Below, one piece after another: positions 1-64,000 of a stretch of DNA of 64,000 nucleotides. A program made the translations under genes and the position numbers. The stretch spans positions 1 through 64,000 of the forward strand of contig NZ_JSWF01000035.1 of NCBI RefSeq assembly GCF_000797445.1, given 5' to 3'. Positions within the stretch are counted from its first letter, which is position 1; the number at the start of each line of letters is the position of its first letter. The DNA comes from Lacinutrix jangbogonensis. GTDB taxonomy: Bacteria; Bacteroidota; Bacteroidia; Flavobacteriales; Flavobacteriaceae. Under the pieces are notes generated by a model. The model was not told where the DNA came from. It saw only the letters and a list, made by a program, of their open reading frames with translations, and ran no database searches.

Positions 1-518
1 TGGGTCGCTTGTCAATACCCACACGACCAGTAATTGCAACACGTTTATTCTTGATATTATTTCTCTTTGTCCTCCTACCTGTGTGGCGTAGATGCTTATG
101 TAATTTTTTATAAGTAGCTATGTTTTCTATGATTGCTATGCTTTGCAGTCCATATCCATTTATAAATAGTTTCGTGGCTCACACAAACTTCTGACTCCTT
201 ACTAAGCCGCTTTGCTATGAGTTCAGGTCTCCATTTTTCATACTCCATCAAGCCAGCAATTCGCTTTTTGAGGGCTTCTGTCAATAGAATATACTTGGGC
301 TTATTGCAATGTCTTTGCTCAGTTTTTTGTTGAGCGTTCTTTGCTATATAATTACCAGCTGTTGTACCTCTACTTGGTGTGTTACTCTTTAATCCTCTCG
401 ATACCGTGCTTTTATGAAAACCGATGATCTGCGCAATTTGAGTAATAGTTATTCCTGTCTCTAATAATGCAGAGATTTGATACCTTTGTGACAAGGCTAA
501 TTGTTTATAATGTTTCAT
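1..518 (-). pseudogene. IS30-family transposase, partial and frameshifted
   Basis: This is the N-terminal part of an IS30-type transposase, which cuts and joins the ends of its own insertion sequence. The first 136 codons (518 down to 108) hold the typical N-terminal helix-turn-helix with QIAQIIGFHKSTVSRGL, then the WRPELIAKRL and SHETIYKWIW signatures. The frame ends at a TAA near 108. The family sequence continues one base over (YKKLHKHLRHTGRR, then ITGRVGIDKRP) to the left edge, so one extra T around 112-116 breaks the frame. The DDE catalytic part lies outside the window. The IS end is probably near 580-605, before the promoter of the next gene. It is either an inactive copy or a sequencing error; IS30 elements normally use a single frame. 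Confidence 0.85.
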
Positions 519-544
519 TCAAAACGAATATAAATATTGAGCCT

Positions 545-574
545 AAAATAGATGGAGCTAGCCCCATCTATTTT
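545..574. repeat. Hairpin at the end of the IS30 element
   Basis: Arms AAAATAGATGG (545-555) and CCATCTATTTT (564-574) form an 11-bp stem around an 8-nt loop, just upstream of the transposase start. It could stop transcription from outside entering the transposase gene, or be part of the IS end. The exact terminal inverted repeat cannot be fixed because the other IS end is outside the window. Confidence 0.55.
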
Positions 575-615
575 AAATATTCGTGTTGCACTTATAACTT
601 GAACTTAGATTTCAA

Positions 616-644
616 TTGCAAGACTAATTAAAATTATATATTTG
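616..644 (+). promoter_or_regulatory. Promoter of the DUF4197 gene
   Basis: A TTG at 616-618 and TATATTTG at 637-644 are separated by 18 bp and match the Bacteroidetes -33/-7 consensus TTG..TAnnTTTG. The ATG follows 17 bases later, giving a short leader. Confidence 0.65.
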
Positions 645-661
645 TAACAAATAATGACATT

Positions 662-1369
662 ATGTTTAAAAGATTATTAGTTTTTGTAGCTGTTTTAAAT
701 TTAACTGCTTGCGCAGAATTACAGCAGGTTGTAGACCAATTACCTCAAGGTGGTGGAGGTATTTCTCAATTAGATATTGGTAACGGATTGCGACAAGCAC
801 TTGATTTAGGTATAGAAAAGCAAGTCAGTAAACTGACTTTAAAAGATGGTTTTTACAAAAATGAATTAGTAAAAATTTTACTACCCGAAGAATTGAAAAA
901 GGTAGATAAAGCATTAAGAAATATTGGCCTTGGAAGCTTAGCCGATGAAGGTTTAAAAGTACTAAACCGTGCGGCAGAAGACGCCGTAAGCCAAGCAACT
1001 CCTATTTTTATTGATGCAGTAAAGGGTATTACTTTTAACGATGCTAAAACAATTTTATTAGGCAACAAAGATGCTGCAACTCAATATTTAAACGGAAAAA
1101 CAAAAACTGCACTTTATGCAAAATTTAATCCTGTGATTAAAAATAGTTTTGCTAAAGTTGGTGCAGATCAAATTTGGTCGAATTTAATTAATAAATACAA
1201 CGCAATGCCTTTTACTAATAATGTAAATCCAGATTTAACAGATTATGTTGCGAATCAGGCTTTACAAGGTGTTTACAGAATGATTGCCGTTGAGGAATTA
1301 GAGATTAGAGAAAAAGTATCCTCTAGAACAACAGGCTTATTGCAAAAGGTTTTTGCTTTACAGGATTAA
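662..1369 (+). CDS. DUF4197 domain lipoprotein
   Basis: Predicted lipoprotein of 235 residues of the DUF4197 family; the biochemical role is unknown. The signal peptide ends in the lipobox LTAC with Cys17 as the lipidated residue, so it sits in the periplasm or on the outer membrane. The rest is a helical domain with the family features GLRQALDLGIEKQV near the start, an internal DGFYKNELVKILLPEEL segment and a C-terminal helix carrying ALQGVYRMIAVEE. Length matches full-length family members. It stands alone, with its own promoter and a strong terminator about 140 bases downstream. Confidence 0.88.
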   Translation: MFKRLLVFVAVLNLTACAELQQVVDQLPQGGGGISQLDIGNGLRQALDLGIEKQVSKLTLKDGFYKNELVKILLPEELKKVDKALRNIGLGSLADEGLKVLNRAAEDAVSQATPIFIDAVKGITFNDAKTILLGNKDAATQYLNGKTKTALYAKFNPVIKNSFAKVGADQIWSNLINKYNAMPFTNNVNPDLTDYVANQALQGVYRMIAVEELEIREKVSSRTTGLLQKVFALQD

Positions 1370-1511
1370 AAATGGCATACTCTAAATCATACCTATTATT
1401 AATATTAAGCTAAAGTTTAGTTAACATAAAATAATAGTAATTAATATACTTTTACTGTTCAAGTTCAATACTCCATATTTACTTGAGTTAGTTTATTTGA
1501 ATAAAATTATT

Positions 1512-1541
1512 GCCAATCTTGAATTCAAGATTGGCTTTTTA
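1512..1541 (+). terminator. Rho-independent terminator after DUF4197 gene
   Basis: GCCAATCTTGAATTCAAGATTGGC (1512-1535) is a perfect 24-bp palindrome followed by five T. It lies 143 bases past the DUF4197 stop codon; the stretch between contains no convincing ORF. Confidence 0.75.
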
Positions 1542-1625
1542 TTTTTAAAAATACTCAAAATAAAACACAACTTGCTTATTACCAATATTTAACGTACATT
1601 TATTTGACTAATTGACAAGTCAAAC

Positions 1626-1823
1626 ATGAGCAGAAAAAATTTATTAAAATCACATCAACAAAAACTAAACAAGCGTTATAAGCAATTAGTAGAACAGGCA
1701 TATAATTTAAGGGAAACAGATCATGCATTTAGTGATGACTCTGAGTATAAAGCCATGAAATTGTTGCACAAATTAAACCAGATTAGGTTTCTATCAAGAG
1801 ATAATTCTCAACCCATAATATAA
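1626..1823 (+). CDS. Small Lacal_2735-like protein
   Basis: A 65-residue charged, helical protein without signal peptide or membrane segment. Its layout (basic N-terminus, KLNKRYKQLVEQAYNL helix, short acidic turn, KAMKLLHKLNQI helix) resembles the small flavobacterial Lacal_2735 family of unknown function; this is recognition by eye. It stands alone between a terminator and a convergent gene. The ATG at 1626 is the only sensible start. Confidence 0.55.
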   Translation: MSRKNLLKSHQQKLNKRYKQLVEQAYNLRETDHAFSDDSEYKAMKLLHKLNQIRFLSRDNSQPII

Positions 1824-1892
1824 AAATTAGCATTATTTTTCTATAAAAACGTCTAAGTAGATAAATTCCACGTATTTATAAAAAAGGAAACT

Positions 1893-2039
1893 ATGAGTAC
1901 ACATTTTTGTAAAGTTGGAAGAATAATACCTAATTTAAATAAGTCATTTAATTTAAAGACAATTAAAGAAAAGACTATCCAGTCTTTAGAAGTTGTGCGT
2001 AATAAAAACACTGCTAAAGGTTTTGACGTAGCGTCTTAA
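1893..2039 (+). CDS. Possible 48-residue ORF
   Basis: An ATG preceded by AAAAAGGAAA opens a 48-codon frame rich in Lys, Asn and Thr, beginning MSTHFCKVGR and ending FDVAS. It overlaps the 3' end of the convergent substrate-binding protein gene by 26 bases. I recognise no family and it may be chance. Confidence 0.2.
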   Translation: MSTHFCKVGRIIPNLNKSFNLKTIKEKTIQSLEVVRNKNTAKGFDVAS

Positions 2040-2805
2040 AGTAACTAAAAGACATAATAAGTCGAGATCCATACCACGAAAACAGTTCTCCATCTACAAA
2101 TATTGTTTTTGCTTGATGGGAAACACTACCAATCTCGAAAGCGTGTTCGTCTTTAAATGGGTAAGGTTCACTAGACAACAATACTATTTCTGGATCGCCT
2201 TCTAAGCACAATTTTTTTAATTCTATTTCTGGATAACGTTCTCTATTTTTATAAATATTATCGAATTTATTAAGTTCTAATAAATGATTTATAAATGTTC
2301 CATTTCCTGCTGCCATCCATGGATTTCTCCATATAAAATAAGCAACCTTTAACGTCGGTTTATCTTTTATAAATGTTTTAAAATCTTGTAAATTGAAACT
2401 GATTTTATCTGAAATTTCTAATGAACTTTTTCGTTTATCGAAGATAATACCGTATTGATTAATAACCTCCAGACAATGTTCTATAGTTGCAATATCTGAA
2501 ACATGAGTGTTACAAATAGCTTCACAAGTTTCTACTATTTCTTTTGTGTTTTCTTCTTTATTACAAAGAATAATATCTGGATTGAGTGCTTTTATTTTTT
2601 CAATATTAATTTGCTTTGTACCTCCAACTAATTTTTTTGTGCTTTTAGCATGCATTGGATGTACGCAGAATTTTGTAATACCTACTATAGAATCTTCCAG
2701 ACCTAAATCGAAGAGTAATTCGGTTTGGGAAGGCACAAGACTTACAATTCGCTTTGGAGTTGAAGTTATGGTTAGTGCTCTATTTATTTGATCGGTAATT
2801 ATCAT
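2014..2805 (-). CDS. Helical-backbone metal receptor, BtuF/FepB-type binding protein
   Basis: A 263-residue member of the periplasmic-binding-protein fold used for vitamin B12, haem or ferric siderophores. Visible features are the N-terminal PKRIVSLVPSQTELLFDLGL motif, IKALNPDIILCNKEEN in the first lobe, and YFIWRNPWMAAGNGTFINHLL opening the second lobe, which is close to the B12-binding subfamily. There is no signal peptide or lipobox at this start, as in many orphan flavobacterial relatives, so its location is uncertain. No permease or ATPase gene is adjacent. It follows pyrF on the same strand with a 47-base gap. The ligand cannot be told from sequence. Confidence 0.8.
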   Translation of the reverse strand: MIITDQINRALTITSTPKRIVSLVPSQTELLFDLGLEDSIVGITKFCVHPMHAKSTKKLVGGTKQINIEKIKALNPDIILCNKEENTKEIVETCEAICNTHVSDIATIEHCLEVINQYGIIFDKRKSSLEISDKISFNLQDFKTFIKDKPTLKVAYFIWRNPWMAAGNGTFINHLLELNKFDNIYKNRERYPEIELKKLCLEGDPEIVLLSSEPYPFKDEHAFEIGSVSHQAKTIFVDGELFSWYGSRLIMSFSYFKTLRQNL

Positions 2806-2809
2806 TATT

Positions 2810-2845
2810 GAGATTCTTACGTCGCTATCACTCCTGAGAATGACA
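2810..2845. repeat. Dispersed GAGATTC..GAATGACA hairpin, copy a
   Basis: An imperfect palindrome starting GAGATTCTTAC and ending GAGAATGACA fills the gap between pyrF and the binding-protein gene. Related units occur at 3688-3714, 19822-19844 and 56150-56173. Confidence 0.5.
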
Positions 2846-2852
2846 TTACGTT

Positions 2853-3674
2853 TTAGCTTTTACTTAATATCACTTCCATTTGCTTTTGTAATTCCTGTGC
2901 TTTATTAGCTGCTTCCTGAGCAAAATCTTCATCTTGTGAAGCATAAATAATACCTCTTGAAGAATTTATTAGTAATCCAACATTCTCAGTAGTCATTCCA
3001 TATTTGCAAACCTCTTGTAAATTTCCGCCTTGTGCTCCCACTCCCGGAACTAACAAGAAACTGTTTGTAATAATTTTTCTAATATCTGCAAAATATTCTG
3101 CCTTTGTTGCACCAACAACGTACATTAAATTTTTAGCATTTTTCCAGCTTTTAGACGTTTCTAAAACCTGCTTATACAATTCTTTACCTTCTACATTTTT
3201 TGTTTGAAAATCGAATGCACCTTCGTTAGATGTTAACGCTAGCATGATCGTATGCTTATTTTTAAAGGCAAGAAAAGGCTCTACAGAATCTTTCCCCATA
3301 TAAGGCGCAACAGTTACACTATCGAAAGCTAAATCCTCGAAAAAAGCTTTTGCATACATTGTGCTTGTATTGCCAATATCTCCACGTTTTGCATCTGCTA
3401 TTGTAAAAATATCTGGATGATTTTTGTTTAAGTATTTGATTGTTTTTTCTAATGCTTGCCAACCTTTTATTCCATAAGCTTCGTAGAATGCTGTGTTAGG
3501 TTTATAGGCTACACATAAGTGGTGCGTGGCATCAATAATGGCTTTATTGAATTCGAAGATTGGGTCTTCGGTTTCTAATAAATGTTTAGGGATTTTATGT
3601 AAATCGACGTCTAACCCAATACATAGGAAAGAGTTCTTTTTTTTAATTTGAGATGTTAGTTGTTGTGTTGTCAT
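2853..3674 (-). CDS. pyrF: Orotidine 5'-phosphate decarboxylase
   Basis: Last step of UMP synthesis: OMP decarboxylation to UMP. The 273-residue product is the longer PyrF subfamily. It has [14 protein letters not shown] near residue 16, the catalytic DAKRGDIG at residues 94-101, a VAPYMG segment and the phosphate-binding [11 protein letters not shown] near the C-terminus. The start is placed at ATG 3674; an upstream GTG at 3701 would add nine residues encoded by the intergenic hairpin at 3688-3714 and is unlikely. It is downstream of prfA across a terminator, so it probably has its own promoter. Confidence 0.93.
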
Positions 3675-3687
3675 TTTCGAAAATTGT

Positions 3688-3714
3688 GGATTCCGCATCA
3701 CTCGCGGAATGACA
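3688..3714. repeat. Dispersed hairpin, copy b
   Basis: GGATTCCGC (3688-3696) and GCGGAATGACA form a short stem with a small loop immediately upstream of pyrF. It belongs to the same family as the units at 2810, 19822 and 56150. Confidence 0.55.
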
Positions 3715-3738
3715 AATAATTTAACTTTATATGATAAA

Positions 3739-3763
3739 AAAGCCTCTTAAAAAAAGAGGCTTT
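3739..3763 (-). terminator. Terminator of prfA
   Basis: Arms AAAGCCTCTT (3739-3748) and AAGAGGCTTT (3754-3763) form a 10-bp stem. Read on the minus strand it ends in a run of six T, just after the prfA stop codon. Confidence 0.75.
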
Positions 3764-3767
3764 AAAT

Positions 3768-4844
3768 TTACATTATATCACTGTTAGCCTTTAATTTCTC
3801 GGTATTATCGGCAAGCATTAATTCATCTAATATTTTTTGAATATCGCCATTTACAATGTTCTGTAAATCGTAAAGTGTTAATCCAATTCTATGGTCTGTT
3901 ACACGACCTTGAGAATAGTTATACGTTCTAATTTTAGCACTTCTATCTCCAGAAGTTACCATGGTACCTCTTAAAGCGGCATCTTCCTCATTTTTCTTAG
4001 CCAATTCTAAATCGTATAAACGCGAACGTAATACTTTAAAGGCTTTCTCCTTATTCTTGTGTTGCGATTTCTGATCTTGACATTGCGCCACTAGTCCTGT
4101 TGGTGTGTGCGTTAAACGCACTGCAGAATAGGTTGTGTTTACAGATTGTCCACCAGGTCCAGACGAACAGAAAAAATCGATTCTTACATCTTTTGCCTCA
4201 ATTACGACATCAAATTCTTCGGCTTCAGGAAAAACCATTACAGTTGCTGCACTTGTATGCACACGTCCTTGAGTTTCCGTTTGTGGAACACGTTGAACGC
4301 GGTGAACTCCTGCTTCAAATTTTAAAGTTCCGTAAACATCATCTCCAGAAACTTCAAATTGTATTTCTTTAAATCCGCCATTTGTACCTTCACTATAATC
4401 TACAGTATCTACTTTCCAGCCTCTGCCTTCACAGTATTTACTATACATTCTAAATAAATCTCCTGCAAAAATACTTGCTTCGTCTCCACCAGCTCCTGCG
4501 CGTAATTCTACAACAGCATTCTTAGCATCTTGAGGATCTTTTGGAATTAAGAGGACCTTTATTTCGTCTTCTAATAATGGAATTTCAATTTTAGCTTCGT
4601 CGTATTGCATTTTAGCCATTTCGACCATTTCTGAGTCGCTACCATCTGCAATTATCTCTTCAGCTTCAGCTAAATTATTTGTCTGCTCTATATACAACTC
4701 ACGCTTATCCATTAACAAACGTAAACTCTTATATTCTCTAGTTAGCTCAACATAAAGTTTTTGATCTGAAATAATATCCGGTTGAATGATTAAATCACTC
4801 ACCTCATCAAAACGTTGTTTTACTATTTGTAATTTATCTAACAT
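3768..4844 (-). CDS. prfA: Peptide chain release factor 1
   Basis: Class I release factor that reads UAA and UAG stop codons and triggers peptide release on the ribosome. The 358-residue length is standard. The stop-codon recognition tripeptide is PQT (187-189), within [17 protein letters not shown], fitting the PxT of RF1 rather than the SPF of RF2. The catalytic GGQ is at 231-233 in [12 protein letters not shown]. The N-terminal coiled-coil domain and the C-terminal RVTDHRIG segment are present. A promoter-like sequence precedes it and a terminator follows. Confidence 0.97.
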
Positions 4845-4864
4845 CTATATCTAAAATTGTGTAA

Positions 4865-4893
4865 CAAAAATACGATAATTTATCAACTAGCAA
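4865..4893 (-). promoter_or_regulatory. Promoter of prfA
   Basis: On the minus strand a TTG (4891-4893) lies 18 bp before TATTTTTG (4865-4872), matching the Bacteroidetes consensus. The prfA ATG is about 20 bases downstream. Confidence 0.5.
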
Positions 4894-4954
4894 TGGTTTA
4901 TAACGTGTTTCAAGTTTTGAAAAATAATTGCTAAAAAATTACGTTGTATTCTAT

Positions 4955-5245
4955 ATGCTAAACAAATTTCGTGCGATACTATATTATTACAGACCACTTG
5001 CCATTTGGTCTTTTGCTGTTACATTATTACTTACTGTTTATAATCCAGGAATTGTTGGCGCTTTATTAACAAAACTGTTTTTAATGGCTTTGTTTTGGTT
5101 AATGATTAACGATAAAGGCATTAGAAAGAAGTTGAAATTCTATAAAATGGTTGGTGTATCTAATTTTAGATTAGTAGTAATGCTGTATATAATTGATTGT
5201 TTTCTTACTTGTAGCTTCTTGTTATTAATAAAAGGTTTTATTTAG
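4955..5245 (+). CDS. Small integral membrane protein, unknown
   Basis: A 96-residue protein with about three hydrophobic segments (after RPLAIWSF, LFLMALFWLMI, and the C-terminal LYIIDCFLTCSFLLLIKGFI) and a basic loop RKKLKFYK. I do not recognise the family. The ATG at 4955 is preferred to a TTG at 4928, which would only add a non-conserved stretch. It is convergent with the DUF3078 gene, the two stop codons overlapping by 4 bases, and lies between purM/DUF3078 and prfA. Confidence 0.6.
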   Translation: MLNKFRAILYYYRPLAIWSFAVTLLLTVYNPGIVGALLTKLFLMALFWLMINDKGIRKKLKFYKMVGVSNFRLVVMLYIIDCFLTCSFLLLIKGFI

Positions 5246-6183
5246 AATTCCATTGTAACACCTACTCCTAAAAGCTGCTTCCATTGTAATTTGGCACCTC
5301 TTCCTACAAACACATCTACAACATCTGTTTCTTCTTGAGTTTTAATATCATTATCATATCTAATATGCGATCCTAGAGTAGCCTTAACATAGTTATTAAC
5401 TTTAAAATCAAAAATCACTTCCCAATCGATGTCCATATTGCCAAAACTATTGAAATAATCGGTATATACACTAAATTGATTTCTGATGTGAATATTTTCA
5501 AACACTTCGGCTTCGTAAGTGTTTGTTACTAACAAACCCATTTCTGTTCTAGCATTTTCCCCCTTTTTAATTCTGTTTTGTAACGCATCATATTCTGCTG
5601 CTTGCACACCAAAAGATCCTGAGTCTGCTAAATCTTGATCTAAAACAAATGTTCCTTTAAAGGTTAATGGTGAGAAATAAAAGGAGAATCTCTCTAAATT
5701 TTTACCATATTCTACTCCTCCTCCAATAAATAGATAGCCAGGAGCCATAAAACGTGAAATTGGATTGTCTCTATTTGGATAATTAAAACCCTTTGAATAC
5801 TGTGTTTTAAAATTTAGTCTTCCAGAATAATACCAATTGGTTAAAGTATCTTTTCTAAATCCAATAGTTGAAATTAACTCAAATTCGTCTTCCGTTTTTC
5901 TTAGTTTCTGACTTTCTTGTTTATTAACACCATAACGTGTTCTAATATAGCTTATCCAAATAAGGTTATCTTTCTTGTATCGTAAACTTGAAAACACATT
6001 AAAAAGTGCTGAAACAGAATTACTTCCACCTGCATTCCAATTAACAAATGTAACTTCATTAAGATCTAAGCCTGCTCTATTTATTTGCACCCATTTTGCA
6101 GTGTCCAAAACCTTGACAACTGAATCTTGAGCTTTTACAGCTTGAAAAGAGAATATAAAAAGAAACAACAAACAGAATCTCAT
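5242..6183 (-). CDS. DUF3078 outer-membrane protein
   Basis: A 313-residue predicted beta-barrel of the DUF3078 family, restricted to Bacteroidota, function unknown. A signal peptide (MRFCLLFLFIFSFQAVKAQ) is followed by the family signature around ALNEVTFVNWNAGGSNSVS (here starting LDLNEV), then many short alternating strands and a C-terminal aromatic residue, as in outer-membrane proteins. It follows the AIR synthase gene by 25 bases on the same strand and is probably co-transcribed with it. Confidence 0.85.
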   Translation of the reverse strand: MRFCLLFLFIFSFQAVKAQDSVVKVLDTAKWVQINRAGLDLNEVTFVNWNAGGSNSVSALFNVFSSLRYKKDNLIWISYIRTRYGVNKQESQKLRKTEDEFELISTIGFRKDTLTNWYYSGRLNFKTQYSKGFNYPNRDNPISRFMAPGYLFIGGGVEYGKNLERFSFYFSPLTFKGTFVLDQDLADSGSFGVQAAEYDALQNRIKKGENARTEMGLLVTNTYEAEVFENIHIRNQFSVYTDYFNSFGNMDIDWEVIFDFKVNNYVKATLGSHIRYDNDIKTQEETDVVDVFVGRGAKLQWKQLLGVGVTMEF

Positions 6184-6208
6184 TTTATTATGTTTTATAA
6201 AAGTGTAA

Positions 6209-7387
6209 TTAATAAATAAATGTCCCGAATGGGCTCTCTATAGTAAGTTTTTTATCTTCTGAAGCTTCAACTCTTCCAACAATTTGAGCATTAACATTAA
6301 AAGATTTAGAAATTGACATAATTTCATCGGCTATTTCAGGTGAGACATACACTTCCATTCTATGACCACAATTAAACACTTGATACATTTCTTTCCAGTC
6401 TGTTTCAGACTGTTCTTGTATTAATTTGAATAAAGGCGGAATTGGAAACAAATTATCTTTTACTATATGTAAATTATCTATAAAATGAAGTATTTTAGTT
6501 TGTGCTCCTCCAGAACAATGTACCATTCCATGTAAAGTTTCAGAATTAAACTTTGATAAAATTTCTTTTATTATTGGAGCATAAGTTCGTGTTGGAGACA
6601 ACACTAACTTCCCTGCATTTATTGGACTATTTTCTACCGCATCTGTTAGTTTCACTTGTCCTGAATACACTAAATCTTCTGGCACTGCAGCATCAAAACT
6701 TTCAGGATATTTTTTTGCTAAATAATTATCAAACACATCATGTCGAGCAGAAGTTAAGCCATTGCTTCCCATGCCACCATTGTATTCTTTCTCATAAGTA
6801 GCCTGACCAAAACTTTCTAGTCCAACAATTACATCTCCTGCTTTTATATTAGCATTATCGATAACATGGCTACGTTTCATTCTAGCTGTAACAGTCGAAT
6901 CTACAATAATTGTACGCACTAAATCACCAACATCTGCAGTTTCTCCTCCTGTTGAATGTATGGTAACACCAAATGTTTTTAAATCTTCTATAAGTTCTTC
7001 TGTCCCGTTAATTATAGCGGAAAGGACTTCTCCAGTAATTAGGTTTTTATTTCTCCCAATAGTTGAAGACAACATAATATTATCTGTTGCACCAACACAT
7101 AATAAATCGTCGATATTCATAATTAAAGCATCTTGAGCGATACCTTTCCAAACTGATACATCTCCAGTTTCTTTCCAATACATATAAGCTAAAGCACTTT
7201 TTGTTCCTGCACCATCTGCATGCATGATTAAGCAATAATCTTCATCATTAGTAAGGTAATCTGGAACAATTTTACAAAACGCCTTTGGAAACAAGCCTTT
7301 ATCTATGTTTTTTATAGCATTGTGCACATCTTCTTTTGAAGCTGAAACACCTCTTTGACTGTAACGTTTACTTATTTCCGAACTCAT
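6209..7387 (-). CDS. purM: Phosphoribosylformylglycinamidine cyclo-ligase (AIR synthase)
   Basis: Fifth step of purine synthesis: ATP-dependent ring closure of FGAM to AIR. The 392-residue protein is the longer Bacteroidetes form. Features: N-terminal YSQRGVSASKEDVHNAI, MHADGAGTKSALAY (equivalent to the ATP-site DGVGTK of other PurM), the NIDDLLCVGA helix, HSTGGETADVGD (equivalent of GGETA), the GLESFGQATYE glycine-rich loop, and MVHCSGGAQTKIL in the C-terminal domain. A TATCTTTG box on the minus strand (7405-7412) is a likely promoter. It heads a probable two-gene unit with DUF3078. Confidence 0.9.
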   Translation of the reverse strand: MSSEISKRYSQRGVSASKEDVHNAIKNIDKGLFPKAFCKIVPDYLTNDEDYCLIMHADGAGTKSALAYMYWKETGDVSVWKGIAQDALIMNIDDLLCVGATDNIMLSSTIGRNKNLITGEVLSAIINGTEELIEDLKTFGVTIHSTGGETADVGDLVRTIIVDSTVTARMKRSHVIDNANIKAGDVIVGLESFGQATYEKEYNGGMGSNGLTSARHDVFDNYLAKKYPESFDAAVPEDLVYSGQVKLTDAVENSPINAGKLVLSPTRTYAPIIKEILSKFNSETLHGMVHCSGGAQTKILHFIDNLHIVKDNLFPIPPLFKLIQEQSETDWKEMYQVFNCGHRMEVYVSPEIADEIMSISKSFNVNAQIVGRVEASEDKKLTIESPFGTFIY

Positions 7388-7404
7388 AGTTGTGTATTAA
7401 GGTG

Positions 7405-7412
7405 CAAAGATA
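7405..7412 (-). promoter_or_regulatory. -7 box upstream of purM
   Basis: TATCTTTG on the minus strand matches TAnnTTTG and lies 17 bases before the purM ATG. No clear -33 TTG was found. Confidence 0.4.
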
Positions 7413-7510
7413 GTTTTATTAGTAGTTATACTCTAAATCACGATTAAAAAAAATAATTATCAATATATACAACTCATCATTTATAACTTAAAAATAGAAT
7501 CTAAAATAGT

Positions 7511-9697
7511 TTATTTAGTAAAGAGCAATTCTCTATATTTAGTTAGCGGCCAAAGTTCATCATCAACTAATAATTCTAACTTATCGCAAGGGTATCTTAT
7601 GTCTTCCAATAAGGGCTTTACAGTATTGCAATAAGCAATAGCTTTATCTTCTAAAGATTTAATTTGATTGGATTTTTTTCTAGCCTCTGTCATTTTTGTC
7701 ACCAAATTGTTTATCGATTCTATATGTCTAGAAATTTCTTCAATTAAATGTAATTGCGCTTGCGCTAACTTTTTAAATTCCTTTCCATAGATATCTTTTA
7801 ACCCTTTTACATTTTCAATTAATATATTTTGGTATTTAACTCCTGTTGGCACGATGTGGTTTCTTGCTAAGTCTCCAAGTACACGTCCTTCTATTTGAAT
7901 ACGCATAATATAATCTTCAAGTTCTATTTCGTAACGTGCTTGTACTTCGGTCTCATTCATAACACCTAAGTCCTTATATAAAGAAAATGCTTTCTTAGAA
8001 ATTTTAGCTTTTAAAGCTTCTGGTGTAGATATATTATTACTTAACCCTCTTTTTTTCGCTTCCTTTTCCCATGCGTCTCCATAACCATTGCCTTCAAACA
8101 AAATAGTTTTACTCTTTTTAATATACTCTCTTAAAACATTAAAGACAGCTTCGTCTTTTTTAAGATCCTTTTTAGCTATTAACACATCTACTTCAATTTT
8201 AAAATCTATAAGTTGCTTTGCTACTATTGAATTAAGCAAGGTCATTGGGTTTGCACAATTAGCTTTAGAACCTACAGCTCTAAATTCGAATTTATTTCCA
8301 GTAAAAGCAAAAGGAGAGGTTCTATTTCGATCTGTGTTATCTAAAAGTATTTCTGGAATTTTCCCTACTACGTTAAGTTTTAAATCTGTTTTTTCTTGAG
8401 GCGATAATTTCCCGTTAGTTACGTTTTCTAATTCATTTAAAACATGTGTGAGTTGTTCTCCTATAAATACCGAAATGATTGCTGGAGGCGCTTCATTTGC
8501 CCCTAATCTATGATCATTACTTGCCGAAGCTACAGCTGCACGAAGTAATTCTTCATTATCATTCACAGCTTTTATTGTATTAATAAAAAAGGTTAGAAAC
8601 TGAAGATTACTCATTGGTGTTTTTCCAGGACTCAATAAATTCACTCCTGTATCCGTACTTAAACTCCAATTGTTGTGTTTACCAGAACCATTAATACCTT
8701 TAAAAGGTTTTTCGTGAAATAACACTTTAAAGTCGTGACGCTCTGCTACCTTATCCATAACATCCATTAGCAACGCATTATGATCAACAGCTAAATTTGC
8801 TTCTTCATATATAGGAGCGAGTTCAAATTGATTTGGAGCAACTTCATTATGTCTTGTTTTTACAGGAATACCCAACAACATACATTCTGTCTCTAAATCG
8901 CGCATATAAGACATTGCGCGATTAGGAATGGTTCCAAAATAATGATCGTCTAATTGTTGTCCTTTTGCCGAATCATGACCCAACAACGTTCTTCCTGTTA
9001 ATTGAATATCTGGACGAGAAGAGACCAAAGCACTATCTATTAAAAAGTACTCTTGCTCCCAACCTAAAGAAGCATTTACCTTTTTTACATTTTTATCAAA
9101 ATACTTACAAACGGCTACTGCAGCACTATCAACAGCTTGTAAAGCTCTTAATAAAGGTGTTTTATAATCAAGAGCTTCACCTGTATAAGACACAAATACC
9201 GTAGGAATACATAAAGTAGTACCATATATAAAAGCTGGTGATGTTGGATCCCAAGCAGTGTAACCTCGTGCTTCAAATGTATTCCTAATACCTCCATTTG
9301 GAAAACTAGAAGCATCCGGCTCTTGTTGCACCAATTGAGTACCGCCAAATTTTTCTATAGCGCCATTGTTTTCAATAGTTTCAAAAAAAGCATCATGCTT
9401 TTCTGCAGTAGCTCCTGTTAATGGCTGAAACCAATGTGTGTAATGTGTAACTCCCTTAGCTAATGCCCAGTCCTTCATTGCTGATGCAATTTGATCTGCT
9501 ATATTTCTATCTATTTTAGATCCTTTTTCTATCGCAGTACTTACACTTGTATACGCACTAGTGGTTAATGTTTGACGCATTTTAGCTTGACTATAAACAT
9601 TCTGCCCAAATAATTCTGAACGTTTCTTTTTCTCAGTAATTTTGAGCGGCTTCCTATTTAGCGTTTCTTTTATGGCGAAGAATCTAAGTGTAGACAT
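7511..9697 (-). CDS. glnN: Glutamine synthetase type III
   Basis: ATP-dependent ligation of ammonia to glutamate. The 728-residue length, about 1.6 times that of GSI, and the N-terminal region with FGQNVYSQAKMRQTL identify GSIII. Catalytic-core motifs are SLGWEQEYFLID, KTRHNEVAPNQFELAPIYE, the FHEKPFKGINGSGKHNNWSL segment and NDHRLGANEAPPAI. A helical C-terminal extension follows. ATG 9697 is chosen over a TTG at 9706, which lies between the promoter and the ATG. The gene is divergent from a second, eukaryote-type glutamine synthetase, so the 192-bp region between them probably carries shared nitrogen control. Confidence 0.95.
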   Translation of the reverse strand: MSTLRFFAIKETLNRKPLKITEKKKRSELFGQNVYSQAKMRQTLTTSAYTSVSTAIEKGSKIDRNIADQIASAMKDWALAKGVTHYTHWFQPLTGATAEKHDAFFETIENNGAIEKFGGTQLVQQEPDASSFPNGGIRNTFEARGYTAWDPTSPAFIYGTTLCIPTVFVSYTGEALDYKTPLLRALQAVDSAAVAVCKYFDKNVKKVNASLGWEQEYFLIDSALVSSRPDIQLTGRTLLGHDSAKGQQLDDHYFGTIPNRAMSYMRDLETECMLLGIPVKTRHNEVAPNQFELAPIYEEANLAVDHNALLMDVMDKVAERHDFKVLFHEKPFKGINGSGKHNNWSLSTDTGVNLLSPGKTPMSNLQFLTFFINTIKAVNDNEELLRAAVASASNDHRLGANEAPPAIISVFIGEQLTHVLNELENVTNGKLSPQEKTDLKLNVVGKIPEILLDNTDRNRTSPFAFTGNKFEFRAVGSKANCANPMTLLNSIVAKQLIDFKIEVDVLIAKKDLKKDEAVFNVLREYIKKSKTILFEGNGYGDAWEKEAKKRGLSNNISTPEALKAKISKKAFSLYKDLGVMNETEVQARYEIELEDYIMRIQIEGRVLGDLARNHIVPTGVKYQNILIENVKGLKDIYGKEFKKLAQAQLHLIEEISRHIESINNLVTKMTEARKKSNQIKSLEDKAIAYCNTVKPLLEDIRYPCDKLELLVDDELWPLTKYRELLFTK

Positions 9698-9713
9698 AAT
9701 TATCAATTTTTTA

Positions 9714-9750
9714 CAAATATATCAATTTGAATCTTCTTTTTTAACAAAAA
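9714..9750 (-). promoter_or_regulatory. Promoter of GSIII
   Basis: Minus-strand TTTTTG (9745-9750) and TATATTTG (9714-9721), separated by 23 bp, match the Bacteroidetes consensus. The GSIII ATG lies 16 bases downstream. Confidence 0.6.
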
Positions 9751-9846
9751 CTAATTATACCCCAAAAAAAATAGGGCTGTTAATAACATATTAATAAAAA
9801 TAATAATTTTAACCCTTTTTTTTTAATAGCTGTTTTAAAATTAATT

Positions 9847-9854
9847 TATATTTG
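9847..9854 (+). promoter_or_regulatory. -7 box of the GSII-type gene
   Basis: TATATTTG matches TAnnTTTG, 35 bases before the ATG. The region upstream is T-rich without a clear -33 TTG, which may mean that an activator is needed. Confidence 0.5.
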
Positions 9855-9889
9855 CATTTGTATTATTAACTATTTATTTACAAATAACT

Positions 9890-10903
9890 ATGGCAAAATT
9901 TAAATTAGAGTATATATGGTTAGATGGCCACAAACCAACTCAAAACATGAGAAGTAAAACTAAAGTTGAATACGACTTTAGTGGAAAATTAGAAGATTGT
10001 CCAGTTTGGTCTTTTGATGGTTCATCAACTGAACAAGCATCGGGAGGTGCTTCTGATTGTTTACTAAAACCTGTAGCTATTTTTCCAGATCCTGTAAGAA
10101 AGAATGGGTTTTTAATAATGGCAGAAGTTTTAAGCGCAGATGGAACACCGCATTCATCTAACGGAAGAGCTGCTATAGATGATGATGATGAGGATTTCTG
10201 GTTTGGATTTGAACAAGAATACTTCCTAATGGATGCAAAAACAGACTTACCTTTAGGTTTCCCGAGAGGAGGTTTTCCTGGACCGCAAGGAAAATATTAC
10301 TGTTCTGTTGGAGGACGCTATACTTGGGGAAGAGATTTTGTTGAAGAGCATGCAGACCTTTGCATAGACGCTGGATTAAACTTTGAAGGTATTAACCAAG
10401 AAGTTGCACCAGGACAATGGGAATATCAATTATTTGCTAAAGGAGCTAAACGAGCTGGAGATGAAATTTGGATATCAAGGTATTTATTAGACAGATTAAC
10501 AGAAAAATACAATTACTATATAGAATACCACCCAAAACCTGTTAAAGGAGATTGGAATGGTTCTGGCATGCACGCCAACTTCTCTAACACCACATTAAGA
10601 ACTTGTGGTTCTAAAGAAATTTACGAAAAAATATGTGAAGCATTTAGACCGGTTACTGAAGAGCACATGGACGTATATGGTGAATTTAATGACGAACGCT
10701 TGACTGGTTTACACGAAACTGCTCACGTTTCTGATTTCACTTTTGGCGTTTCAGACAGAGGCGCATCAATACGCATCCCTATTATTACAGTAGAACAAGG
10801 CTGGAAAGGCTGGTTAGAAGATAGACGCCCAGCTTCTAATGGTGACCCATACAAAATTGCAGGCCGTATTATAAAGACAGTAAAATCTGCCAATATTAGC
10901 TAA
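9890..10903 (+). CDS. Glutamine synthetase, GSII (eukaryote-like) type
   Basis: A second glutamine synthetase of 337 residues, much shorter than GSI or GSIII and typical of the beta-grasp GSII group. Motifs: the N-terminal LEYIWLDGHKPTQNMRSK, VWSFDGSSTEQA, the metal-binding FGFEQEYFLMD, GINQEVAPGQWEYQ, the ATP/glutamate-site NGSGMHANFS, and the C-terminal RGASIRIP with EDRRPASNGDPY. All key segments are intact. It is divergent from the GSIII gene and followed by a strong terminator, so it is monocistronic. Two isoenzymes back to back suggest differential use under changing nitrogen supply; this is inference. Confidence 0.95.
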   Translation: MAKFKLEYIWLDGHKPTQNMRSKTKVEYDFSGKLEDCPVWSFDGSSTEQASGGASDCLLKPVAIFPDPVRKNGFLIMAEVLSADGTPHSSNGRAAIDDDDEDFWFGFEQEYFLMDAKTDLPLGFPRGGFPGPQGKYYCSVGGRYTWGRDFVEEHADLCIDAGLNFEGINQEVAPGQWEYQLFAKGAKRAGDEIWISRYLLDRLTEKYNYYIEYHPKPVKGDWNGSGMHANFSNTTLRTCGSKEIYEKICEAFRPVTEEHMDVYGEFNDERLTGLHETAHVSDFTFGVSDRGASIRIPIITVEQGWKGWLEDRRPASNGDPYKIAGRIIKTVKSANIS

Positions 10904-10921
10904 AACAAAAATTACATCCAT

Positions 10922-10957
10922 AAAAAAAGCGTTTGAAAATTTTTAAACGCTTTTTTT
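10922..10957. terminator. Bidirectional terminator
   Basis: AAAAAAAGCGTTT (10922-10934) and AAACGCTTTTTTT (10945-10957) form a strong stem with A and T tracts on both sides. It serves the glutamine synthetase gene on the plus strand and the FadL-like gene on the minus strand. Confidence 0.8.
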
Positions 10958-10992
10958 ATTTTATTAAAGATTATAAATTTACTTTAATTTTT

Positions 10993-12510
10993 CTATAATC
11001 GAAAGCCTAATGTTAGAGTAATATTAGAATTATTAGCATCAATGGCTACAGCGTCAGTCAATCCAGTGTTATACAATTGATGTGCTCTTGTTTGATTAAA
11101 GGCATCGTAAGTTATATCTAATTTTGTATTACCAAAGTTATAACCCAATCCAAAAGAGTACCCCTCTAAGTCTCCTACAGTTTTCCCGTTTTTATAAGGA
11201 CTTTCCTCAAAACGATAACCACCTCTAAAACTAAACTGATTAACTTTAAATTCCCCCCCTAATTTATAGGTTGCTGCCGCTACTAAATTATTTGCAATAA
11301 TATCGTTTTGCGCTCTAAAATAAGCATCAGACTTTGGCTTAAATTTTGTTTTACTAAAATCTCTTCTAGAATAATCGAAACTCAACACACCTTGCTTTCC
11401 AAAAATATAAGCTAAACTACCTGTTACTTTTGAAGGTGATTGCAAATTGTAATCTGGAAATAGATTTACTATTTGGGGATCTACAATTTGCAAAATATTC
11501 TCCTCTCCATCTACTCTAATTGTTTCTATATATTGAGACGTTTCTTCAGTAATAGTCATCCAGGTTGGAGAATCATATGTAAATCCAACTCTAAAGGAAT
11601 TTGACAACTTATAGATTGTACCAAGTTGAAACGAGAATCCAGAACCGTTAGTAACAATATTGTTTTCGAAACCCACTTGGTTTACAACAGAGCCTGTATT
11701 GTTGTTTTGTTCATATAAAAACGTAGAACGCTCGTAATTTAGAAAATGAGAATTTAAATTCAGGCCTAAATACAAGTCATCTCCATATTGAGCACCTAAA
11801 TTAAATGCGATTTTCCCGTTGTATCCAGTTGCTGAATAATTATATTCTTGATCAAAATTTCCAGCTGCAATATTTGAAGTGTACAACGTATTATCATCAG
11901 TATCGCTAACTGGTTCTAAAATATAAGAGTCGTAACCTAAATAAGCTTGCTGATAAACGTAACCATAAGCATTTCCAATACCAGCATATGCGCTAGAAGA
12001 AGACTCTCCTGGCAATGCAGAAATTTCATCCAACCTCAACCCTTGTGCATTATTTAAAAAATATTGATCTATAGAGGTTGAATTTGTTCCTCTAGACCTC
12101 CAATTATCGTCATAATTCTTGGTATTATCAAACCCTACACTAAATGCGAATTTCCTCCATTGCGAATTCTCATTTCTATTTTTAAAGACAAAAAGACCTC
12201 CTCCCTGATTTAGAGATAGATCTGAATCTGACGAAGCATTTGTTTGTCCAAAATAACCCATTTCATTATCAACATCACTAATATTTAATGAAACCGAAGC
12301 AAAACTATTGTTATATATCGCTGAACCAGCAGGATTTACACTTACCGCACTTAAATCCCCTCCAAGAGCTCCAAATGCCCCACTAAGCGCTCTATATCTT
12401 GCAGAGCCTATAATTTCCCCATTACTGTAACGTAAAGCATCGTTTATATCTTGAGCGTTAATTGTAATCATAGACATAAAACCTATGAATAAAAATATAT
12501 CTTTTTTCAT
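10993..12510 (-). CDS. OmpP1/FadL-family outer-membrane transporter
   Basis: A 505-residue outer-membrane beta-barrel related to FadL and TodX, which let hydrophobic compounds through the outer membrane. The signal peptide ends at INAQ. The mature N-terminus carries ALRYSNGEIIGSARYRALSGAFGALGGDLSAVSVNPAGSA-type sequence, with the NPAG motif characteristic of the family. The rest is alternating aromatic strands ending in LTLGFRL. It follows the NNGFGW lipoprotein gene by 39 bases on the same strand, so the two may be co-transcribed. The substrate is unknown. Confidence 0.88.
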   Translation of the reverse strand: MKKDIFLFIGFMSMITINAQDINDALRYSNGEIIGSARYRALSGAFGALGGDLSAVSVNPAGSAIYNNSFASVSLNISDVDNEMGYFGQTNASSDSDLSLNQGGGLFVFKNRNENSQWRKFAFSVGFDNTKNYDDNWRSRGTNSTSIDQYFLNNAQGLRLDEISALPGESSSSAYAGIGNAYGYVYQQAYLGYDSYILEPVSDTDDNTLYTSNIAAGNFDQEYNYSATGYNGKIAFNLGAQYGDDLYLGLNLNSHFLNYERSTFLYEQNNNTGSVVNQVGFENNIVTNGSGFSFQLGTIYKLSNSFRVGFTYDSPTWMTITEETSQYIETIRVDGEENILQIVDPQIVNLFPDYNLQSPSKVTGSLAYIFGKQGVLSFDYSRRDFSKTKFKPKSDAYFRAQNDIIANNLVAAATYKLGGEFKVNQFSFRGGYRFEESPYKNGKTVGDLEGYSFGLGYNFGNTKLDITYDAFNQTRAHQLYNTGLTDAVAIDANNSNITLTLGFRL

Positions 12511-12549
12511 ATTAATTATTTAATTATTTCTCTTTTGAAAAACTAACCA

Positions 12550-13536
12550 CTACCCTCTTCGTCTTCCTCCTGAGGAAGACCTAGAAGAGGAGGATCTAGA
12601 AGAGGATCTTGTAGAGCTTCTTGGAGATGATGATCTAGTATTAGAAGTTCTAGTCCTTGGTGTTGTTGTTCTTACCCTTGGTGTAGAACTTCTTGGTGTA
12701 GAACTATTATTTCTAGTTCTTGGCGCTGTTGTTCTTACTCTTGGCGTTGTTGCTCCTCTAGTCCTAGTTCTAGGAGTAGTTGTTCTAGTTCTTGTTCTAG
12801 GAGTAGTCGAAGTTCTTGTTCTTATTGAATTAGCTCTTGTTCTAGCATGCGTTTGAACTCTTCGTCCTAAAACTGAGTTTCTACCATATACGTTACCTCT
12901 TCGTGTAGAGTTATAAGCTAAACTGTATCCATTATTCCAACCAAAACCATTGTTCCATCCAAAACCATTGTTCCATCCAAAACCATTGTTCCATCCAAAA
13001 CCATTGTTCCATCCAAAACCATAGTTCCATCCAAAACCATTGTTCCATCCAAAACCATTGTTCCATCCAAAACCATTGTTCCACCCAAAACCATTGTTCC
13101 ACCCAAAACCATTGTTCCACCCAAAACCATTGTTCCACCCAAAACCATTGTTCCATCCAAAACCATTATTGTTGACATTTACAATAACCTCAGTACTGTT
13201 TTCTCCCCAAGAACCATAACCTGTGTCCACATTACCGGCTTGTACATTATCCTCTGAATACTGGCCTTCATAAGAATCTATATCTACAAAAACTTCTTGA
13301 TTAGCATTAGTATCCATTTGAATAGACTTCTCCCTAAAGTAATTTTTGTAGTAAGTATTGTCGCCGCTCTCTTTTGTATCAGCTTGAACAACATCAACCT
13401 GTCTATAATCCTCTCCATAAACGCCATCACTATCTTGCCCTACATATTGGTAAGAACCACAAGAAGTAAGTCCTATAGCAAATAAAATTACAGCAATCGC
13501 TGGTCGTTTGTTTAATAAGTGTTTTTTTAATTGCAT
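12550..13536 (-). CDS. Lipoprotein with NNGFGW tandem array and Arg/Thr/Ser tail
   Basis: A 328-residue predicted lipoprotein (signal peptide ending LTSC). Three regions follow: an acidic Tyr/Asp segment; an array of 13 GFGW hexapeptides, mostly NNGFGW with one NYGFGW; and a basic low-complexity tail of TPRTRTRTT- and SSSRSSS-type repeats. The array is Gly/Trp/Asn-rich and the tail strongly positive, suggesting surface or polymer binding, but no function is established. In flavobacteria, proteins of this kind often lie beside the FadL-like gene and proS, as here. Because the DNA unit is 18 bp, two other minus-strand frames are open across the array and are shadows. Confidence 0.8.
   Translation of the reverse strand: MQLKKHLLNKRPAIAVILFAIGLTSCGSYQYVGQDSDGVYGEDYRQVDVVQADTKESGDNTYYKNYFREKSIQMDTNANQEVFVDIDSYEGQYSEDNVQAGNVDTGYGSWGENSTEVIVNVNNNGFGWNNGFGWNNGFGWNNGFGWNNGFGWNNGFGWNNGFGWNNGFGWNYGFGWNNGFGWNNGFGWNNGFGWNNGFGWNNGYSLAYNSTRRGNVYGRNSVLGRRVQTHARTRANSIRTRTSTTPRTRTRTTTPRTRTRGATTPRVRTTAPRTRNNSSTPRSSTPRVRTTTPRTRTSNTRSSSPRSSTRSSSRSSSSRSSSGGRRRG
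12930..13170. repeat. 18-bp tandem repeat, 13 units
   Basis: Thirteen near-identical 18-bp units (plus-strand form CCAAAACCATTGTTCCAT) encode NNGFGW on the minus strand. Four central units carry CCACCC instead of CCATCC, a synonymous GGG for GGA change, and one has ATAGTT instead of ATTGTT (Asn to Tyr). The block of shared silent changes points to recent unit duplication. Confidence 0.95.
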
Positions 13537-13635
13537 AACTCTTAGTTTTTAGTGTTGAACAAAACAAAAATAGTTAGTTTTGTCGAACTATTTCTTTTTT
13601 TAACATAATCACAATATTTGTGCCAAACACTATAT

Positions 13636-15114
13636 ATGAGCAAAAAACTCACTACAAGAGCAGAAGATTATTCAAAATGGTATAATGAATTGGTCGTAAA
13701 GGCTGATTTAGCTGAAAACTCGGCGGTTAGAGGCTGTATGGTAATAAAACCTTACGGCTATGCTATCTGGGAAAAAATGCAGGCAGAATTAGATAGAATG
13801 TTTAAAGAAACTGGACATCAAAACGCCTATTTCCCACTTTTTGTACCTAAAAGCTTATTTGAAGCTGAAGAGAAAAATGCTGAAGGCTTCGCAAAAGAGT
13901 GTGCAGTAGTCACGCATTATAGATTACAAAACGATCCTGATAACCCAGGAAAACTGCGTGTAGACCCCGAAGCTAAGCTAGAAGAAGAACTTGTTGTAAG
14001 ACCAACAAGTGAAGCTATTATCTGGAGCACTTTTAAAGGATGGATTCAATCTTACAGAGATTTACCCTTACTAATAAACCAATGGGCAAATGTTGTTCGC
14101 TGGGAAATGCGTACACGTTTATTTTTACGTACTGCAGAATTCCTTTGGCAAGAAGGCCACACAGCTCATGAAACAAAAGCAGAAGCTATAACTGAAGCAG
14201 AAACTATGAATAACGTCTATGCAACTTTCGTTGAGAATTTCATGGCAATACCAGTAGTTCAGGGTTTAAAAACTGAGAGTGAGCGTTTTGCTGGAGCTGA
14301 CGAAACCTACTGTATTGAAGCATTAATGCAGGATGGAAAAGCATTACAAGCTGGAACCTCTCACTTTTTAGGGCAAAACTTCGCAAAAGCTTTTGATGTG
14401 AAATTCACTAATAAAGAAGGAAAAAAAGATTACGTTTGGGCTACTTCTTGGGGAGTTTCAACACGATTAATGGGAGCTTTAATCATGACACATAGTGATG
14501 ATCAAGGACTCGTATTACCTCCAAACCTAGCACCTAATCAAGTAGTAATCGTTCCAATATATAAGACTGAAGAACAACTTGAAGAAATCACTAGCGTCGT
14601 AAATAGCATTATAACAGATTTAAGAGCAAAGCATATTACTGTTAAATACGATAATAGAACAACCTACCGTCCAGGAGCAAAATTTGCGCAACACGAATTA
14701 CAAGGTGTTCCTTTACGTATTGCAATTGGAGCGAGAGATCTGGAAAACGGAACTGTAGAGTTAGCGCGTAGAGATACCTTAACCAAAGAGACTGTTTCTT
14801 TAGATTCATTAACTGAAAAGATTGAAGGGTTAATGACCGAAATTCAAGAATCCCTATTTAATAAAGCTTTAAATCATAGAGATACTCACACAACGGAAGT
14901 TGAAAATTTCGACACCTTTAAAACTGTTTTAGAAGAGAAAGGAGGATTTATCTCAGCACATTGGGACGGAACACCAGAGACTGAAGATAAAATAAAAGAA
15001 ATTACAAAAGCAACAATTAGATGTCTTCCATTAGAAGGGAAGCTAGAAGATGGTGTTTGTGTGTATTCAGGAAAGCCTTCAAAACGTAGAGTATTGTTTG
15101 CAAAAGCATATTAA
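13636..15114 (+). CDS. proS: Prolyl-tRNA synthetase
   Basis: Charges tRNA-Pro with proline. At 492 residues it is the short, eukaryote/archaea-like ProRS without the bacterial editing insertion. Motif 2 lies in [31 protein letters not shown], motif 3 in [33 protein letters not shown] precedes them, and the C-terminal anticodon-binding domain includes YKTEEQLEE onward. The start is ATG 13636; an upstream alternative codon at 13618 only adds six residues lying on the promoter-like ATATTTG. A perfect hairpin overlaps the stop codon as terminator. Confidence 0.96.
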
Positions 15115-15142
15115 GTAAACTTTTTTTAAAAAAAGTTTACTT
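15113..15142 (+). terminator. Terminator of proS
   Basis: AAGTAAACTTTTTTTAAAAAAAGTTTACTT is a perfect 30-bp palindrome that begins inside the proS stop codon. Confidence 0.6.
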
Positions 15143-15147
15143 AGGTA

Positions 15148-15177
15148 TTGCAAAAGTAGAAAATAGTTGTATTTTTG
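15148..15177 (+). promoter_or_regulatory. Upstream promoter of tRNA-Glu/rpsT
   Basis: TTG (15148-15150) and TATTTTTG (15170-15177), spaced 19 bp, match the Bacteroidetes consensus. It is the first of two tandem promoters before tRNA-Glu. Confidence 0.6.
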
Positions 15178-15214
15178 CATCCGCAATGGAAACGTTGTAA
15201 AGTTATTTGAAAAG

Positions 15215-15246
15215 TTTTGCAGAAATAAAAATATAATTTATATTTG
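15215..15246 (+). promoter_or_regulatory. Downstream promoter of tRNA-Glu/rpsT
   Basis: TTTTG (15215-15219) and TATATTTG (15239-15246), spaced 19 bp, lie 17 bases before the tRNA. Confidence 0.65.
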
Positions 15247-15263
15247 CACACTCTTAAATAAAT

Positions 15264-15335
15264 GGCCCGTTCGTCTATCGGCTAGGACGCATGGTTTTCA
15301 TCCATGTAAGAGGGGTTCGACTCCCCTACGGGCTA
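15264..15335 (+). tRNA. tRNA-Glu (TTC)
   Basis: A 72-nt cloverleaf. The acceptor stem GGCCCGT pairs with ACGGGCT, with a G-U pair at position 1. The D arm contains CGGCTAGGAC, the anticodon stem CATGG/CCATG encloses TTTTCAT with anticodon TTC (15297-15299), and the T arm is GAGGGGTTCGACTCCCC. CCA is not encoded. It is transcribed just ahead of rpsT. Confidence 0.96.
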
Positions 15336-15366
15336 CAATTTTTATAATAAAGAAACAAAGAAACAA

Positions 15367-15618
15367 ATGGCAAATCATAAGTCAGCGTTAAAAAGAATTA
15401 GACAAAACGAAACTAAGCGCTTAAGAAATAAGTATCAGCATAAAACAACTCGTAATGCGATAAAAAAATTACGTGAGTTAACTGATAAGAAAGAAGCTGA
15501 AGCGTTTTTACCGTCAGTATGCTCTATGTTAGATAGATTAGCAAAGACTAACGTTATACACGCTAACAAAGCTGCTAACTTAAAGTCTGGTTTAACTAAG
15601 TTCGTTTCAGCGATATAG
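15367..15618 (+). CDS. rpsT: 30S ribosomal protein S20
   Basis: An 83-residue basic protein that binds 16S rRNA early in small-subunit assembly. The N-terminus [21 protein letters not shown] and the helix with [15 protein letters not shown] are diagnostic for S20, and the length is normal. It is probably co-transcribed with tRNA-Glu, which ends 31 bases upstream, and is followed by a clear terminator. Confidence 0.97.
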
Positions 15619-15643
15619 TTAAATTAATTCTACAATAAATAAA

Positions 15644-15672
15644 AGTCTATCGAGAAATCGATAGGCTTTTTT
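15644..15672 (+). terminator. Terminator of rpsT
   Basis: AGTCTATCGA (15644-15653) and TCGATAGGCT (15658-15667) pair around GAAA, followed by a T run. Confidence 0.8.
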
Positions 15673-15745
15673 ATTACTTCAAAATTCTTTTAGTTTATAA
15701 AGGAATTTACTCGAAATAAGGTCTGTTATTTAATTTCAAAAAGTA

Positions 15746-15753
15746 TAAATTTG
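15746..15753 (+). promoter_or_regulatory. -7 box of the 121-residue protein gene
   Basis: TAAATTTG matches TAnnTTTG, 33 bases before the proposed TTG start at 15787. Confidence 0.4.
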
Positions 15754-15786
15754 CAATAATTAACCATTCACTTAAATATAACTCTT

Positions 15787-16152
15787 TTGGAAAACACAAA
15801 CGCAATTAAGGCAATTGATAAAATTATTAAAAACCTTGATAAATCTGGCATCAATACAGAGACACTAATAGATGATATTAAAGCATTAAGAGCTTTTGCT
15901 CTGGAAGAGGAAGTGCCTTTAGTGGTTAAGGTACTTAGGCTTGCTTATGAGCACATAGAAGAGCACCAATCATTTCTTATACCCGTTCTTGAAGATGAGC
16001 CTATAGATGAAGAAGAAGATGTCGTTGAAGAAAAAAATGATGCTTCTCCAGTAGAAAGTCTTAAATACTTATTATCGCTTACAAAAAACCTTAATAACAA
16101 AGACAATATTTCAGACTTAAGAGAATACAAAGAGCTTTTAATGGCTTATTAA
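15787..16152 (+). CDS. Hypothetical acidic protein
   Basis: A cytoplasmic 121-residue protein with no signal peptide. The N-terminal half is helical (NAIKAIDKIIKNLDKSGI, then LAYEHIEEHQSFLIPVL). A central run of Glu/Asp (EDEPIDEEEDVVEE) separates it from a C-terminal helical hairpin with LKYLLSLTKNLNN. I do not recognise a named domain. The start appears to be TTG (TTG GAA AAC ACA): no in-frame ATG occurs upstream, and the sequence reads naturally from MENTNAIK. It has its own promoter and a strong terminator. Function unknown. Confidence 0.65.
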   Translation: MENTNAIKAIDKIIKNLDKSGINTETLIDDIKALRAFALEEEVPLVVKVLRLAYEHIEEHQSFLIPVLEDEPIDEEEDVVEEKNDASPVESLKYLLSLTKNLNNKDNISDLREYKELLMAY

Positions 16153-16175
16153 ACATTAATATATTTTTAAATACA

Positions 16176-16215
16176 ACGAGCAAGCCTTTGTATATAGATA
16201 CAAAGGCTTGCTCGT
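16176..16215. terminator. Perfect 18-bp stem terminator
   Basis: ACGAGCAAGCCTTTGTAT (16176-16193) pairs fully with ATACAAAGGCTTGCTCGT (16198-16215) around a 4-nt loop. The T tract is weak on both sides. Confidence 0.7.
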
Positions 16216-16276
16216 TTATATTACTCTACAAACTCTTTTCAAGTTGATTCAAAATAATAACTAAGATTTTAGACTG

Positions 16277-16314
16277 CAAAAAAAAAGTCCTGACTATAAA
16301 TCAGGGCTTTTTTA
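16277..16314. terminator. Bidirectional terminator after rho
   Basis: AAAAAAAGTCCTGA and TCAGGGCTTTTTT form a stem (one G-U pair) with A and T tracts on both sides, 41 bases past the rho stop codon on the minus strand. Confidence 0.75.
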
Positions 16315-16354
16315 TTTTTGGAGTGAATTCCTAAATTTAATTGAGAATAGACTT

Positions 16355-18113
16355 CTAACCATTCATTGAGATTAAAAACTCTTCGTTGTTTCTTGTTTGC
16401 TTAAAACGCTCGTTGATAAATTCCATAGCTTCTACTGGATTCATATCTGCAAGATATTTGCGCATTACCCACATTCTTTGAATCGTAACCTTGTCTAATA
16501 ATATATCATCACGACGTGTGCTTGACGATGTTAAATCGATAGCTGGAAAAATACGACGGTTAGAAATCTTACGATCTAATTGTAGCTCCATGTTACCCGT
16601 TCCTTTAAATTCTTCAAAAATTACTTCGTCCATTTTAGAACCAGTTTCTGTTAAAGCAGTAGCAATAATAGTAAGCGAACCTCCATTTTCTATATTACGT
16701 GCAGCACCAAAGAAACGTTTTGGCTTGTGTAATGCATTAGCATCAACACCACCTGAAAGTATTTTCCCCTGAAGCTGGTTGTACTGAGTTATAAGCTCTA
16801 GCTAAACGTGTTATAGAATCTAATAAGATCACTACATCGTGTCCACATTCTACTAATCGTTTTGCTTTTTCTAATACGATATTTGCAATCTTTACGTGCT
16901 CGTGAGCTTCTTTATCGAAAGTTGAAGCAATAACTTCTCCACGAACATTACGTTGCATGTCTGTAACCTCTTCTGGACGTTCATCGATGAGTAAGATCAT
17001 TTGGTATACTTCTGGATGATTGGCTGCAATTGCATTAGCAACATCCTTAAGCAACATTGTTTTACCTGTTTTAGGTTGCGACACAATCATACCACGTTGC
17101 CCTTTACCTATTGGGGCAAACAAATCCATAATACGCGTAGAAATTGTTGCTTGCTTTCCTGCAATATTAAATTTCTCTTCTGGGAATAATGGTGTTAAAT
17201 GCTCAAAAGATACACGATCTCTAACCACATCTGGACTTTGTCCGTTAATTTTATTTACTTTAATAAGTGGAAAATATTTCTCGCCTTCTTTTGGAGGTCT
17301 AACATTTCCAAGTACTGTATCTCCAACTTTTAATCCGAATAAACGAATTTGAGATTGCGATACATAAATATCGTCCGGAGAAGACAGGTAATTATAATCT
17401 GAAGATCTTAAAAAGCCATAACCATCTTGCATAACATCTAATACACCCTCACTTTCTATGATAGCATCGAATTCGAAATCTGGTTCACGGTAACGGTTTC
17501 GTGTTTCACTGGTTCCGTGTGTGTTTCCGTTTTTACCTTGACTACGTTGATTAGTATTCTGGTTTTTATTCTGATTTTTATTCTGAGTGTTTTGACGATT
17601 TGGATTATTATCCTTTTTGTCGTCTTTTTTATTTTGATGATTATGAACAGGTTTTTTATGCTGAGGCTTTGGCTGTTGTGCCTTAACTGGTTCTTTTACT
17701 TGTTTATTATCGTCCTTACTATCTTTTGATTCTATACTGTCTTTAACTTCAGTAGTGTCTCTGCTTTCCTCCTCTTTAAAAGCTATAGCTTCTTGTTGTA
17801 CTTCTGCCTGAGGTTTTGGTTGCACTTTTGCCTGAGGTTTTACCTGAGGTTTTGGTTGTGCTTTTGGTTGAGGCCTTGGCTTATTTGCCGCAGGACGTTG
17901 TACACGTTCTCTTTTGGGTTTCTCTTGTGCTACAGGAGCAGGAATATCTGCTTTTACAACTTCAACGGCCTTTGGGTTAGCTGCTTGTTTATCCAAAATT
18001 TGATAAACTAAGTCTAATTTTTTTAATGAACGAAACTTTGGAATACTTAGCTTTTTAGCCATGTCCTGTAACTCAGGAAGCTTCATTTCTTTTAATTGTG
18101 AGATTTCAAACAT
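16355..18113 (-). pseudogene. rho: Transcription termination factor Rho, frameshifted as sequenced
   Basis: Hexameric RNA-dependent ATPase that ends transcription. Frame 1 (18113 down to 16743, 456 codons) holds the Rho N-domain, a Lys/Gln/Pro/Asn-rich linker (about 45-205, typical of Bacteroidetes), the cold-shock RNA-binding fold ([14 protein letters not shown] near 223-236), Walker A PKTGKT (347-352) and Walker B VVILLDS (427-433). It derails after QPASG into a short false tail. The missing sequence, [21 protein letters not shown]-like and onward to MNG at 16355, is intact one base over. A G4 run (CCCC on the plus strand, 16766-16769) has one G too many. Repaired length is 585 residues. 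Since Rho is rarely dispensable, a sequencing error is quite possible. Confidence 0.93.
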
Positions 18114-18283
18114 GAATTGTTTAATTGAATATTTTTTGAAAAATTATGTTGTTGAAAATTTCCGAAGAAAAATATTTTGTGATTCTGAAGAATTAACGCA
18201 TTGCTAATGTGAAAGTTGCAAGTCGCCTATGCAATAATACGACTTTATTTTAAGTTTTTAGCAACATTTCCCAAAAGAAGTTA

Positions 18284-18291
18284 TATTTTTG
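18284..18291 (+). promoter_or_regulatory. -7 box of the DUF4293 gene
   Basis: TATTTTTG matches TAnnTTTG, 26 bases before the ATG. The 204-bp gap between rho and this gene holds nothing else I can name. Confidence 0.45.
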
Positions 18292-18317
18292 ATGCTGAAA
18301 TTATTCGATTAAAATAA

Positions 18318-18728
18318 ATGATACAACGTATTCAATCTGTCTATTTACTGCTTGCCGCTGGAATTTCGGCTGGATTGATTTTTGTATTTCATTTATGGAT
18401 AACTAACGAGGATGTAAAAATCTTCGCTATGGATGAGCTTTTATTTTTTGGACTCTTTTTAGGGTCTTCAGCTTTGTCTTTGTTATCTTTAGTTATGTTC
18501 AAAAACAGGAAGTTGCAATTTGTATTGGGACGCCTTAATATGATATTAAACTTTATTTTACTAGGATTTTTTGTATATCAATCTCTAAATGTATCTGGAG
18601 AAGCTTTGGTTTCTGAGAAAGGTATTGGGATTTTTCTTCCGATTCTGTCTATAGTATTATTGGCTCTGGCTAATAAGGCTATTAAAAAGGATGAAGATCT
18701 CGTAAAATCTGTAGATAGGTTACGTTAA
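18318..18728 (+). CDS. DUF4293 membrane protein
   Basis: A 136-residue inner-membrane protein with four hydrophobic segments (SVYLLLAAGISAGLIFVF, LLFFGLFLGSSALSLLSLVM, LNMILNFILLGFFVY, IFLPILSIVLLALA). The N-terminal MIQRIQSVYLLLAA is the hallmark of DUF4293, a Bacteroidetes family of unknown function often found divergent from rho, as here. A terminator follows. Confidence 0.88.
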   Translation: MIQRIQSVYLLLAAGISAGLIFVFHLWITNEDVKIFAMDELLFFGLFLGSSALSLLSLVMFKNRKLQFVLGRLNMILNFILLGFFVYQSLNVSGEALVSEKGIGIFLPILSIVLLALANKAIKKDEDLVKSVDRLR

Positions 18729-18758
18729 ACCTAACATCTTAGTAGTATTAGTGCGTGA

Positions 18759-18786
18759 GCCCAAGGTGAAGATCTTGGGCTTTTTT
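18759..18786 (+). terminator. Terminator of DUF4293 gene, copy 1 of a duplicated terminator
   Basis: GCCCAAG (18759-18765) and CTTGGGC (18774-18780) are followed by six T. The 20-bp sequence from GAGCCCAAGG to GATCTT (18757-18776) recurs exactly at 19276-19295. Confidence 0.8.
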
Positions 18787-18838
18787 GTGCCCTAAAATTT
18801 GGGTATTATACTATATTATATTTAATCTAAATAATATT

Positions 18839-19254
18839 ATGAACCACTTAAAAAAAATCATGATGCTTGTTTTAGTATCTATTATATTTATTTCTTGTAA
18901 TAAAGATGACGTAAATAATGAAGAGCCTTCTTTATTAGACGCAGAAAAAACAGAATTGTTAAATTGTTAGAAGCTGATTTTACAACGAAAAGTTTAATCC
19001 CTATTAACTTTACATCGTCAAAACTTGTTAAAATTGATGGAGAATATTATTTAAGATCTTTTCATGGAGAAAAAGTAACAACTTCTTTATTAGAGGTAAA
19101 CTCAAATAAAGTGCTTGTTTTCTAGGGAATATCTTGTACTTCTACATCATGTTCTAATAGTGAAACTGGCTGTATTCCAAACGCAAAAAAGGGATGTACT
19201 AAATGTACTGAAGGAACTAAAGATTGTACCAGAACAATAATTATTAGCGATTAA
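18839..19254 (+). pseudogene. Decayed Cys-rich lipoprotein gene
   Basis: The gene begins as a lipoprotein (signal peptide to IIFISC, then NKDDVNNEEP) but stops after 43 codons because an AAAA run has lost one A at 18961-18963. One base over, the frame continues KLLEADFTTKSLIPINFTSS through DGEYYLRSFHGEKV. It then meets an in-frame TAG at 19123-19125, probably TGG (Trp) originally, and resumes with GISCTSTSCSNSETGC and CTKCTEGTKDC to a TAA at 19254. The full product would be about 138 residues with a Cys-rich C-terminus. I recognise no family. Two lesions make real decay more likely than sequencing error here. It lies between two copies of the same terminator. Confidence 0.75.
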
Positions 19255-19277
19255 AATTCAAAAATAATTTAAACAGA

Positions 19278-19305
19278 GCCCAAGGTGAAGATCTTAGGCT
19301 TTTTT
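19278..19305 (+). terminator. Terminator copy 2, after the lipoprotein pseudogene
   Basis: GCCCAAG..CTTAGGC then TTTTTT. It repeats the terminator at 18759-18786 with one stem mismatch. Confidence 0.65.
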
Positions 19306-19307
19306 AT

Positions 19308-19805
19308 TTAATGTTTTTTTGGAAACTCTATAACTTCTAAATTCTCAATCTTCTTTCCGTCTATTGTAAAACGCAACATTGTTCTTACATTATGAAAGCC
19401 GTGTTTACCTACTGCGCCAGGATTCATGTGGATTAGATTTAGTTTTTTATCTGGCATTACTTTTAAAATGTGTGAGTGTCCACTAATAAAAACACGTGGT
19501 GGATTTTTATATATTTCTTCTCTTACTCTTACATTATATTTATTTGGATAGCCTCCAATGTGCGTAATCCATACATCCACATCTTCGCACATAAACCGAT
19601 TGTTCTCTGGGAATTCTAATCGTACTTTATCACCATCAATATTACCATAAACACCTTTTAGTGGTTTTAGTTTTTCTATTGCATCTGTTACTTTTAAATC
19701 GCCAATATCTCCAGCATGCCAAACCTCATCGGCTTGTTTAACGTATTTCAGAATATCGTCATCAATATGACTATGCGTGTCTGATAGTAGTAGGATTTTT
19801 TTCAT
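19308..19805 (-). CDS. YfcE/MJ0936-type metallophosphoesterase
   Basis: A 165-residue cytoplasmic calcineurin-like phosphodiesterase. Metal-site motifs in order: LLSDTHSH (D-x-H, residues 8-13), WHAGDIGD (GD), YGNIDGD (the GNxD variant of GNHE), THIGGYP and FISGHSHI (GHTH-like), then MNPGAVGKHG near the C-terminus. The family acts on phosphodiesters such as bis-p-nitrophenyl phosphate and some cyclic nucleotides; the natural substrate is unknown. It is a single gene, convergent with the lipoprotein pseudogene. Confidence 0.9.
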   Translation of the reverse strand: MKKILLLSDTHSHIDDDILKYVKQADEVWHAGDIGDLKVTDAIEKLKPLKGVYGNIDGDKVRLEFPENNRFMCEDVDVWITHIGGYPNKYNVRVREEIYKNPPRVFISGHSHILKVMPDKKLNLIHMNPGAVGKHGFHNVRTMLRFTIDGKKIENLEVIEFPKKH

Positions 19806-19821
19806 TGAATTTCTTTAAATT

Positions 19822-19844
19822 CATTCCCACGAAAGTGGGAATTC
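19822..19844. repeat. Dispersed hairpin, copy c
   Basis: CATTCCCAC and GTGGGAATTC form a 9-bp stem around GAAA, just upstream of the phosphoesterase gene. It is in inverse orientation to the related units at 3688 and 56150. Confidence 0.55.
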
Positions 19845-19999
19845 TATTATTACTTTCAGTATCTTATTATTTGTTAAAAATAAAATTGTTTTCAAACGCA
19901 CTTCGACATCCTGTGTGTGACCGTTCTTTTCAATTTCTATAATTAGAAAACGAAAGTCTTTTAATTATTATTTAGCATTTCATTAGGAACAAAAACAAT

Positions 20000-20007
20000 T
20001 ATCTTTG
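20000..20007 (+). promoter_or_regulatory. -7 box of truA
   Basis: TATCTTTG matches TAnnTTTG, 32 bases before the TTG start of truA. Confidence 0.45.
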
Positions 20008-20039
20008 TTTCTTCAGAAAAAACAAAAATACAAGTTTCT

Positions 20040-20792
20040 TTGCGATATTTTATAGAACTTTCATACAACGGAAAAGCATATCATGGTTGGCAAATACAAC
20101 CTAATGCAATCTCTGTACAAGAAATTTTAGAAAAAAGTGTTTCAACTTTATTAAAAGAACCTATTACTACAATGGGAGCTGGAAGAACGGATGCTGGTGT
20201 GCACGCCAAACAACTGTATGCACATTTTGAAACCGAAGCCTCTTTTGACATATCTACAATTACATATAAATTAAATTCATTTTTACCAGAAGATATCGCA
20301 GTTAAAAGCATTTTTAAAGTAAAGGCTGATGCCCATGCAAGATTTCATGCTCTCAGTCGACAGTATTTATATAAAATTGCCCTAGAAAAGAATCCGTTTA
20401 ATACTGAACACGCTTTTTTGTTAAAACCAAAATTAGATCTTGACAAACTAAAAGAAGCAACCACAATATTATTAGACTATAAAGATTTTCAATGCTTTTC
20501 TAAAAGTAATACAGACGTAAAAACGTATAATTGTAATATAATGAAAGCCGAATGGCAAGTTGTTGAAAATGAGCTTCATTTTACAATTAAAGCAGATCGA
20601 TTTTTAAGAAACATGGTGCGTGCTATTGTTGGAACCTTAATTAACATTGGTATTGGCAAAGTTGAAGTAGAAATGCTTCACGATATCATTAAATCTAAAA
20701 ACAGAAGTGAAGCTGGATTTTCTGTTCCTGCTCACGCATTATATTTAACAGAAATTGAATATCCAGAAACTATAAAGTACAACATTGAGTAA
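20040..20792 (+). CDS. truA: tRNA pseudouridine(38-40) synthase
   Basis: Converts uridines 38-40 in tRNA anticodon arms to pseudouridine. The product has 250 residues, with the N-terminal MRYFIELSYNGKAYHGWQ, the catalytic GAGRTDAGVHA (Asp51), the FHALSRQYLYKI strand and FLRNMVRAIVGTL near the C-terminus. The start is TTG at 20040: there is no ATG in frame nearby, and the N-terminus matches the family exactly from here. The 3' end overlaps the next gene by 8 bases. Confidence 0.95.
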   Translation: MRYFIELSYNGKAYHGWQIQPNAISVQEILEKSVSTLLKEPITTMGAGRTDAGVHAKQLYAHFETEASFDISTITYKLNSFLPEDIAVKSIFKVKADAHARFHALSRQYLYKIALEKNPFNTEHAFLLKPKLDLDKLKEATTILLDYKDFQCFSKSNTDVKTYNCNIMKAEWQVVENELHFTIKADRFLRNMVRAIVGTLINIGIGKVEVEMLHDIIKSKNRSEAGFSVPAHALYLTEIEYPETIKYNIE

Positions 20793-22551
20793 TAAAAAAG
20801 AAAACATATTCGACATCACGCTATTTAAACGTTTGTTTCAATACACAAAACCGTACAAAACTGTTTTTTACGGTGTGCTATTATCTGTATTAATTATTGC
20901 TGGTCTAAGTATTGCGACACCAAAACTATTGCAAATAGTAATAGACGAGCATATAAAAACTGTTCAAGAAGAAGGTTTCTTGTATTATATTATTTTAATG
21001 ATTGCTTTGCTTCTAGTGCAAACAATTTTTCAATTTTTCTTTCAATTTTATGCCGCATGGCTCGGACAAAATATTGTTGAAGATGTTCGTGTGCTATTGT
21101 TTAATCATATGCTAAAATTTAAGATGAAGTATTATGACAATTCTTCGGTTGGAATGTTAATAACACGTGCTGTTACTGATATGGAGCGTATTGCCGATAT
21201 TTTTGGTCAAGGCTTGTTTATGATTATGCGAGATTTAACTGTTATGTTAGTAATATCTATTTATATGCTCTCTACAAATGTAATGCTTAGTTTAATAGTG
21301 TTTGTAACCTTGCCAATTGTTTTGTATGCTACAAAGGTTTTTCAGCGTTATATGAAAACAGCTTTTGAGGAAGTAAGAACAGAAGTTTCTAACCTTAACT
21401 CGTTTGTGCAGGAACGCGTAACAGGAATGAAAATTCTTCAATTGTTTACACGAGAATACACAGAGAACAAAAACTTTAAAGCTATTAACGAGCGACATAA
21501 AAAAGGTTGGCTAAAGACTATATGGTATAATTCAATTTTCTTTCCAATTGCAGATTTCCTCGCTAGTATCACTACAGGATTAGTGGCATACTACGGCGCA
21601 TTAATGGTTGTTGTTGAAAATACTGCAACTGTAGGTCAATTATTTTCGTTTATGATGATGATTCCGCTATTGTTTAGACCTTTAAGGCAAATTGCAGATA
21701 AGTTTAATACGCTACAAATGGGAATGGTCGCAGCCAAACGTGTTTTTAAAGTTATTGATACAACATCACAAATTGATGATTCAGGAACTATAGAAGCTTC
21801 ACATTTTAAAGGCGGTATCACTTTTAACACGGTACACTTTAGTTATGTTGAGAATGAAGAAGTACTAAAAGGTATTTCTCTTGATGTAAAAGCTGGAGAA
21901 ACAGTAGCTATTGTTGGTTCAACAGGCGCTGGGAAATCAACTATTATCAACTTATTAAATCGTTTTTACGAAATTAATAGTGGTAAAATTTCAATAGATA
22001 ACATTGATATTAAATCAGTTACATTAGGGTCATTAAGAAGTCAGATTGCTGTGGTATTACAGGATGTCTTCTTGTTTGCAGACACGATTATGGCCAATAT
22101 TACTTTAAATCATCCAAAAACCACTGAAGCGCAAGTAATACAAGCAGCAAAGGATATTGGTATTCACGAATTTATTTCTAGTTTACCAAATGGCTATCAT
22201 TACAATGTAAAAGAACGTGGTGCCATGTTAAGTTCTGGGCAACGACAATTAATATCTTTTTTGAGAGCCTATGTTACAAATCCTAGTATTTTAATTTTGG
22301 ACGAAGCAACCTCTTCTGTAGATTCGTACTCAGAAGAATTAATACAAAACGCAACAGATAAAATTACAAAAGGTAGAACTTCTATTGTGATTGCACATAG
22401 ACTAGCGACTATTCAGAAAGCCGATAAAATAATTGTTATGGACGCTGGTGAAATTGTAGAGCAAGGCACTCATGTAGAGCTACTGAAAAAGAAAGACGGC
22501 TATTACAGAAATCTTTACGAGGTTCAATTTTTAAAGGTTGATGTTGCTTAA
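20785..22551 (+). CDS. MsbA-like ABC exporter (fused membrane and ATPase domains)
   Basis: A 588-residue half-transporter acting as a homodimer, or with a partner, in the inner membrane. The N-terminal domain has six predicted membrane helices, starting near YKTVFYGVLLSVLIIAGLSI. The ATPase domain has Walker A GSTGAGKST, the signature LSSGQRQLISF and Walker B ILILDEATSSVDS, followed by the switch histidine in IVIAHRLATI. The start codon is TTG within the end of truA; the overlap supports translational coupling. Such exporters move lipids or drugs; the substrate is not deducible. The 3' end overlaps the convergent DUF3667 gene by 4 bases. Confidence 0.93.
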   Translation: MSNKKENIFDITLFKRLFQYTKPYKTVFYGVLLSVLIIAGLSIATPKLLQIVIDEHIKTVQEEGFLYYIILMIALLLVQTIFQFFFQFYAAWLGQNIVEDVRVLLFNHMLKFKMKYYDNSSVGMLITRAVTDMERIADIFGQGLFMIMRDLTVMLVISIYMLSTNVMLSLIVFVTLPIVLYATKVFQRYMKTAFEEVRTEVSNLNSFVQERVTGMKILQLFTREYTENKNFKAINERHKKGWLKTIWYNSIFFPIADFLASITTGLVAYYGALMVVVENTATVGQLFSFMMMIPLLFRPLRQIADKFNTLQMGMVAAKRVFKVIDTTSQIDDSGTIEASHFKGGITFNTVHFSYVENEEVLKGISLDVKAGETVAIVGSTGAGKSTIINLLNRFYEINSGKISIDNIDIKSVTLGSLRSQIAVVLQDVFLFADTIMANITLNHPKTTEAQVIQAAKDIGIHEFISSLPNGYHYNVKERGAMLSSGQRQLISFLRAYVTNPSILILDEATSSVDSYSEELIQNATDKITKGRTSIVIAHRLATIQKADKIIVMDAGEIVEQGTHVELLKKKDGYYRNLYEVQFLKVDVA

Positions 22552-23345
22552 TTATTTAAAGCATTTTTTGCTTTAGCAGCCTCCATCATCTCGTCTAAGC
22601 CTCCAAAAGCAAACATTAACAAACCGCCAATTATCATTGCTATTATAAAAAGAGTCGTTAGTAAAACCATAAACAGAATTGTTTTTATAGCGATACGTTT
22701 AAAACTCAGTTTAAAAACGCGCTTAAAAGCAAATGCCGTATAGAGCACCTGAATTGGTAATATTGCTATACTTAGCTCAACAACCTGTATGCCAAAAATT
22801 AAAGAAATAAAAACAATAACTATAGTTAAAATTGATAAATGAGCAGACGTGTACATGTTTAAAACCAAATGCTCAGTAAAATTATACTTCTTAATATTAA
22901 AAAACACAATTTTAGATATAAAGGCATACACCGGCACTGTGATAATAAATATTAATGATTGATATTCAGATACAAATGACATGTAATCTGCCATCGCATC
23001 TTCTTGTCCTTTTTGAGCAAATGCAGACATATCCATTAACTCAGGAAAAAACTTTTGTTGAATAAAAATTTGAAAACCACTTAATGTTATCGCAATAGCA
23101 AAATAGCTAATAACGTTAACATACTTTTTACGTGTACCACTTATATAACTATCAATAACCAGTTCTGGCTTTGTAAATAAGTGCAAGAAAGTTCTTAGAA
23201 ATTGATTTTCATAATTCAAGTAACGGTATGCAAAATCTTCAAACAGATTACGGAGCGTTAACCTATTTCTAATCACTTTTGCTCCACAACCATTACAGAA
23301 GCTTATTTGTTGTGGTAATAACCGTTTACAATTTTTACAAACCAT
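22548..23345 (-). CDS. DUF3667 zinc-ribbon membrane protein
   Basis: A 265-residue protein. The N-terminus carries a zinc-ribbon-like CKNCKRLLPQQISFCNGCG (two CxxC knuckles, as usual in DUF3667). LTLRNLFEDF and FLRTFLHLFTKPELVIDSYISGTRKKY follow, and then about five membrane helices. The function is unknown; the family is common in Bacteroidetes. It starts directly after the cdaA stop codon (no gap), so it is translated from the same message as cdaA. Confidence 0.88.
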   Translation of the reverse strand: MVCKNCKRLLPQQISFCNGCGAKVIRNRLTLRNLFEDFAYRYLNYENQFLRTFLHLFTKPELVIDSYISGTRKKYVNVISYFAIAITLSGFQIFIQQKFFPELMDMSAFAQKGQEDAMADYMSFVSEYQSLIFIITVPVYAFISKIVFFNIKKYNFTEHLVLNMYTSAHLSILTIVIVFISLIFGIQVVELSIAILPIQVLYTAFAFKRVFKLSFKRIAIKTILFMVLLTTLFIIAMIIGGLLMFAFGGLDEMMEAAKAKNALNN

Positions 23346-24137
23346 TTAAATTAAATCTTCTTTTATAATTTCTATTAATTCTGTAGGATCTTTAAAAGCG
23401 ACAAATGTCCCATTTCTAAAACATGAAATCTGACCAGTTTCCTCACTAACTGTTATTGCAATAGCATCTGTTTTTTCGGTAATACCAACTGCAGCTCTAT
23501 GCCTTAATCCAAAACGTTGCGGAATAGTTTTTTCGTTATTTACAGGTAAAATTACACGTGTCGCTTTTACAATATTATTTTCTATAATAATAGCACCATC
23601 GTGAAGTGGACTATTTTTAAAAAAGATACTTTCGATAATTGGTTGCGTCACTTTAATGTTCATTTCGTCTCCTGTCGTTACCAGAAAATCCAGATTATTG
23701 TTTCGCTCTAAAACAATTAATGCACCAGTTTTAGTGGTTGACATTTTATTACAAGCTGCAATAATCACATCTACATCTGTTGATAATGCCGAAACGCCAT
23801 CCATTTTTAAAAATTTTATATGCTTTAGAAAACCACGTTTAGAGGCGAAGTTTGTAGAACCAATCATTAGTAAAAACTTTCTAACCTCTTGCTGAAACAC
23901 CACTATTAACGCAATAAAACCAACACTAATAAAGCCACCTAAAATCTTAGTAAGTAGCACCATTTGTAAAGCCTCTACAATTAAATAAATAAAGTAGATA
24001 ACGACGATACCAAGAAAAATATTAATAGCAACCGTTCCTCTTACTAATCTATAAATATAAAACAAAAGCAAGGCAACAAGAAAGACATCTATATAGTCTT
24101 TTATACCGAAGTTTAAGATGTTGTCGAAAATTTCCAA
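23346..24137 (-). CDS. cdaA: Diadenylate cyclase (c-di-AMP synthase)
   Basis: Membrane-bound enzyme that makes cyclic di-AMP from two ATP, controlling potassium and osmotic balance in many bacteria. The product has 263 residues, with three membrane helices in the first 80 residues, then the DAC domain with DGA (180-182, in SPLHDGAIII) and RHR (212-214, in GLRHRAAVG), both intact. The order folP - lipoprotein - cdaA - DUF3667 on the minus strand is tight. In Bacteroidetes, folP and cdaA are commonly adjacent. Confidence 0.95.
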   Translation of the reverse strand: MEIFDNILNFGIKDYIDVFLVALLLFYIYRLVRGTVAINIFLGIVVIYFIYLIVEALQMVLLTKILGGFISVGFIALIVVFQQEVRKFLLMIGSTNFASKRGFLKHIKFLKMDGVSALSTDVDVIIAACNKMSTTKTGALIVLERNNNLDFLVTTGDEMNIKVTQPIIESIFFKNSPLHDGAIIIENNIVKATRVILPVNNEKTIPQRFGLRHRAAVGITEKTDAIAITVSEETGQISCFRNGTFVAFKDPTELIEIIKEDLI

Positions 24138-24172
24138 TAGAAAGTGGTTTTTGTAAATTTAGTGAAATTGAG

Positions 24173-24868
24173 TTAATAAATGTATTCGATGTTTCTAACT
24201 ATTACATTCTCCATCTCGAAATTAACTAATTTCGATTTTATATTTATATAATCTTGAAAGCTTAAGTTTCGATTAAAGCTTAAGTTGAGCGAAATAAAAT
24301 CTGCTCCATGATCTGGATCATCTAAATCTAGCGAATTTAATTCTTCTTTGAGAATACTAACAACATCATTGACTTTAATGGTATTATGATTAAAATAAGA
24401 ACTGATAAATATTTCGTCAAGATTTTTAATTATAAGAGAAACATGAAGCGCATCATTTGTAGGGATTATTCCTTCATCCTTATCCAGATATGTTCTATAA
24501 ACCACATCAGTAAAATCAATAAATCCTAAGTTTTTAATACTGGTGTCGTTACACGTATAATAATTACGAGCACTTTTATTTTTATGTCCAGAATTTCTTT
24601 TTTTATCCTGCAACTTAATAATCGAAGGAATCGCTTGCTTTAGTGTTAAGCGCTTGTCAACATTTACTAACCAATTGGTAGTTATTATTAAATTACTTCT
24701 GTTTAATTCTAAACTGTCTGGCTTCGTTTCATCATAAAAAAGATAAGCTGGAGACACGTCTCTAATTTCAGTAATTTCAGCATTCTGTATTTCAGGAAGT
24801 AATACGGACTTCTCATTTCCGCATGAGAATACTACAAACAGAACAATTGTATATAATAGATGTTTCAT
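24173..24868 (-). CDS. Lipoprotein of unknown function between folP and cdaA
   Basis: A 231-residue predicted lipoprotein (signal peptide ending VVFSC, Cys16). There is no known domain that I can name. The mature part has DVSPAYLFYDETKPDSLELNR, a Lys/Arg-rich stretch near KKRNSGHKNKSARNYY and a C-terminal beta-rich half. Its ATG overlaps the folP stop codon by one base (TAATG), so translation is coupled to folP. It ends 35 bases before cdaA. Confidence 0.75.
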   Translation of the reverse strand: MKHLLYTIVLFVVFSCGNEKSVLLPEIQNAEITEIRDVSPAYLFYDETKPDSLELNRSNLIITTNWLVNVDKRLTLKQAIPSIIKLQDKKRNSGHKNKSARNYYTCNDTSIKNLGFIDFTDVVYRTYLDKDEGIIPTNDALHVSLIIKNLDEIFISSYFNHNTIKVNDVVSILKEELNSLDLDDPDHGADFISLNLSFNRNLSFQDYINIKSKLVNFEMENVIVRNIEYIY

Positions 24869-25689
24869 TAATTAAGTTTATTATAAAGTGTAATACATTC
24901 CACAGCTTCTTTAACATCGTGAACGCGTAAAATACTTGCTCCTTTTTGCAAAGCTATCATATGTAATGCTGTTGTTCCATTTAAAGCTTCGGTTGCAGAC
25001 GTTACCAGTGTTTTATAAATCATAGATTTTCTAGACAGTCCTGCTAATAATGGTAAATCTGTTATTTCAAAGCCTTCGAGCACGTTTAATAATACAAAAT
25101 TCTGTTCTAATGTTTTAGCAAAACCAAAACCTGGATCTAAAATTATATCTTTAATTCCTAAAGCCCTTGCAGATGCTATTCTTTCAGAAAAATAGAATAG
25201 AATATCTTTTAGAATATTATCGTAGTTAGTCTGTTGTTGCATTGTCTGTGGTGTACCTCGCATATGCATCATAATATATGGCGCCTGAAGACTCGCAACT
25301 GTTTGCATCATATGTTCATCTAAATGTCCTGCAGAAATATCATTAACAATCGCAGCACCTTTTGCAATACTTTGTTTTGCAACTTCGGCTCGAAACGTAT
25401 CTACAGAAATTAGAATCTCTGGAAAATGTTTAATCAATAATTCAATAATTGGAAGTATGCGCTGGAGTTCTTCTTCTTGAGACACTTCATCTGCATTTGG
25501 CTTAGAACTATAAGCTCCAACATCTATAAAAGTTGCCCCATCATTCAACATTTTTTGTACTTGATTAATGATTTTAGACTCGTCTTTATAGAAACCACCA
25601 TCAAAAAAAGAATCTGGAGTAACGTTAAGAATACCCATTACTTTTGGAGTATATAAATCGATAAGTTTGCCTTTACAATTAATGGTCAT
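24868..25689 (-). CDS. folP: Dihydropteroate synthase
   Basis: Joins p-aminobenzoate to dihydropterin pyrophosphate in folate synthesis; target of sulfonamides. The product has 273 residues. Signatures: MGILNVTPDSFFDGG near residue 18, FIDVGAYSSKPNADEV (usually GGESTRP; here GAYSSKP, the Bacteroidetes variant), ISVDTFRAEVA, IVNDISAG, MHMRGTPQTMQ, ILDPGFGFAKT, AGLSRKSMI and the C-terminal ILRVHDV. First gene of a four-gene minus-strand unit. No resistance-type alterations can be judged by eye. Confidence 0.95.
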   Translation of the reverse strand: MTINCKGKLIDLYTPKVMGILNVTPDSFFDGGFYKDESKIINQVQKMLNDGATFIDVGAYSSKPNADEVSQEEELQRILPIIELLIKHFPEILISVDTFRAEVAKQSIAKGAAIVNDISAGHLDEHMMQTVASLQAPYIMMHMRGTPQTMQQQTNYDNILKDILFYFSERIASARALGIKDIILDPGFGFAKTLEQNFVLLNVLEGFEITDLPLLAGLSRKSMIYKTLVTSATEALNGTTALHMIALQKGASILRVHDVKEAVECITLYNKLN

Positions 25690-25794
25690 TGATACCTTTA
25701 AGTTTGTTGTTTATAACACATTTAAAAACTATAAACGTGAAACCTTGAATTTTAAACAATTTTATGCGAAATTTACGGAAATTTGAAACAACAT

Positions 25795-26343
25795 ATGCAA
25801 GATACTTCAAAACAATATGATGCTGTTATAGAAACCTGTCGCAGTCTGTTTATTAATAAAATGAGTGACTATGGAAGTGCGTGGCGAATTTTAAGATTAC
25901 CATCGCTTACAGATCAGATTTTTATTAAAGCGCAGCGCATAAGAAGTTTGCAACAAAATGACGTTAGAAAGGTTGATGAAGGTGAGCAAAGCGAATTTAT
26001 CGGTATTATAAATTATTCTATTATGGCGCTTATTCAACTTGAAAAAGGTGTTGTAGAACAACCAGATTTATCCACCGAAGATGCTACCGTGTTATACGAT
26101 AAAAAAGTAGCTAGTACCAAACAATTAATGCAAGATAAAAACCATGATTATGGTGAAGCTTGGCGAGATATGCGCGTGAGTTCTTTAACAGATTTGATTC
26201 TACAAAAATTATTAAGAGTTAAACAAATTGAAGATAATGCTGGTAAAACAATTGTAAGTGAAGGTATTGACGCAAATTATCAAGACATGATTAATTATGC
26301 GATTTTTGCAATGATTCATCTCGAAATATCAAATTCCAAATAA
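25795..26343 (+). CDS. DUF1599 domain protein
   Basis: A 182-residue cytoplasmic protein with two copies of one module: NKMSDYGSAWRILRLPSLTDQIFIKAQRIRSL and KNHDYGEAWRDMRVSSLTDLILQKLLRVKQI, each followed by a (D/N)YxIMALI/NYAIFAMIH helix. The DUF1599 family resembles nucleotide-pyrophosphohydrolase-like helical proteins; its activity is unknown. ATG 25795 is preferred to TTG 25783. The last codons (from 26331) and the stop codon belong to the inverted repeat bounding the next cassette, so insertion of that cassette has probably replaced the original C-terminus by a few residues. Confidence 0.88.
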   Translation: MQDTSKQYDAVIETCRSLFINKMSDYGSAWRILRLPSLTDQIFIKAQRIRSLQQNDVRKVDEGEQSEFIGIINYSIMALIQLEKGVVEQPDLSTEDATVLYDKKVASTKQLMQDKNHDYGEAWRDMRVSSLTDLILQKLLRVKQIEDNAGKTIVSEGIDANYQDMINYAIFAMIHLEISNSK

Positions 26344-26843
26344 CAAAAAACTAAATTCCAAACTTACTCTGGTGTTGAAAAATAAAAATATCTAAAAATT
26401 CTGAATAACGAAAAAAAATATAATCTTGAACAACGCACTTATGAATTTGCAAGAGATTGTCGGTTTTTGGTTAGAAGTTTACACAATACAACATCTAATA
26501 TTGAAGATGGAAAACAATTAATAAGATCTTCAGGATCTGTTGGAGCGAATTATATAGAAGCGAATGAAAAACTTGGAGATAAAGATTTAAAATTCAGACT
26601 AAAAATATCAAGAAAGGAAGCTAAAGAAAGTGAATATTGGTTAAAATTATTGAGAGATCTAAATGAAGATAAAACACAAAAAATTGAACAATTAATTGCT
26701 GAAGCTTCAGAATTAAGAAAAATATTATCAGCAATAATTAATAAATTAAAATAAGTTTTGAATTTTTAAAAACACCTAAGCAAGTTTGGAATTTATAAAT
26801 CCGATTAAGCCTTTTGGAATTTAGTTTTTGTTATTTGGAATTT
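26331..26843. mobile_element. Inverted-repeat-bounded four-helix-bundle cassette
   Basis: The left arm (26331-26384) reads AAATTCCAAATAACAAAAAA, then CTAAATTCCAAACTTACTC and GGTGTT. The reverse complement of the right arm (26766-26843) reads AAATTCCAAATAACAAAAAC, then TAAATTCCAAA, a 28-base extra segment with another AAATTCCAAA, then CTTGCTTAGGTGTT. The first 32 bases differ by one indel. The unit encloses only the four-helix-bundle gene. This looks like a small mobile or formerly mobile cassette; the mechanism is unknown. Confidence 0.6.
26401..26754 (+). CDS. Four helix bundle protein (S23/IVS-type)
   Basis: A 117-residue member of the family first known from intervening sequences in 23S rRNA genes and related to the Avd proteins of diversity-generating retroelements. 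Diagnostic sequence: EQRTYEFARDCR, NIEDGKQLIRSSGSVGANYIEANE, then KISRKEAKESEYWLKLL. The frame is open from 26401, where CTG stands at the usual start (CTG AAT AAC GAA). The next candidate, TTG 26467, would remove the conserved first helix. So either CTG is used or the ATG has been lost. It has no partner gene; its role outside rRNA is unknown. Confidence 0.8.
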   Translation: MNNEKKYNLEQRTYEFARDCRFLVRSLHNTTSNIEDGKQLIRSSGSVGANYIEANEKLGDKDLKFRLKISRKEAKESEYWLKLLRDLNEDKTQKIEQLIAEASELRKILSAIINKLK

Positions 26844-26865
26844 AAAAATTTTTAATAAAAAATTT

Positions 26866-28171
26866 ATGAAATACTTAGTACACATTTGCAGAATATTAGT
26901 TGGAGGATTATTCATTTTTTCGGGAATGATAAAACTAAACGATCCTTTAGGATTCTCCTACAAACTACAGGAATATTTTAGCACAGAGGTTTTAAATTTA
27001 CCTTTTTTAGATCCTTATGCTTTAGGAATCTCAGTATTTGTGGTTGTTTTAGAAGTTGTTTTGGGTGTGTTTTTATTACTTGGGTATAAGCGCAAATTCA
27101 CAATTTGGATGCTTTTAGCAACGATTGTATTTTTTACATTCCTAACCTTTTACGCCGCTTTTTTTCGAAGTAGTAAAAGACTGTGGTTGTTTTGGAGATT
27201 TCTTAAAACTAAAACCTTGGGAGAGTTTCAGAAAAGACATAATACTCCTTATTCTTATTCTTGTTTTGGTATTTGGAATTAAGCACATAAAACCAATTTT
27301 CGGCAAATTCCCAACCACACTTTTAGCTTTATTAGGCTTTATTGGTAGTTTATGGTTTGGATACCATGTGTTAACACATTTACCAACTTGGGATTTTAGA
27401 GCCTATAAAGTAGGTGCAAATATTGCCGATGGTATGCTTGTACCAGAAGACGCGCAAAAGGCTGTACAAGAATTCACATGGACTTTTAATGTTGGTGGAG
27501 AAAACCTAGAGTTTCTTACAGATGGAAGTTACCCAACTGTGGATGGAGACTATGTTGGTGTGGAAACAAAAATTATAGTAGAAGCTTACGATCCTCCTGT
27601 TAAAGATTTTTCTATTGAAACTGTTGATCAAGATTTCACCGCTAAATTTTTAGCTGAAGACCATCTCGTTATGGTTGTGGCCTACAGCCTTGAAAAAGCA
27701 AATGAAGAAGGCTTGAAAAACATTAAAAAAGTAACAGACAAAGCTATTAAAAATGGTTACACAGTAATTGGCTTATCGGCTTCTGGTGCTGAAGCTAAAC
27801 AATACATAAAACAGACTTACGACTTAAATTTCGATTTCTACCTATGTGATGAAAAAGCATTAAAAACTGTTATCCGTTCTAACCCAGGGATTTTAAAGTT
27901 GGAAAAAGGAACTGTAATACAAAAAGAACACTTTAATGATGCTGAGGATTTAGAGCTACCAAAAGTAGAACGCAAACCAGAACCGGTTGTTTTAGATAAC
28001 ATCGCGTACTTTCTTAATGACGAAGAAGTAACAAAAGCAGAAATAGATGCTTTAGATCCTACTACTATAGGAGGTATGAATGTTTTAAAAGAAGGCCCAG
28101 AACTAGAAATCCTTAATTCAATGACCTCTAGCAACTATACAGGATTAATAAAAATCACATTAAAAGAATAA
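26866..28171 (+). pseudogene. BT_3928-family DoxX-like membrane protein, frameshifted
   Basis: Bacteroidetes protein with an N-terminal DoxX-like four-helix membrane domain (HICRILVGGLFIFSGMIKLNDP) and a C-terminal thioredoxin-fold-like part (MVVAYSLEKANEEGLKNI). The first frame derails after TFYAAFF at a T7 run (27159-27165). With one T removed it continues EVVKDCGCFGDFLKLKPWES, including the conserved CGC motif, straight into the second frame (KHIKPIFGKF..) that ends at 28171. The repaired product is about 434 residues. It was probably intact recently, or is misread here. Downstream genes follow closely. Confidence 0.85.
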
Positions 28172-28175
28172 TAAT

Positions 28176-29252
28176 CTGCTAAGCTACCTACTAAATAAAA
28201 TATTCTATGCACTACTCACATTATTTGGAGTAGTGACTGTTATATTCTTTTTATTTAATATTTTACCTGGAGATCCAGCACAAATGATGTTGGGACAAAA
28301 CGAAGACAGCGAGCAGTTAGCTATCGTGAAAAAAAAGTACGGTTTCGATAAATCTATAGGTACCCAATACTTTTATTACTTAAATGACCTCGCTCCTATT
28401 TCGTTTCATTCTAATACAGAAGATGATTATACGTTTTTAAGAGACCATAAATATTCAGCAGTAAAACTGTTCACCATTGGAAATACAACAACCGCTTTAA
28501 AGTTTCCGTATTTAAGGGAATCGTTTACAAAACAAGGAAAAAAAGTAAGTACCGTTCTATCCGAAACTTTACCAAACACATTCGTTCTAGCAATTTCAGC
28601 TATTGGCATTGCTTTGCTACTAGGTATAAGTTTGGGCGTGATTTCTGCTTTAAAAAAAGACACTTTTATAGATAAAGCAATACAAATTTTAAGCACCATT
28701 GGCATGAGTATCCCTTCCTTTTTTAGTGCCATTTTATTTGCCTGGCTCTTTGGTTTTGTACTTCATAAATATACGAATCTAGAAATGACAGGCAGCCTTT
28801 TCGAACTTGATGACTTTGGTGAAAAAGTAAACATTAAATGGAAAAACTTAATACTTCCCGCTATTGTTTTGGGTATCCGTCCTTTGGCTGTTGTCATTCA
28901 GCTTATGCGAAATTCGTTGTTAGAAGTCTTTAACCAAGATTACATTCGTACCGCACGAGCGAAAGGTTTAAGCGAGTTTCAAATCATACAAAAACATGCC
29001 ATAAAAAACGCATTAAACCCAGTAGTCACAGCTATTTCTGGATGGTTTGCTTCTATGTTAGCAGGAGCCGTTTTTGTAGAGTATATTTTTGGCTGGAATG
29101 GATTAGGAAAAGAAATAGTAAACGCATTAAACACATTAGATTTACCAGTAATTATGGGTTCTGTGTTAATTATAGCCTTACTCTTTATAATTATCAATAT
29201 TTTTGTAGATATAATTTACGCTTGGCTAGATCCAAAAGTGAAATTAGAATAA
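28176..29252 (+). CDS. ABC transporter permease, DppB/OppB type
   Basis: Inner-membrane permease of the peptide/nickel family, 358 residues when read from CTG 28176. The N-terminal helix LLNKIFYALLTLFGVVTVIFFLFN is followed by the family hallmark LPGDPAQMMLGQNED. Five more helices follow, with the EAA-type loop DYIRTARAKGLSEFQIIQKHAIKNAL and ending VDIIYAWLDPKVK. No ATG or GTG lies before the first helix: the first GTG (28233) is inside it, so CTG (or a mutated ATG) is the implied start. No ATPase or binding protein lies nearby. It starts 4 bases after the BT_3928 stop. Confidence 0.85.
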   Translation: MLSYLLNKIFYALLTLFGVVTVIFFLFNILPGDPAQMMLGQNEDSEQLAIVKKKYGFDKSIGTQYFYYLNDLAPISFHSNTEDDYTFLRDHKYSAVKLFTIGNTTTALKFPYLRESFTKQGKKVSTVLSETLPNTFVLAISAIGIALLLGISLGVISALKKDTFIDKAIQILSTIGMSIPSFFSAILFAWLFGFVLHKYTNLEMTGSLFELDDFGEKVNIKWKNLILPAIVLGIRPLAVVIQLMRNSLLEVFNQDYIRTARAKGLSEFQIIQKHAIKNALNPVVTAISGWFASMLAGAVFVEYIFGWNGLGKEIVNALNTLDLPVIMGSVLIIALLFIIINIFVDIIYAWLDPKVKLE

Positions 29253-29260
29253 AAAATACT

Positions 29261-29755
29261 ATGAAAAAAATTGTCATTATTTTAATCCTTTTTATAGCAA
29301 TTACAAATTGCAAGGCTCAAGAAGAACCAATAGTTTTTACTGAGAAAGCTTTAGCAGATATTTTTATTGACACAAAAGGTGATGAAATTGCTTTTTCAAA
29401 AATTTTAAAAGCATACAAGGGCAAACAAATTGTTATAGATATTTGGGCCTCTTGGTGTAAAGATTGCGTAAAAGGAATGCCAAAAATTAAGAAACTTCAA
29501 ACCAACAATAAAGAGACCGTTTTTCTTTTTCTATCACTCGATAAAAGTGAAGAAGCATGGAAAAAAGGCATTAAGAAATATACCATTGAAGGGGAACATT
29601 ATTTCATAAAATCTGGCTGGAAAAGTGAATTCGCATCCTTTCTAGATTTAGACTGGATTCCTCGCTATTTAGTAATTGACAAAACAGGAAACATAAAACT
29701 GTTTAGAGCAGTAAAAGCAGATGACCAAAAATTAAAATCAGCATTAAAAATATAA
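29261..29755 (+). CDS. Exported thioredoxin-like (TlpA) protein
   Basis: A 164-residue thiol-disulfide protein of the TlpA/ResA type, exported by an N-terminal signal (to about residue 20, NCKAQ). The active site is WASWCKDC (Cys66, Cys69). VIDIWASW before it and the cis-proline region LDWIPRYLVIDKTG near residue 130 complete the fold. It probably reduces periplasmic protein disulfides. ATG 29261 is used; a long upstream extension in the same frame is only the shadow of the permease gene. Eight bases after the permease, likely the same operon. Confidence 0.87.
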   Translation: MKKIVIILILFIAITNCKAQEEPIVFTEKALADIFIDTKGDEIAFSKILKAYKGKQIVIDIWASWCKDCVKGMPKIKKLQTNNKETVFLFLSLDKSEEAWKKGIKKYTIEGEHYFIKSGWKSEFASFLDLDWIPRYLVIDKTGNIKLFRAVKADDQKLKSALKI

Positions 29756-29801
29756 CAGCAACAAAACCTTTTCATTATAAAGGCTTAATAAGAATATTAA
29801 T

Positions 29802-30551
29802 ATGAGAAAGAATATAGTAGCCGGGAATTGGAAAATGAATAACGATTTACCACAAACCGAAGCATTAATAGCAGACTTATTAAAACAGAATCAAACGTCG
29901 CGTGCAGAAGTTATGATTGCTCCAACAGCAGTAAATCTTTTTCAAGCGTTCCATAACACAATAAACTCTAACATAGAAGTTGTAGCACAAAACATGCACT
30001 TTGCAGAAAACGGAGCTTACACAGGAGAAGTTAGTGCATCAATGTTAAAAAGCGTTGGTATAAACACTGTCATTTTAGGGCATAGCGAACGTCGTGCTTA
30101 CTTTAATGAAACTGACGAACTACTTGCTAAAAAAGTAGATACAGCATTAAAAAACGATATGCGAGTAATCTTTTGCTTTGGCGAAGAATTAAGTGATAGA
30201 AAAGCTGGTAACGAAGAAAAAGTCGTCGGGAATCAGATTAAAAATGCATTGTTTCATTTAAACGCATCAGCATTTAAAAACATTGTTTTAGCCTACGAAC
30301 CTGTTTGGGCCATTGGCACTGGAGAAACAGCAAGTCCTGAGCAAGCACAAGACATGCACAAGTTTATAAGACAAACACTAAATACTAAATACAGCGAGCA
30401 AGTCTCTCAAGACATGAGCATCCTTTATGGTGGAAGTGTAAAACCGGCTAATGCTAAAGAAATATTTGGAAAACCAGATGTAGACGGAGGATTAATTGGT
30501 GGAGCTGCTTTAAACGCTGAAGATTTTTACGCTATTATTAACGCATTTTAA
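29802..30551 (+). CDS. tpiA: Triosephosphate isomerase
   Basis: Interconverts dihydroxyacetone phosphate and glyceraldehyde 3-phosphate. The product has 249 residues, with all catalytic residues visible: Lys11 in GNWKMN, His94 in ILGHSERR, Glu166 in LAYEPVWAIGTG. The phosphate loops LYGGSVKPAN and DGGLIGGAAL are present. It lies between the thioredoxin-like gene and prmA, an order seen in other Flavobacteriaceae. Confidence 0.97.
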   Translation: MRKNIVAGNWKMNNDLPQTEALIADLLKQNQTSRAEVMIAPTAVNLFQAFHNTINSNIEVVAQNMHFAENGAYTGEVSASMLKSVGINTVILGHSERRAYFNETDELLAKKVDTALKNDMRVIFCFGEELSDRKAGNEEKVVGNQIKNALFHLNASAFKNIVLAYEPVWAIGTGETASPEQAQDMHKFIRQTLNTKYSEQVSQDMSILYGGSVKPANAKEIFGKPDVDGGLIGGAALNAEDFYAIINAF

Positions 30552-30562
30552 TTAAATAATTT

Positions 30563-30730
30563 GGGCGTTACCAAGCCCTGCAAAAAAGCAGGACTTGGTC
30601 GCGTCTTCCATTGTATCTTTTTTTTATACTGAACTTGTTTTAGTACCGTTTTAAACTAATCTTCTTTCAATTTTTAAAAAGGATATTAACTTAAGAACAA
30701 AAAAAAGGATGCCATTACAACCGCTAACGC
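30563..30730. repeat. Decayed dispersed intergenic element, GGATGCC family
   Basis: The tpiA-prmA gap begins GGGCGTTACC (30563) and ends GCTAACGC (30730), giving short terminal inverted repeats GCGTTA/TAACGC. It contains a stem CCAAGCCCTGC..GCAGGACTTGG, a TATCTTTTTTTT tract and AAAAAAAAGGATGCC. The reverse complement of 56019-56120 shares the TATCTTTTT and AAAAAGGATGCC blocks and the TAACG end. Similar elements recur in flavobacterial genomes in my recollection. Confidence 0.55.
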
Positions 30731-30761
30731 AGGATTACCTGCTAGAAACAAAGACTATTCA

Positions 30762-31598
30762 ATGTCAAATACAATTTACATAGGTTATTATTTTACAGTA
30801 AAACCATTACAACCAGCAACCGAAATTCTAATTGCAGAGCTTGGTTATGCAGGATTCGAAAGTTTTGTTGAAACCGAAACTGGAGTCACAGCTTACATTC
30901 AAAAAGAAGAGTGGCGTGAAAACATTTTACAAGATATTTACGTTTTAACTAGCGAAGAGTTTGAAATCTCTTATACTTTCGATGAAATAGAACAAGTAAA
31001 CTGGAATAGCGAATGGGAGAAAAATTTCAATCCTATCATTGTAGATAAACTCTGTTCTGTTCGTGCGCCATTTCACGAAAAACCAGATACAGAATACGAT
31101 ATTATTATCGAACCAAAAATGAGTTTTGGAACAGGACATCATGAAACCACTCACATGATGATTCAACATATAATAGCAAACGATTTTCAAGGAAAATCTG
31201 TTTTAGATATGGGTTGTGGTACAGCAGTTTTGGCAATTCTAGCAGAAATGAAAGGCGCAAACCCAATAGACGCAATAGATATAGATAATTGGTGCTATTT
31301 AAATAGTGTAGAAAACGCAGAACGTAATAACTGCAAAAATATTAGTGTTTACGAAGGCGATGCTAGTTTGCTAGAAAATAAAAAATACGATACTATTATA
31401 GCCAATATAAACCGAAACATACTTTTAAACGATATTAAAACGTACGCCAATTGCCTAAACAATAACGGCTCTCTTTTTCTAAGTGGTTTCTACGAAACTG
31501 ATATCGCGATAATAGAAGCCGAATGTAACACAAACGGTTTAAAGTTAAAAAATAAGTTAAATCGTAACAATTGGGTTGCATTGCATTTCGAAAATTAA
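30762..31598 (+). CDS. prmA: Ribosomal protein L11 methyltransferase
   Basis: SAM-dependent methylation of ribosomal protein L11. The 278-residue product has an N-terminal recognition domain (MSNTIYIGYYFTVKPLQP..), then EPKMSFGTGHHETTHMM, the SAM-binding VLDMGCGTAVLAILAEMKGA, and the post-I motif IDIDNWCYLN. ANINRNILL replaces the ANI(L/V)A motif, as in Bacteroidetes. It precedes clpS by 27 bases; prmA-clpS is a common pair in this phylum. Confidence 0.94.
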   Translation: MSNTIYIGYYFTVKPLQPATEILIAELGYAGFESFVETETGVTAYIQKEEWRENILQDIYVLTSEEFEISYTFDEIEQVNWNSEWEKNFNPIIVDKLCSVRAPFHEKPDTEYDIIIEPKMSFGTGHHETTHMMIQHIIANDFQGKSVLDMGCGTAVLAILAEMKGANPIDAIDIDNWCYLNSVENAERNNCKNISVYEGDASLLENKKYDTIIANINRNILLNDIKTYANCLNNNGSLFLSGFYETDIAIIEAECNTNGLKLKNKLNRNNWVALHFEN

Positions 31599-31625
31599 TA
31601 TTTTAGTGTTTGTAAAACTTTAAGA

Positions 31626-31901
31626 ATGAGTACAAAAGAAAAAATACAAGAACATCACGAAGTTGAGACTTTAGAAAAACCTAACAACGAAATTGTTGTT
31701 TATAACGATGATTATAACACTTTCGATCACGTTATAGAAACACTTATTAAAGCTTGTGATCATACGCCAGAACAGGCAGAACAATGTACATTGTTAGTGC
31801 ATTACAAAGGAAAATGCACCGTTAAAACTGGTGCTTTAAAAGAACTTAAACCAAGATGTAGTATGTTGTTAGAAGCAGGACTTAGTGCTGAGATCGTCTA
31901 A
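31626..31901 (+). CDS. clpS: ClpS adaptor for ClpAP/ClpCP protease
   Basis: A 91-residue adaptor that delivers N-degron substrates to the Clp protease. The unstructured N-terminus is followed by EIVVYNDDYNTFDHVIETLIKAC, containing the YNDD..T.DHV substrate-pocket signature, then the helix with QAEQCTLLVHYKGKC and the C-terminal strand ending SAEIV. Probably co-transcribed with prmA. Confidence 0.94.
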   Translation: MSTKEKIQEHHEVETLEKPNNEIVVYNDDYNTFDHVIETLIKACDHTPEQAEQCTLLVHYKGKCTVKTGALKELKPRCSMLLEAGLSAEIV

Positions 31902-32093
31902 AAAACCATGAGACAAAACGACTTTAGTACGTTAAAATAATGTTTATTATTTTCAATATGTGGCAAAATTCAATTAGCATAATTTTCAATATATTTGCCC
32001 TAAAATAAATCGAAAATTAAAAAGTATTTCTAATAATAAGAAACAAACATTTTGGTATTTAACCCGCTTATTTAGAATTCAAATTAATTAACT

Positions 32094-32122
32094 TTTTCTT
32101 TTTCTTTTTCTTTTTCTTTTTC
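32094..32122. repeat. TTTTTC microsatellite
   Basis: Five consecutive TTTTTC-like units (one has four T) lie 57 bases before the AraC-type regulator gene. A length-variable tract here could alter promoter spacing. The rest of 31902-32178 shows nothing else. Confidence 0.6.
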
Positions 32123-32178
32123 TAAAATCAATTTATGTCAAATTTCAAACACAACATCTAGTTTATTTAGAAGATTAT

Positions 32179-33301
32179 ATGCTAAAGACAATTCAAATAT
32201 GTGCCGTAATCATAGGTGTTATAACCTTCTTGGTTATTGTATTTAAGCATAAGAGAAACACCTATCAAAAAATCTTACTTTTAGTATATGTACTCTCTTT
32301 AACTTATTATTCTGCTTTAGTTTATTTGGTAAAAACAGGTTTAATTATAAATCACCCTCATCTACGAGGCACGGGACCACCAGTTAACTTTGTACATCTT
32401 GTAACATTTATGCTGTTTGTGCGTAGTACCGTAAAAAATATTAAGGCACCAAAACGAATAGACCTAATTTTGTTGTGTATTCCTATACTAATCTTCATAG
32501 GCGTAGCTCCTTTCTATTTTCAGTCCGTTGAGTTTAAAATAGATCATATCCAATTTATACTGAATAACGAAGATTCAATATTTTATATAACCGTAGGATA
32601 TATATCTGCCTATTGGAATTTTTTAACCCAGTTTATGGTAGGTATGCTATTTAGTTCTACCGCCATATATATGCTTACAAAAAGAATAAGAGATAAGAGC
32701 AAGTCAAAAAGTGAAATTATTTGGCTCATTTGCGTATCGTCACTTATGTTTATAGGAAACTTTATAGGTATAATCTCTCTCCTTTTTGATTCAACCTCCT
32801 TCGACACGCACTCACTCGCGTCTTATGTTTTTGCACTCTATATCATTATTATATTTTTATATCCTTTTTTTGAACCAAGAATTTTATATGGCGCTTTAAT
32901 CGATGTTAAGAAAAAAATTAGCGGCACTCAAGACACAAATATAGAATTTGAACCTAAAGATTTAATTGGCTACCGAGAACAAATTGAAGGTTTTTTTACT
33001 TCTGAAATTAGCTACCTAAAACCTGATTTCAGACAAGACGATTTAGCAAAATTTATAAGCATTCCAAAAAAGGAATTATCTCAAATAACGACGCAACTTT
33101 ACCAAAAAAATTTTCAACCAACTCATTAACGAAAAACGGATAGATGTTGTCCTAAAAAAGTTTAGTAATTTAGATTGGTTAAATTATAGTCTTGAAGGAG
33201 TAGCCCTTGAAGTAGGTTTCAAATCTAGAACCACTTTTATAAAAGCATTTAAAGAAAAAACAGGGACTACGCCTTCTCAATATAAAAAGACGATTTCATA
33301 G
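32179..33301 (+). pseudogene. AraC-family regulator with 7-helix membrane sensor, frameshifted
   Basis: The N-terminal part has about seven hydrophobic segments from IQICAVIIGVITFLVIVF onward, a flavobacterial membrane-sensor layout. A C-terminal AraC-type DNA-binding domain follows: DDLAKFISIPKKELSQ, then LNYSLEGVALEVGFKSRTTFIKAFKEKTGTTPSQYKK. The frame breaks after YQKNF because a TTT run has become TTTT (33111-33114). Removing one T restores NQLINEKRIDVVLKKF and the helix-turn-helix to a TAG at 33301, total about 373 residues. It precedes two exported hydrolases that it may control (inference). Confidence 0.83.
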
Positions 33302-33392
33302 GCTTCACTTGAAACACTTATAAATGTTGTTCAAATTTTAAATCTTGAACAGGTTTTTCTTTAATTATACTCCACATATATTAACATCGACT

Positions 33393-33400
33393 TATTTTTG
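33393..33400 (+). promoter_or_regulatory. -7 box of the amidohydrolase gene
   Basis: TATTTTTG matches TAnnTTTG, 26 bases before the ATG at 33427. Confidence 0.45.
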
Positions 33401-33426
33401 ATTATTAATAAATTAAAAAATAAACG

Positions 33427-35145
33427 ATGAAGCATTTTACGTATTTATTCATTTTCTTATTATGTCTAACGAGTTGCAAAGACGACAAGAGTAACAGCAA
33501 AAATGATGATAACACATCTACAGCAACTGTATATTATAATGGAGATATCGTTGATATGGTTGGAGACGAACCTACTTATCAAGAAGCACTAGTTGAAAAA
33601 GAAGGAACTATTCTGTTTATTGGAACTAGTGAAGAGGCTATGAAAATAGCGGGAGAAGGTCATAAAATGAATGACCTCAAAGGAAAAACAATGCTTCCTG
33701 GTTTTATTGACGCTCATGCACACTTTTTTGCATTTGGACCACAAGCCACTGGAACAAATTTATTACCACCACCGGATGGAGGTGTTAAAAATATAGATGA
33801 ACTCGTTAATGAATTAAAAACTTGGGCAGAAACTCCGGAAAACTTGGAGATTACAGGTTGGATTTTCGGACTTGGATTCGATCAAACGCAATTGGCAGAA
33901 AAACGGTTTCCTACAAAAGAAGATTTAGATAAGGTATCTACAGAATATCCCGTTCTCATTATGCATATTTCAGCACATTTTGTTGTAATGAACAGTAAAG
34001 GACTAGAGTTAGCTGGCATTACTAAAGATACACAAAACCCTGACGGCGGTATTATTCGAAGAATGCCAAATAGTAACGAACCAAACGGAGTGCTTGAAGA
34101 ACTAGCAGCATTACCTCATATCGCCACAGCTTTGGCTGCATCTGATCCAGTAAAGTTAGCAAAACAGACTAAAATGGGAGTAGAAATGGCAAAAAGTTAT
34201 GGATATACGACACTCCAAGACGGAAAGACCATGGAGACATTTAATGCCTTAACAGCTTTCGCTGATCAAGGATTATTTGATATTGATATTGTGTCGTACC
34301 TAGATTATACGGTTGCACAACACATGGACACCGAATGGAATTCAAAAGATTATAAAAATCATTACAGAGTTGCAGGTTTAAAAGTGACACTAGATGGAGC
34401 GCCTCAAGTACAAACCGCATGGAAAACGGAACCTTATTTAGTGCCGCCAGAGGGAGGTAAAGCAGACTATAGAGGGTATCCAGCAATAGCAGATGAGCAA
34501 GAAATTGCTGATTTATACAAAATGGTATACAAAAACAATTGGCAAATTAATTCTCATGCCAATGGCGACGCCGCAATAGACCAATTAATTAGAGGTTTGA
34601 GAGCTGCAGAAAAGGAATATGGTAAAAAGGATTTAAGAAACGTTTTACTTCATGGGCAATACATTAGACCAGACCAATTAGATGCTTTAAAAGAGCTAAA
34701 TGTTACAGTCTCACTTTTTCCTTTGCATACCTATTATTGGGGAGATTGGCACGTAGAAATCATTGGTGAAGAAGCCGCTAAGAAAATTAGTCCTACACGT
34801 ACAGCTTTAGATAAAGGCTTAAGACTAACCATACATTCAGATGCACCAGTTGCTTTACCAAACTTAATGCGAGTAGTCTGGATAGCTGCCAGTAGAACAT
34901 CAAGAAGTGGTATGGTGATGGGAGCTAATGAAAGATTAACGCCTTATGAAGCGCTAAAATGTATTACCGATTGGTCTGCGTACTCGCATTTTGAAGATGA
35001 TAAAAAAGGGACTTTAGAAAAAGGAAAATTAGCAGATCTAGTGGTGCTCTCTGACAACCCATTAAAAGTTGATATTGATGCCATCAAAGATATTGTGGTA
35101 TTAAAAACAATCAAAGAAGGAACTATTGTTTTTGAGAGAGAATAG
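33427..35145 (+). CDS. YtcJ-like amidohydrolase lipoprotein
   Basis: A 572-residue amidohydrolase of family 3 (YtcJ/LAF3 type), exported as a lipoprotein (LTSC, Cys17). The metal site begins with the HxH at His97/His99 in PGFIDAHAHFF. Further motifs: INSHANGDAAIDQ, LLHGQYIRPDQL and TIHSDAPVALPN, with PYEALKCITDWSAYSHFEDDKKGTLEKGKLADLVVLS at the C-terminal end of the composite beta domain. The substrate class (amide, imide or cyclic amide) is open. It follows the AraC-type regulator and is near an M20 amidohydrolase, suggesting catabolism of an amide-containing compound (inference). Confidence 0.88.
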   Translation: MKHFTYLFIFLLCLTSCKDDKSNSKNDDNTSTATVYYNGDIVDMVGDEPTYQEALVEKEGTILFIGTSEEAMKIAGEGHKMNDLKGKTMLPGFIDAHAHFFAFGPQATGTNLLPPPDGGVKNIDELVNELKTWAETPENLEITGWIFGLGFDQTQLAEKRFPTKEDLDKVSTEYPVLIMHISAHFVVMNSKGLELAGITKDTQNPDGGIIRRMPNSNEPNGVLEELAALPHIATALAASDPVKLAKQTKMGVEMAKSYGYTTLQDGKTMETFNALTAFADQGLFDIDIVSYLDYTVAQHMDTEWNSKDYKNHYRVAGLKVTLDGAPQVQTAWKTEPYLVPPEGGKADYRGYPAIADEQEIADLYKMVYKNNWQINSHANGDAAIDQLIRGLRAAEKEYGKKDLRNVLLHGQYIRPDQLDALKELNVTVSLFPLHTYYWGDWHVEIIGEEAAKKISPTRTALDKGLRLTIHSDAPVALPNLMRVVWIAASRTSRSGMVMGANERLTPYEALKCITDWSAYSHFEDDKKGTLEKGKLADLVVLSDNPLKVDIDAIKDIVVLKTIKEGTIVFERE

Positions 35146-35165
35146 TAAGTACTATAAGACTTTGA

Positions 35166-35291
35166 ATTAAAATTGCTATTTTACCCGCATTAGATGACAC
35201 AAGTAGAAATACTAAAGACCGAAAAACCATTAAATACAATAATGTGGTAAAAATCATTAATGAAGTACATCGTATTTCTAAAAAACAATAA
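35166..35291 (+). pseudogene. Possible C-terminal gene remnant
   Basis: Between the amidohydrolase and the next barrel gene, a 41-codon open stretch preceded by a TGA and lacking a start reads ILPALDDTSRN, then KYNNVVKIINEVHRISKKQ to a TAA. The composition looks like coding sequence, but no family is recognised. Confidence 0.25.
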
Positions 35292-35299
35292 AAATTAAA

Positions 35300-36076
35300 A
35301 TGAAACAGTTTACTGTAATTTTATTATTAGCTATTCTTTCAATAACTACAGTGAATTCGCAAGAAAAAGCAACCACGGAATCAACAGAGGTTGATGCCTC
35401 TAACCCAACTAATCTTTATACTCAAGTTAATGTATTAGGAGAATATACATCTTTAAAAGATGGTACTCATCTCTACGGTATGAGGGCAAATGTTCAATAT
35501 TCATTCGACCCTAACAATTTAGTCTTAGCAGAAATCCCTTTACTCTACAATGATGCCACAAGTTCTTTTGGGCTAAGTGATATTAGAGTCCGTTATTTTA
35601 CAATTGCAAAACGCGTAATGACTGCAGAAAAGTTTCATGTAATTGCACCTTTTATTGACCTTACTTTACCAACTGGTTCTTTTGAGAACGGTTTAGGCTC
35701 AAGTAGTTTTGTGTTATCTGCTGGCGTTGTTTATGGGTTTTCAGTTTCTAAAAAAATTATGCTATTCCCTGGTTTGAGTGCTGTTCATGTAACAAAGCCT
35801 AGTACAGATTTAATTCCTGATGCGTTTAAATTTTCAGGTACAGGTTTTTTGACTCAAGCCAATATGAGTATAAGATTCAATAAAAGCTGGTTTCTTTTTG
35901 TTAATCCAATTGTGACCATGCTAAATACAAATGGTGAATGGAACGAAGCTTGGTCTGGGGAATTTAACTTAAACCATATGATTATTCAGAACAAATTAAA
36001 AGCGAATATTGGATACTTTCCTAATTTCACTAACGAATTGAATACCATTAGACTTGGGGCCACTTTTTTCATATAA
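35300..36076 (+). CDS. Outer-membrane beta-barrel transporter-like protein
   Basis: A 258-residue outer-membrane protein of the type annotated as transporter / phenol MetA-pathway-like barrel. The signal peptide ends TTVNSQ. The mature part is alternating strands with VQYSFDPNNLVLAEIPLLYND, FIDLTLPTGSFENGLGSS and a C-terminal IRLGATFFI ending in a hydrophobic residue. It lies between two exported amidohydrolases and may serve the uptake of their substrate; this rests on position only. Confidence 0.7.
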   Translation: MKQFTVILLLAILSITTVNSQEKATTESTEVDASNPTNLYTQVNVLGEYTSLKDGTHLYGMRANVQYSFDPNNLVLAEIPLLYNDATSSFGLSDIRVRYFTIAKRVMTAEKFHVIAPFIDLTLPTGSFENGLGSSSFVLSAGVVYGFSVSKKIMLFPGLSAVHVTKPSTDLIPDAFKFSGTGFLTQANMSIRFNKSWFLFVNPIVTMLNTNGEWNEAWSGEFNLNHMIIQNKLKANIGYFPNFTNELNTIRLGATFFI

Positions 36077-36095
36077 ATTTTAAAAACAACACCTT

Positions 36096-37436
36096 ATGCA
36101 GACCAAATATTTCAACAGCGTATTAGTTTTAGTCTTCTCATTTTTTTCAACTGCACTAATAGCACAGAATCAAAAAACAACCATAGAGCAGGCCGTAAAT
36201 TTGAGTAACGACAAATACGTTGCTATCTTCAAAGATATCCACGAAAACCCAGAACTAGGGTTTATGGAAATAAGAACTGCTGGCATCGTCGCTAAAGAAC
36301 TAAAGTCGTATGGCTATAAAGTGACAGAAAAAATTGGTATCACTGGTGTTGCCGGTGTACTCAAAAACGGAGATGGTCCAATAGTGATGTATCGTGCCGA
36401 TATGGATTGCAATGCGGTATTAGAACTAACCGACTTACCTTATAAAAGCACTAAAATAGTAAAGCTAGATGATGGTAGTGAAACACCGGTCACGCATGCT
36501 TGTGGACACGATGTGCATGTAACTTGGATGTTATCTGCTGCAAAGTTTATGGCAGAACATAAGTCGCTTTGGAAAGGTACTGTTATATTTATTGGTCAGC
36601 CTGCAGAAGAACCAATACTTGGAGCTGAGGCAATGGTTAAAGATGGCTTATACACCACACATAAAATCCCAGAACCAGATTATTTATTCGGAATTCACTC
36701 TATGCCAATTTCAGTAGGTATGGTCGCTGCTGCTTCAGGAGTTAGAATGGCAGGAACCGATCAATTTGATGTCACTTTTCACGGTATAGGTGGTCACGGC
36801 TCTAATCCGCATTTATCTAAAGACCCAATTCTTATGGCTGCTTCTGCAATCATGCAGTATCAAGCTATAATAAGTCGAGGTATTGATGCAAAAAGTGCTG
36901 CTGTGATTACGGTAGGTTCAATCGAAGCAGGAAAAGATAATAATGTAATTCCTGATACGGCATTACTAAAAGTTAATCTGAGATGGTTTACCGAGAAAGA
37001 CAGAAGGTTGATGATTGATGGCATCACACGAATCAATGAAGGTATCGCTCATGCCTACGATTTACCTAAGGAAAAATATCCTACTATTAAATTTAAGGGC
37101 TGGTCGTATCCACTAGAAAATAATACGGAATTAACTAAAGTTGTCAGGGAGTCTATATATCCATTAGTTTCAGATAAAAAGTTTGTTTTAGATGAAACTG
37201 TAGTACCATCAGTTATGGGTTCTGAGGATGTCCATCATTTGGTTATTAATAATGCTAAAAAAGACTACGCTTATATCAATGTTGGTATTGCCAATCCAAA
37301 ACGTTTTGAAGACGCCTTCAAAAAAGGACAACTCCCTTTTAATAATCACAACGGTAATTTTGAAGTTGATTTAACTGCCATTCCATTTGGCTCTAAGGTA
37401 GCTATAACATCTATGTTGGCGATTTTTAATCAATAG
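36096..37436 (+). CDS. Exported M20D amidohydrolase
   Basis: A 446-residue zinc-type peptidase/amidohydrolase of the HipO/AbgA/IAA-amidohydrolase branch, exported (signal ends TALIAQ). Features: IHENPELGFMEIRTA; RADMDCNAVLE; the metal motif HACGHDVH (Cys136, His138, His141); GQPAEEPILGAEAM (Glu171/Glu172); and FHGIGGHGSNPH in the dimerisation domain. Typical substrates are N-acyl amino acids or short amides. It starts 20 bases after the barrel gene, so it is probably in the same operon as the barrel and perhaps the YtcJ-like gene. Confidence 0.9.
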   Translation: MQTKYFNSVLVLVFSFFSTALIAQNQKTTIEQAVNLSNDKYVAIFKDIHENPELGFMEIRTAGIVAKELKSYGYKVTEKIGITGVAGVLKNGDGPIVMYRADMDCNAVLELTDLPYKSTKIVKLDDGSETPVTHACGHDVHVTWMLSAAKFMAEHKSLWKGTVIFIGQPAEEPILGAEAMVKDGLYTTHKIPEPDYLFGIHSMPISVGMVAAASGVRMAGTDQFDVTFHGIGGHGSNPHLSKDPILMAASAIMQYQAIISRGIDAKSAAVITVGSIEAGKDNNVIPDTALLKVNLRWFTEKDRRLMIDGITRINEGIAHAYDLPKEKYPTIKFKGWSYPLENNTELTKVVRESIYPLVSDKKFVLDETVVPSVMGSEDVHHLVINNAKKDYAYINVGIANPKRFEDAFKKGQLPFNNHNGNFEVDLTAIPFGSKVAITSMLAIFNQ

Positions 37437-37626
37437 ATTGTCGTGTGTTAAAATTAAAACAACTGTAACAAAATAAAAGAGTTTCTATGCTGTGCTTTTT
37501 AATGAATTGGCTTATTTGAGTCAGGCCTATTTCAGAAGAAAACGATTAAAAGCTGATACACTTAAAAACAAGCTTAAGACAGATATAGTTCATACTTTTT
37601 GATATTCATAATAACAAACATTATTT
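37437..37626. other. Gap with a possible coding remnant
   Basis: A 41-codon frame without a start (37477-37602) reads AVLFNELAYLSQAYFRRK, then ADTLKNKLKTDIVHTF. It may be the tail of a lost gene. No promoter or RNA is obvious. Confidence 0.2.
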
Positions 37627-38457
37627 ATGGCACGCATCACAACTACTTTTTACGGTACTCGAGGGTCTATTCCCATTTGTGACCCTAAATATCTTGAGTT
37701 TGGAGGTAACACCACCTGTATCGCTTTCCTTATGCATAGCACCAACCGTATTAGCATCCTAGATGCGGGAACAGGCATCAGAGCCCTAGGCAAACATATT
37801 AATGAGAATTTTTCTGAGCAAAGTGCTATTGATATCGCCTTTACTCATTTTCACTGGGATCATATTCAAGGCTTACCGTTTTTTGATCCTGCATATAATC
37901 CAAATCGAACAATTAATATTGCGGCTTTAGGAGAGGGTGGTCAATTTACAGACCTTCGAAAAATTTTCAAAAATCTCATGATAGAAGAATATTTTCCGAT
38001 TCAGCTCGAAAATATGGGAGCCAAATTCAACTTTGATTTCAAAGAAGATAACATTTATGAAAACAAGGGCATCCTACTCAAAACAATTAAACAAAATCAC
38101 CCTGGAGGATCCTTTGGATATCGTCTTGAAGTTGAAGGATGCATCATTGTTGTATGTACTGACCTAGAACATGGCGATACTATTAACGAAGATATCGTTG
38201 CTTTTGCCAAAGATGCTGATCTTTTAATACATGAAGCACAATATACAGATGAGGAGTTACTACGTCATAAAGGATGGGGCCATAGTAGTTTCAATCAAGC
38301 CATTGAAGTGGCAGAACGCGCTGGAGCGAAACAACTCATAATGACACATCACGATCCCGATCATGATGATGAATGTCTTAGGAAGATAGAAAAAGAATGC
38401 CAAGCTCGATTTAAAAACTGTTCACTTGCTCGTGAAGGTATGTCGATTGAACTTTGA
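37627..38457 (+). CDS. MBL-fold metallo-hydrolase
   Basis: A 276-residue metallo-beta-lactamase-fold enzyme without signal peptide. The zinc motif is THFHWDH (His74, His76, Asp78, His79). The N-terminal FYGTRGSIPICDP and FGGNTTCI, and the C-terminal HSSFNQAIEVAERAGAKQLIMTHHDPDHDD, resemble the PhnP/RNase Z-like branch often beside sensor proteins. It likely cleaves a phosphodiester; the substrate is unknown. It stands alone between two accessory genes. Confidence 0.85.
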   Translation: MARITTTFYGTRGSIPICDPKYLEFGGNTTCIAFLMHSTNRISILDAGTGIRALGKHINENFSEQSAIDIAFTHFHWDHIQGLPFFDPAYNPNRTINIAALGEGGQFTDLRKIFKNLMIEEYFPIQLENMGAKFNFDFKEDNIYENKGILLKTIKQNHPGGSFGYRLEVEGCIIVVCTDLEHGDTINEDIVAFAKDADLLIHEAQYTDEELLRHKGWGHSSFNQAIEVAERAGAKQLIMTHHDPDHDDECLRKIEKECQARFKNCSLAREGMSIEL

Positions 38458-38540
38458 AATAGCCAATTGAACGCTACAAATATCAAAATCTAGACTTGAA
38501 AATAATTAGAATACCCAGAACTTAACATAAAAATGAATTT

Positions 38541-38640
38541 TTCCTATTTGTCTTTTTAATGCTAACTTTTAATTGCGAGATCAATGAAATCCACAACACT
38601 CCTATTTCTTATTATTTCGGCGTATTCTTGGGGTCAAGAA
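38541..38640. repeat. Duplicated segment, copy 1
   Basis: The last 43 bases before, and first 57 bases of, the next barrel gene recur in diverged form at 40236-40335, including CTAACTTTTAATTG and AACTCCTATTT-like blocks and the signal-peptide codons. Confidence 0.65.
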
Positions 38641-39984
38641 GGCAATTATAAATTTAATAATTTTGGGAACAGATCTATTTTGCTATCTGGAAATGTTACG
38701 GGTAGTGTGTCTGATATTGGTCTCGTTTACTATAATCCAGCAAGATTAACAGCATTAGAAAATATAGGGTTTGAATTTAACGCTAAAGCCTATCAGATAA
38801 ATTCTTTAAAGTTGACTACGATATTTGATGAAGAACGTCAACTAGACAATACATCCTTTGGAGGCGTTCCATCATTAGCAGGCGGAACATTTAAATTATT
38901 TGGTGAGCGCTTTGCATACTCCTTTCTAGCCCGAAGAAGATCTAACTTTAATTTAGGTTTATCTAGTCGAGAAATTACAGATAATATTACCGAATTATAT
39001 CCTGATGTTGAAACCTATAATCTTAAAGCTTCAATAAACAGCAAAGTGGATGAAGACTGGTACGGTCTAACCTGGGCAAAGGAAATTTCTAAAAACTTTA
39101 GTTTAGGAATTTCTGTATTTGGATCATCCTATAGTTATAATGGCGTCAGAAGTGTAAATCATACGATCCAGTACAATGAAGATGCTGTCGCCTATTTTCT
39201 AACTAAAACAGGCTTTGATCAAAAGTCGTATGGTTTTCATATAAAGCTTGGTGCTTTTTATAAACTAAATAACATCGATTTAGGTTTAAATATTAACGTC
39301 CCGTATATAGAAATCTATAACGAAGGTGGCTATAACTTCAATGAAGTAACTTCAGGAGTAGGCAATGGATTTGATGTTTTTTATGATTACGAATTTGAGG
39401 ACCTTAGTGCTAACCTTAAAGAACCATTAGGTATTTCATTAGGTGCAGGCATACCAATTAAAAGAAGCAAAATTCATTTAAACATAGATTTTGTCTCTGG
39501 CCTTTCAAATTATTCAAGAATTAATGTTCCCAATATTGAAATCGGAGATGCTTCATCAACACCCATATTTTTTAACGAAGAGCGACAATTTGTACTTAAT
39601 TTTGGGGTTGGTGGTGAGGTCTATGTTAGCGATAAATTTAAATCCTATTTTGGATTTTCAACAGATTTCAATGCTTATAAATCTAGTGCTACAGTTTTTG
39701 ATCTTAGTACTGATGATGCAGAGAATACAGCTATTGCAGCAGACTATTATCATTTAAGCGGAGGAATTGATTGGAAAATGTCTTGGGCAAATATTGTTTT
39801 AGGTGTGACTTATGCCTCTGGTTCTTCAAGTTTTCAAAACCCCTTTAATTTAAACTTATCAGGTTTAGACCTAAATACCACGCAAGACTCTAGCCTGTCC
39901 TATAAGCGTTATCAATTTATAATCGGCTTAAAGATTCCGCTAGCAGACAATATCAAGAACAAAATAAAAAAGGCAACAGAATAA
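38584..39984 (+). CDS. Outer-membrane beta-barrel protein, FadL/OmpP1-like
   Basis: A 466-residue predicted barrel. The signal peptide ends AYSWGQ, then the mature N-terminus has FNNFGNRSILLSGNVTGSVSDIGLVYYNPARL, recalling the NPA-containing start of OmpP1/FadL-like proteins. The rest is a series of amphipathic strands with KLGAFYKLNNIDLGLNINVP and a C-terminal YQFIIGLKIPL strand, then a charged tail. The ligand is unknown. A decayed copy of its start lies downstream. Confidence 0.68.
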   Translation: MKSTTLLFLIISAYSWGQEGNYKFNNFGNRSILLSGNVTGSVSDIGLVYYNPARLTALENIGFEFNAKAYQINSLKLTTIFDEERQLDNTSFGGVPSLAGGTFKLFGERFAYSFLARRRSNFNLGLSSREITDNITELYPDVETYNLKASINSKVDEDWYGLTWAKEISKNFSLGISVFGSSYSYNGVRSVNHTIQYNEDAVAYFLTKTGFDQKSYGFHIKLGAFYKLNNIDLGLNINVPYIEIYNEGGYNFNEVTSGVGNGFDVFYDYEFEDLSANLKEPLGISLGAGIPIKRSKIHLNIDFVSGLSNYSRINVPNIEIGDASSTPIFFNEERQFVLNFGVGGEVYVSDKFKSYFGFSTDFNAYKSSATVFDLSTDDAENTAIAADYYHLSGGIDWKMSWANIVLGVTYASGSSSFQNPFNLNLSGLDLNTTQDSSLSYKRYQFIIGLKIPLADNIKNKIKKATE

Positions 39985-39991
39985 AGTTGAT

Positions 39992-40209
39992 TTTCTAGAT
40001 TAAAAACAATCGATAATATTTATCATTTTAGTTTCCTATTAGGCTCAGAATACACAAAAAAACAGCCCTTTTTTATAGTAAGAGCTGTTTTAGAATATGG
40101 CCTGCGCATCAATCATAATTTAGAACTGATTGCTAACCTTCTCAACGATTTAAAATTTAACAGTTACAATTCTTGGGGAATAGGCTTGGGAGTAGCTTAT
40201 AAGCTATAA
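39992..40209 (+). pseudogene. C-terminal remnant of a beta-barrel gene
   Basis: An open stretch preceded by TGA, with no start codon, reads FSFLLGSEYTKKQPFFIVRAVLEYG, then SYNSWGIGLGVAYKL to a TAA. The alternating aromatic pattern and final aliphatic residue are typical of an outer-membrane barrel's last strands. It is a truncated fragment next to an intact barrel gene. The larger gap 39985-40592 otherwise holds the second duplicated segment and the promoter of the next operon. Confidence 0.5.
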
Positions 40210-40235
40210 ATTAAAATAGAGATGAAAACTAGAAT

Positions 40236-40342
40236 ATTACCTGTTCGTCTTTTTATTACTAACTTTTAATTGTAAAACCAATGAGATTCATAAAACTCCT
40301 ATTTGTTCTTATTTCGATATATTCTTGGAATAAGAGTCCATA
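40236..40342 (+). pseudogene. Decayed duplicate of the barrel-gene start
   Basis: This segment aligns with 38541-38640. The copied start ATG (40281) opens MRFIKLLFVLISIYSWNKSP and stops at a TAA, so only the signal peptide of a former paralogue survives. Confidence 0.55.
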
Positions 40343-40480
40343 ATATATTTTTAAATCTCGGTAAAAACGCTATTACAGCGCTTTATAATCTGTAATTAGT
40401 GCAGAGATTATATAATCCATTCTAAATCATATCTGTTTTTAATAAATCATCTTCTTTTATTTTAAAAGATTGCCTTCAGT

Positions 40481-40524
40481 GTAACTTATGTTACTGCGTA
40501 AAACAAAGTGTTTTCCTATTTTTG
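40481..40524 (+). promoter_or_regulatory. Crp/Fnr-type operator and promoter of the HMA-thioredoxin operon
   Basis: GTAACTTATGTTAC (40481-40494), arms GTAAC/GTTAC, lies 22 bp before TATTTTTG (40517-40524). With transcription starting about 6 bases after the -7 box, the palindrome is centred near -42, the class II activator position. The same arrangement occurs at 53499-53542. Confidence 0.6.
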
Positions 40525-40592
40525 TAAAATATATTTAACAGGAATGGCAAATAAATAAAATTCATTTTCCGAAATTTAAAATAGCCTTAAAA

Positions 40593-40862
40593 ATGAAAAC
40601 CTCAATAGTAGTACAAAACTTAAAATGTGGTGGTTGCGCAAGTACAATTACTTCAAAAGTATCAGAAATTGAAAATATTTCAGATATTAATATAGGTATA
40701 GATAAAAGTAAAGTATCATTCAATTATATAAACGAAGTAGATGCTCTAGCTGTAAAAAACAAACTTAAAGCATTAGGTTATCCTTCAATAGAAGCCAATA
40801 ATTCATTGACATCTAAAGCTAAATCTTTTGTAAGTTGTGCGACTGGTAAATTTTCAAAATAA
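40593..40862 (+). CDS. Heavy-metal-associated (HMA) domain protein
   Basis: An 89-residue soluble HMA-fold protein, as in copper chaperones. The metal loop is LKCGGCAST (Cys12, Cys15) in place of the usual MxCxxC. The fold continues with VSEIENISDINIGIDKSKV and KNKLKALGYPS. A C-terminal extension adds one Cys (VSCATGK). It may carry Cu(I) or another thiophilic metal, or serve in thiol chemistry. It is 8 bases before a thioredoxin gene and shares its promoter, with the Crp/Fnr-like site upstream. Confidence 0.85.
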   Translation: MKTSIVVQNLKCGGCASTITSKVSEIENISDINIGIDKSKVSFNYINEVDALAVKNKLKALGYPSIEANNSLTSKAKSFVSCATGKFSK

Positions 40863-40870
40863 TTAGAATT

Positions 40871-41167
40871 ATGAGTAAATTTTCAGAAATAATAAACCAA
40901 GACAAACCCGTTTTAGTAGACTTTTTTGCAACATGGTGTGGACCATGTAAAGCATTGACTCCTATTTTAAAACAAGTAAAAGATGTATTAAAGGAAAACG
41001 TATCTATTATTAAAATAGATGTAGATAAAAACCAAGAGTTGGCATCAAAGTATCAAGTTAAAGGTGTGCCAACGATGCTATTGTTTAAAAACGGAAAACA
41101 AGTTTGGAGGCAATCTGGTGTATTACAAAAAGATGAAATAATTAAAATAATAGAAGCTTCAAATTAA
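40871..41167 (+). CDS. trxA: Thioredoxin
   Basis: A 98-residue cytoplasmic thioredoxin with the classical active site WCGPC (Cys23, Cys26), DFFATWCGPCKALTPIL, KIDVDKNQELASKYQVKGVPTMLLFKNG with the cis-Pro (VPT), and a C-terminal helix. It reduces protein disulfides. Second gene of the HMA operon; its placement behind a Crp/Fnr-like site suggests induction under redox or thiol stress (inference). Confidence 0.95.
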   Translation: MSKFSEIINQDKPVLVDFFATWCGPCKALTPILKQVKDVLKENVSIIKIDVDKNQELASKYQVKGVPTMLLFKNGKQVWRQSGVLQKDEIIKIIEASN

Positions 41168-41250
41168 TAGATTTAATGATAAATATCATCTTTAATATAA
41201 AAGCTATATAATAATTTTACATTATTAAAATAACACTAAATTATAATACT

Positions 41251-41400
41251 ATGACATCTCTAAGCATTGCGTTACAAAACTATAATAACGGAGTAGTAAT
41301 GATCGCTGTTTTTGCACTCGTTTGTGCAATTCTTGTCGGTTTATTAATAAAATTTATGGCTACTAGTGATAGAGATAAAGATGAACCTAAAGAAAGATAG
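41251..41400 (+). CDS. Small single-span membrane protein
   Basis: A 49-residue ORF: a polar N-terminus (MTSLSIALQNYNNG), one membrane helix (MIAVFALVCAILVGLLIKFM) and a charged tail (SDRDKDEPKER). It is 83 bases after the thioredoxin gene, ahead of a strong terminator, and probably in the same transcript. The family is not recognised; the composition and position make it credible. Confidence 0.6.
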   Translation: MTSLSIALQNYNNGVVMIAVFALVCAILVGLLIKFMATSDRDKDEPKER

Positions 41401-41423
41401 TTCACAGTTGAACTAATAATTAT

Positions 41424-41458
41424 AAAAAAGGAGCGCATTTAAAATGCACTCCTTTTTT
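41424..41458. terminator. Bidirectional terminator
   Basis: AAAAAAGGAGCGCATT and AATGCACTCCTTTTTT form a stem with one mismatch, between the HMA-thioredoxin unit and the convergent TonB receptor gene. Confidence 0.75.
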
Positions 41459-41477
41459 GGTTACCGAAAGTTATGTG

Positions 41478-43580
41478 TTAAAATTTATATTGTAAAAACG
41501 CTGAAAAATTTCGTCCTGGCTCTGTAATTGGAGTCCTTCCAAAATTTGCTTGATTAGTAAAAGAGAAATTTAAATGACTGTTATAAGCTTCATCTAATGC
41601 ATTAATTACAGCAATACCTAGCGTTATACTCTTTATTGGTTTTACACCAAAACGGATATCTAAAGTTTGGTAGCCATCGGTTTCTGTTTCACCAAAACTT
41701 TTAGAGATATTATCTTGTTTAGAAATAAGGTTATACTTTATGTTTGCCCAAAATTTCTCTTTTTGAAAGCCTAAACTTAATTTGGTACTTAAAGGAGGTG
41801 TTAAAGGTAAAGACTCTCCTAAATCTTTGTTTTTTGCATAAACATAGGCAAACTCAGTTCTAAAATAGTAATCCTTTAAAAAATCGACTTGAGCCATAGC
41901 TTCAAACCCGGTTTTATAAGCTTCATCTATATTTTGAAACACTTTTACATATTTCGGTTGTGCCATTGGCATAAACTTGCGTGTAATTGTAGGATCTACT
42001 ACTCCAACTATATAGTTTTCGAATGATGAATAATAAAAGGACGTTTCATATTTAAAACTATTAAAACCATTTTCTAACGGTTCGTTTCCTTTAAAACCTA
42101 TTTCAAATTGATTATTTACTTCTGCTTTTAAATTTGGGTTCCCTAAATATTCATAAGGATCTTGACCAACAGTAAAGTGGTTAATAAAACGCTCTATCAT
42201 ATTAGCAGAACGCACTCCGCGTCCAAAAGCAGCTTCTAAAGTAAAACGATCTGATACTCTGTTTTTAATAGAGACTGTTCCGCTTACATTATGTTCTGTT
42301 CTTTTTTCAAGTTTGTATAACGCTGCAAAATCCGCTTCGGGATCTTTTATGTCTGAAGTTACATTGTCATACCGAACGCCAACTGTAAAAATGTTTTTAG
42401 CATTAATAGTATACTTTGCTTCCGTAAACACACCTAAATCTGTAATATAAGAATCTTGCCAAACCTTATCATTAAAAGTCATTGGCATCGGTAATGGGCT
42501 TCCGTTCATAACTTTCACGAGTCTGGTTCTTCCGCCATCTCTAGCAATATGCATGGCATCTAAACCAGAAAACACATTCAGTTTTTCTGCTGGTTTCCAA
42601 TTTAATTCTAATTTACCACCAATAGTTGTTGCTTCTACTGCAGAAACTGCTTCCATCATCATAAAAGAAGGTCTATTATCGTTTGTCATTAAATGATCTA
42701 CATAGCTATAATAGGCTTTTGCAGTTAATGATTTTGCTATTTCACCAATATTATCCAGTTTATAATCTAAAGCTAAAATACTACTGTTGTCATATTCAGT
42801 ATCCATTGGTAAGGCAGCGTGTAAAACATCGCGACCAAAAGATTGTCTCCAATGTGCCTGTAAACGTTCGTCTTCAGACAAATTATAACCTATTTTGATT
42901 CCGTAGTCTGTACTTCTAAAAGACGAAGGTATTTCGATAGCATTTCCATCTTCATAATTACCAAAATCTCTATAACCAACATTAGCTACAATGTCATATT
43001 TCTCTTGAATGTATTGTAATTGTGCTAAGTTTACTAATGCGTCTCCATTACTTTCATATCCAGATGAAACTTTTCCGTGTAAACCATAATCTTCATAATC
43101 TGGTTTTTGAGTTACCAAATTAACAACACCGCCAAAAGTTGCTCCATATCTTACTGTGTATGGGCCTTTTATAATTTCAATTTTAGCAATTTCTTCTGGA
43201 ATAATATGTGTTGTAATTGGGTCCATTCTGTTAGGGCACGCATGCATGGCTTTAGTACCACCATCGTACTGAATATTCAATTGCTCGTATTGAGATGCTC
43301 TAAAAGAAGGATCTATTGCGTAATTCCCTCTTTTTATAACAGAGAGTCCGTTGATGTCATTAAATAAATCTGCTACGTTTTTTGGTTGCACAATATCCTT
43401 TTCATAATTATTGGCAACAATTGTAAGTACTGGATCTTTTTTTAGGTTCCCAGTAATAAGTACTTCGTCTAAGGTATTAATTTTTTGTTTTGTGGTGTCT
43501 TTTTGAGTTTCGGTTTGTTCTTGCCCAAAAGACATAGCTGTAATTAGTGCGCATAACAACACACTATATAATGTTTTCAT
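41478..43580 (-). CDS. TonB-dependent receptor, copper (OprC/NosA) type
   Basis: A 700-residue outer-membrane receptor powered by TonB. The signal ends MSFGQ. A plug with LDEVLITGNLKKDPVLTIV, then NIQYDGGTKAMHACPNRMDPITTHI (Met112 to Met119, a His/Cys/Met cluster) follows; the CxxRMDP pattern and its location match copper receptors of the OprC/NosA group. IEIIKGPYTVRYGATFGGVVNLVTQ closes the plug, and a 22-strand barrel ends in FSAFLQYKF. It is likely to import copper or a copper complex. A small GKCHLKK protein gene lies upstream on the same strand. Confidence 0.88.
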   Translation of the reverse strand: MKTLYSVLLCALITAMSFGQEQTETQKDTTKQKINTLDEVLITGNLKKDPVLTIVANNYEKDIVQPKNVADLFNDINGLSVIKRGNYAIDPSFRASQYEQLNIQYDGGTKAMHACPNRMDPITTHIIPEEIAKIEIIKGPYTVRYGATFGGVVNLVTQKPDYEDYGLHGKVSSGYESNGDALVNLAQLQYIQEKYDIVANVGYRDFGNYEDGNAIEIPSSFRSTDYGIKIGYNLSEDERLQAHWRQSFGRDVLHAALPMDTEYDNSSILALDYKLDNIGEIAKSLTAKAYYSYVDHLMTNDNRPSFMMMEAVSAVEATTIGGKLELNWKPAEKLNVFSGLDAMHIARDGGRTRLVKVMNGSPLPMPMTFNDKVWQDSYITDLGVFTEAKYTINAKNIFTVGVRYDNVTSDIKDPEADFAALYKLEKRTEHNVSGTVSIKNRVSDRFTLEAAFGRGVRSANMIERFINHFTVGQDPYEYLGNPNLKAEVNNQFEIGFKGNEPLENGFNSFKYETSFYYSSFENYIVGVVDPTITRKFMPMAQPKYVKVFQNIDEAYKTGFEAMAQVDFLKDYYFRTEFAYVYAKNKDLGESLPLTPPLSTKLSLGFQKEKFWANIKYNLISKQDNISKSFGETETDGYQTLDIRFGVKPIKSITLGIAVINALDEAYNSHLNFSFTNQANFGRTPITEPGRNFSAFLQYKF

Positions 43581-43708
43581 GTATAGTAATATTATAGTTA
43601 ACTTAAGTAATTTTGGTAGAAAAAACTACCTCGTATAAAAGAATAACTATACTTGAGGAGGATGAAAACAATTGTTTACACTTGTAAAAGCGTATAGGTT
43701 TTGATAAA

Positions 43709-44020
43709 CTATAGGACTTTTTTTTTGTTGTTATATTTTTGAAACACAACAACTTCAAAAGCACTTGAAAATAAAATGAGCTCTTTAAAATCGATAATAC
43801 TCTCAGGTGTTTTTTGGTCTTTATCTAGAGACTTTGTAACTTTTTTTAAATGACACTTACCATTACATTTAAGTTCTGGCTTGTCTTTATTTTCGCATAG
43901 GGCCTCAATAAAACCAACAGGATCTATATTGTAATAAGCATAAGTTAATGTAACTCTAGTACTATTAAAAAGTAGTAGTGTTGTTAAAATAACAGAGAAT
44001 ATGTAAGCACTTATTTTCAT
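43709..44020 (-). CDS. Small exported protein with CNGKCHLKK motif
   Basis: A 103-residue protein with one N-terminal hydrophobic segment (ISAYIFSVILTTLLLF) and a mature region with Cys42, then LKCNGKCHLKKV (Cys52, Cys56, His57). Small proteins with this GKCHLKK motif accompany TonB-dependent receptors in flavobacteria. The Cys/His cluster fits metal (copper) binding next to a copper-type receptor; this is inference. ATG 44020 is used because the GTG at 44026 lies in the -7 box TATTTTTG (44026-44033, minus). It ends 128 bases before the receptor. Confidence 0.7.
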   Translation of the reverse strand: MKISAYIFSVILTTLLLFNSTRVTLTYAYYNIDPVGFIEALCENKDKPELKCNGKCHLKKVTKSLDKDQKTPESIIDFKELILFSSAFEVVVFQKYNNKKKVL

Positions 44021-44122
44021 TGGCACAAAAATAATATATCGTGTTTTTAATACAACTGATTTTTGTCATGTTTTAAATTTAGTTTTGAAAATCAAAACAA
44101 ATACTAGTATAATTATTTTTTG

Positions 44123-44146
44123 TGTATTTGTTAACCAAATGGTTAA
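44123..44146 (+). promoter_or_regulatory. Promoter with probable TetR operator
   Basis: TGTATTTG (44123-44130) resembles a -7 box. TTAACCAAATGGTTAA (44131-44146), arms TTAACC/GGTTAA, covers the expected transcription start, a typical place for a TetR autorepressor. Confidence 0.5.
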
Positions 44147-44160
44147 ACCGTATAGTTGAA

Positions 44161-44772
44161 ATGAAAAAAAAGAAAGACGAAAATACTGAAGTAAAAATAC
44201 TAGATGCTGCAAAAAACATATTTCAGTCTAAAGGAATGGATGGCGCACGTATGCAAGAAATTGCAGATAGAGCTGGAATTAATAAAGCCATGCTTCATTA
44301 TTATTATAGAAGCAAACAGTTACTTTTTGAAGCCGTTTTTACAAATGCATTTTCGCTATTAGCGCCGCAATTAAATGCTATTTTAAATGATGATTCCTCT
44401 ATTGAGGAAAAAATAAAAAAATTCACATCTAACTATATTACGTTTATGATGAAGCATCCGTATTTGCCAAATTTTATTATTCAGGAACTTAATAGGAATG
44501 AAGATTTTATTTTAAAAATGAAGAACAACACTGGTTTTCCAAATTTAGAAAAGTTTAAAAAGCAAGTCTATGAAGAGGTTAAAAAAGACATTATAACATC
44601 CATTAGTGGAGAACAATTATTTATAAATACCCTCTCACTTTGTGTGTTCCCTTTTGTGGGCAGACCATTAATAAAAGCGCTAATTAACACTGATGAAGTG
44701 ACTTTTAACCAAATAATTGAAGCACGCAAAATAGAAGTTGCCAACTTTATTATTAACTCAATAAAAAAATAA
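44161..44772 (+). CDS. TetR/AcrR-family regulator
   Basis: A 203-residue repressor. The N-terminal helix-turn-helix is ILDAAKNIFQSKGMDGARMQEIADRAGINKAMLHYYYRSKQLLFEAVF, a canonical TetR DNA-binding domain. The ligand-binding C-terminal domain is helical and divergent. ATG 44161 (MKKKKDEN) is preferred to GTG 44122, which lies in the promoter. It starts the efflux operon: the TolC gene begins 1 base after its stop. It probably represses the operon until a drug-like ligand binds. Confidence 0.9.
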   Translation: MKKKKDENTEVKILDAAKNIFQSKGMDGARMQEIADRAGINKAMLHYYYRSKQLLFEAVFTNAFSLLAPQLNAILNDDSSIEEKIKKFTSNYITFMMKHPYLPNFIIQELNRNEDFILKMKNNTGFPNLEKFKKQVYEEVKKDIITSISGEQLFINTLSLCVFPFVGRPLIKALINTDEVTFNQIIEARKIEVANFIINSIKK

Positions 44773-44773
44773 G

Positions 44774-46024
44774 ATGAAAAAGTTAGTATTCATATTAGCA
44801 CTAACGTTTAGTTTCTCTGTTATAGCACAAGAAAGCATAACTTTAAATACGTGTTATAACTTAGTTGAAACCAATTACCCTTTAGCCAAACAAAGTAAAC
44901 TATTTGAAGATCAAAATAAGATAGATTCAGATGTTATATCCAATTCAAAATTACCACAATTTAGTATGGATGCTCAAGTAACTTATCAATCGGAAGTTAT
45001 CGAAATCCCTATACCAAATGCTAATATAGAACCTTTAAACAAGGATCAATATCGTGCCACAGTTTCAGTAAATCAAATCATTTATAATGGAGGTTTAACG
45101 GACGCTTCATTACAGGTTAAATCTGCTCAATTAAAAACCAAACAAAAACAGGTTGAAATAAGTTTATATCAATTTAAACAACAAATCAATCAACTCTATT
45201 TTTCTGTTTTACTCGCACAGGAATCTGAATTATTATTAAACGCCAAGCAAACACAAGTGCAAGCAAAACACAAAGAAGTACAATCTGGGATTAAGTATGG
45301 TTTAATTTTACCAACTTCGGATTTAATATTGGAAGCCGAATTAATAAAAATAAGCCAGCAACTTCAAGAATTAGAAAGCAATAAAATTGCACTTATTGAA
45401 ACACTTTCAAGTTTAATAAGTCAACAATTAAATGCTGCTACCCTATTTCAAAACCCACTTATAGAGACACAATTACAAACAGAAATATCAAGACCTGAAT
45501 TGGAATTACTTCAACTTAAAAAAGAAGAAATTGAAAGTTCAGAAATACTAATCTCCAAGCAAAACGCACCAAAATTAATTGGTTTCGCAACTGGTGGCTA
45601 TGGTAATCCAGGATTGAATATGCTCGATAATTCGTTTCAAACATTCTACACACTTGGCGTAAAATTACATTGGAATATATTTGACTGGCATTCAAATAAG
45701 AAGCAACGTGAGTCTTTAGTAATCAACAAAGACCTTATAGATAATGAAACTGAAATCTTTAAACTAAACACCAATATCAAATTAAATCAGCTCCAAAAAG
45801 AAATAGATAAAATGGAAGTGATCATTATATCTGATGCTAAAATTATTAAGCTTAGAAAAGAAGTATTAAAAACAGCCGATTCGCAACTTAAAAATGGAGT
45901 GATTACGTCTTCAGCATATGTTACAGAACTCACCAATTTATACCAAGATGAAAACACGTTGGTAAGACATGAAATTCAGTTAAAACTCACAAAATCAAAT
46001 TACAATGTCATCAAAGGACAATAA
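44774..46024 (+). CDS. TolC-family outer-membrane efflux protein
   Basis: A 416-residue outer-membrane channel subunit. The signal ends SVIAQ. Two long coiled-coil repeats with SVNQIIYNGGLTDASLQVKSAQL and KLHWNIFDWHSNKKQRESL mark the repeated OEP domains of TolC. It is the exit duct for the ABC exporter encoded downstream; genes are packed in the order tetR-tolC-hlyD-ATPase-ATPase-permease-permease. Confidence 0.92.
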   Translation: MKKLVFILALTFSFSVIAQESITLNTCYNLVETNYPLAKQSKLFEDQNKIDSDVISNSKLPQFSMDAQVTYQSEVIEIPIPNANIEPLNKDQYRATVSVNQIIYNGGLTDASLQVKSAQLKTKQKQVEISLYQFKQQINQLYFSVLLAQESELLLNAKQTQVQAKHKEVQSGIKYGLILPTSDLILEAELIKISQQLQELESNKIALIETLSSLISQQLNAATLFQNPLIETQLQTEISRPELELLQLKKEEIESSEILISKQNAPKLIGFATGGYGNPGLNMLDNSFQTFYTLGVKLHWNIFDWHSNKKQRESLVINKDLIDNETEIFKLNTNIKLNQLQKEIDKMEVIIISDAKIIKLRKEVLKTADSQLKNGVITSSAYVTELTNLYQDENTLVRHEIQLKLTKSNYNVIKGQ

Positions 46025-46034
46025 AAACAGACAC

Positions 46035-46925
46035 ATGAAAAACTACAACTATATCTTAGGATTAAGCATCATGACGACTAGCTTGTTTTCATGTGAAAAC
46101 GACAATGGAAAAGCAGATGGTTACGGAAATTTTGAAGCTACAGAAATAACCATTTCAGCGGAAACTAACGGAAAGCTAATGCCGTTTACTATTAACGAAG
46201 GAGATGTGCTCGAAGAAGAACAGTTTATAGGCTATATCGATACTATTCAACTGGCATTAAAACGTGAACAATTAGAAGTATCTAAAACTGTTATTAGCTC
46301 AAAATCAAAAGGTGTGCTATCTCAAATATCTGTACTAAACTCCAAGTTTAAAACAGCCAAAATAAACAAAACTAGAGTTGAAAACCTAATTCGAGATAAT
46401 GCAGGAACGCAAAAGCAATTAGACGATGTTTCAGGAGAAATGGATGTTATTAAAAGTCAAATTAGAAGTGTAGAAATCCAAAATGCACCCGTGGTTAACG
46501 AACTTAAATCTATTGATATTCAAATAAAACAGATTGATGACCAAATCCAGAAAAGCAAAATTACAAATCCTATAAACGGAACAGTCTTAACCAAATACAC
46601 AGAACCCAATGAAATTACCGCTTTTGGAAAACCATTGTATAAAATCGCAGATTTAAGTACCATGCAATTACGCGTGTACATTAGCGAAACACAATTAGCC
46701 AATATTAAAATAGGACAAGAAGTTTCTGTTAAAATTGATGATGCAGATACTATGAAATCTTATAATGGGATGGTTAGCTGGATAGCTTCAGAAGCCGAAT
46801 TTACACCAAAAATAATTCAAACTAAAGAAGAACGTGTTGCACTGGTTTATGCAGTAAAAATTGACGTTAAAAATGATGGCAGTCTTAAAATAGGAATGCC
46901 AGCAGAATTATGGCTAACAAATTAA
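46035..46925 (+). CDS. HlyD-family periplasmic adaptor lipoprotein
   Basis: A 296-residue membrane-fusion protein, YbhG/YhiI-like. Lipobox LFSC after MTTS. Biotinyl-lipoyl half-motif EATEITISAETNGKLMPFTINEGD, coiled-coil hairpin with NKTRVENLIRDNAGTQKQLDDVSGEM, then ITNPINGTVLTKYTEPNEIT and a beta-barrel with LRVYISETQLANIKIGQEVSV. ATG 46035 is used; ATG 46005 within the tolC end would add a non-signal extension. It connects TolC to the inner-membrane ABC exporter. Confidence 0.9.
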   Translation: MKNYNYILGLSIMTTSLFSCENDNGKADGYGNFEATEITISAETNGKLMPFTINEGDVLEEEQFIGYIDTIQLALKREQLEVSKTVISSKSKGVLSQISVLNSKFKTAKINKTRVENLIRDNAGTQKQLDDVSGEMDVIKSQIRSVEIQNAPVVNELKSIDIQIKQIDDQIQKSKITNPINGTVLTKYTEPNEITAFGKPLYKIADLSTMQLRVYISETQLANIKIGQEVSVKIDDADTMKSYNGMVSWIASEAEFTPKIIQTKEERVALVYAVKIDVKNDGSLKIGMPAELWLTN

Positions 46926-46928
46926 AGA

Positions 46929-47831
46929 ATGAGTATTAGCATTTCTAACATATCAAAATCTTACAAAAAAGCAAAAGCTTTACAAGACATTTCTTTTGAT
47001 GTAAAACCAGGTGAACTCTTTGGGCTTATTGGTCCAGATGGAGCTGGAAAAACAACGTTGTTCAGAGTTTTAACCACGCTTTTAATCGCAAATGAAGGTA
47101 ATGCAACCGTTGCTGGTTTTGATGTGGTTGACGATTACAAAAGCATTAGGAAAAATGTTGGTTATATGCCTGGAAAATTCTCGCTCTATCAAGATTTAAC
47201 AGTTGAAGAGAATTTAAAATTTTTTGCTACTATTTTCGGAACAACCATAGAAGAAAACTACGATTTAATAAAAGAAATCTATGTACAAATAGAACCTTTT
47301 AAAGATCGTCGTGCTGGCAAATTGTCTGGTGGAATGAAACAAAAACTCGCTTTATGCTGTGCATTAATCCATAAACCTAAAGTATTGTTTTTAGATGAAC
47401 CTACAACAGGAGTAGATCCTGTTTCTAGAAAAGAATTCTGGGACATGTTAAAACGATTACAACAAAAACATATCACCATTTTGGTATCTACACCTTATAT
47501 GGATGAAGCAGCTCTATGTGATAGAATTGCATTAATTCAAGATGGGAAAATTTTGGAGATTGATTCACCAGAAGCCATTGTGAAAAATTACACAAAACAA
47601 ATTTATAATGTACGTGCAAATAATATGTACCTACTTATTAATAGTTTAAAAGAATACGAATACAACCATAGCGTATATCCTTTTGGCGAGTTTGTGCATT
47701 ATACAAACAGTAGAACAGATTTTAATCCTGAAAATTTAAAGGTGTTTTTAGAATCTAAAAGTCTAATTGATATTGAAATTAAAAAAACAGTAGCAACGAT
47801 TGAAGACACCTTTATGGAACTAGCAAAATAA
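46929..47831 (+). CDS. ABC-2 exporter ATPase, first subunit
   Basis: A 300-residue ATPase. Walker A GPDGAGKTT (35-43), signature KLSGGMKQKLAL and Walker B VLFLDEPTTGVDP are intact. It corresponds to the first ATPase half of E. coli YbhF, here as a separate protein. It overlaps the next ATPase gene by one base (TAATG). It energises export by the two permeases downstream. Confidence 0.92.
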   Translation: MSISISNISKSYKKAKALQDISFDVKPGELFGLIGPDGAGKTTLFRVLTTLLIANEGNATVAGFDVVDDYKSIRKNVGYMPGKFSLYQDLTVEENLKFFATIFGTTIEENYDLIKEIYVQIEPFKDRRAGKLSGGMKQKLALCCALIHKPKVLFLDEPTTGVDPVSRKEFWDMLKRLQQKHITILVSTPYMDEAALCDRIALIQDGKILEIDSPEAIVKNYTKQIYNVRANNMYLLINSLKEYEYNHSVYPFGEFVHYTNSRTDFNPENLKVFLESKSLIDIEIKKTVATIEDTFMELAK

Positions 47832-48559
47832 TGAGCAACGAAAAAGTCATACAAGTAGAAGGATTAACTAAAATGTTTGGAGATTTTACAGCTGTAAACG
47901 ACATTACTTTTGAAGTTAATAAGGGTGAAATATTTGGATTCCTAGGCGCAAATGGTGCAGGAAAAACCACTGCTATGAAAATGCTTATTGGTATTTCTAA
48001 ACCAACTTCTGGGAAGGCAAAAGTAGCAGGGTTCGATGTATTTAAACATGCAGAAGACATTAAAAAGAATATTGGTTATATGAGTCAGAAATTTGCATTG
48101 TATGACGACTTAACCGTTAAAGAAAATATTACTTTTTTTGGTGGTATTTATGGATTACCGAGAAAACGAATAAAAGAAAAATCGAATGTTTTAATTGAAG
48201 AATTAGGCCTTGAGCAGGTTGCAAACAAATTAGTTGGCTCCTTACCATTGGGTTGGAAACAAAAACTTTCCTTTTCTGTGTCTTTGCTTCACGATCCTAA
48301 AATCGTGTTTTTAGACGAACCAACAGGGGGCGTTGATCCAATTACTAGAAGACAGTTTTGGGAAATGATTTACAAAGCAGCCAACAATGGAACAACCGTT
48401 TTTGTAACCACACATTATATGGATGAAGCAGAATATTGTGATCGTGTTTCAATTATGGTTAATGGTAAAATTGAAGCTTTAGATACTCCAAAAAAGCTAA
48501 AAGAACAGTTTAAGGTTGCAAATATGAACGATGTGTTTTTAAAATTAGCAAGAGGATGA
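47831..48559 (+). CDS. ABC-2 exporter ATPase, second subunit
   Basis: A 242-residue ATPase. Walker A GANGAGKTT (39-47) and Walker B IVFLDEPTGGVDP are intact, but the signature is LPLGWKQKLSFS instead of LSGGxxQ, as in the second half of YbhF. This suggests an asymmetric pair with one altered ATP site. One-base overlap upstream and four-base overlap (ATGA) with the first permease. Confidence 0.92.
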   Translation: MSNEKVIQVEGLTKMFGDFTAVNDITFEVNKGEIFGFLGANGAGKTTAMKMLIGISKPTSGKAKVAGFDVFKHAEDIKKNIGYMSQKFALYDDLTVKENITFFGGIYGLPRKRIKEKSNVLIEELGLEQVANKLVGSLPLGWKQKLSFSVSLLHDPKIVFLDEPTGGVDPITRRQFWEMIYKAANNGTTVFVTTHYMDEAEYCDRVSIMVNGKIEALDTPKKLKEQFKVANMNDVFLKLARG

Positions 48560-49662
48560 AACGTTTCAAAGGCTTTATAAAAAAGGAATTCTACCATATC
48601 TTTAGAGATAGACGCTCGTTGTTTATTCTCTTCGGAATGCCTATCGCACAAATATTGCTGTTTGGCTTCGCAATAACTAACGAAATAAACAATGTAGATA
48701 TTGCTGTTTTAGACCATTCTAAAGATGCAACTACAGAAGAAATTATCAATAAAATTTCAGACTCAAAATATTTTAGTGTTAAACAAATGGTTGATCGCGA
48801 AGCAGATATTGCTTCGGTATTTAAAAAAGGTGAAGTTAAAGCCGTTTTAAATTTCGAAAAAGATTTCAGTAAAAACCTAATGAAAGACCACAAAGCAACG
48901 GTTCAGATTATTACAGATGCTACAGATCCAAATACAGCAAATACAATAAGTAATTATCTAAATGCTATTCTTCAAAAGTATCAAAAAGAATTAAATAAAG
49001 ACATTACTATTGCATACCAAATAGTTCCACAAACACGTATGGTTTACAATCCAGAATTAAAGAGTGTCTATATGTTTGTTCCTGGAGTAATGACTATTAT
49101 TTTAATGTTAGTTTCAGCAATGATGACTTCCATTTCCATTACCCGAGAAAAGGAATTAGGAACAATGGAAATACTATTAGTATCACCATTAAAACCAATT
49201 CAGGTCATTATTGGCAAGGTATTTCCTTACATTTTTCTATCCATTATTAACGCAGTAGTAATCGTCTTATTAAGTATTTTTATTTTTAAAATGCCAGTTC
49301 AAGGCAGCTTGTTTTTATTAGGTTTAGAAAGTATTCTTTTTATAATAAGCGCTTTAGCTTTAGGTATATTAATTTCAACTATTTCAGCAACACAACAAAC
49401 GGCCATGATGATTTCTTTAATGGGATTAATGCTTCCTGTAATTTTACTATCAGGATTTATTTTTCCTATTACAAGTATGCCATTACCATTGCAAATGATT
49501 AGTAATATTATTCCTGCTAAATGGTTTATTATCATCATTAAAGGTATCATGCTAAAAGGCGTTGGACTCCAATATATATGGAAAGAAACCTTGATTTTAT
49601 TGGGAATGACTGTGTTTTTTATAGCATTAAGTGTTAAGAAATATAAAATTAGACTGGAATAA
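48556..49662 (+). CDS. ABC-2 permease, YbhS-like
   Basis: A 368-residue inner-membrane permease: an N-terminal helix (RSLFILFGMPIAQILLFGFAI), a large periplasmic domain (to about residue 175) and five C-terminal helices. ITREKELGTMEILLVSPLKPIQVIIGKVFPY is the hallmark ABC-2 coupling segment. Forms a heterodimer with the following permease. One-base overlap with the next gene. Confidence 0.91.
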   Translation: MKRFKGFIKKEFYHIFRDRRSLFILFGMPIAQILLFGFAITNEINNVDIAVLDHSKDATTEEIINKISDSKYFSVKQMVDREADIASVFKKGEVKAVLNFEKDFSKNLMKDHKATVQIITDATDPNTANTISNYLNAILQKYQKELNKDITIAYQIVPQTRMVYNPELKSVYMFVPGVMTIILMLVSAMMTSISITREKELGTMEILLVSPLKPIQVIIGKVFPYIFLSIINAVVIVLLSIFIFKMPVQGSLFLLGLESILFIISALALGILISTISATQQTAMMISLMGLMLPVILLSGFIFPITSMPLPLQMISNIIPAKWFIIIIKGIMLKGVGLQYIWKETLILLGMTVFFIALSVKKYKIRLE

Positions 49663-50783
49663 TGAAAACAATCTTATACATCATACAAAAAGAGTTTAAG
49701 CAAATCTTTAGAAATAAGGGCATGCTTCCTATAATATTCATTTTGCCATTATTGCAACTGGTTATATTATCAAATGCCGCAACTTTTGAAGTGAAGAATA
49801 TCAAATTTGGCTACATCGATAATGATCGCACATCCACATCTAGAGCATTAGTCGAAAAATTTAATGCTTCTACTTATTTTGATGTATTAACAGATTTTCC
49901 TTCGGAAGCATTAGCAAGTTCGGAAATGCTAAAAGGAAAAGTAGATATTATTTTAGAAATCCCACACTATTTTGAACGCGATTTACAAAAAGAAAAACAC
50001 AATAATTTAGGCATTACCATTAACGCAATTGATGGCGCAGCAGCTGGTGTTGAAAATGTATATGTCACGCAGGTTATTCAACACTTTAATCAACATTTAA
50101 AAGTCGATTTAGTACAAGTTTCAGACCAACAGGTTCAGCCTATAACTATAGAAACCATTCCACTGTTTTGGTATAACAAAACCTTAAATTATAAAACATT
50201 TATGGTTCCTGGAATACTAGTTTTATTGGTAACTATGATTACACTTTTCCTTTCAGGAATGAATATTGTACGCGAAAAAGAAATAGGAACTTTAGAACAA
50301 ATAAACGTCACACCCATTAAGAAAAGTCAGTTTATTATTGGAAAACTCTTTCCGTTTTGGGTTATAGGAATGGGCTTATTAACTGTTGGATTACTATTAG
50401 CAAGACTCATATTTAATGTTCCTATGATTGGTAGTTTATCATTGATGTATTTATACACGTCCATTTATATTTTAGTGATTTTAGGCATAGGACTCTTCAT
50501 TTCAAATTTTACAGACACACAACAACAAGCCATGTTTATCGCTTGGTTTTTTAAGGTTATTTTTATTTTAATGAGTGGATTATTTACACCAATTGAGAGT
50601 ATGCCAAAATGGGCTCAAATATTTACCGAGTTTAATCCAATAAAATATTTTGTAGAAGTCATGCGAATGGTCATGCTAAAAGGCTCTGGATTTACAGATA
50701 TTCTTCCACAACTACTAAAAACATTGTTATATGCTGTAGTTATGAATGGTTTGGCTGTTTGGAGCTACAAGAAGACTAATTAA
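49662..50783 (+). CDS. ABC-2 permease, YbhR-like
   Basis: A 373-residue permease with the same layout: RNKGMLPIIFILPLLQLVILSNAA helix, periplasmic domain, then IVREKEIGTLEQINVTPIKKSQFIIGKLFPFW and five helices, ending near GLAVWSYKK. Last gene of the TetR-controlled efflux operon. Confidence 0.91.
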   Translation: MKTILYIIQKEFKQIFRNKGMLPIIFILPLLQLVILSNAATFEVKNIKFGYIDNDRTSTSRALVEKFNASTYFDVLTDFPSEALASSEMLKGKVDIILEIPHYFERDLQKEKHNNLGITINAIDGAAAGVENVYVTQVIQHFNQHLKVDLVQVSDQQVQPITIETIPLFWYNKTLNYKTFMVPGILVLLVTMITLFLSGMNIVREKEIGTLEQINVTPIKKSQFIIGKLFPFWVIGMGLLTVGLLLARLIFNVPMIGSLSLMYLYTSIYILVILGIGLFISNFTDTQQQAMFIAWFFKVIFILMSGLFTPIESMPKWAQIFTEFNPIKYFVEVMRMVMLKGSGFTDILPQLLKTLLYAVVMNGLAVWSYKKTN

Positions 50784-50854
50784 CCTTGTGTAACATTAGA
50801 TACATTTTAAGCTTTTTATTAATTCTAAATTTGTTTTATAATTAATAATACTCA

Positions 50855-52180
50855 ATGAAAACAAATACAATTTTTTCGTTTTTTATCGCTTTATTTATAA
50901 TAAGCTGCAACTCTGCTCAAGAACAATCTATGGTCAAAATTGAACCATTAACAATTACAGATGCACCAGGAGTACACTCATATTCGTTAGGGAAAACAAG
51001 TGATGGAAAATGGTTAATACTAGGAGGCAGAATTGAAGGACTTCATAAAATGAGACCTTTTGAAGCCTTTAGACAAAATGAGAATAATAAAAATGTTTTC
51101 TTAATAGACCCAGAAAACAATAAAACCTGGAGTACAGATTTAAGCGTTTTATCTCCTTCTATTTTTGAGTAATTACAAGCTACAAACCAAGAATTTCATC
51201 ATAGAGAGAATACATTATATGTTATTGGTGGTTATGGTTACAGTGAAACTGCACAGGACCATGTTACATACAATAATTTAACAGCAATAGATATTGATGG
51301 CTTAGCAGATGCAATTATCAATAAAACCAGCATTACTCCTTTTTTTAGACAAATAAGCAATGATAATTTAGCTGTAACAGGTGGACAGTTAGGGTACTTA
51401 AATAACACCTTTTATTTGTGTGGAGGACAATATTTTGAAGGAAGATACAATCCAATGGAACCAGATCACGGACCAGGGTTTATACAGAATTATACAGATG
51501 AGATTAGAAAATTTGAAATCCGTGATGACGGTATTAATCTTTCAATAAACAATTATTCTGCCACTAAAGACCAAAAAAACTTACATCGAAGAGATTATAA
51601 TATGGTGCCTCAAATATTCCCAAATGGTGAACAAGGCTTTACAATTTTTAGTGGCGTTTTTCAATACGATGTTAATCTCCCATGGTTAAACTCGGTAGAT
51701 ATAAATGAAAGTGGTTATAAAGTAAATAATGAATTTCGTCAACTTCTCAGTCAATATCATAGTGCAAAAATCCCTATGTATGATTCTAAAAAAAATGAGA
51801 TGTACACCATCTTTTTTGGTGGCATGAGTCAATTTCAGTTTAATGAAGCTGGTGCGTTAGTTCAAGATGACGATGTTCCTTTTGTTAAAACAATTAGCAT
51901 GATAGTAAGACATGAAGACAGCACTATGGTAGAAAAAAATTTAGGCGTAAAAATGCCAGGATTTTTAGGGTCTGCAGCAGAGTTTATTCCTATAAAAAGT
52001 CAAAACATGTATTTGGAAAATGATATTTTAAATTTCAATAAGCTAAAAAAAGGAAACAATCTAGTCGGTTATATTTATGGTGCCATTGAGAGTACAAAAG
52101 AGAATATTTTCTTCAATAATAATGGAAGTCAAAGTAAAGCTAGCAGTAAGGTTTTTAAGGTAACTATTTATAAAAATTAA
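50855..52180 (+). pseudogene. Kelch-like lipoprotein gene with in-frame stop
   Basis: A 441-codon frame for a lipoprotein (signal to IISC) with beta-propeller-like, Kelch-type repeats: DGKWLILGGRIEGLH, NTLYVIGGYGYSE, NTFYLCGGQYFEGRYN and NEMYTIFFGGMSQF. A single TAA (51170-51172, after SPSIFE) splits it; reading through gives LQATNQEFHHREN, and CAA (Gln) to TAA is the simplest origin. No frameshift is needed. Either a young nonsense mutation or a base error. Function unknown; it follows the efflux operon but has its own leader. Confidence 0.75.
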
Positions 52181-52361
52181 AATAATTAGATGATCAAAAA
52201 TACAAATCAAAATATCAAAAATTTAAAACGATGAATCCAGTCATTCAGTTTTTTAAATTCATTTATTTAAATATAAAAATAATGAATGTTGTAACTGAAG
52301 ATCACGGAGACACGAGAAAAGTAAACTGATGTGGTTATCAGTTTTGGTTAGTTAGTTAAAG

Positions 52362-52391
52362 GCATTTATAAGAAATTATAAGTGCTTTTTT
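52362..52391 (+). terminator. Terminator after the Kelch-like gene
   Basis: GCATTTATAA and TTATAAGTGC pair around GAAA, followed by six T. It lies 180 bases past the stop; the intervening stretch holds nothing recognisable. Confidence 0.65.
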
Positions 52392-52427
52392 GTTGTCAGT
52401 TATCTTACAACTATTCTACTTCTATTT

Positions 52428-53426
52428 TTAATTCCCTTTTAAGCGCAACCACAATTGAGATAACAACTTTTTTCCATCACGATTATCTTTAGGCGCCTCT
52501 ACAAATTGAACATTTCCAAAACCATCTCCTTCTATTTTATACTTAAAAACAAAGTTTTGAGCTTTTGGTTCCAAACTTAAAAGACCAAAGCGTAAATCGT
52601 TAAAATAAAGACTCCCATTTTCTTTCGCTATTGTGTACCATCCTTGAGAGATAGAAATCATCCGCTGTACATTTTCGTGATTAACAAGATTACCTAATAG
52701 CTCATGGTTTTTAGGATAAGATTCAAAAGTTATTGGTTGCGTATCAAAAAATGAATAATTCCCCAATAAATAAGCATCTTCTGTTTCAATATTAGCACTC
52801 CAAAGGATTGTGTTCATTGGAGAAGGTCTAGTATCTAATTGCAAATACTCTATGTTTTGAATTTCTAAAGCAGATTGAAATTGAATAAACGCAATCCATT
52901 TTAAAAGAAATGTAAGCACTAAATAACTTGAACTCACCATTAAGCCTATTCTATTATAAAATTGACGCTTTTTAGACGTTCGCTTTTGTCGCATAGCCAA
53001 AACTAAAAACATTAAAAAAGGCAAAGTATAAAGCGGATCGATAACAAAAATGGTTTTAAAAGCCAATCTTAAATCAAAAGGCCAAAATAATTGTGTTCCC
53101 CAAGTAGTATGCGCATCTAAAATAGGATGTGTTACAAATGCCCAGAAAAACAACCAAGACCAACTTTTAAAATTTCTAAAAGTTTCATAACGCGACACAA
53201 GCCAACCAAGTATGGGCGCAAAAAGCACAGAAAACACAATAGAATGTGTAAATCCACGATGAATGGAAAGTGCTGTAACAGTATCTGTAAAGTAAGAAGC
53301 AAAAACATCAAAATCTGGAATAGTTCCAGCAATAGCACCATAAAGCATAGCCTTATTTCCAACTTTATTACCTAAAACAACCTCTCCAACTGCTGCTCCT
53401 AATATTATTTGAGTAAGTGAATCCAT
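52428..53426 (-). CDS. YdjM/YbcI-type membrane-bound metal-dependent hydrolase
   Basis: A 332-residue inner-membrane protein of the DUF457 (LexA-regulated YdjM) family. MDSLTQIILGAAVGEVVLG is the typical start; IPDFD (Asp38, Asp40), HRGFTHS (His56, His61) and THPILDAHTTWGTQLF supply putative metal ligands. Five membrane helices, then a soluble C-terminal domain of about 130 residues. It may act on lipids; the activity is unproven. Convergent with the Kelch-like gene and divergent from the RND operon. Confidence 0.87.
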   Translation of the reverse strand: MDSLTQIILGAAVGEVVLGNKVGNKAMLYGAIAGTIPDFDVFASYFTDTVTALSIHRGFTHSIVFSVLFAPILGWLVSRYETFRNFKSWSWLFFWAFVTHPILDAHTTWGTQLFWPFDLRLAFKTIFVIDPLYTLPFLMFLVLAMRQKRTSKKRQFYNRIGLMVSSSYLVLTFLLKWIAFIQFQSALEIQNIEYLQLDTRPSPMNTILWSANIETEDAYLLGNYSFFDTQPITFESYPKNHELLGNLVNHENVQRMISISQGWYTIAKENGSLYFNDLRFGLLSLEPKAQNFVFKYKIEGDGFGNVQFVEAPKDNRDGKKLLSQLWLRLKGN

Positions 53427-53498
53427 AGTGTTCTACAAAAGTAAATCATGCAAACCAAAAAACATACTATACTTTCTTATAAGTGCCCTTTTTGGTTG

Positions 53499-53542
53499 GT
53501 AACTTTTGTTACTGACTTCTACCTTTCTTAAGTATACTTTTG
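53499..53542 (+). promoter_or_regulatory. Crp/Fnr-type operator and promoter of the RND operon
   Basis: GTAACTTTTGTTAC (53499-53512) stands 22 bp before TACTTTTG (53535-53542), and so would be centred near -42. Palindrome, following ACTG and spacing equal those at 40481-40524. Confidence 0.62.
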
Positions 53543-53564
53543 TAGTATCAAATTATTAGTTTAA

Positions 53565-54869
53565 ATGAAAAACCCTTTTTATATACCATTATTACTCTCA
53601 GTTTTTACTTTATCCGCGCAAGCGCAAGAATTGGTTCCAATTACAAAAACAGAAGTCTTATCTAAAGTCTCCGAAAACAACACTAGCATTAAGATTTCTG
53701 AAGAAGAGTTTAAGCAAGCTAAAGCAGATTACAAACAAACTAGTGCTGTGTTTCTGCCAAACATTACAGCTAGTCATACTGCAATGGCAACTACAAATCC
53801 GTTAATGGCTTTTGGGTCTAAATTAAATCAGGAAATTTTAACTCAAAGCGATTTTAATCCTGCATTATTAAATGATCCTACTCAAATTGAAAATTATGCT
53901 ACAAAGTTTGAGATTTTGCAACCACTTATAAATTTAGACGGTATTTATCAACGTAAAGCTGCTAAGTCGAAAATGGAAGCCATCTCTTTAAAAACAGAAC
54001 GCACACAAGATTTTCTAGCTTTTGAGGTTGAGAAAGCATACATGCAGTTGCAATTAGCCTACAAAGCTGTTGCTGTTTTAGAAAAAGCGTTAACGGCGGC
54101 TAATGCTAATCAAAAATTAGCAGATAATCGTTTTAAACAAGGGTACTTACAACGTGCAGATGTTTTGAATGTTGAAGTACGCGTAACAGAGGTGCAAAAC
54201 CAGTTACAAACAGCAAAAAGTAATGTGCAAAATGCTTCAAATTATTTATCTTTTTTAATGAATGACGAGTCCTATGTGATATACACACCAACAGATAGTT
54301 TGGAAGTTTCAAACGTTACAATTGAAGACAAAGTAATCTCTGAAAACCGTTCAGACATCAAAGCAATGCAACTAGCTTCAAATGCTTACGAAGCTATCAC
54401 CAAAGCTGATAAAATGGCTTTTTTACCAAGGCTAAACGCTTTTGGAAGTTATGAACTGTATGATGACAAAATTTTTCAAGGTGATTCTAATGGCTATCTT
54501 TTTGGAGCACAATTAAGTTGGGATATTTTTCAAGGTTCTAAGCGTTTTGGAAAAGCACAAAAAAGCAAATCGAAATTCGAACAATCTAAATTAGAATACA
54601 AGCAATATGTATCTAAAAGCAATTTAGAATTAAATAAAGCAAAACGTGCTTTTTTAGATGCTAAAAACAAATTAAAACTAACAACTTTAGCATTAAAACA
54701 ATCTGAAGAGTCTTTAAGAATTAGAACCAACAGATTTAAAGAAGGTTTAGAAAAAACATCAGATTTACTAATGGCTGAAACACAATATTCGCAAAAACAA
54801 TTAGAGTATTACCAAACCATATTTGAATACAATTACACACAAGCGTATTTACAATTTTTAACTAAATAA
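53565..54869 (+). CDS. TolC-family outer-membrane factor of the RND pump
   Basis: A 434-residue outer-membrane channel protein. The signal ends LSAQAQ. Repeated OEP domains with AEVEFKQAKADYKQTSAVFLPNIT-like sequence (here SEEEFKQAK), NPLMAFGSKLNQEILTQSDFNPALLNDP, an insertion typical of flavobacterial homologues, and SWDIFQGSKRFGKAQKSK. First gene of tolC-adaptor-RND-DUF2892, behind the Crp/Fnr-like promoter. Confidence 0.92.
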   Translation: MKNPFYIPLLLSVFTLSAQAQELVPITKTEVLSKVSENNTSIKISEEEFKQAKADYKQTSAVFLPNITASHTAMATTNPLMAFGSKLNQEILTQSDFNPALLNDPTQIENYATKFEILQPLINLDGIYQRKAAKSKMEAISLKTERTQDFLAFEVEKAYMQLQLAYKAVAVLEKALTAANANQKLADNRFKQGYLQRADVLNVEVRVTEVQNQLQTAKSNVQNASNYLSFLMNDESYVIYTPTDSLEVSNVTIEDKVISENRSDIKAMQLASNAYEAITKADKMAFLPRLNAFGSYELYDDKIFQGDSNGYLFGAQLSWDIFQGSKRFGKAQKSKSKFEQSKLEYKQYVSKSNLELNKAKRAFLDAKNKLKLTTLALKQSEESLRIRTNRFKEGLEKTSDLLMAETQYSQKQLEYYQTIFEYNYTQAYLQFLTK

Positions 54870-54934
54870 TAAAAGAGAAACAAGATAATAGAACCAAGAG
54901 CCAAGACAAATATTCTTGCTAAAAAAAATATAAG

Positions 54935-56011
54935 ATGAAAAAAATATATACAATTGTTACACTTTCTGTGGCTTTATTATTAGCGAGTTGTGGTAGCGAA
55001 GATAAAAAATTAGTTGAGGGCAATTCGCCAGCAATAAGTGTAAAAACAAGCAAAGTAGTTGCCAATAGTAACAGTCCGTTTTTAAGCGTTAGCGGAAAAA
55101 TTCAAGCAACAAATAGTGCAGATTTAAGCACCAGAATGATGGGTTACGTTAATAAAATACACGTCAATGTTGGAGATAAAGTGCGCAAAGGACAATTATT
55201 AATGTCCATAAATAATTCTGATCTACAAGCAAAACGTGCTCAAGTAAATGCAGGAATTACAGAAGCTACTGCTGCTTATAATAATGCTCAAAAAGACTAC
55301 AAACGCTTTAAAAACTTGTTTGCTGATAATAGTGCATCGCAAAAAGAAATGGACGATATGACTGCTAATTTTGAAATAGCAAAAGCACGTTTAGAATCTA
55401 CAAACCAAATGAAAAACGAAATTAATGCACAGTTTGTGTATAGTAATATTACAGCACCTTTTAACGGAACAATAACTAGTAAAAATGTTGAAGCTGGAAA
55501 TATGGCAAATCCTGGAATACCACTAATAAGTATTGAAACTCCAGGTGATTTTGAAGTGATGGCAATGGTTCCAGAAACAGAGATATCTGAAATCAAACAA
55601 GGGACTACAGTTGATGTTTTAGTAAAGTCCATTAACAAAACTATTAAAGGAAAAGTGACAGAAATTAGTACATCTGCCAAAAATACAGGAGGACAATATT
55701 TAGTAAAAATAGATTTAGACAAAACAGATGCAAATATTTTATCTGGAATGTTTACAACGGTTCAGTTTCCTGTAGAAAGAAAAGCAAAATCAGAACTCGT
55801 TCTAATTCCAACTGAAGCAATAGTAACCAAAGGACAATTATCTGGGATTTACACAGTAAGTCAAAGTGGAACAGCATTATTACGTTGGTTGCGTTTAGGT
55901 AGAACTTTTGGAAATCAAATAGAAGTATTATCTGGTTTAAATGCAGATGAAGCCTACATTGTTTCTGCCGAAGGAAAATTATTTAATGGAGCGAAAGTTA
56001 GTGTTCAATAA
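54935..56011 (+). CDS. RND efflux periplasmic adaptor lipoprotein
   Basis: A 358-residue membrane-fusion protein, lipobox LLASC (Cys19). Lipoyl motif MMGYVNKIHVNVGDKVRKGQLLMSI, helical hairpin with FKNLFADNSASQKEMDDM, ITAPFNGTITSKNVEAGNMANPG, then the beta-barrel with VMAMVPETEISEIKQGTTVDV. It couples the TolC-like channel to the RND pump. A 178-base gap with repeats separates it from the pump gene. Confidence 0.92.
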   Translation: MKKIYTIVTLSVALLLASCGSEDKKLVEGNSPAISVKTSKVVANSNSPFLSVSGKIQATNSADLSTRMMGYVNKIHVNVGDKVRKGQLLMSINNSDLQAKRAQVNAGITEATAAYNNAQKDYKRFKNLFADNSASQKEMDDMTANFEIAKARLESTNQMKNEINAQFVYSNITAPFNGTITSKNVEAGNMANPGIPLISIETPGDFEVMAMVPETEISEIKQGTTVDVLVKSINKTIKGKVTEISTSAKNTGGQYLVKIDLDKTDANILSGMFTTVQFPVERKAKSELVLIPTEAIVTKGQLSGIYTVSQSGTALLRWLRLGRTFGNQIEVLSGLNADEAYIVSAEGKLFNGAKVSVQ

Positions 56012-56018
56012 TTAAAAA

Positions 56019-56134
56019 GTTCCGTTAAGGATAGAAACGGCATCCTTTTTACGTCAGTTCGAGTGCATTTGCCTTAGCAAATTTGTATCGAGAACAAGTA
56101 AAAAGATATAGTGGATAGCCTGTTAAAACGGCCA
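56019..56134. repeat. Composite dispersed element in the RND operon
   Basis: It begins GTTCCGTTAAGGATAGAAAC, then GGCATCCTTTTTAC, and ends AAAAAGATATAGTGGATAGCC. Its reverse complement shares blocks with the element at 30563-30730. A second repeat type (56053-56095, GTTCGAGTGC..GTATCGAGAAC with the hairpin ATTTGCCTTAGCAAAT) sits inside it, as if inserted. Confidence 0.55.
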
Positions 56135-56149
56135 AAAAAATACAGAATT

Positions 56150-56173
56150 GAGATTCTCACCTTCGTGGGAATG
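56150..56173. repeat. Dispersed hairpin, copy d
   Basis: GAGATTCTCAC and GTGGGAATGG form a short stem immediately before the RND pump gene. It creates a false in-frame TTG start (56148) for that gene. Confidence 0.55.
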
Positions 56174-56189
56174 GAAAAAAAATAATGCA

Positions 56190-59100
56190 ATGAAAGAAGG
56201 AATCGCAGGAAAAATAGCCAAAGTCTTTATGCAATCGAAGTTAACAATATTGTTAATGATTGTGTTTATGGTCGTTGGAGTCTATAGTTCGTTTTTAATT
56301 CCGCGTGAGGAAGAACCACAAATTGATGTGCCAATGGCAGACATTTTTATAGGTTATCCTGGTGCAAGTCCTACTGAAGTAGAATCACGTGTGATTAAGC
56401 CATTAGAGCAATTAATTTCGAATATTAAAGGCGTGGAATATGTGTATTCTACATCTATGAAAGAACAAGGAATGGTTATCGTACAATTTTATGTTGGCGA
56501 AGATATTGAGCGTTCTTTTGTAAAATTATACAACGAAATTAATAAGCACATGGACGAAATGCCAGAAGGCGTAACGTTTCCGTTAGTAAAAACACGTGCT
56601 ATTGATGATGTCCCGATGTTAGGCTTAACATTGTGGAGCGAGAATTATGATGATTACCAATTAAACCAAATGGCTCAAGAGCTTGAAGCTGAAATAAAAA
56701 AGGTAAACGATGTAGCGATTACGCATAAAATTGGAGGAAGAAATCGACAATTACGTGTGGTTTTAGATAAAGATAAACTAGCATCAAGCGGATTAGATTT
56801 CTTGTCTGTTTCTAAAATGATTACATCAAGCAACAGTCAAATGAGTGCTGGAAGTTTTGATAAAAACGATACCGAATTCCTGATAAATACTGGCAAGTTT
56901 TTAGAATCTGTTACAGATGTTGAAAACTTGGTGGTTGGTGTACAACAAAACCAGCCTATTTATTTAAAGCAAATCGCAGAAATTATTGATGGTCCAGAAA
57001 TACCTCAAAACTATGTGAGTTTAGGGTTTGGAAAAGGAAGTATAAAGTCTTCAGATTATAAATCGGAATATCCTGCTGTAACCATTTCAGTTGCAAAAAG
57101 AAAAGGTGCAGATGCCATGAAAATTGCTGAAATCATTATAGATAAAGTAGAACATTTGCGTGCTACTTTAATTCCTGACGATGTACATGTTGAAGTTACT
57201 AGAAATTATGGAGAAACTGCATCCAATAAAGTGTCCGAATTATTGTGGCACCTCATAGGCTCCATCTTTGCAGTAACTCTGGTTGTAATGTTGGCGATGG
57301 GCTGGCGTGGTGGATTGGTAGTGTTTTTATCTGTTCCAATTACGTTTGCATTAACGTTATTGAGTTACTATATGATGGATTATACGTTAAACAGAATCAC
57401 ATTGTTTGCTTTGGTATTCGTCACAGGAATTGTAGTAGATGACTCTATTATTATTGCCGAAAACATGCACAGGCATTATAAAATGAAACGCTTGCCTTTT
57501 AAACAAGCAGCCTTATATGCCATTAACGAAGTTGGAAACCCAACAATTCTAGCAACATTTACTGTCATTGCATCTGTATTACCAATGGCTTTTGTATCTG
57601 GACTGATGGGACCATATATGGCACCAATGCCAATTGGAGCGTCAATTGCAATGATTTTATCCCTATTTGTAGCCTTAACCATTACGCCGTATTTAGGTTA
57701 TATTTTTTTAAGAGAAAAAGATAAAAAAGGAGCAGAAAACAAACCGGAAAAAGCTGTAGAAGACACACTTATATATAAAATCTACAACCAATTTGAACGC
57801 CCTTTATTAGAAAGCAAAAGAAAACGTTGGTTGTTTTTAATAGGAACTTTTGTGGTATTATTGGCAACAATGGTCTTATTTTTCACAAATTCGGTTGCTG
57901 TAAAAATGTTGCCTTTTGATAATAAAAACGAATTTCAAGTAGTAATTGATATGCCAGAAGGCACAACCTTAGAACGTACCGGAGTTGTAACTCAAGAGAT
58001 TTCGCAATATTTAGCTACACGACCAGAAGTTGTAAATTATCAAAACTATGTTGGTACTTCTGCTCCAATAACATTTAATGGTTTGGTACGTCATTACGAT
58101 TTACGTGGCGGTAGTAATATGGCAGATATTCAAGTGAATTTAATTGATAAAGGTGAACGTGATATTCAAAGTCACGGTATTGTAAAATTATTACGACCAG
58201 ATATTCAAAAAATTGCTTCAAAATACAATGCTAATGTCAAGTTGGTTGAAGTACCTCCTGGACCACCTGTATTATCGACTATTGTAGCAGAGGTTTATGG
58301 TCCTGATTATAACGAGCAAATTAAAATAGCAAATAGCGTTCAGAATATTTTGAAGAATACAGATGATGTTGTTGATATTGATTGGATGGTGGAAGACGAT
58401 CAAACTGAATATCAATTTGACATTAATAAAGAAAAAGCAATGTTATATGGTGTTGCTCCACAACAAATTACCTACACCATGAATATGGCATTATCAAACA
58501 GAGCAATCACCAATATATATAATGAAAATGCTGTAAACCAAATTGGATTAGTATTGGCTTTAGATGAAAAGGAGAAATCGACAATTTCTGATATTTCGCA
58601 ATTAAAAGTAAAATCGAAACAAGGAAACATGGTTCCAATTGCAGATTTGGTAGACATTACAAAAACTACAGCTGCAAAAAGCATTTATCGTAAAAACCAA
58701 AAACGTGTGGTTTATGTCATGGCAGATATGGCTGGAGCATTAGAAAGTCCTGCTTATGCAATTTTAGGAATGGAAGAAAAGTTGAAAGAAATACCATTAC
58801 CAAAAGGTTATGAGTTAAACGAAATGTATTTGGGCCAGCCAGATTTTGAAGATAACTATACTGTAAAATGGGATGGAGAATGGCAAATTACTTTAGAAGT
58901 ATTTAGAGATTTAGGTATTGCCTTTTTAGGCGCTATTATCTTGATTTACATTTTAATTGTTGGTTGGTTCCAAAACTTTAAAGCTCCAATTGTAATGATG
59001 GTTGCAATCCCTTTATCCTTAATCGGGATTATTCTAGGGCACTGGATTATGGGAGCCTTTTTTACTGCAACTTCGTTTATTGGAATGATTGCTTTAGCAG

Positions 59101-59384
59101 GAATTATGGTACGGAATTCGGTATTACTAATCGATTTTATCAACCTAAGAACAGCCGAAGGTGTGCCACTTAAACAAGCAGCAATTGAAGCAGGAGCAGT
59201 ACGTACAACACCAATTTTATTAACAGCTGGAACGGTTGTAATTGGAGCATTCGTGATTTTATTTGATCCCATTTTCCAAGGCCTAGCGATTTCATTAATG
59301 GGTGGAACTATTGTTTCCACAGTATTAACCTTATTGGTTGTGCCATTAGTATATTATATGATTGAAAAGAAGAATTATAAATAA
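56190..59384 (+). CDS. RND-family efflux pump, inner-membrane subunit
   Basis: A 1064-residue proton-driven exporter of the AcrB/MexB superfamily. Twelve membrane helices with two large periplasmic loops; features include SSFLIPREEEPQIDVPMADIFI, YPGASPTEVESRVIKPLEQLI, the TM4 proton relay VTGIVVDDSIIIAENMHRHY, and the second-half GIMVRNSVLLIDFIN. It is closer to the EEEPQ/RND_acriflavine-like group than to metal CusA; the substrate is undefined. ATG 56190 is chosen; the codons from TTG 56148 come from a dispersed hairpin. Third gene of the operon. Confidence 0.94.
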   Translation: MKEGIAGKIAKVFMQSKLTILLMIVFMVVGVYSSFLIPREEEPQIDVPMADIFIGYPGASPTEVESRVIKPLEQLISNIKGVEYVYSTSMKEQGMVIVQFYVGEDIERSFVKLYNEINKHMDEMPEGVTFPLVKTRAIDDVPMLGLTLWSENYDDYQLNQMAQELEAEIKKVNDVAITHKIGGRNRQLRVVLDKDKLASSGLDFLSVSKMITSSNSQMSAGSFDKNDTEFLINTGKFLESVTDVENLVVGVQQNQPIYLKQIAEIIDGPEIPQNYVSLGFGKGSIKSSDYKSEYPAVTISVAKRKGADAMKIAEIIIDKVEHLRATLIPDDVHVEVTRNYGETASNKVSELLWHLIGSIFAVTLVVMLAMGWRGGLVVFLSVPITFALTLLSYYMMDYTLNRITLFALVFVTGIVVDDSIIIAENMHRHYKMKRLPFKQAALYAINEVGNPTILATFTVIASVLPMAFVSGLMGPYMAPMPIGASIAMILSLFVALTITPYLGYIFLREKDKKGAENKPEKAVEDTLIYKIYNQFERPLLESKRKRWLFLIGTFVVLLATMVLFFTNSVAVKMLPFDNKNEFQVVIDMPEGTTLERTGVVTQEISQYLATRPEVVNYQNYVGTSAPITFNGLVRHYDLRGGSNMADIQVNLIDKGERDIQSHGIVKLLRPDIQKIASKYNANVKLVEVPPGPPVLSTIVAEVYGPDYNEQIKIANSVQNILKNTDDVVDIDWMVEDDQTEYQFDINKEKAMLYGVAPQQITYTMNMALSNRAITNIYNENAVNQIGLVLALDEKEKSTISDISQLKVKSKQGNMVPIADLVDITKTTAAKSIYRKNQKRVVYVMADMAGALESPAYAILGMEEKLKEIPLPKGYELNEMYLGQPDFEDNYTVKWDGEWQITLEVFRDLGIAFLGAIILIYILIVGWFQNFKAPIVMMVAIPLSLIGIILGHWIMGAFFTATSFIGMIALAGIMVRNSVLLIDFINLRTAEGVPLKQAAIEAGAVRTTPILLTAGTVVIGAFVILFDPIFQGLAISLMGGTIVSTVLTLLVVPLVYYMIEKKNYK

Positions 59385-59399
59385 TTAAAACTAATAAAA

Positions 59400-59585
59400 A
59401 TGTTAAATAAGTATTTTAGAGTTATCGTCGGTATAATGGTACTATTAAGTGCTGTACTAAGTGTTTATGTGCATCCAAATTGGATATGGTTTACCGTTTT
59501 TATTGGCGTAAACTTAATACAGTCTGCTTTTACAAAATGGTGTTTATTAGAAACTATATTAGTGAAATTGGGAATTAAAAAATAA
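59400..59585 (+). CDS. DUF2892 (YgaP-tail-like) membrane protein
   Basis: A 61-residue protein with two membrane segments (FRVIVGIMVLLSAVLSVYV, WIWFTVFIGVNLIQSAF) and the FTKWCLLETILVKLGIK end with a conserved Cys, as in DUF2892 and the C-terminus of the rhodanese YgaP. It follows the pump by 15 bases and closes the operon. DUF2892 proteins often accompany sulfur or thiol-stress genes, which fits the shared regulatory site. Confidence 0.88.
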   Translation: MLNKYFRVIVGIMVLLSAVLSVYVHPNWIWFTVFIGVNLIQSAFTKWCLLETILVKLGIKK

Positions 59586-59639
59586 AGAGGTTCTTGTTCT
59601 TTTAGGTAATAAATGAAGGCCTATTTCATGTAAAAATAA

Positions 59640-59670
59640 AAAGTCTGCACATTTCTGTACAGACTTTTTT
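59640..59670. terminator. Bidirectional terminator
   Basis: AAAGTCTG and CAGACTTT flank a 12-nt loop, with A and T tracts on both sides. It serves the RND operon and, on the minus strand, tRNA-Arg. Confidence 0.7.
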
Positions 59671-59671
59671 G

Positions 59672-59745
59672 TGACCTCGACTGGATTCAAACCAGTAACC
59701 TCTTGAGCCGTAATCAAGTGCGCTATTCAGTTGCGCCACGAGGCC
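59672..59745 (-). tRNA. tRNA-Arg (ACG)
   Basis: A 74-nt cloverleaf on the minus strand. Acceptor GGCCTCG pairs with CGAGGTC (one G-U), discriminator A. Anticodon stem CTTGA/TCAAG with loop TTACGGC gives ACG (59709-59711). T arm CTGGTTTGAATCCAG. CCA is not encoded. ACG is normally edited to ICG. Confidence 0.95.
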
Positions 59746-59757
59746 ATTTTGTGGGTG

Positions 59758-59788
59758 CAAATATATCTTTTTTTTATATAATGGTCAA
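59758..59788 (-). promoter_or_regulatory. Promoter of tRNA-Arg
   Basis: Minus-strand TTG (59786-59788) and TATATTTG (59758-59765), spaced 20 bp, match the Bacteroidetes consensus; the tRNA starts 13 bases on. Confidence 0.6.
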
Positions 59789-59845
59789 GATTATAGCATA
59801 AAATAATAAACTTAAATCAAATGAACTTTAAAATGATTGATATAA

Positions 59846-59998
59846 TTAATCTAATGCATTTTTGGTGACGTATAACTTCCAACCAAAAATAGCCATCTGT
59901 ACCTTTGTGGCTTTACTTAAATCTAATCTCCTCTTTGTATAGCTTGGTAAAATTAATTTATTCACTTTAGCAAGTATTTTAAACGTTTGTTTCTTCAT
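59846..59998 (-). CDS. Small basic protein of a flavobacterial family
   Basis: A 50-residue basic protein: MKKQTFKILAKVNKLILPSY, then KRRLDLSKATKVQMAIFGWKLYVTKNALD. The pattern (two-part helix, ILPSY, D.SKA.K.Q.AI.G....VTKNALD) matches, by recollection, small conserved flavobacterial proteins sometimes labelled SsrA-binding protein without basis. It is upstream of tRNA-Arg on the same strand. Function unknown. Confidence 0.65.
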   Translation of the reverse strand: MKKQTFKILAKVNKLILPSYTKRRLDLSKATKVQMAIFGWKLYVTKNALD

Positions 59999-60512
59999 AA
60001 TGCATTGAAAATAATCTACCGTTATTAGGCTTCAAAATTATACTATTAATTAATGTTTGCCAAATACTGTTCTTATAAAAAAAAGTTAAAACTTATTCTA
60101 GACTAAGTTTTACAAATTTTTTATAGAAATATCCATAATATAATATCGATAATAATTTTGGCAAGTGCTAGCATAATATTTAGGTTTTAAAGGTTAATAA
60201 TAACTGTATTTTCTTGATTGTTTTTTGAAGATATATTTTTTCAATATTAACCACCAAAGAAAATATCATAAATTAATACAACTGACTTTACTTTTATAAC
60301 AAAATAAACGCATATGCTTTCGATATTAAACTAAATTTCTTTAAAAAAGTTTCAATTACTAACCAAATCAAACATTTTACCCATAAATACAATACAGTTG
60401 TAGAGCCTTTTTGTAGAGGTTTTTTTAAACCAAGGGCGTTTTCATTTAAAAAAGCATCACATTTCATGTTTTCATTAATCTAAATTTCAAAAAAGTTAAA
60501 TAATCCTTCAAA
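59999..60512. other. Non-coding AT-rich gap
   Basis: About 510 bases of very AT-rich sequence with no plausible ORF, no tRNA and no clear hairpin terminator. It may hold regulatory sequence for the small minus-strand gene or the nuclease gene, but I can support nothing specific. Confidence 0.4.
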
Positions 60513-60544
60513 TTGATTCTGATTAAGTTATAGTCTTATATTTG
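60513..60544 (+). promoter_or_regulatory. Promoter of the secreted nuclease gene
   Basis: TTG (60513-60515) and TATATTTG (60537-60544), spaced 21 bp, match the Bacteroidetes consensus; the ATG lies 18 bases downstream. Confidence 0.6.
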
Positions 60545-60562
60545 CCAAAAAAAATAGTACCT

Positions 60563-62554
60563 ATGAAAAAACATTACCAATGTATCCTTTTATTGTTTTT
60601 GTGCAATATTGCTTTTAGTCAAGATGTAGTTATTAACGAAATAGATTGCGACACACCGAGCACAGATACGAAAGAATTTATAGAATTAAAAACTCCAAAT
60701 CCAAATACAAGTCTTAACGGCTATGTTTTAGTATTATATAACGGTTCTAATACAAGTAGTACAGGAGGTAAAAGCTATTATGCTCTAGATTTAGATGGAT
60801 TAACTACAGATATTAATGGACTATTTGTTATCGGTAGTGATTTAGTTACACCTTTTCCACAGTTGCTCTTCAGTCAGAATCTTATACAAAACGGTCCAGA
60901 TGTTGCCGTTATTTATCAAGCAGACGCCACAGACTTCCCAGATTTAACTAATGCGACCATAGCCAATGTGGTAGACATCTTAGTTTACGAAACTAACGAC
61001 CCGGATGTTACAAATCTACTTGAATTCTTTAATGATGCTCCCGGTTTTGAATTACTAGAACAAGTAAATGATAATGGTACAAATGCAAATCCTAAATCCA
61101 TTCAGCGTAATAATGATGGAACTTACTTTGCTGCTACTCCAACGCCAAGACAATTAAACGATGGTAGTGGAGTTATTTTTAATCCAATTACAATTTCTGT
61201 AACACAAACACAATATACCGAAGGCGAAACGTTAGACATTACCTTTACTTCAGAAACCAATGTAACTGCAGATGCTACAATTAATTTTACGTTAAATAAT
61301 TCGGGCTTTAATACTTCGGATTATACAGGAAATACAACTGTTGTAATTCCTAACGGACAAAATACAGTAACAACAAGTATTACTTTGGTAGATGATACAT
61401 TAGATGAAGGTGATGAAGAACTTCTTATTAAATTTTTTAATCTAACTTCTCCTTACATCCCATTTAATAATTTTATAACAGTAAGAGCTGTCGATAATGA
61501 TTTCGTTGTTGCTCCTTATGGAAAACCAACGAGTCCAACTTATGGCATAGTAAGCAGTGCACAGCCAACTGGATATTACGACACAATAGATGGATTATCA
61601 ACTGACGTAAACTCTAGTTTACGTAATGCGCTTCAAGACATCGTAGCAGACCCTGCAACGGTTAAAGCACAAACCTATGCAGATGTTAATACTATTTTAA
61701 AAGATGCAGATGTTAATCCAGAAAATAGCAATCAAGTCTGGCTAGTTTATACTGAGCAAGGCAGAGCTAAACTAGACATACAATCTTTAGGGAGTAGTGT
61801 TGGAAAATGGAATAGAGAACATACTTTCCCAAGTTCTAGAGGTGGTTTTGAAGAAATTGAAGGCAGTGAGATTGCAGATGGTATTAATGTTTTTTGGGCT
61901 ACCGATGCTAACTTTCTAGATCACGCCTATTCCGACGCACATGCTTTAAGAGCAGCAGATGGGCCAGAAAACAGCTCTAGAAACAACCAACATTATGGCC
62001 AATACAATGGACCAACTGGTAATGCAGGAAGCTTTAAAGGAGATGTAGCTAGAAGTGTTTTATTTTTAGACATTAGATACAACGGATTAGACATTGTTAA
62101 CGGTTTTATAAACGCAACTAACAATGGATTATTAGGAGATTTAGCGACATTATTAGATTGGCATAGAAACGATCCACCAGATGATTACGAAATGAACAGA
62201 AACAACGTCGTTTATACTTGGCAGAATAATAGAAATCCTTTTAATAGACCATCCAGATTTGGTAGAATATATTTGGGGAGTTAACGTTGGCGATACTTGG
62301 GATAATAGTTTAAGCGTTACAGACTTTTCTACCGAAAGCATAAAGGTCTATCCAAATCCAGCAACCAATAAATTATTTATTTCTGGCACTAAACAACAGT
62401 ATGATATTTCTGTTTTTTCTTCTGAAGGTCGCTTGGTATTAACAAAAAAATAGAAAATAATAACTTTATAGATTTAGAACTAGCAAGTGGCTTATACTTA
62501 GTTAAAATTGAAGCTGGAGCCGAAAGCATAATGAAAAAGATTATTATTAATTAA
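60563..62554 (+). pseudogene. Secreted endonuclease I with T9SS sorting domain, two frameshifts
   Basis: A modular extracellular nuclease, about 663 residues if repaired. Signal peptide (ends IAFSQ); lamin-tail-like domain (VVINEIDCDTPSTDTKEFIEL); Calx-beta-like domain (TQTQYTEGETLDITF .. DDTLDEGDEEL); endonuclease I domain with the catalytic NREHTFPSSRGG (His420). After NRNPF an extra A (62243-62244) throws the frame off; one base over it continues DHPDLVEYIWGVNVGDTW. A second indel (one A missing in the A run at about 62441-62447) interrupts the C-terminal sorting domain (VYPNPATNKLFISG .. LELASGLYLVKIE), which ends at 62554. ATG 60563 is used. The sorting domain implies export by the type IX system. 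Confidence 0.87.
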
Positions 62555-62627
62555 TAATATATCGTTAAATCAAAAAACAAACTCAATGAAGTCAGTTCTT
62601 TTGTTTTAAACGAAGTTATATTGACTA

Positions 62628-64000
62628 TTATAAATTACTAGAAGTTACAATTAATTTGTTCTCCTTTTTGCCAAACATAATTTTTGATATTCCATTATTA
62701 ACTTTAAAAGTAGCACTAGATTTGTTACCATTATTGTCTGATAATGCTATTTTAATACTTGTTATTTCACCAGACTTATTACGTCTTAATTTAGAATATT
62801 TCACCGCAATACCAAGAGTCTTTAATTCAGTTTTATAGTGCTCTAAAATTGATTTAGGAGTTGTTTTAGTAATGTAAAACGTGTTGCTGTTTTTAGAAAC
62901 ATCTTCATCGGCTATAAATGACACCTTTGTTAACTCTAATTTCCCAGGATTCTCATTTTTAGTCGTTACAATAATAACACCGTTTTTACCATCTTCTCCG
63001 TAAAGACTTGTTGCTTCTTTAGTTTTTAAAACATGCATTGCGCCAATCATGCTGTGATCCATAGCATTTAGAACATATTGATTAGATTTTTTTCCATCAA
63101 TAATTAGTAATGCTTTATTTCTATTAGAGCTATTGGTATTAAATTGGTTTATTATAAAAACCTCATTTTCTTTTTTCAGAATCACTGCCAGTTATCATTC
63201 CTTTTATTTCCGAAACCTCATACTGAATTTTCCATGGGTTCTCTTTTTTAGCTTGCTTGTAATTAGATTCTTTTAATTCGTTTTTAGAAACATATACTGT
63301 ATTTCCATTATTAGACAAAACATTTGTAATGTTGTTATTATTTTCAGTAGTAATTACAACAACACCATCCTTTCCTTTCTCACCATATTTTTCTCTGGCT
63401 ACTTTGCCTTTTAACACGTTTACAGAGACAATTTTTTCGGCAGTTATGTTCGTTTCAATTTCTTCTACAATTATTTCATTTACAATATACAATGGTTTAC
63501 TGTTGACTCCTACAGCGTGTAGTTCGCTTTTTATATTATCAACTTCTTCAGTTACTATTTCGTAGTTATGGCCACCATTCTCCTTATTATTACTAATTAT
63601 TTCTATCTTTATATTGTCGCCAGAACCTTGTGTGTGAATGGTACTTGTCCTAGCTGTTTCCTTTTTTACAGGAAGTTTATCTGTAATAACACCTTTTTCT
63701 GTTGCGCGCATTATAGCATCTTGTTTTTCGTCTCCAAAAACAAGTTCTCCATTTATAATTTTTATAATAATTTTTTCAATTGGGTTACTAGCTTTACTCT
63801 CATAAGTAACGTTACGATTATAGCTTGTGTTTCCTTCCAATTTTGTTGCAATAGAAAGTGTTGTAATCTCTCCATTAGCGTTTCTCTTTAAGTTTGAAAA
63901 ACTAATTTTCAAACCATCTATTTTTGCCTCTAACTTGTTTTTTATGTTTTCAAGTTGCTTGTCTGAAGCTTTTGAAGATATAATAAAGACTTCGTTTACT
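62628..64000 (-). pseudogene. C-terminal part of an M56/BlaR1-like protein, frameshifted, runs off the window
   Basis: Open on the minus strand from the right edge (NEVFIISSKASDKQLENIKNKL) to 63163, then one base over to 62628. The join needs one A fewer in a run at 63171-63176. Two kinds of module alternate: (A) SFSNLKRNANGEITTLSIA and KYSKLRRNKSGEITSIKIA; (B) TonB-plug-like ones, PLYIVNEIIVEE..VNVLKGKVAREKYGEKGKDGVVVITT and LLIIDGKKSN..MHVLKTKEATSLYGEDGKNGVIIVTT. This layout is that of the periplasmic end of flavobacterial M56 metallopeptidases; the peptidase domain would lie beyond the window. The true start is not visible. Confidence 0.72.

Follow-up and report, generated by a model that had tools for sequence, protein, structure and literature searches.

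A conserved operator–promoter geometry points to a Crp/Fnr-type activator of a candidate sulfide/persulfide-stress regulon in Lacinutrix jangbogonensis and its relatives

Two palindromes standing before an HMA/thioredoxin operon and an RND efflux operon in Lacinutrix jangbogonensis are probably, at odds that we put at roughly 0.7, the operators through which a class II Crp/Fnr activator would govern a sulfide/persulfide-stress regulon. Both lie in the window, the 64,000-nucleotide stretch of contig NZ_JSWF01000035.1 that was analyzed. The computed support consists of the conservation of operator and spacing, the co-occurrence of a regulator with the sites and its adjacency to them, the content of the target genes, and three invariant cysteines in the regulator. 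In the proposed mechanism, a dimer of a Crp/Fnr protein encoded on contig C17 (hereafter the C17 regulator) would bind GTAAC-N4-GTTAC with its center at −41.5 and, once bound, would recruit RNA polymerase in the class II mode at promoters carrying TAnnTTTG. It would presumably act as an activator rather than a repressor, and its signal may be persulfide or polysulfide modifying cysteines C77, C83, and C84.

Both operators are on the forward strand: operator 1, GTAACTTATGTTAC, occupies 40481..40494 and operator 2, GTAACTTTTGTTAC, occupies 53499..53512, and the two differ in a single spacer base. Each is followed at 22 bp by a −7 box on the same strand, TATTTTTG at 40517..40524 for the HMA/thioredoxin promoter and TACTTTTG at 53535..53542 for the RND operon promoter; all of this is as a preliminary description of the sequence had reported, and both composites (palindrome, 22 bp, TAnnTTTG) are exact matches. 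TAnnTTTG is given as the sigma-A −7 consensus of F. psychrophilum, covering −12 to −5, in the portion of the source available to us (PMC9723704). If the boxes here take those same positions, the operators span −48 to −35 and are centered at −41.5, in agreement with the center of about −42 from which the preliminary description had argued for class II promoters. In E. coli, class II CRP/FNR promoters have their operator center at −41.5 and a −10 element TATAAT; the center is the same here, whereas the Bacteroidota −7 box TAnnTTTG replaces TATAAT. An ACTG shared by the two sites had also been pointed out. It is present, as the end of GTTAC plus TG, but it is not a defining part of the site because TG trails only 75 of 223 family sites, and it was dropped from the operator. 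A candidate third operator emerged from the window scan, also on the forward strand: GTAACATTAGATAC (50790..50803), with one mismatch, stands 22 bp before a −7 box TAAATTTG (50826..50833). In family relatives that have the gene behind it, the three loci fetched contain no similar site, and the candidate was set aside as a conserved member of the regulon.

The palindrome and the composite site behave differently when counted. With at most one mismatch, the palindrome occurs four times in the window (1.55 expected), and it is unremarkable there because 10 of 100 shuffles reach four matches; the composite with its −7 box, at up to three mismatches, also has four matches (1.31 expected; equaled by 5 of 100 shuffles). 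The genome as a whole shows no enrichment of the bare palindrome, with 11 places against 9 control places; two of the 11 are a second copy of the window stretch on contig C12, such that they merge to nine distinct places, and the control was counted with duplicates unmerged. Looser matches (up to three mismatches) are noise, at 74 against 101 in the control. The bare palindrome was dropped as evidence for want of enrichment over the control. Across the 299 family genomes scanned, by contrast, the composite is found at 457 sites against 25 control hits, and 214 genomes carry it; four of the 457 come from this genome, the two duplicates included. The composite site is far above chance across the family. 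A motif frequent at random positions had been named as grounds for abandoning the idea, and this describes the bare palindrome in its own genome and not the composite. Spacing is conserved in the 111 distinct census sites, which were drawn from the 457 by way of 30 returned loci and 80 stretches fetched in list order: with gaps of 20–24 bp allowed, 98 have the 22 bp seen at operator 1. In a further count over gaps from 0 to 60 bp, 77 sites have 22 bp and any other gap at most four. Surrounding the regulator, 80 named loci totaling 0.96 Mb hold 138 palindromes against one control palindrome.

Downstream of operator 1 lie, all on the forward strand, a gene for an 89-aa HMA-domain protein (40593..40862; PF00403) and, 8 bp past it, one for a 98-aa thioredoxin (40871..41167; PF00085, with TIGR01068 above its cut-off). 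It is uncertain whether a 49-aa ORF for a small membrane protein (41251..41400), named from its sequence only and without a Pfam match, belongs to this operon across a gap of 83 bp. Operator 2 precedes, on the same strand, genes for a TolC-like outer-membrane factor (434 aa; 53565..54869; named from the preliminary description and the translation), an RND periplasmic adaptor (358 aa; 54935..56011; TIGR01730 above its cut-off), an RND permease (56148..59384, listed from a TTG at 56148), and a YgaP-like transmembrane (DUF2892) protein (61 aa; 59400..59585; PF11127). The expectation that orthologous operons would carry the motif holds well for the RND operon and in part for the HMA genes. Among the 30 best-scoring loci from 144 genomes with any TolC match, this genome included, 29 RND loci keep the site and the 30th is broken off by a contig end; the background is 3–5% of 275-bp windows, true sites counted in. 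Among the 30 best-scoring loci from 113 genomes with any HMA match, again including this one, only seven have a site of their own before the HMA gene, 23 have either such a site or the regulator nearby, and seven have neither.

The preliminary description had placed the regulator outside the window, and a Crp/Fnr gene encoding 210 aa does lie elsewhere, on contig C17 (G000:C17:54378-55007), adjoining another motif site and clustered with genes for TauE, a persulfide dioxygenase/rhodanese, and YeeE/YedE. At the genome's own persulfide-dioxygenase gene, the site has no well-matching −7 box 22 bp away. A co-occurring Crp/Fnr regulator had been anticipated, and across the 299 genomes the sites do track regulators of the C17 type (presence threshold E ≤ 1e-60): 205 of the 235 genomes that encode one have sites, versus 9 of the 64 that do not (Fisher p 1e-28). 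The remaining 30 of the 235 have no exact composite site, and three of the nine regulator-less genomes with a site are more than 90% complete. Sites also gather near the regulator gene, within 200 bp past its stop codon at 58 of 80 loci and anywhere on its strand at 71 of 80 (box with at most one mismatch in both counts). In the 43 of 299 genomes for which both site and regulator rows were listed, a site lies no more than 200 bp from the regulator in 20, and in 11 none of the sites listed is within 5 kb. The family scan and this co-occurrence together argue for the class II Crp/Fnr-type activator, with one operator–promoter geometry shared between operons, that the preliminary description had predicted.

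The C17 regulator is a member of the Crp/Fnr superfamily, with a cNMP-binding-type domain, a Crp-type HTH, and a CRP-like fold; its Pfam domains at E ≤ 0.001 are of the Crp/Fnr type only, and no CsoR, ArsR, or sigma-54 activator domain is found at that threshold. FNR proper has four cysteines for its [4Fe-4S] cluster, three of them near the N terminus, and these are absent from C17-type regulators in sets of 30 and 40 sequences. CRP contacts cAMP through E72, R82, T127, and S128; in the alignment these are unmatched, with M79 at position 72, K89 at 82, and L135/L136 at 127/128. What is conserved instead is a set of three cysteines, C77, C83, and C84, which are invariant in two alignments (30/30 and 40/40 regulators, counts that are not fully independent because the sets may share species) and occupy the only columns with cysteine in at least three of the 30 regulators. 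Aligned to CRP, they fall in its cyclic-nucleotide loop. It is in just this loop that the structure model is weak (block means of 64 and 59, and below 50 at residues 80–82), and the placement of the cysteines in the pocket therefore rests on sequence alignment. At the recognition positions, SRVV, the arginine at the CRP-R180 position is retained and E181 is lost; Val183, which takes the latter position, is invariant in both A1 (16 sequences) and A2 (40). Under the rule set out by Rodionov 2005, as given in the available portion of that paper (PMC1274295), such a pattern agrees with GTAAC as the half-site.

The genes downstream of the sites suggest what the regulator may serve. By our own grouping, 59 of the 111 census sites are linked to sulfur or thiol genes, and 23 to an RND operon; the individual counts are TolC 23, TauE 15, PDO 14, SulP 9, Thioredoxin_9 4, rhodanese 4, YeeE 3, YgaP 3, CydA 2, peroxiredoxin 2, and SQR-like 1, with others besides. 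Sixty genes were classed by BLAST to proteins of the L. jangbogonensis genome and others by Pfam scans of ten representatives, and rhodanese (3), TlpA-like, SQR-like, and a second MBL protein by reading of translations. The regulon would include persulfide dioxygenase–rhodanese, the TauE/SafE exporter, the YeeE/YedE pair, thioredoxin-type reductants, and rhodanese, together with the TolC–RND–YgaP export system. A more ambitious proposal, which we advance tentatively and at a little under even odds, is that the C17 regulator founds a family of Crp/Fnr persulfide sensors in the Bacteroidota, in which a C-x5-CC thiol switch replaced cyclic-nucleotide binding in the same loop, and that it directly activates a regulon with two arms, one oxidizing persulfides and the other exporting sulfane sulfur, or waste induced by sulfide, by way of a TolC–RND–YgaP pump dedicated to this.

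Marine habitats close to sulfide commonly harbor Bacteroidota. When sediment was supplied with sulfide, sqr and pdo transcripts increased in several phyla, Bacteroidota included, and the part of that study available to us names no regulator for them (PMC12345210). Elsewhere, CstR (CsoR family), SqrR/BigR (ArsR family), and FisR (a sigma-54 activator) control sulfide detoxification through conserved cysteines, as is proposed here, but they belong to other protein families, whereas the present candidate is of the Crp/Fnr type and has an RND operon among its predicted targets (PMC9774590, as far as the available portion describes these systems). No paper on a Bacteroidota Crp/Fnr regulator of sulfide or persulfide was among the literature matches listed, most subscription journals being outside their scope. 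With an operator, a candidate regulator, and a target list in hand, the proposal is directly testable in genera such as Olleya, Lacinutrix, or Polaribacter. If true, it would extend the known persulfide sensors by one more protein family, show a class II activator working with the unusual Bacteroidota promoter, and indicate a likely physiological role for an RND pump beyond drug efflux.

Other readings of the same sites must be weighed. HcpR2 of clostridia, Bacteroides, Thermotogales, and Treponema is a Crp/Fnr protein assigned the identical motif, GTAACnnnnGTTAC, and like the C17 regulator it is without FNR iron–sulfur cysteines (PMC1274295, available portion). An HcpR2-like protein could accordingly read these operators in the service of NO or nitrite stress; we consider this improbable. 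The HcpR2 regulon described there is built on hcp, whereas the named site-linked genes here are mostly sulfur, thiol, or RND genes, and hcp (PF03063) is practically absent: the one match among 149 family genomes is a fragment of 42 positions, and the L. jangbogonensis genome has none. At the E181 position, moreover, HcpR2 has Pro, with named Ser and Gln exceptions, and the present regulator Val (PMC1274295, same portion). The neighborhoods of hcp in 30 fetched loci contained no clear HcpR2 protein and one weak Crp-like ORF; no structure named HcpR was among the matches listed, which says nothing against relatedness. It is likewise improbable that the sites are used by a different Crp/Fnr protein of this bacterium, with oxygen or general redox state as the signal. 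The genome does have three HTH_Crp_2 matches (the C17 regulator, the Fnr-like L017, and L018), L018 has the R-P of HcpR2 at its recognition positions, and cytochrome bd lies downstream of 2 of 111 sites. But the sites gather beside the C17-type gene, as described above, and L018 orthologs do not follow them: 1 of 10 genomes with L018 only has sites, versus 88 of 97 with the C17-type regulator only, and L018 was rejected as the regulator of the sites.

The C17 regulator may also be the right protein but respond to heme or some other redox signal, as has been suggested for Porphyromonas PgRsp. Among the matches listed, 3DV8 is the best sequence match of the C17 regulator in solved structures, and PgRsp, a Crp/Fnr protein of P. 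gingivalis and hence also of the Bacteroidota, is linked to redox stress, binds heme, and was modeled on that same structure (PMC6955866); the comparison made here is at the level of protein family, phylum, and structural match. In the available portion of that paper PgRsp has an oxidative-stress role and no sulfide targets are described, whereas the regulon and neighborhood here are rich in sulfur genes and the regulator has its three invariant cysteines; we consider heme or another redox signal unlikely.

The preliminary description had offered a thiol/sulfur or a metal stress regulon, and the target census upholds the former. A copper regulon would have in its favor the HMA domain, the RND pump, and one genome palindrome upstream of a small gene preceding a CusA-like RND gene (named from its translation), but that palindrome is 13 bp, not 22, from TAATTTTG, although one family site (L090), standing before a relative of that small gene, has a gap of 21 bp. 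For the RND permease of the window, a general RND model gives 477 bits and CusA/CzcA 257, both below cut-offs, and no RND subfamily cut-off is reached. Because the permease prefers the general models and HMA genes accompany sulfur genes and sit in sulfur clusters, metal stress is unsupported, and we regard it as very improbable beside the sulfide/persulfide reading.

Both palindromes and their −7 boxes are present exactly as first described, as a re-reading of the sequence confirms: GTAAC-N4-GTTAC stands at 40481-40494 before genes for an HMA protein and a thioredoxin, and at 53499-53512 before genes for TolC, an adaptor, an RND permease and a YgaP-like transmembrane protein (DUF2892). The bare palindrome is nothing special. 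With at most one mismatch it occurs four times in the window against 1.55 expected, a count equalled in 10 of 100 shuffles, and the scan of the host genome (4.0 Mb, 46 contigs) for the palindrome alone gave no enrichment, with 11 places (9 distinct) against 9 for the control. Two of the 11 belong to a second copy of the window stretch on contig C12; over 31,410 bp of the compared part, window 30834-62243 is identical to its reverse complement there, which points either to redundancy in the assembly or to a recent duplication of the region. Four of the nine distinct places have evident sulfur or thiol genes around them: the two in the window, one on contig C17 before a persulfide dioxygenase (PDO)/rhodanese fusion gene, and one on contig C33 before a rhodanese gene. 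Another four lie inside ORFs, among them what we take, judging by the translations, to be msrA, a photolyase gene and an etf gene; the ninth is on contig C28, upstream of a small gene.

The motif combined with its −7 box, by comparison with its control, is strongly represented in related genomes: palindromes with TAnnTTTG 20-24 bp downstream number 457 in 214 of 299 family genomes, versus 25 matches to the reversed control pattern. Of the 111 distinct sites examined, 98 have a gap of 22 bp, seven of 21 and six of 23; three of the 111 fall within a long ORF, and in the 81 sites where the distance was taken, the box stands a median 20 bp from the start codon. With the gap left unrestricted, 138 palindromes turn up in 80 named loci (0.96 Mb) versus one control palindrome; 77 of the 138 have the box at 22 bp, and no other gap from 0 to 60 accounts for more than four. 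In a phylum-wide sample the exact 22-bp site occurs in 36 of 395 genomes, 35 of these from the same class. In Flavobacterium psychrophilum, according to excerpts of the source (PMC9723704), TAnnTTTG occupies −12 to −5; on that scale the operator would run from −48 to −35, and its predicted centre, −41.5, is the class II position.

The regulator had been placed outside the window, and a candidate Crp/Fnr gene with a site close by is indeed found on C17 (54378-55007), one of three HTH_Crp_2 matches in the host genome, the others being L018 and the Fnr-like L017. It stands directly upstream of TauE/SafE (PF01925); then come the site, a gene that fuses metallo-beta-lactamase and rhodanese domains (PF00753, PF00581) and a pair of short genes of the YeeE/YedE type (PF04143). 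The first of this pair matches the C-terminal part of TsuA and the second the N-terminal part, the same split that PmpA and PmpB show in the available part of PMC11582611. The suggested co-occurrence is borne out: with the regulator called present at E ≤ 1e-60, sites occur in 205 of 235 family genomes that bear it versus 9 of 64 without (Fisher p about 1e-28), and six of these nine are under 90% complete, three not. Across the 43 genomes with coordinates listed for both, a same-strand site lies within 5 kb of the regulator in 32 (in 20 of these within 200 bp past its stop codon) and no site lies within 5 kb in 11; in the named loci, 58 of 80 have a site (box with at most one mismatch) within 200 bp after the regulator. 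L018, another Crp-type protein of the host, has recognition residues that look HcpR2-like, and excerpts of PMC1274295 give GTAACnnnnGTTAC as the HcpR2 motif, so as a DNA word it had been published before. However, hcp, the HcpR2 hallmark, is practically missing from the family (1 of 149 genomes, as a fragment) and absent from the host, and L018 is rejected as the reader of the sites since its distribution does not track them (sites in 1 of 10 genomes that have only L018 of the two, versus 88 of 97 that have only the regulator).

The regulator has Arg at the R180 position and has lost E181, a combination that fits a GTAAC half-site under the rule of Rodionov 2005, as excerpted (PMC1274295). Cysteine occurs in at least 3 of 30 aligned sequences only at C77, C83 and C84, and these three are invariant (30/30 and 40/40 homologues). 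They align by sequence to the cAMP-binding loop of CRP, whose cAMP contacts are not kept in the alignment; a structure model gives a Crp/Fnr fold, with low confidence in the cysteine loop. We infer that persulfide or polysulfide would modify these cysteines, and that the modification would switch on the predicted DNA binding or activation. The host regulator gene has a TAAATTTG box and no operator (up to two mismatches) was found just upstream, an arrangement under which the regulator is probably expressed in this genome without self-activation. Persulfide sensors reviewed in the accessible part of PMC9774590 are CsoR-, ArsR- and sigma-54-type proteins; in Acinetobacter baumannii a Crp protein is persulfidated (PMC7315123). 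PgRsp, a heme-binding redox regulator, was modelled on 3DV8 (PMC6955866, in excerpt), the same structure that matches the host regulator. No report of this Bacteroidota sulfide/persulfide regulon was found among the literature matches listed. We call the Crp/Fnr class II activator regulon an already known type, and the putative sulfur assignment new.

The first genes after the 111 sites encode TolC (23), TauE (15), PDO (14), SulP (9), a small secreted protein (7), Thioredoxin_9 (4), other rhodaneses (3), a single rhodanese (1), YgaP transmembrane proteins, DUF983, YeeE and cytochrome c (3 each), CydA, peroxiredoxin and the regulator (2 each), an SQR-like protein, OsmC, a TlpA-like protein, thioredoxin, a second MBL protein and a C28-type small protein (1 each), and others (11). 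By our own grouping, 59 of the 111 are sulfur or thiol genes. Genes for oxidizing sulfide, removing persulfide and repairing thiols, along with a terminal oxidase of a kind known for sulfide tolerance, point to a role in sulfide/persulfide stress, as judged from gene content. The SulP sulfate-permease genes (L098 and eight other loci) represent an unexplained anion-transport tie to the regulon. The small secreted-looking proteins (L040, L104, L110, L113, L117, L122, L144) are about 120-133 aa long, and a Pfam scan of one representative, L113, gave no match.

The expectation that orthologous operons carry the site held for TolC, where 29 of the 30 best loci (host included) have it at a gap of exactly 22 with at most one mismatch across site and box; in the 30th the contig begins just 18 bp ahead of the match. 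Of 275-bp windows drawn at random from these loci, 3-5% reach a looser score, a figure that counts true sites as well. For HMA, only 7 of the 30 best loci have their own site and 19 have the regulator within 8 kb, so that 23 have one or the other and seven neither. In named genomes, Olleya and Lacinutrix among them, the regulator is followed by a site, TauE, PDO, a further site (one box mismatch), HMA and thioredoxin, and the window HMA-thioredoxin operon therefore looks like a piece of the regulator cluster, standing elsewhere with its operator retained.

A third composite site (window 50790-51172; one mismatch, same 22-bp geometry) lies 21 bp before a presumably kelch-like ORF, which is broken by an in-frame TAA near 51170. 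Only three further genomes among 149 of the family have the kelch-like gene, and a search of their three loci turned up no such site. The C28 palindrome (L014:4736-5178) is upstream of a small gene preceding a CusA-like RND gene, with TAATTTTG 13 bp away, not 22; a relative of this small gene follows a family site at L090, with a gap of 21 bp. Finally, a weak site (G000:C46:28022-28065; two mismatches in all) is 5 bp ahead of a gene start; on visual inspection this gene looks like the Thioredoxin_9 genes after four family sites.
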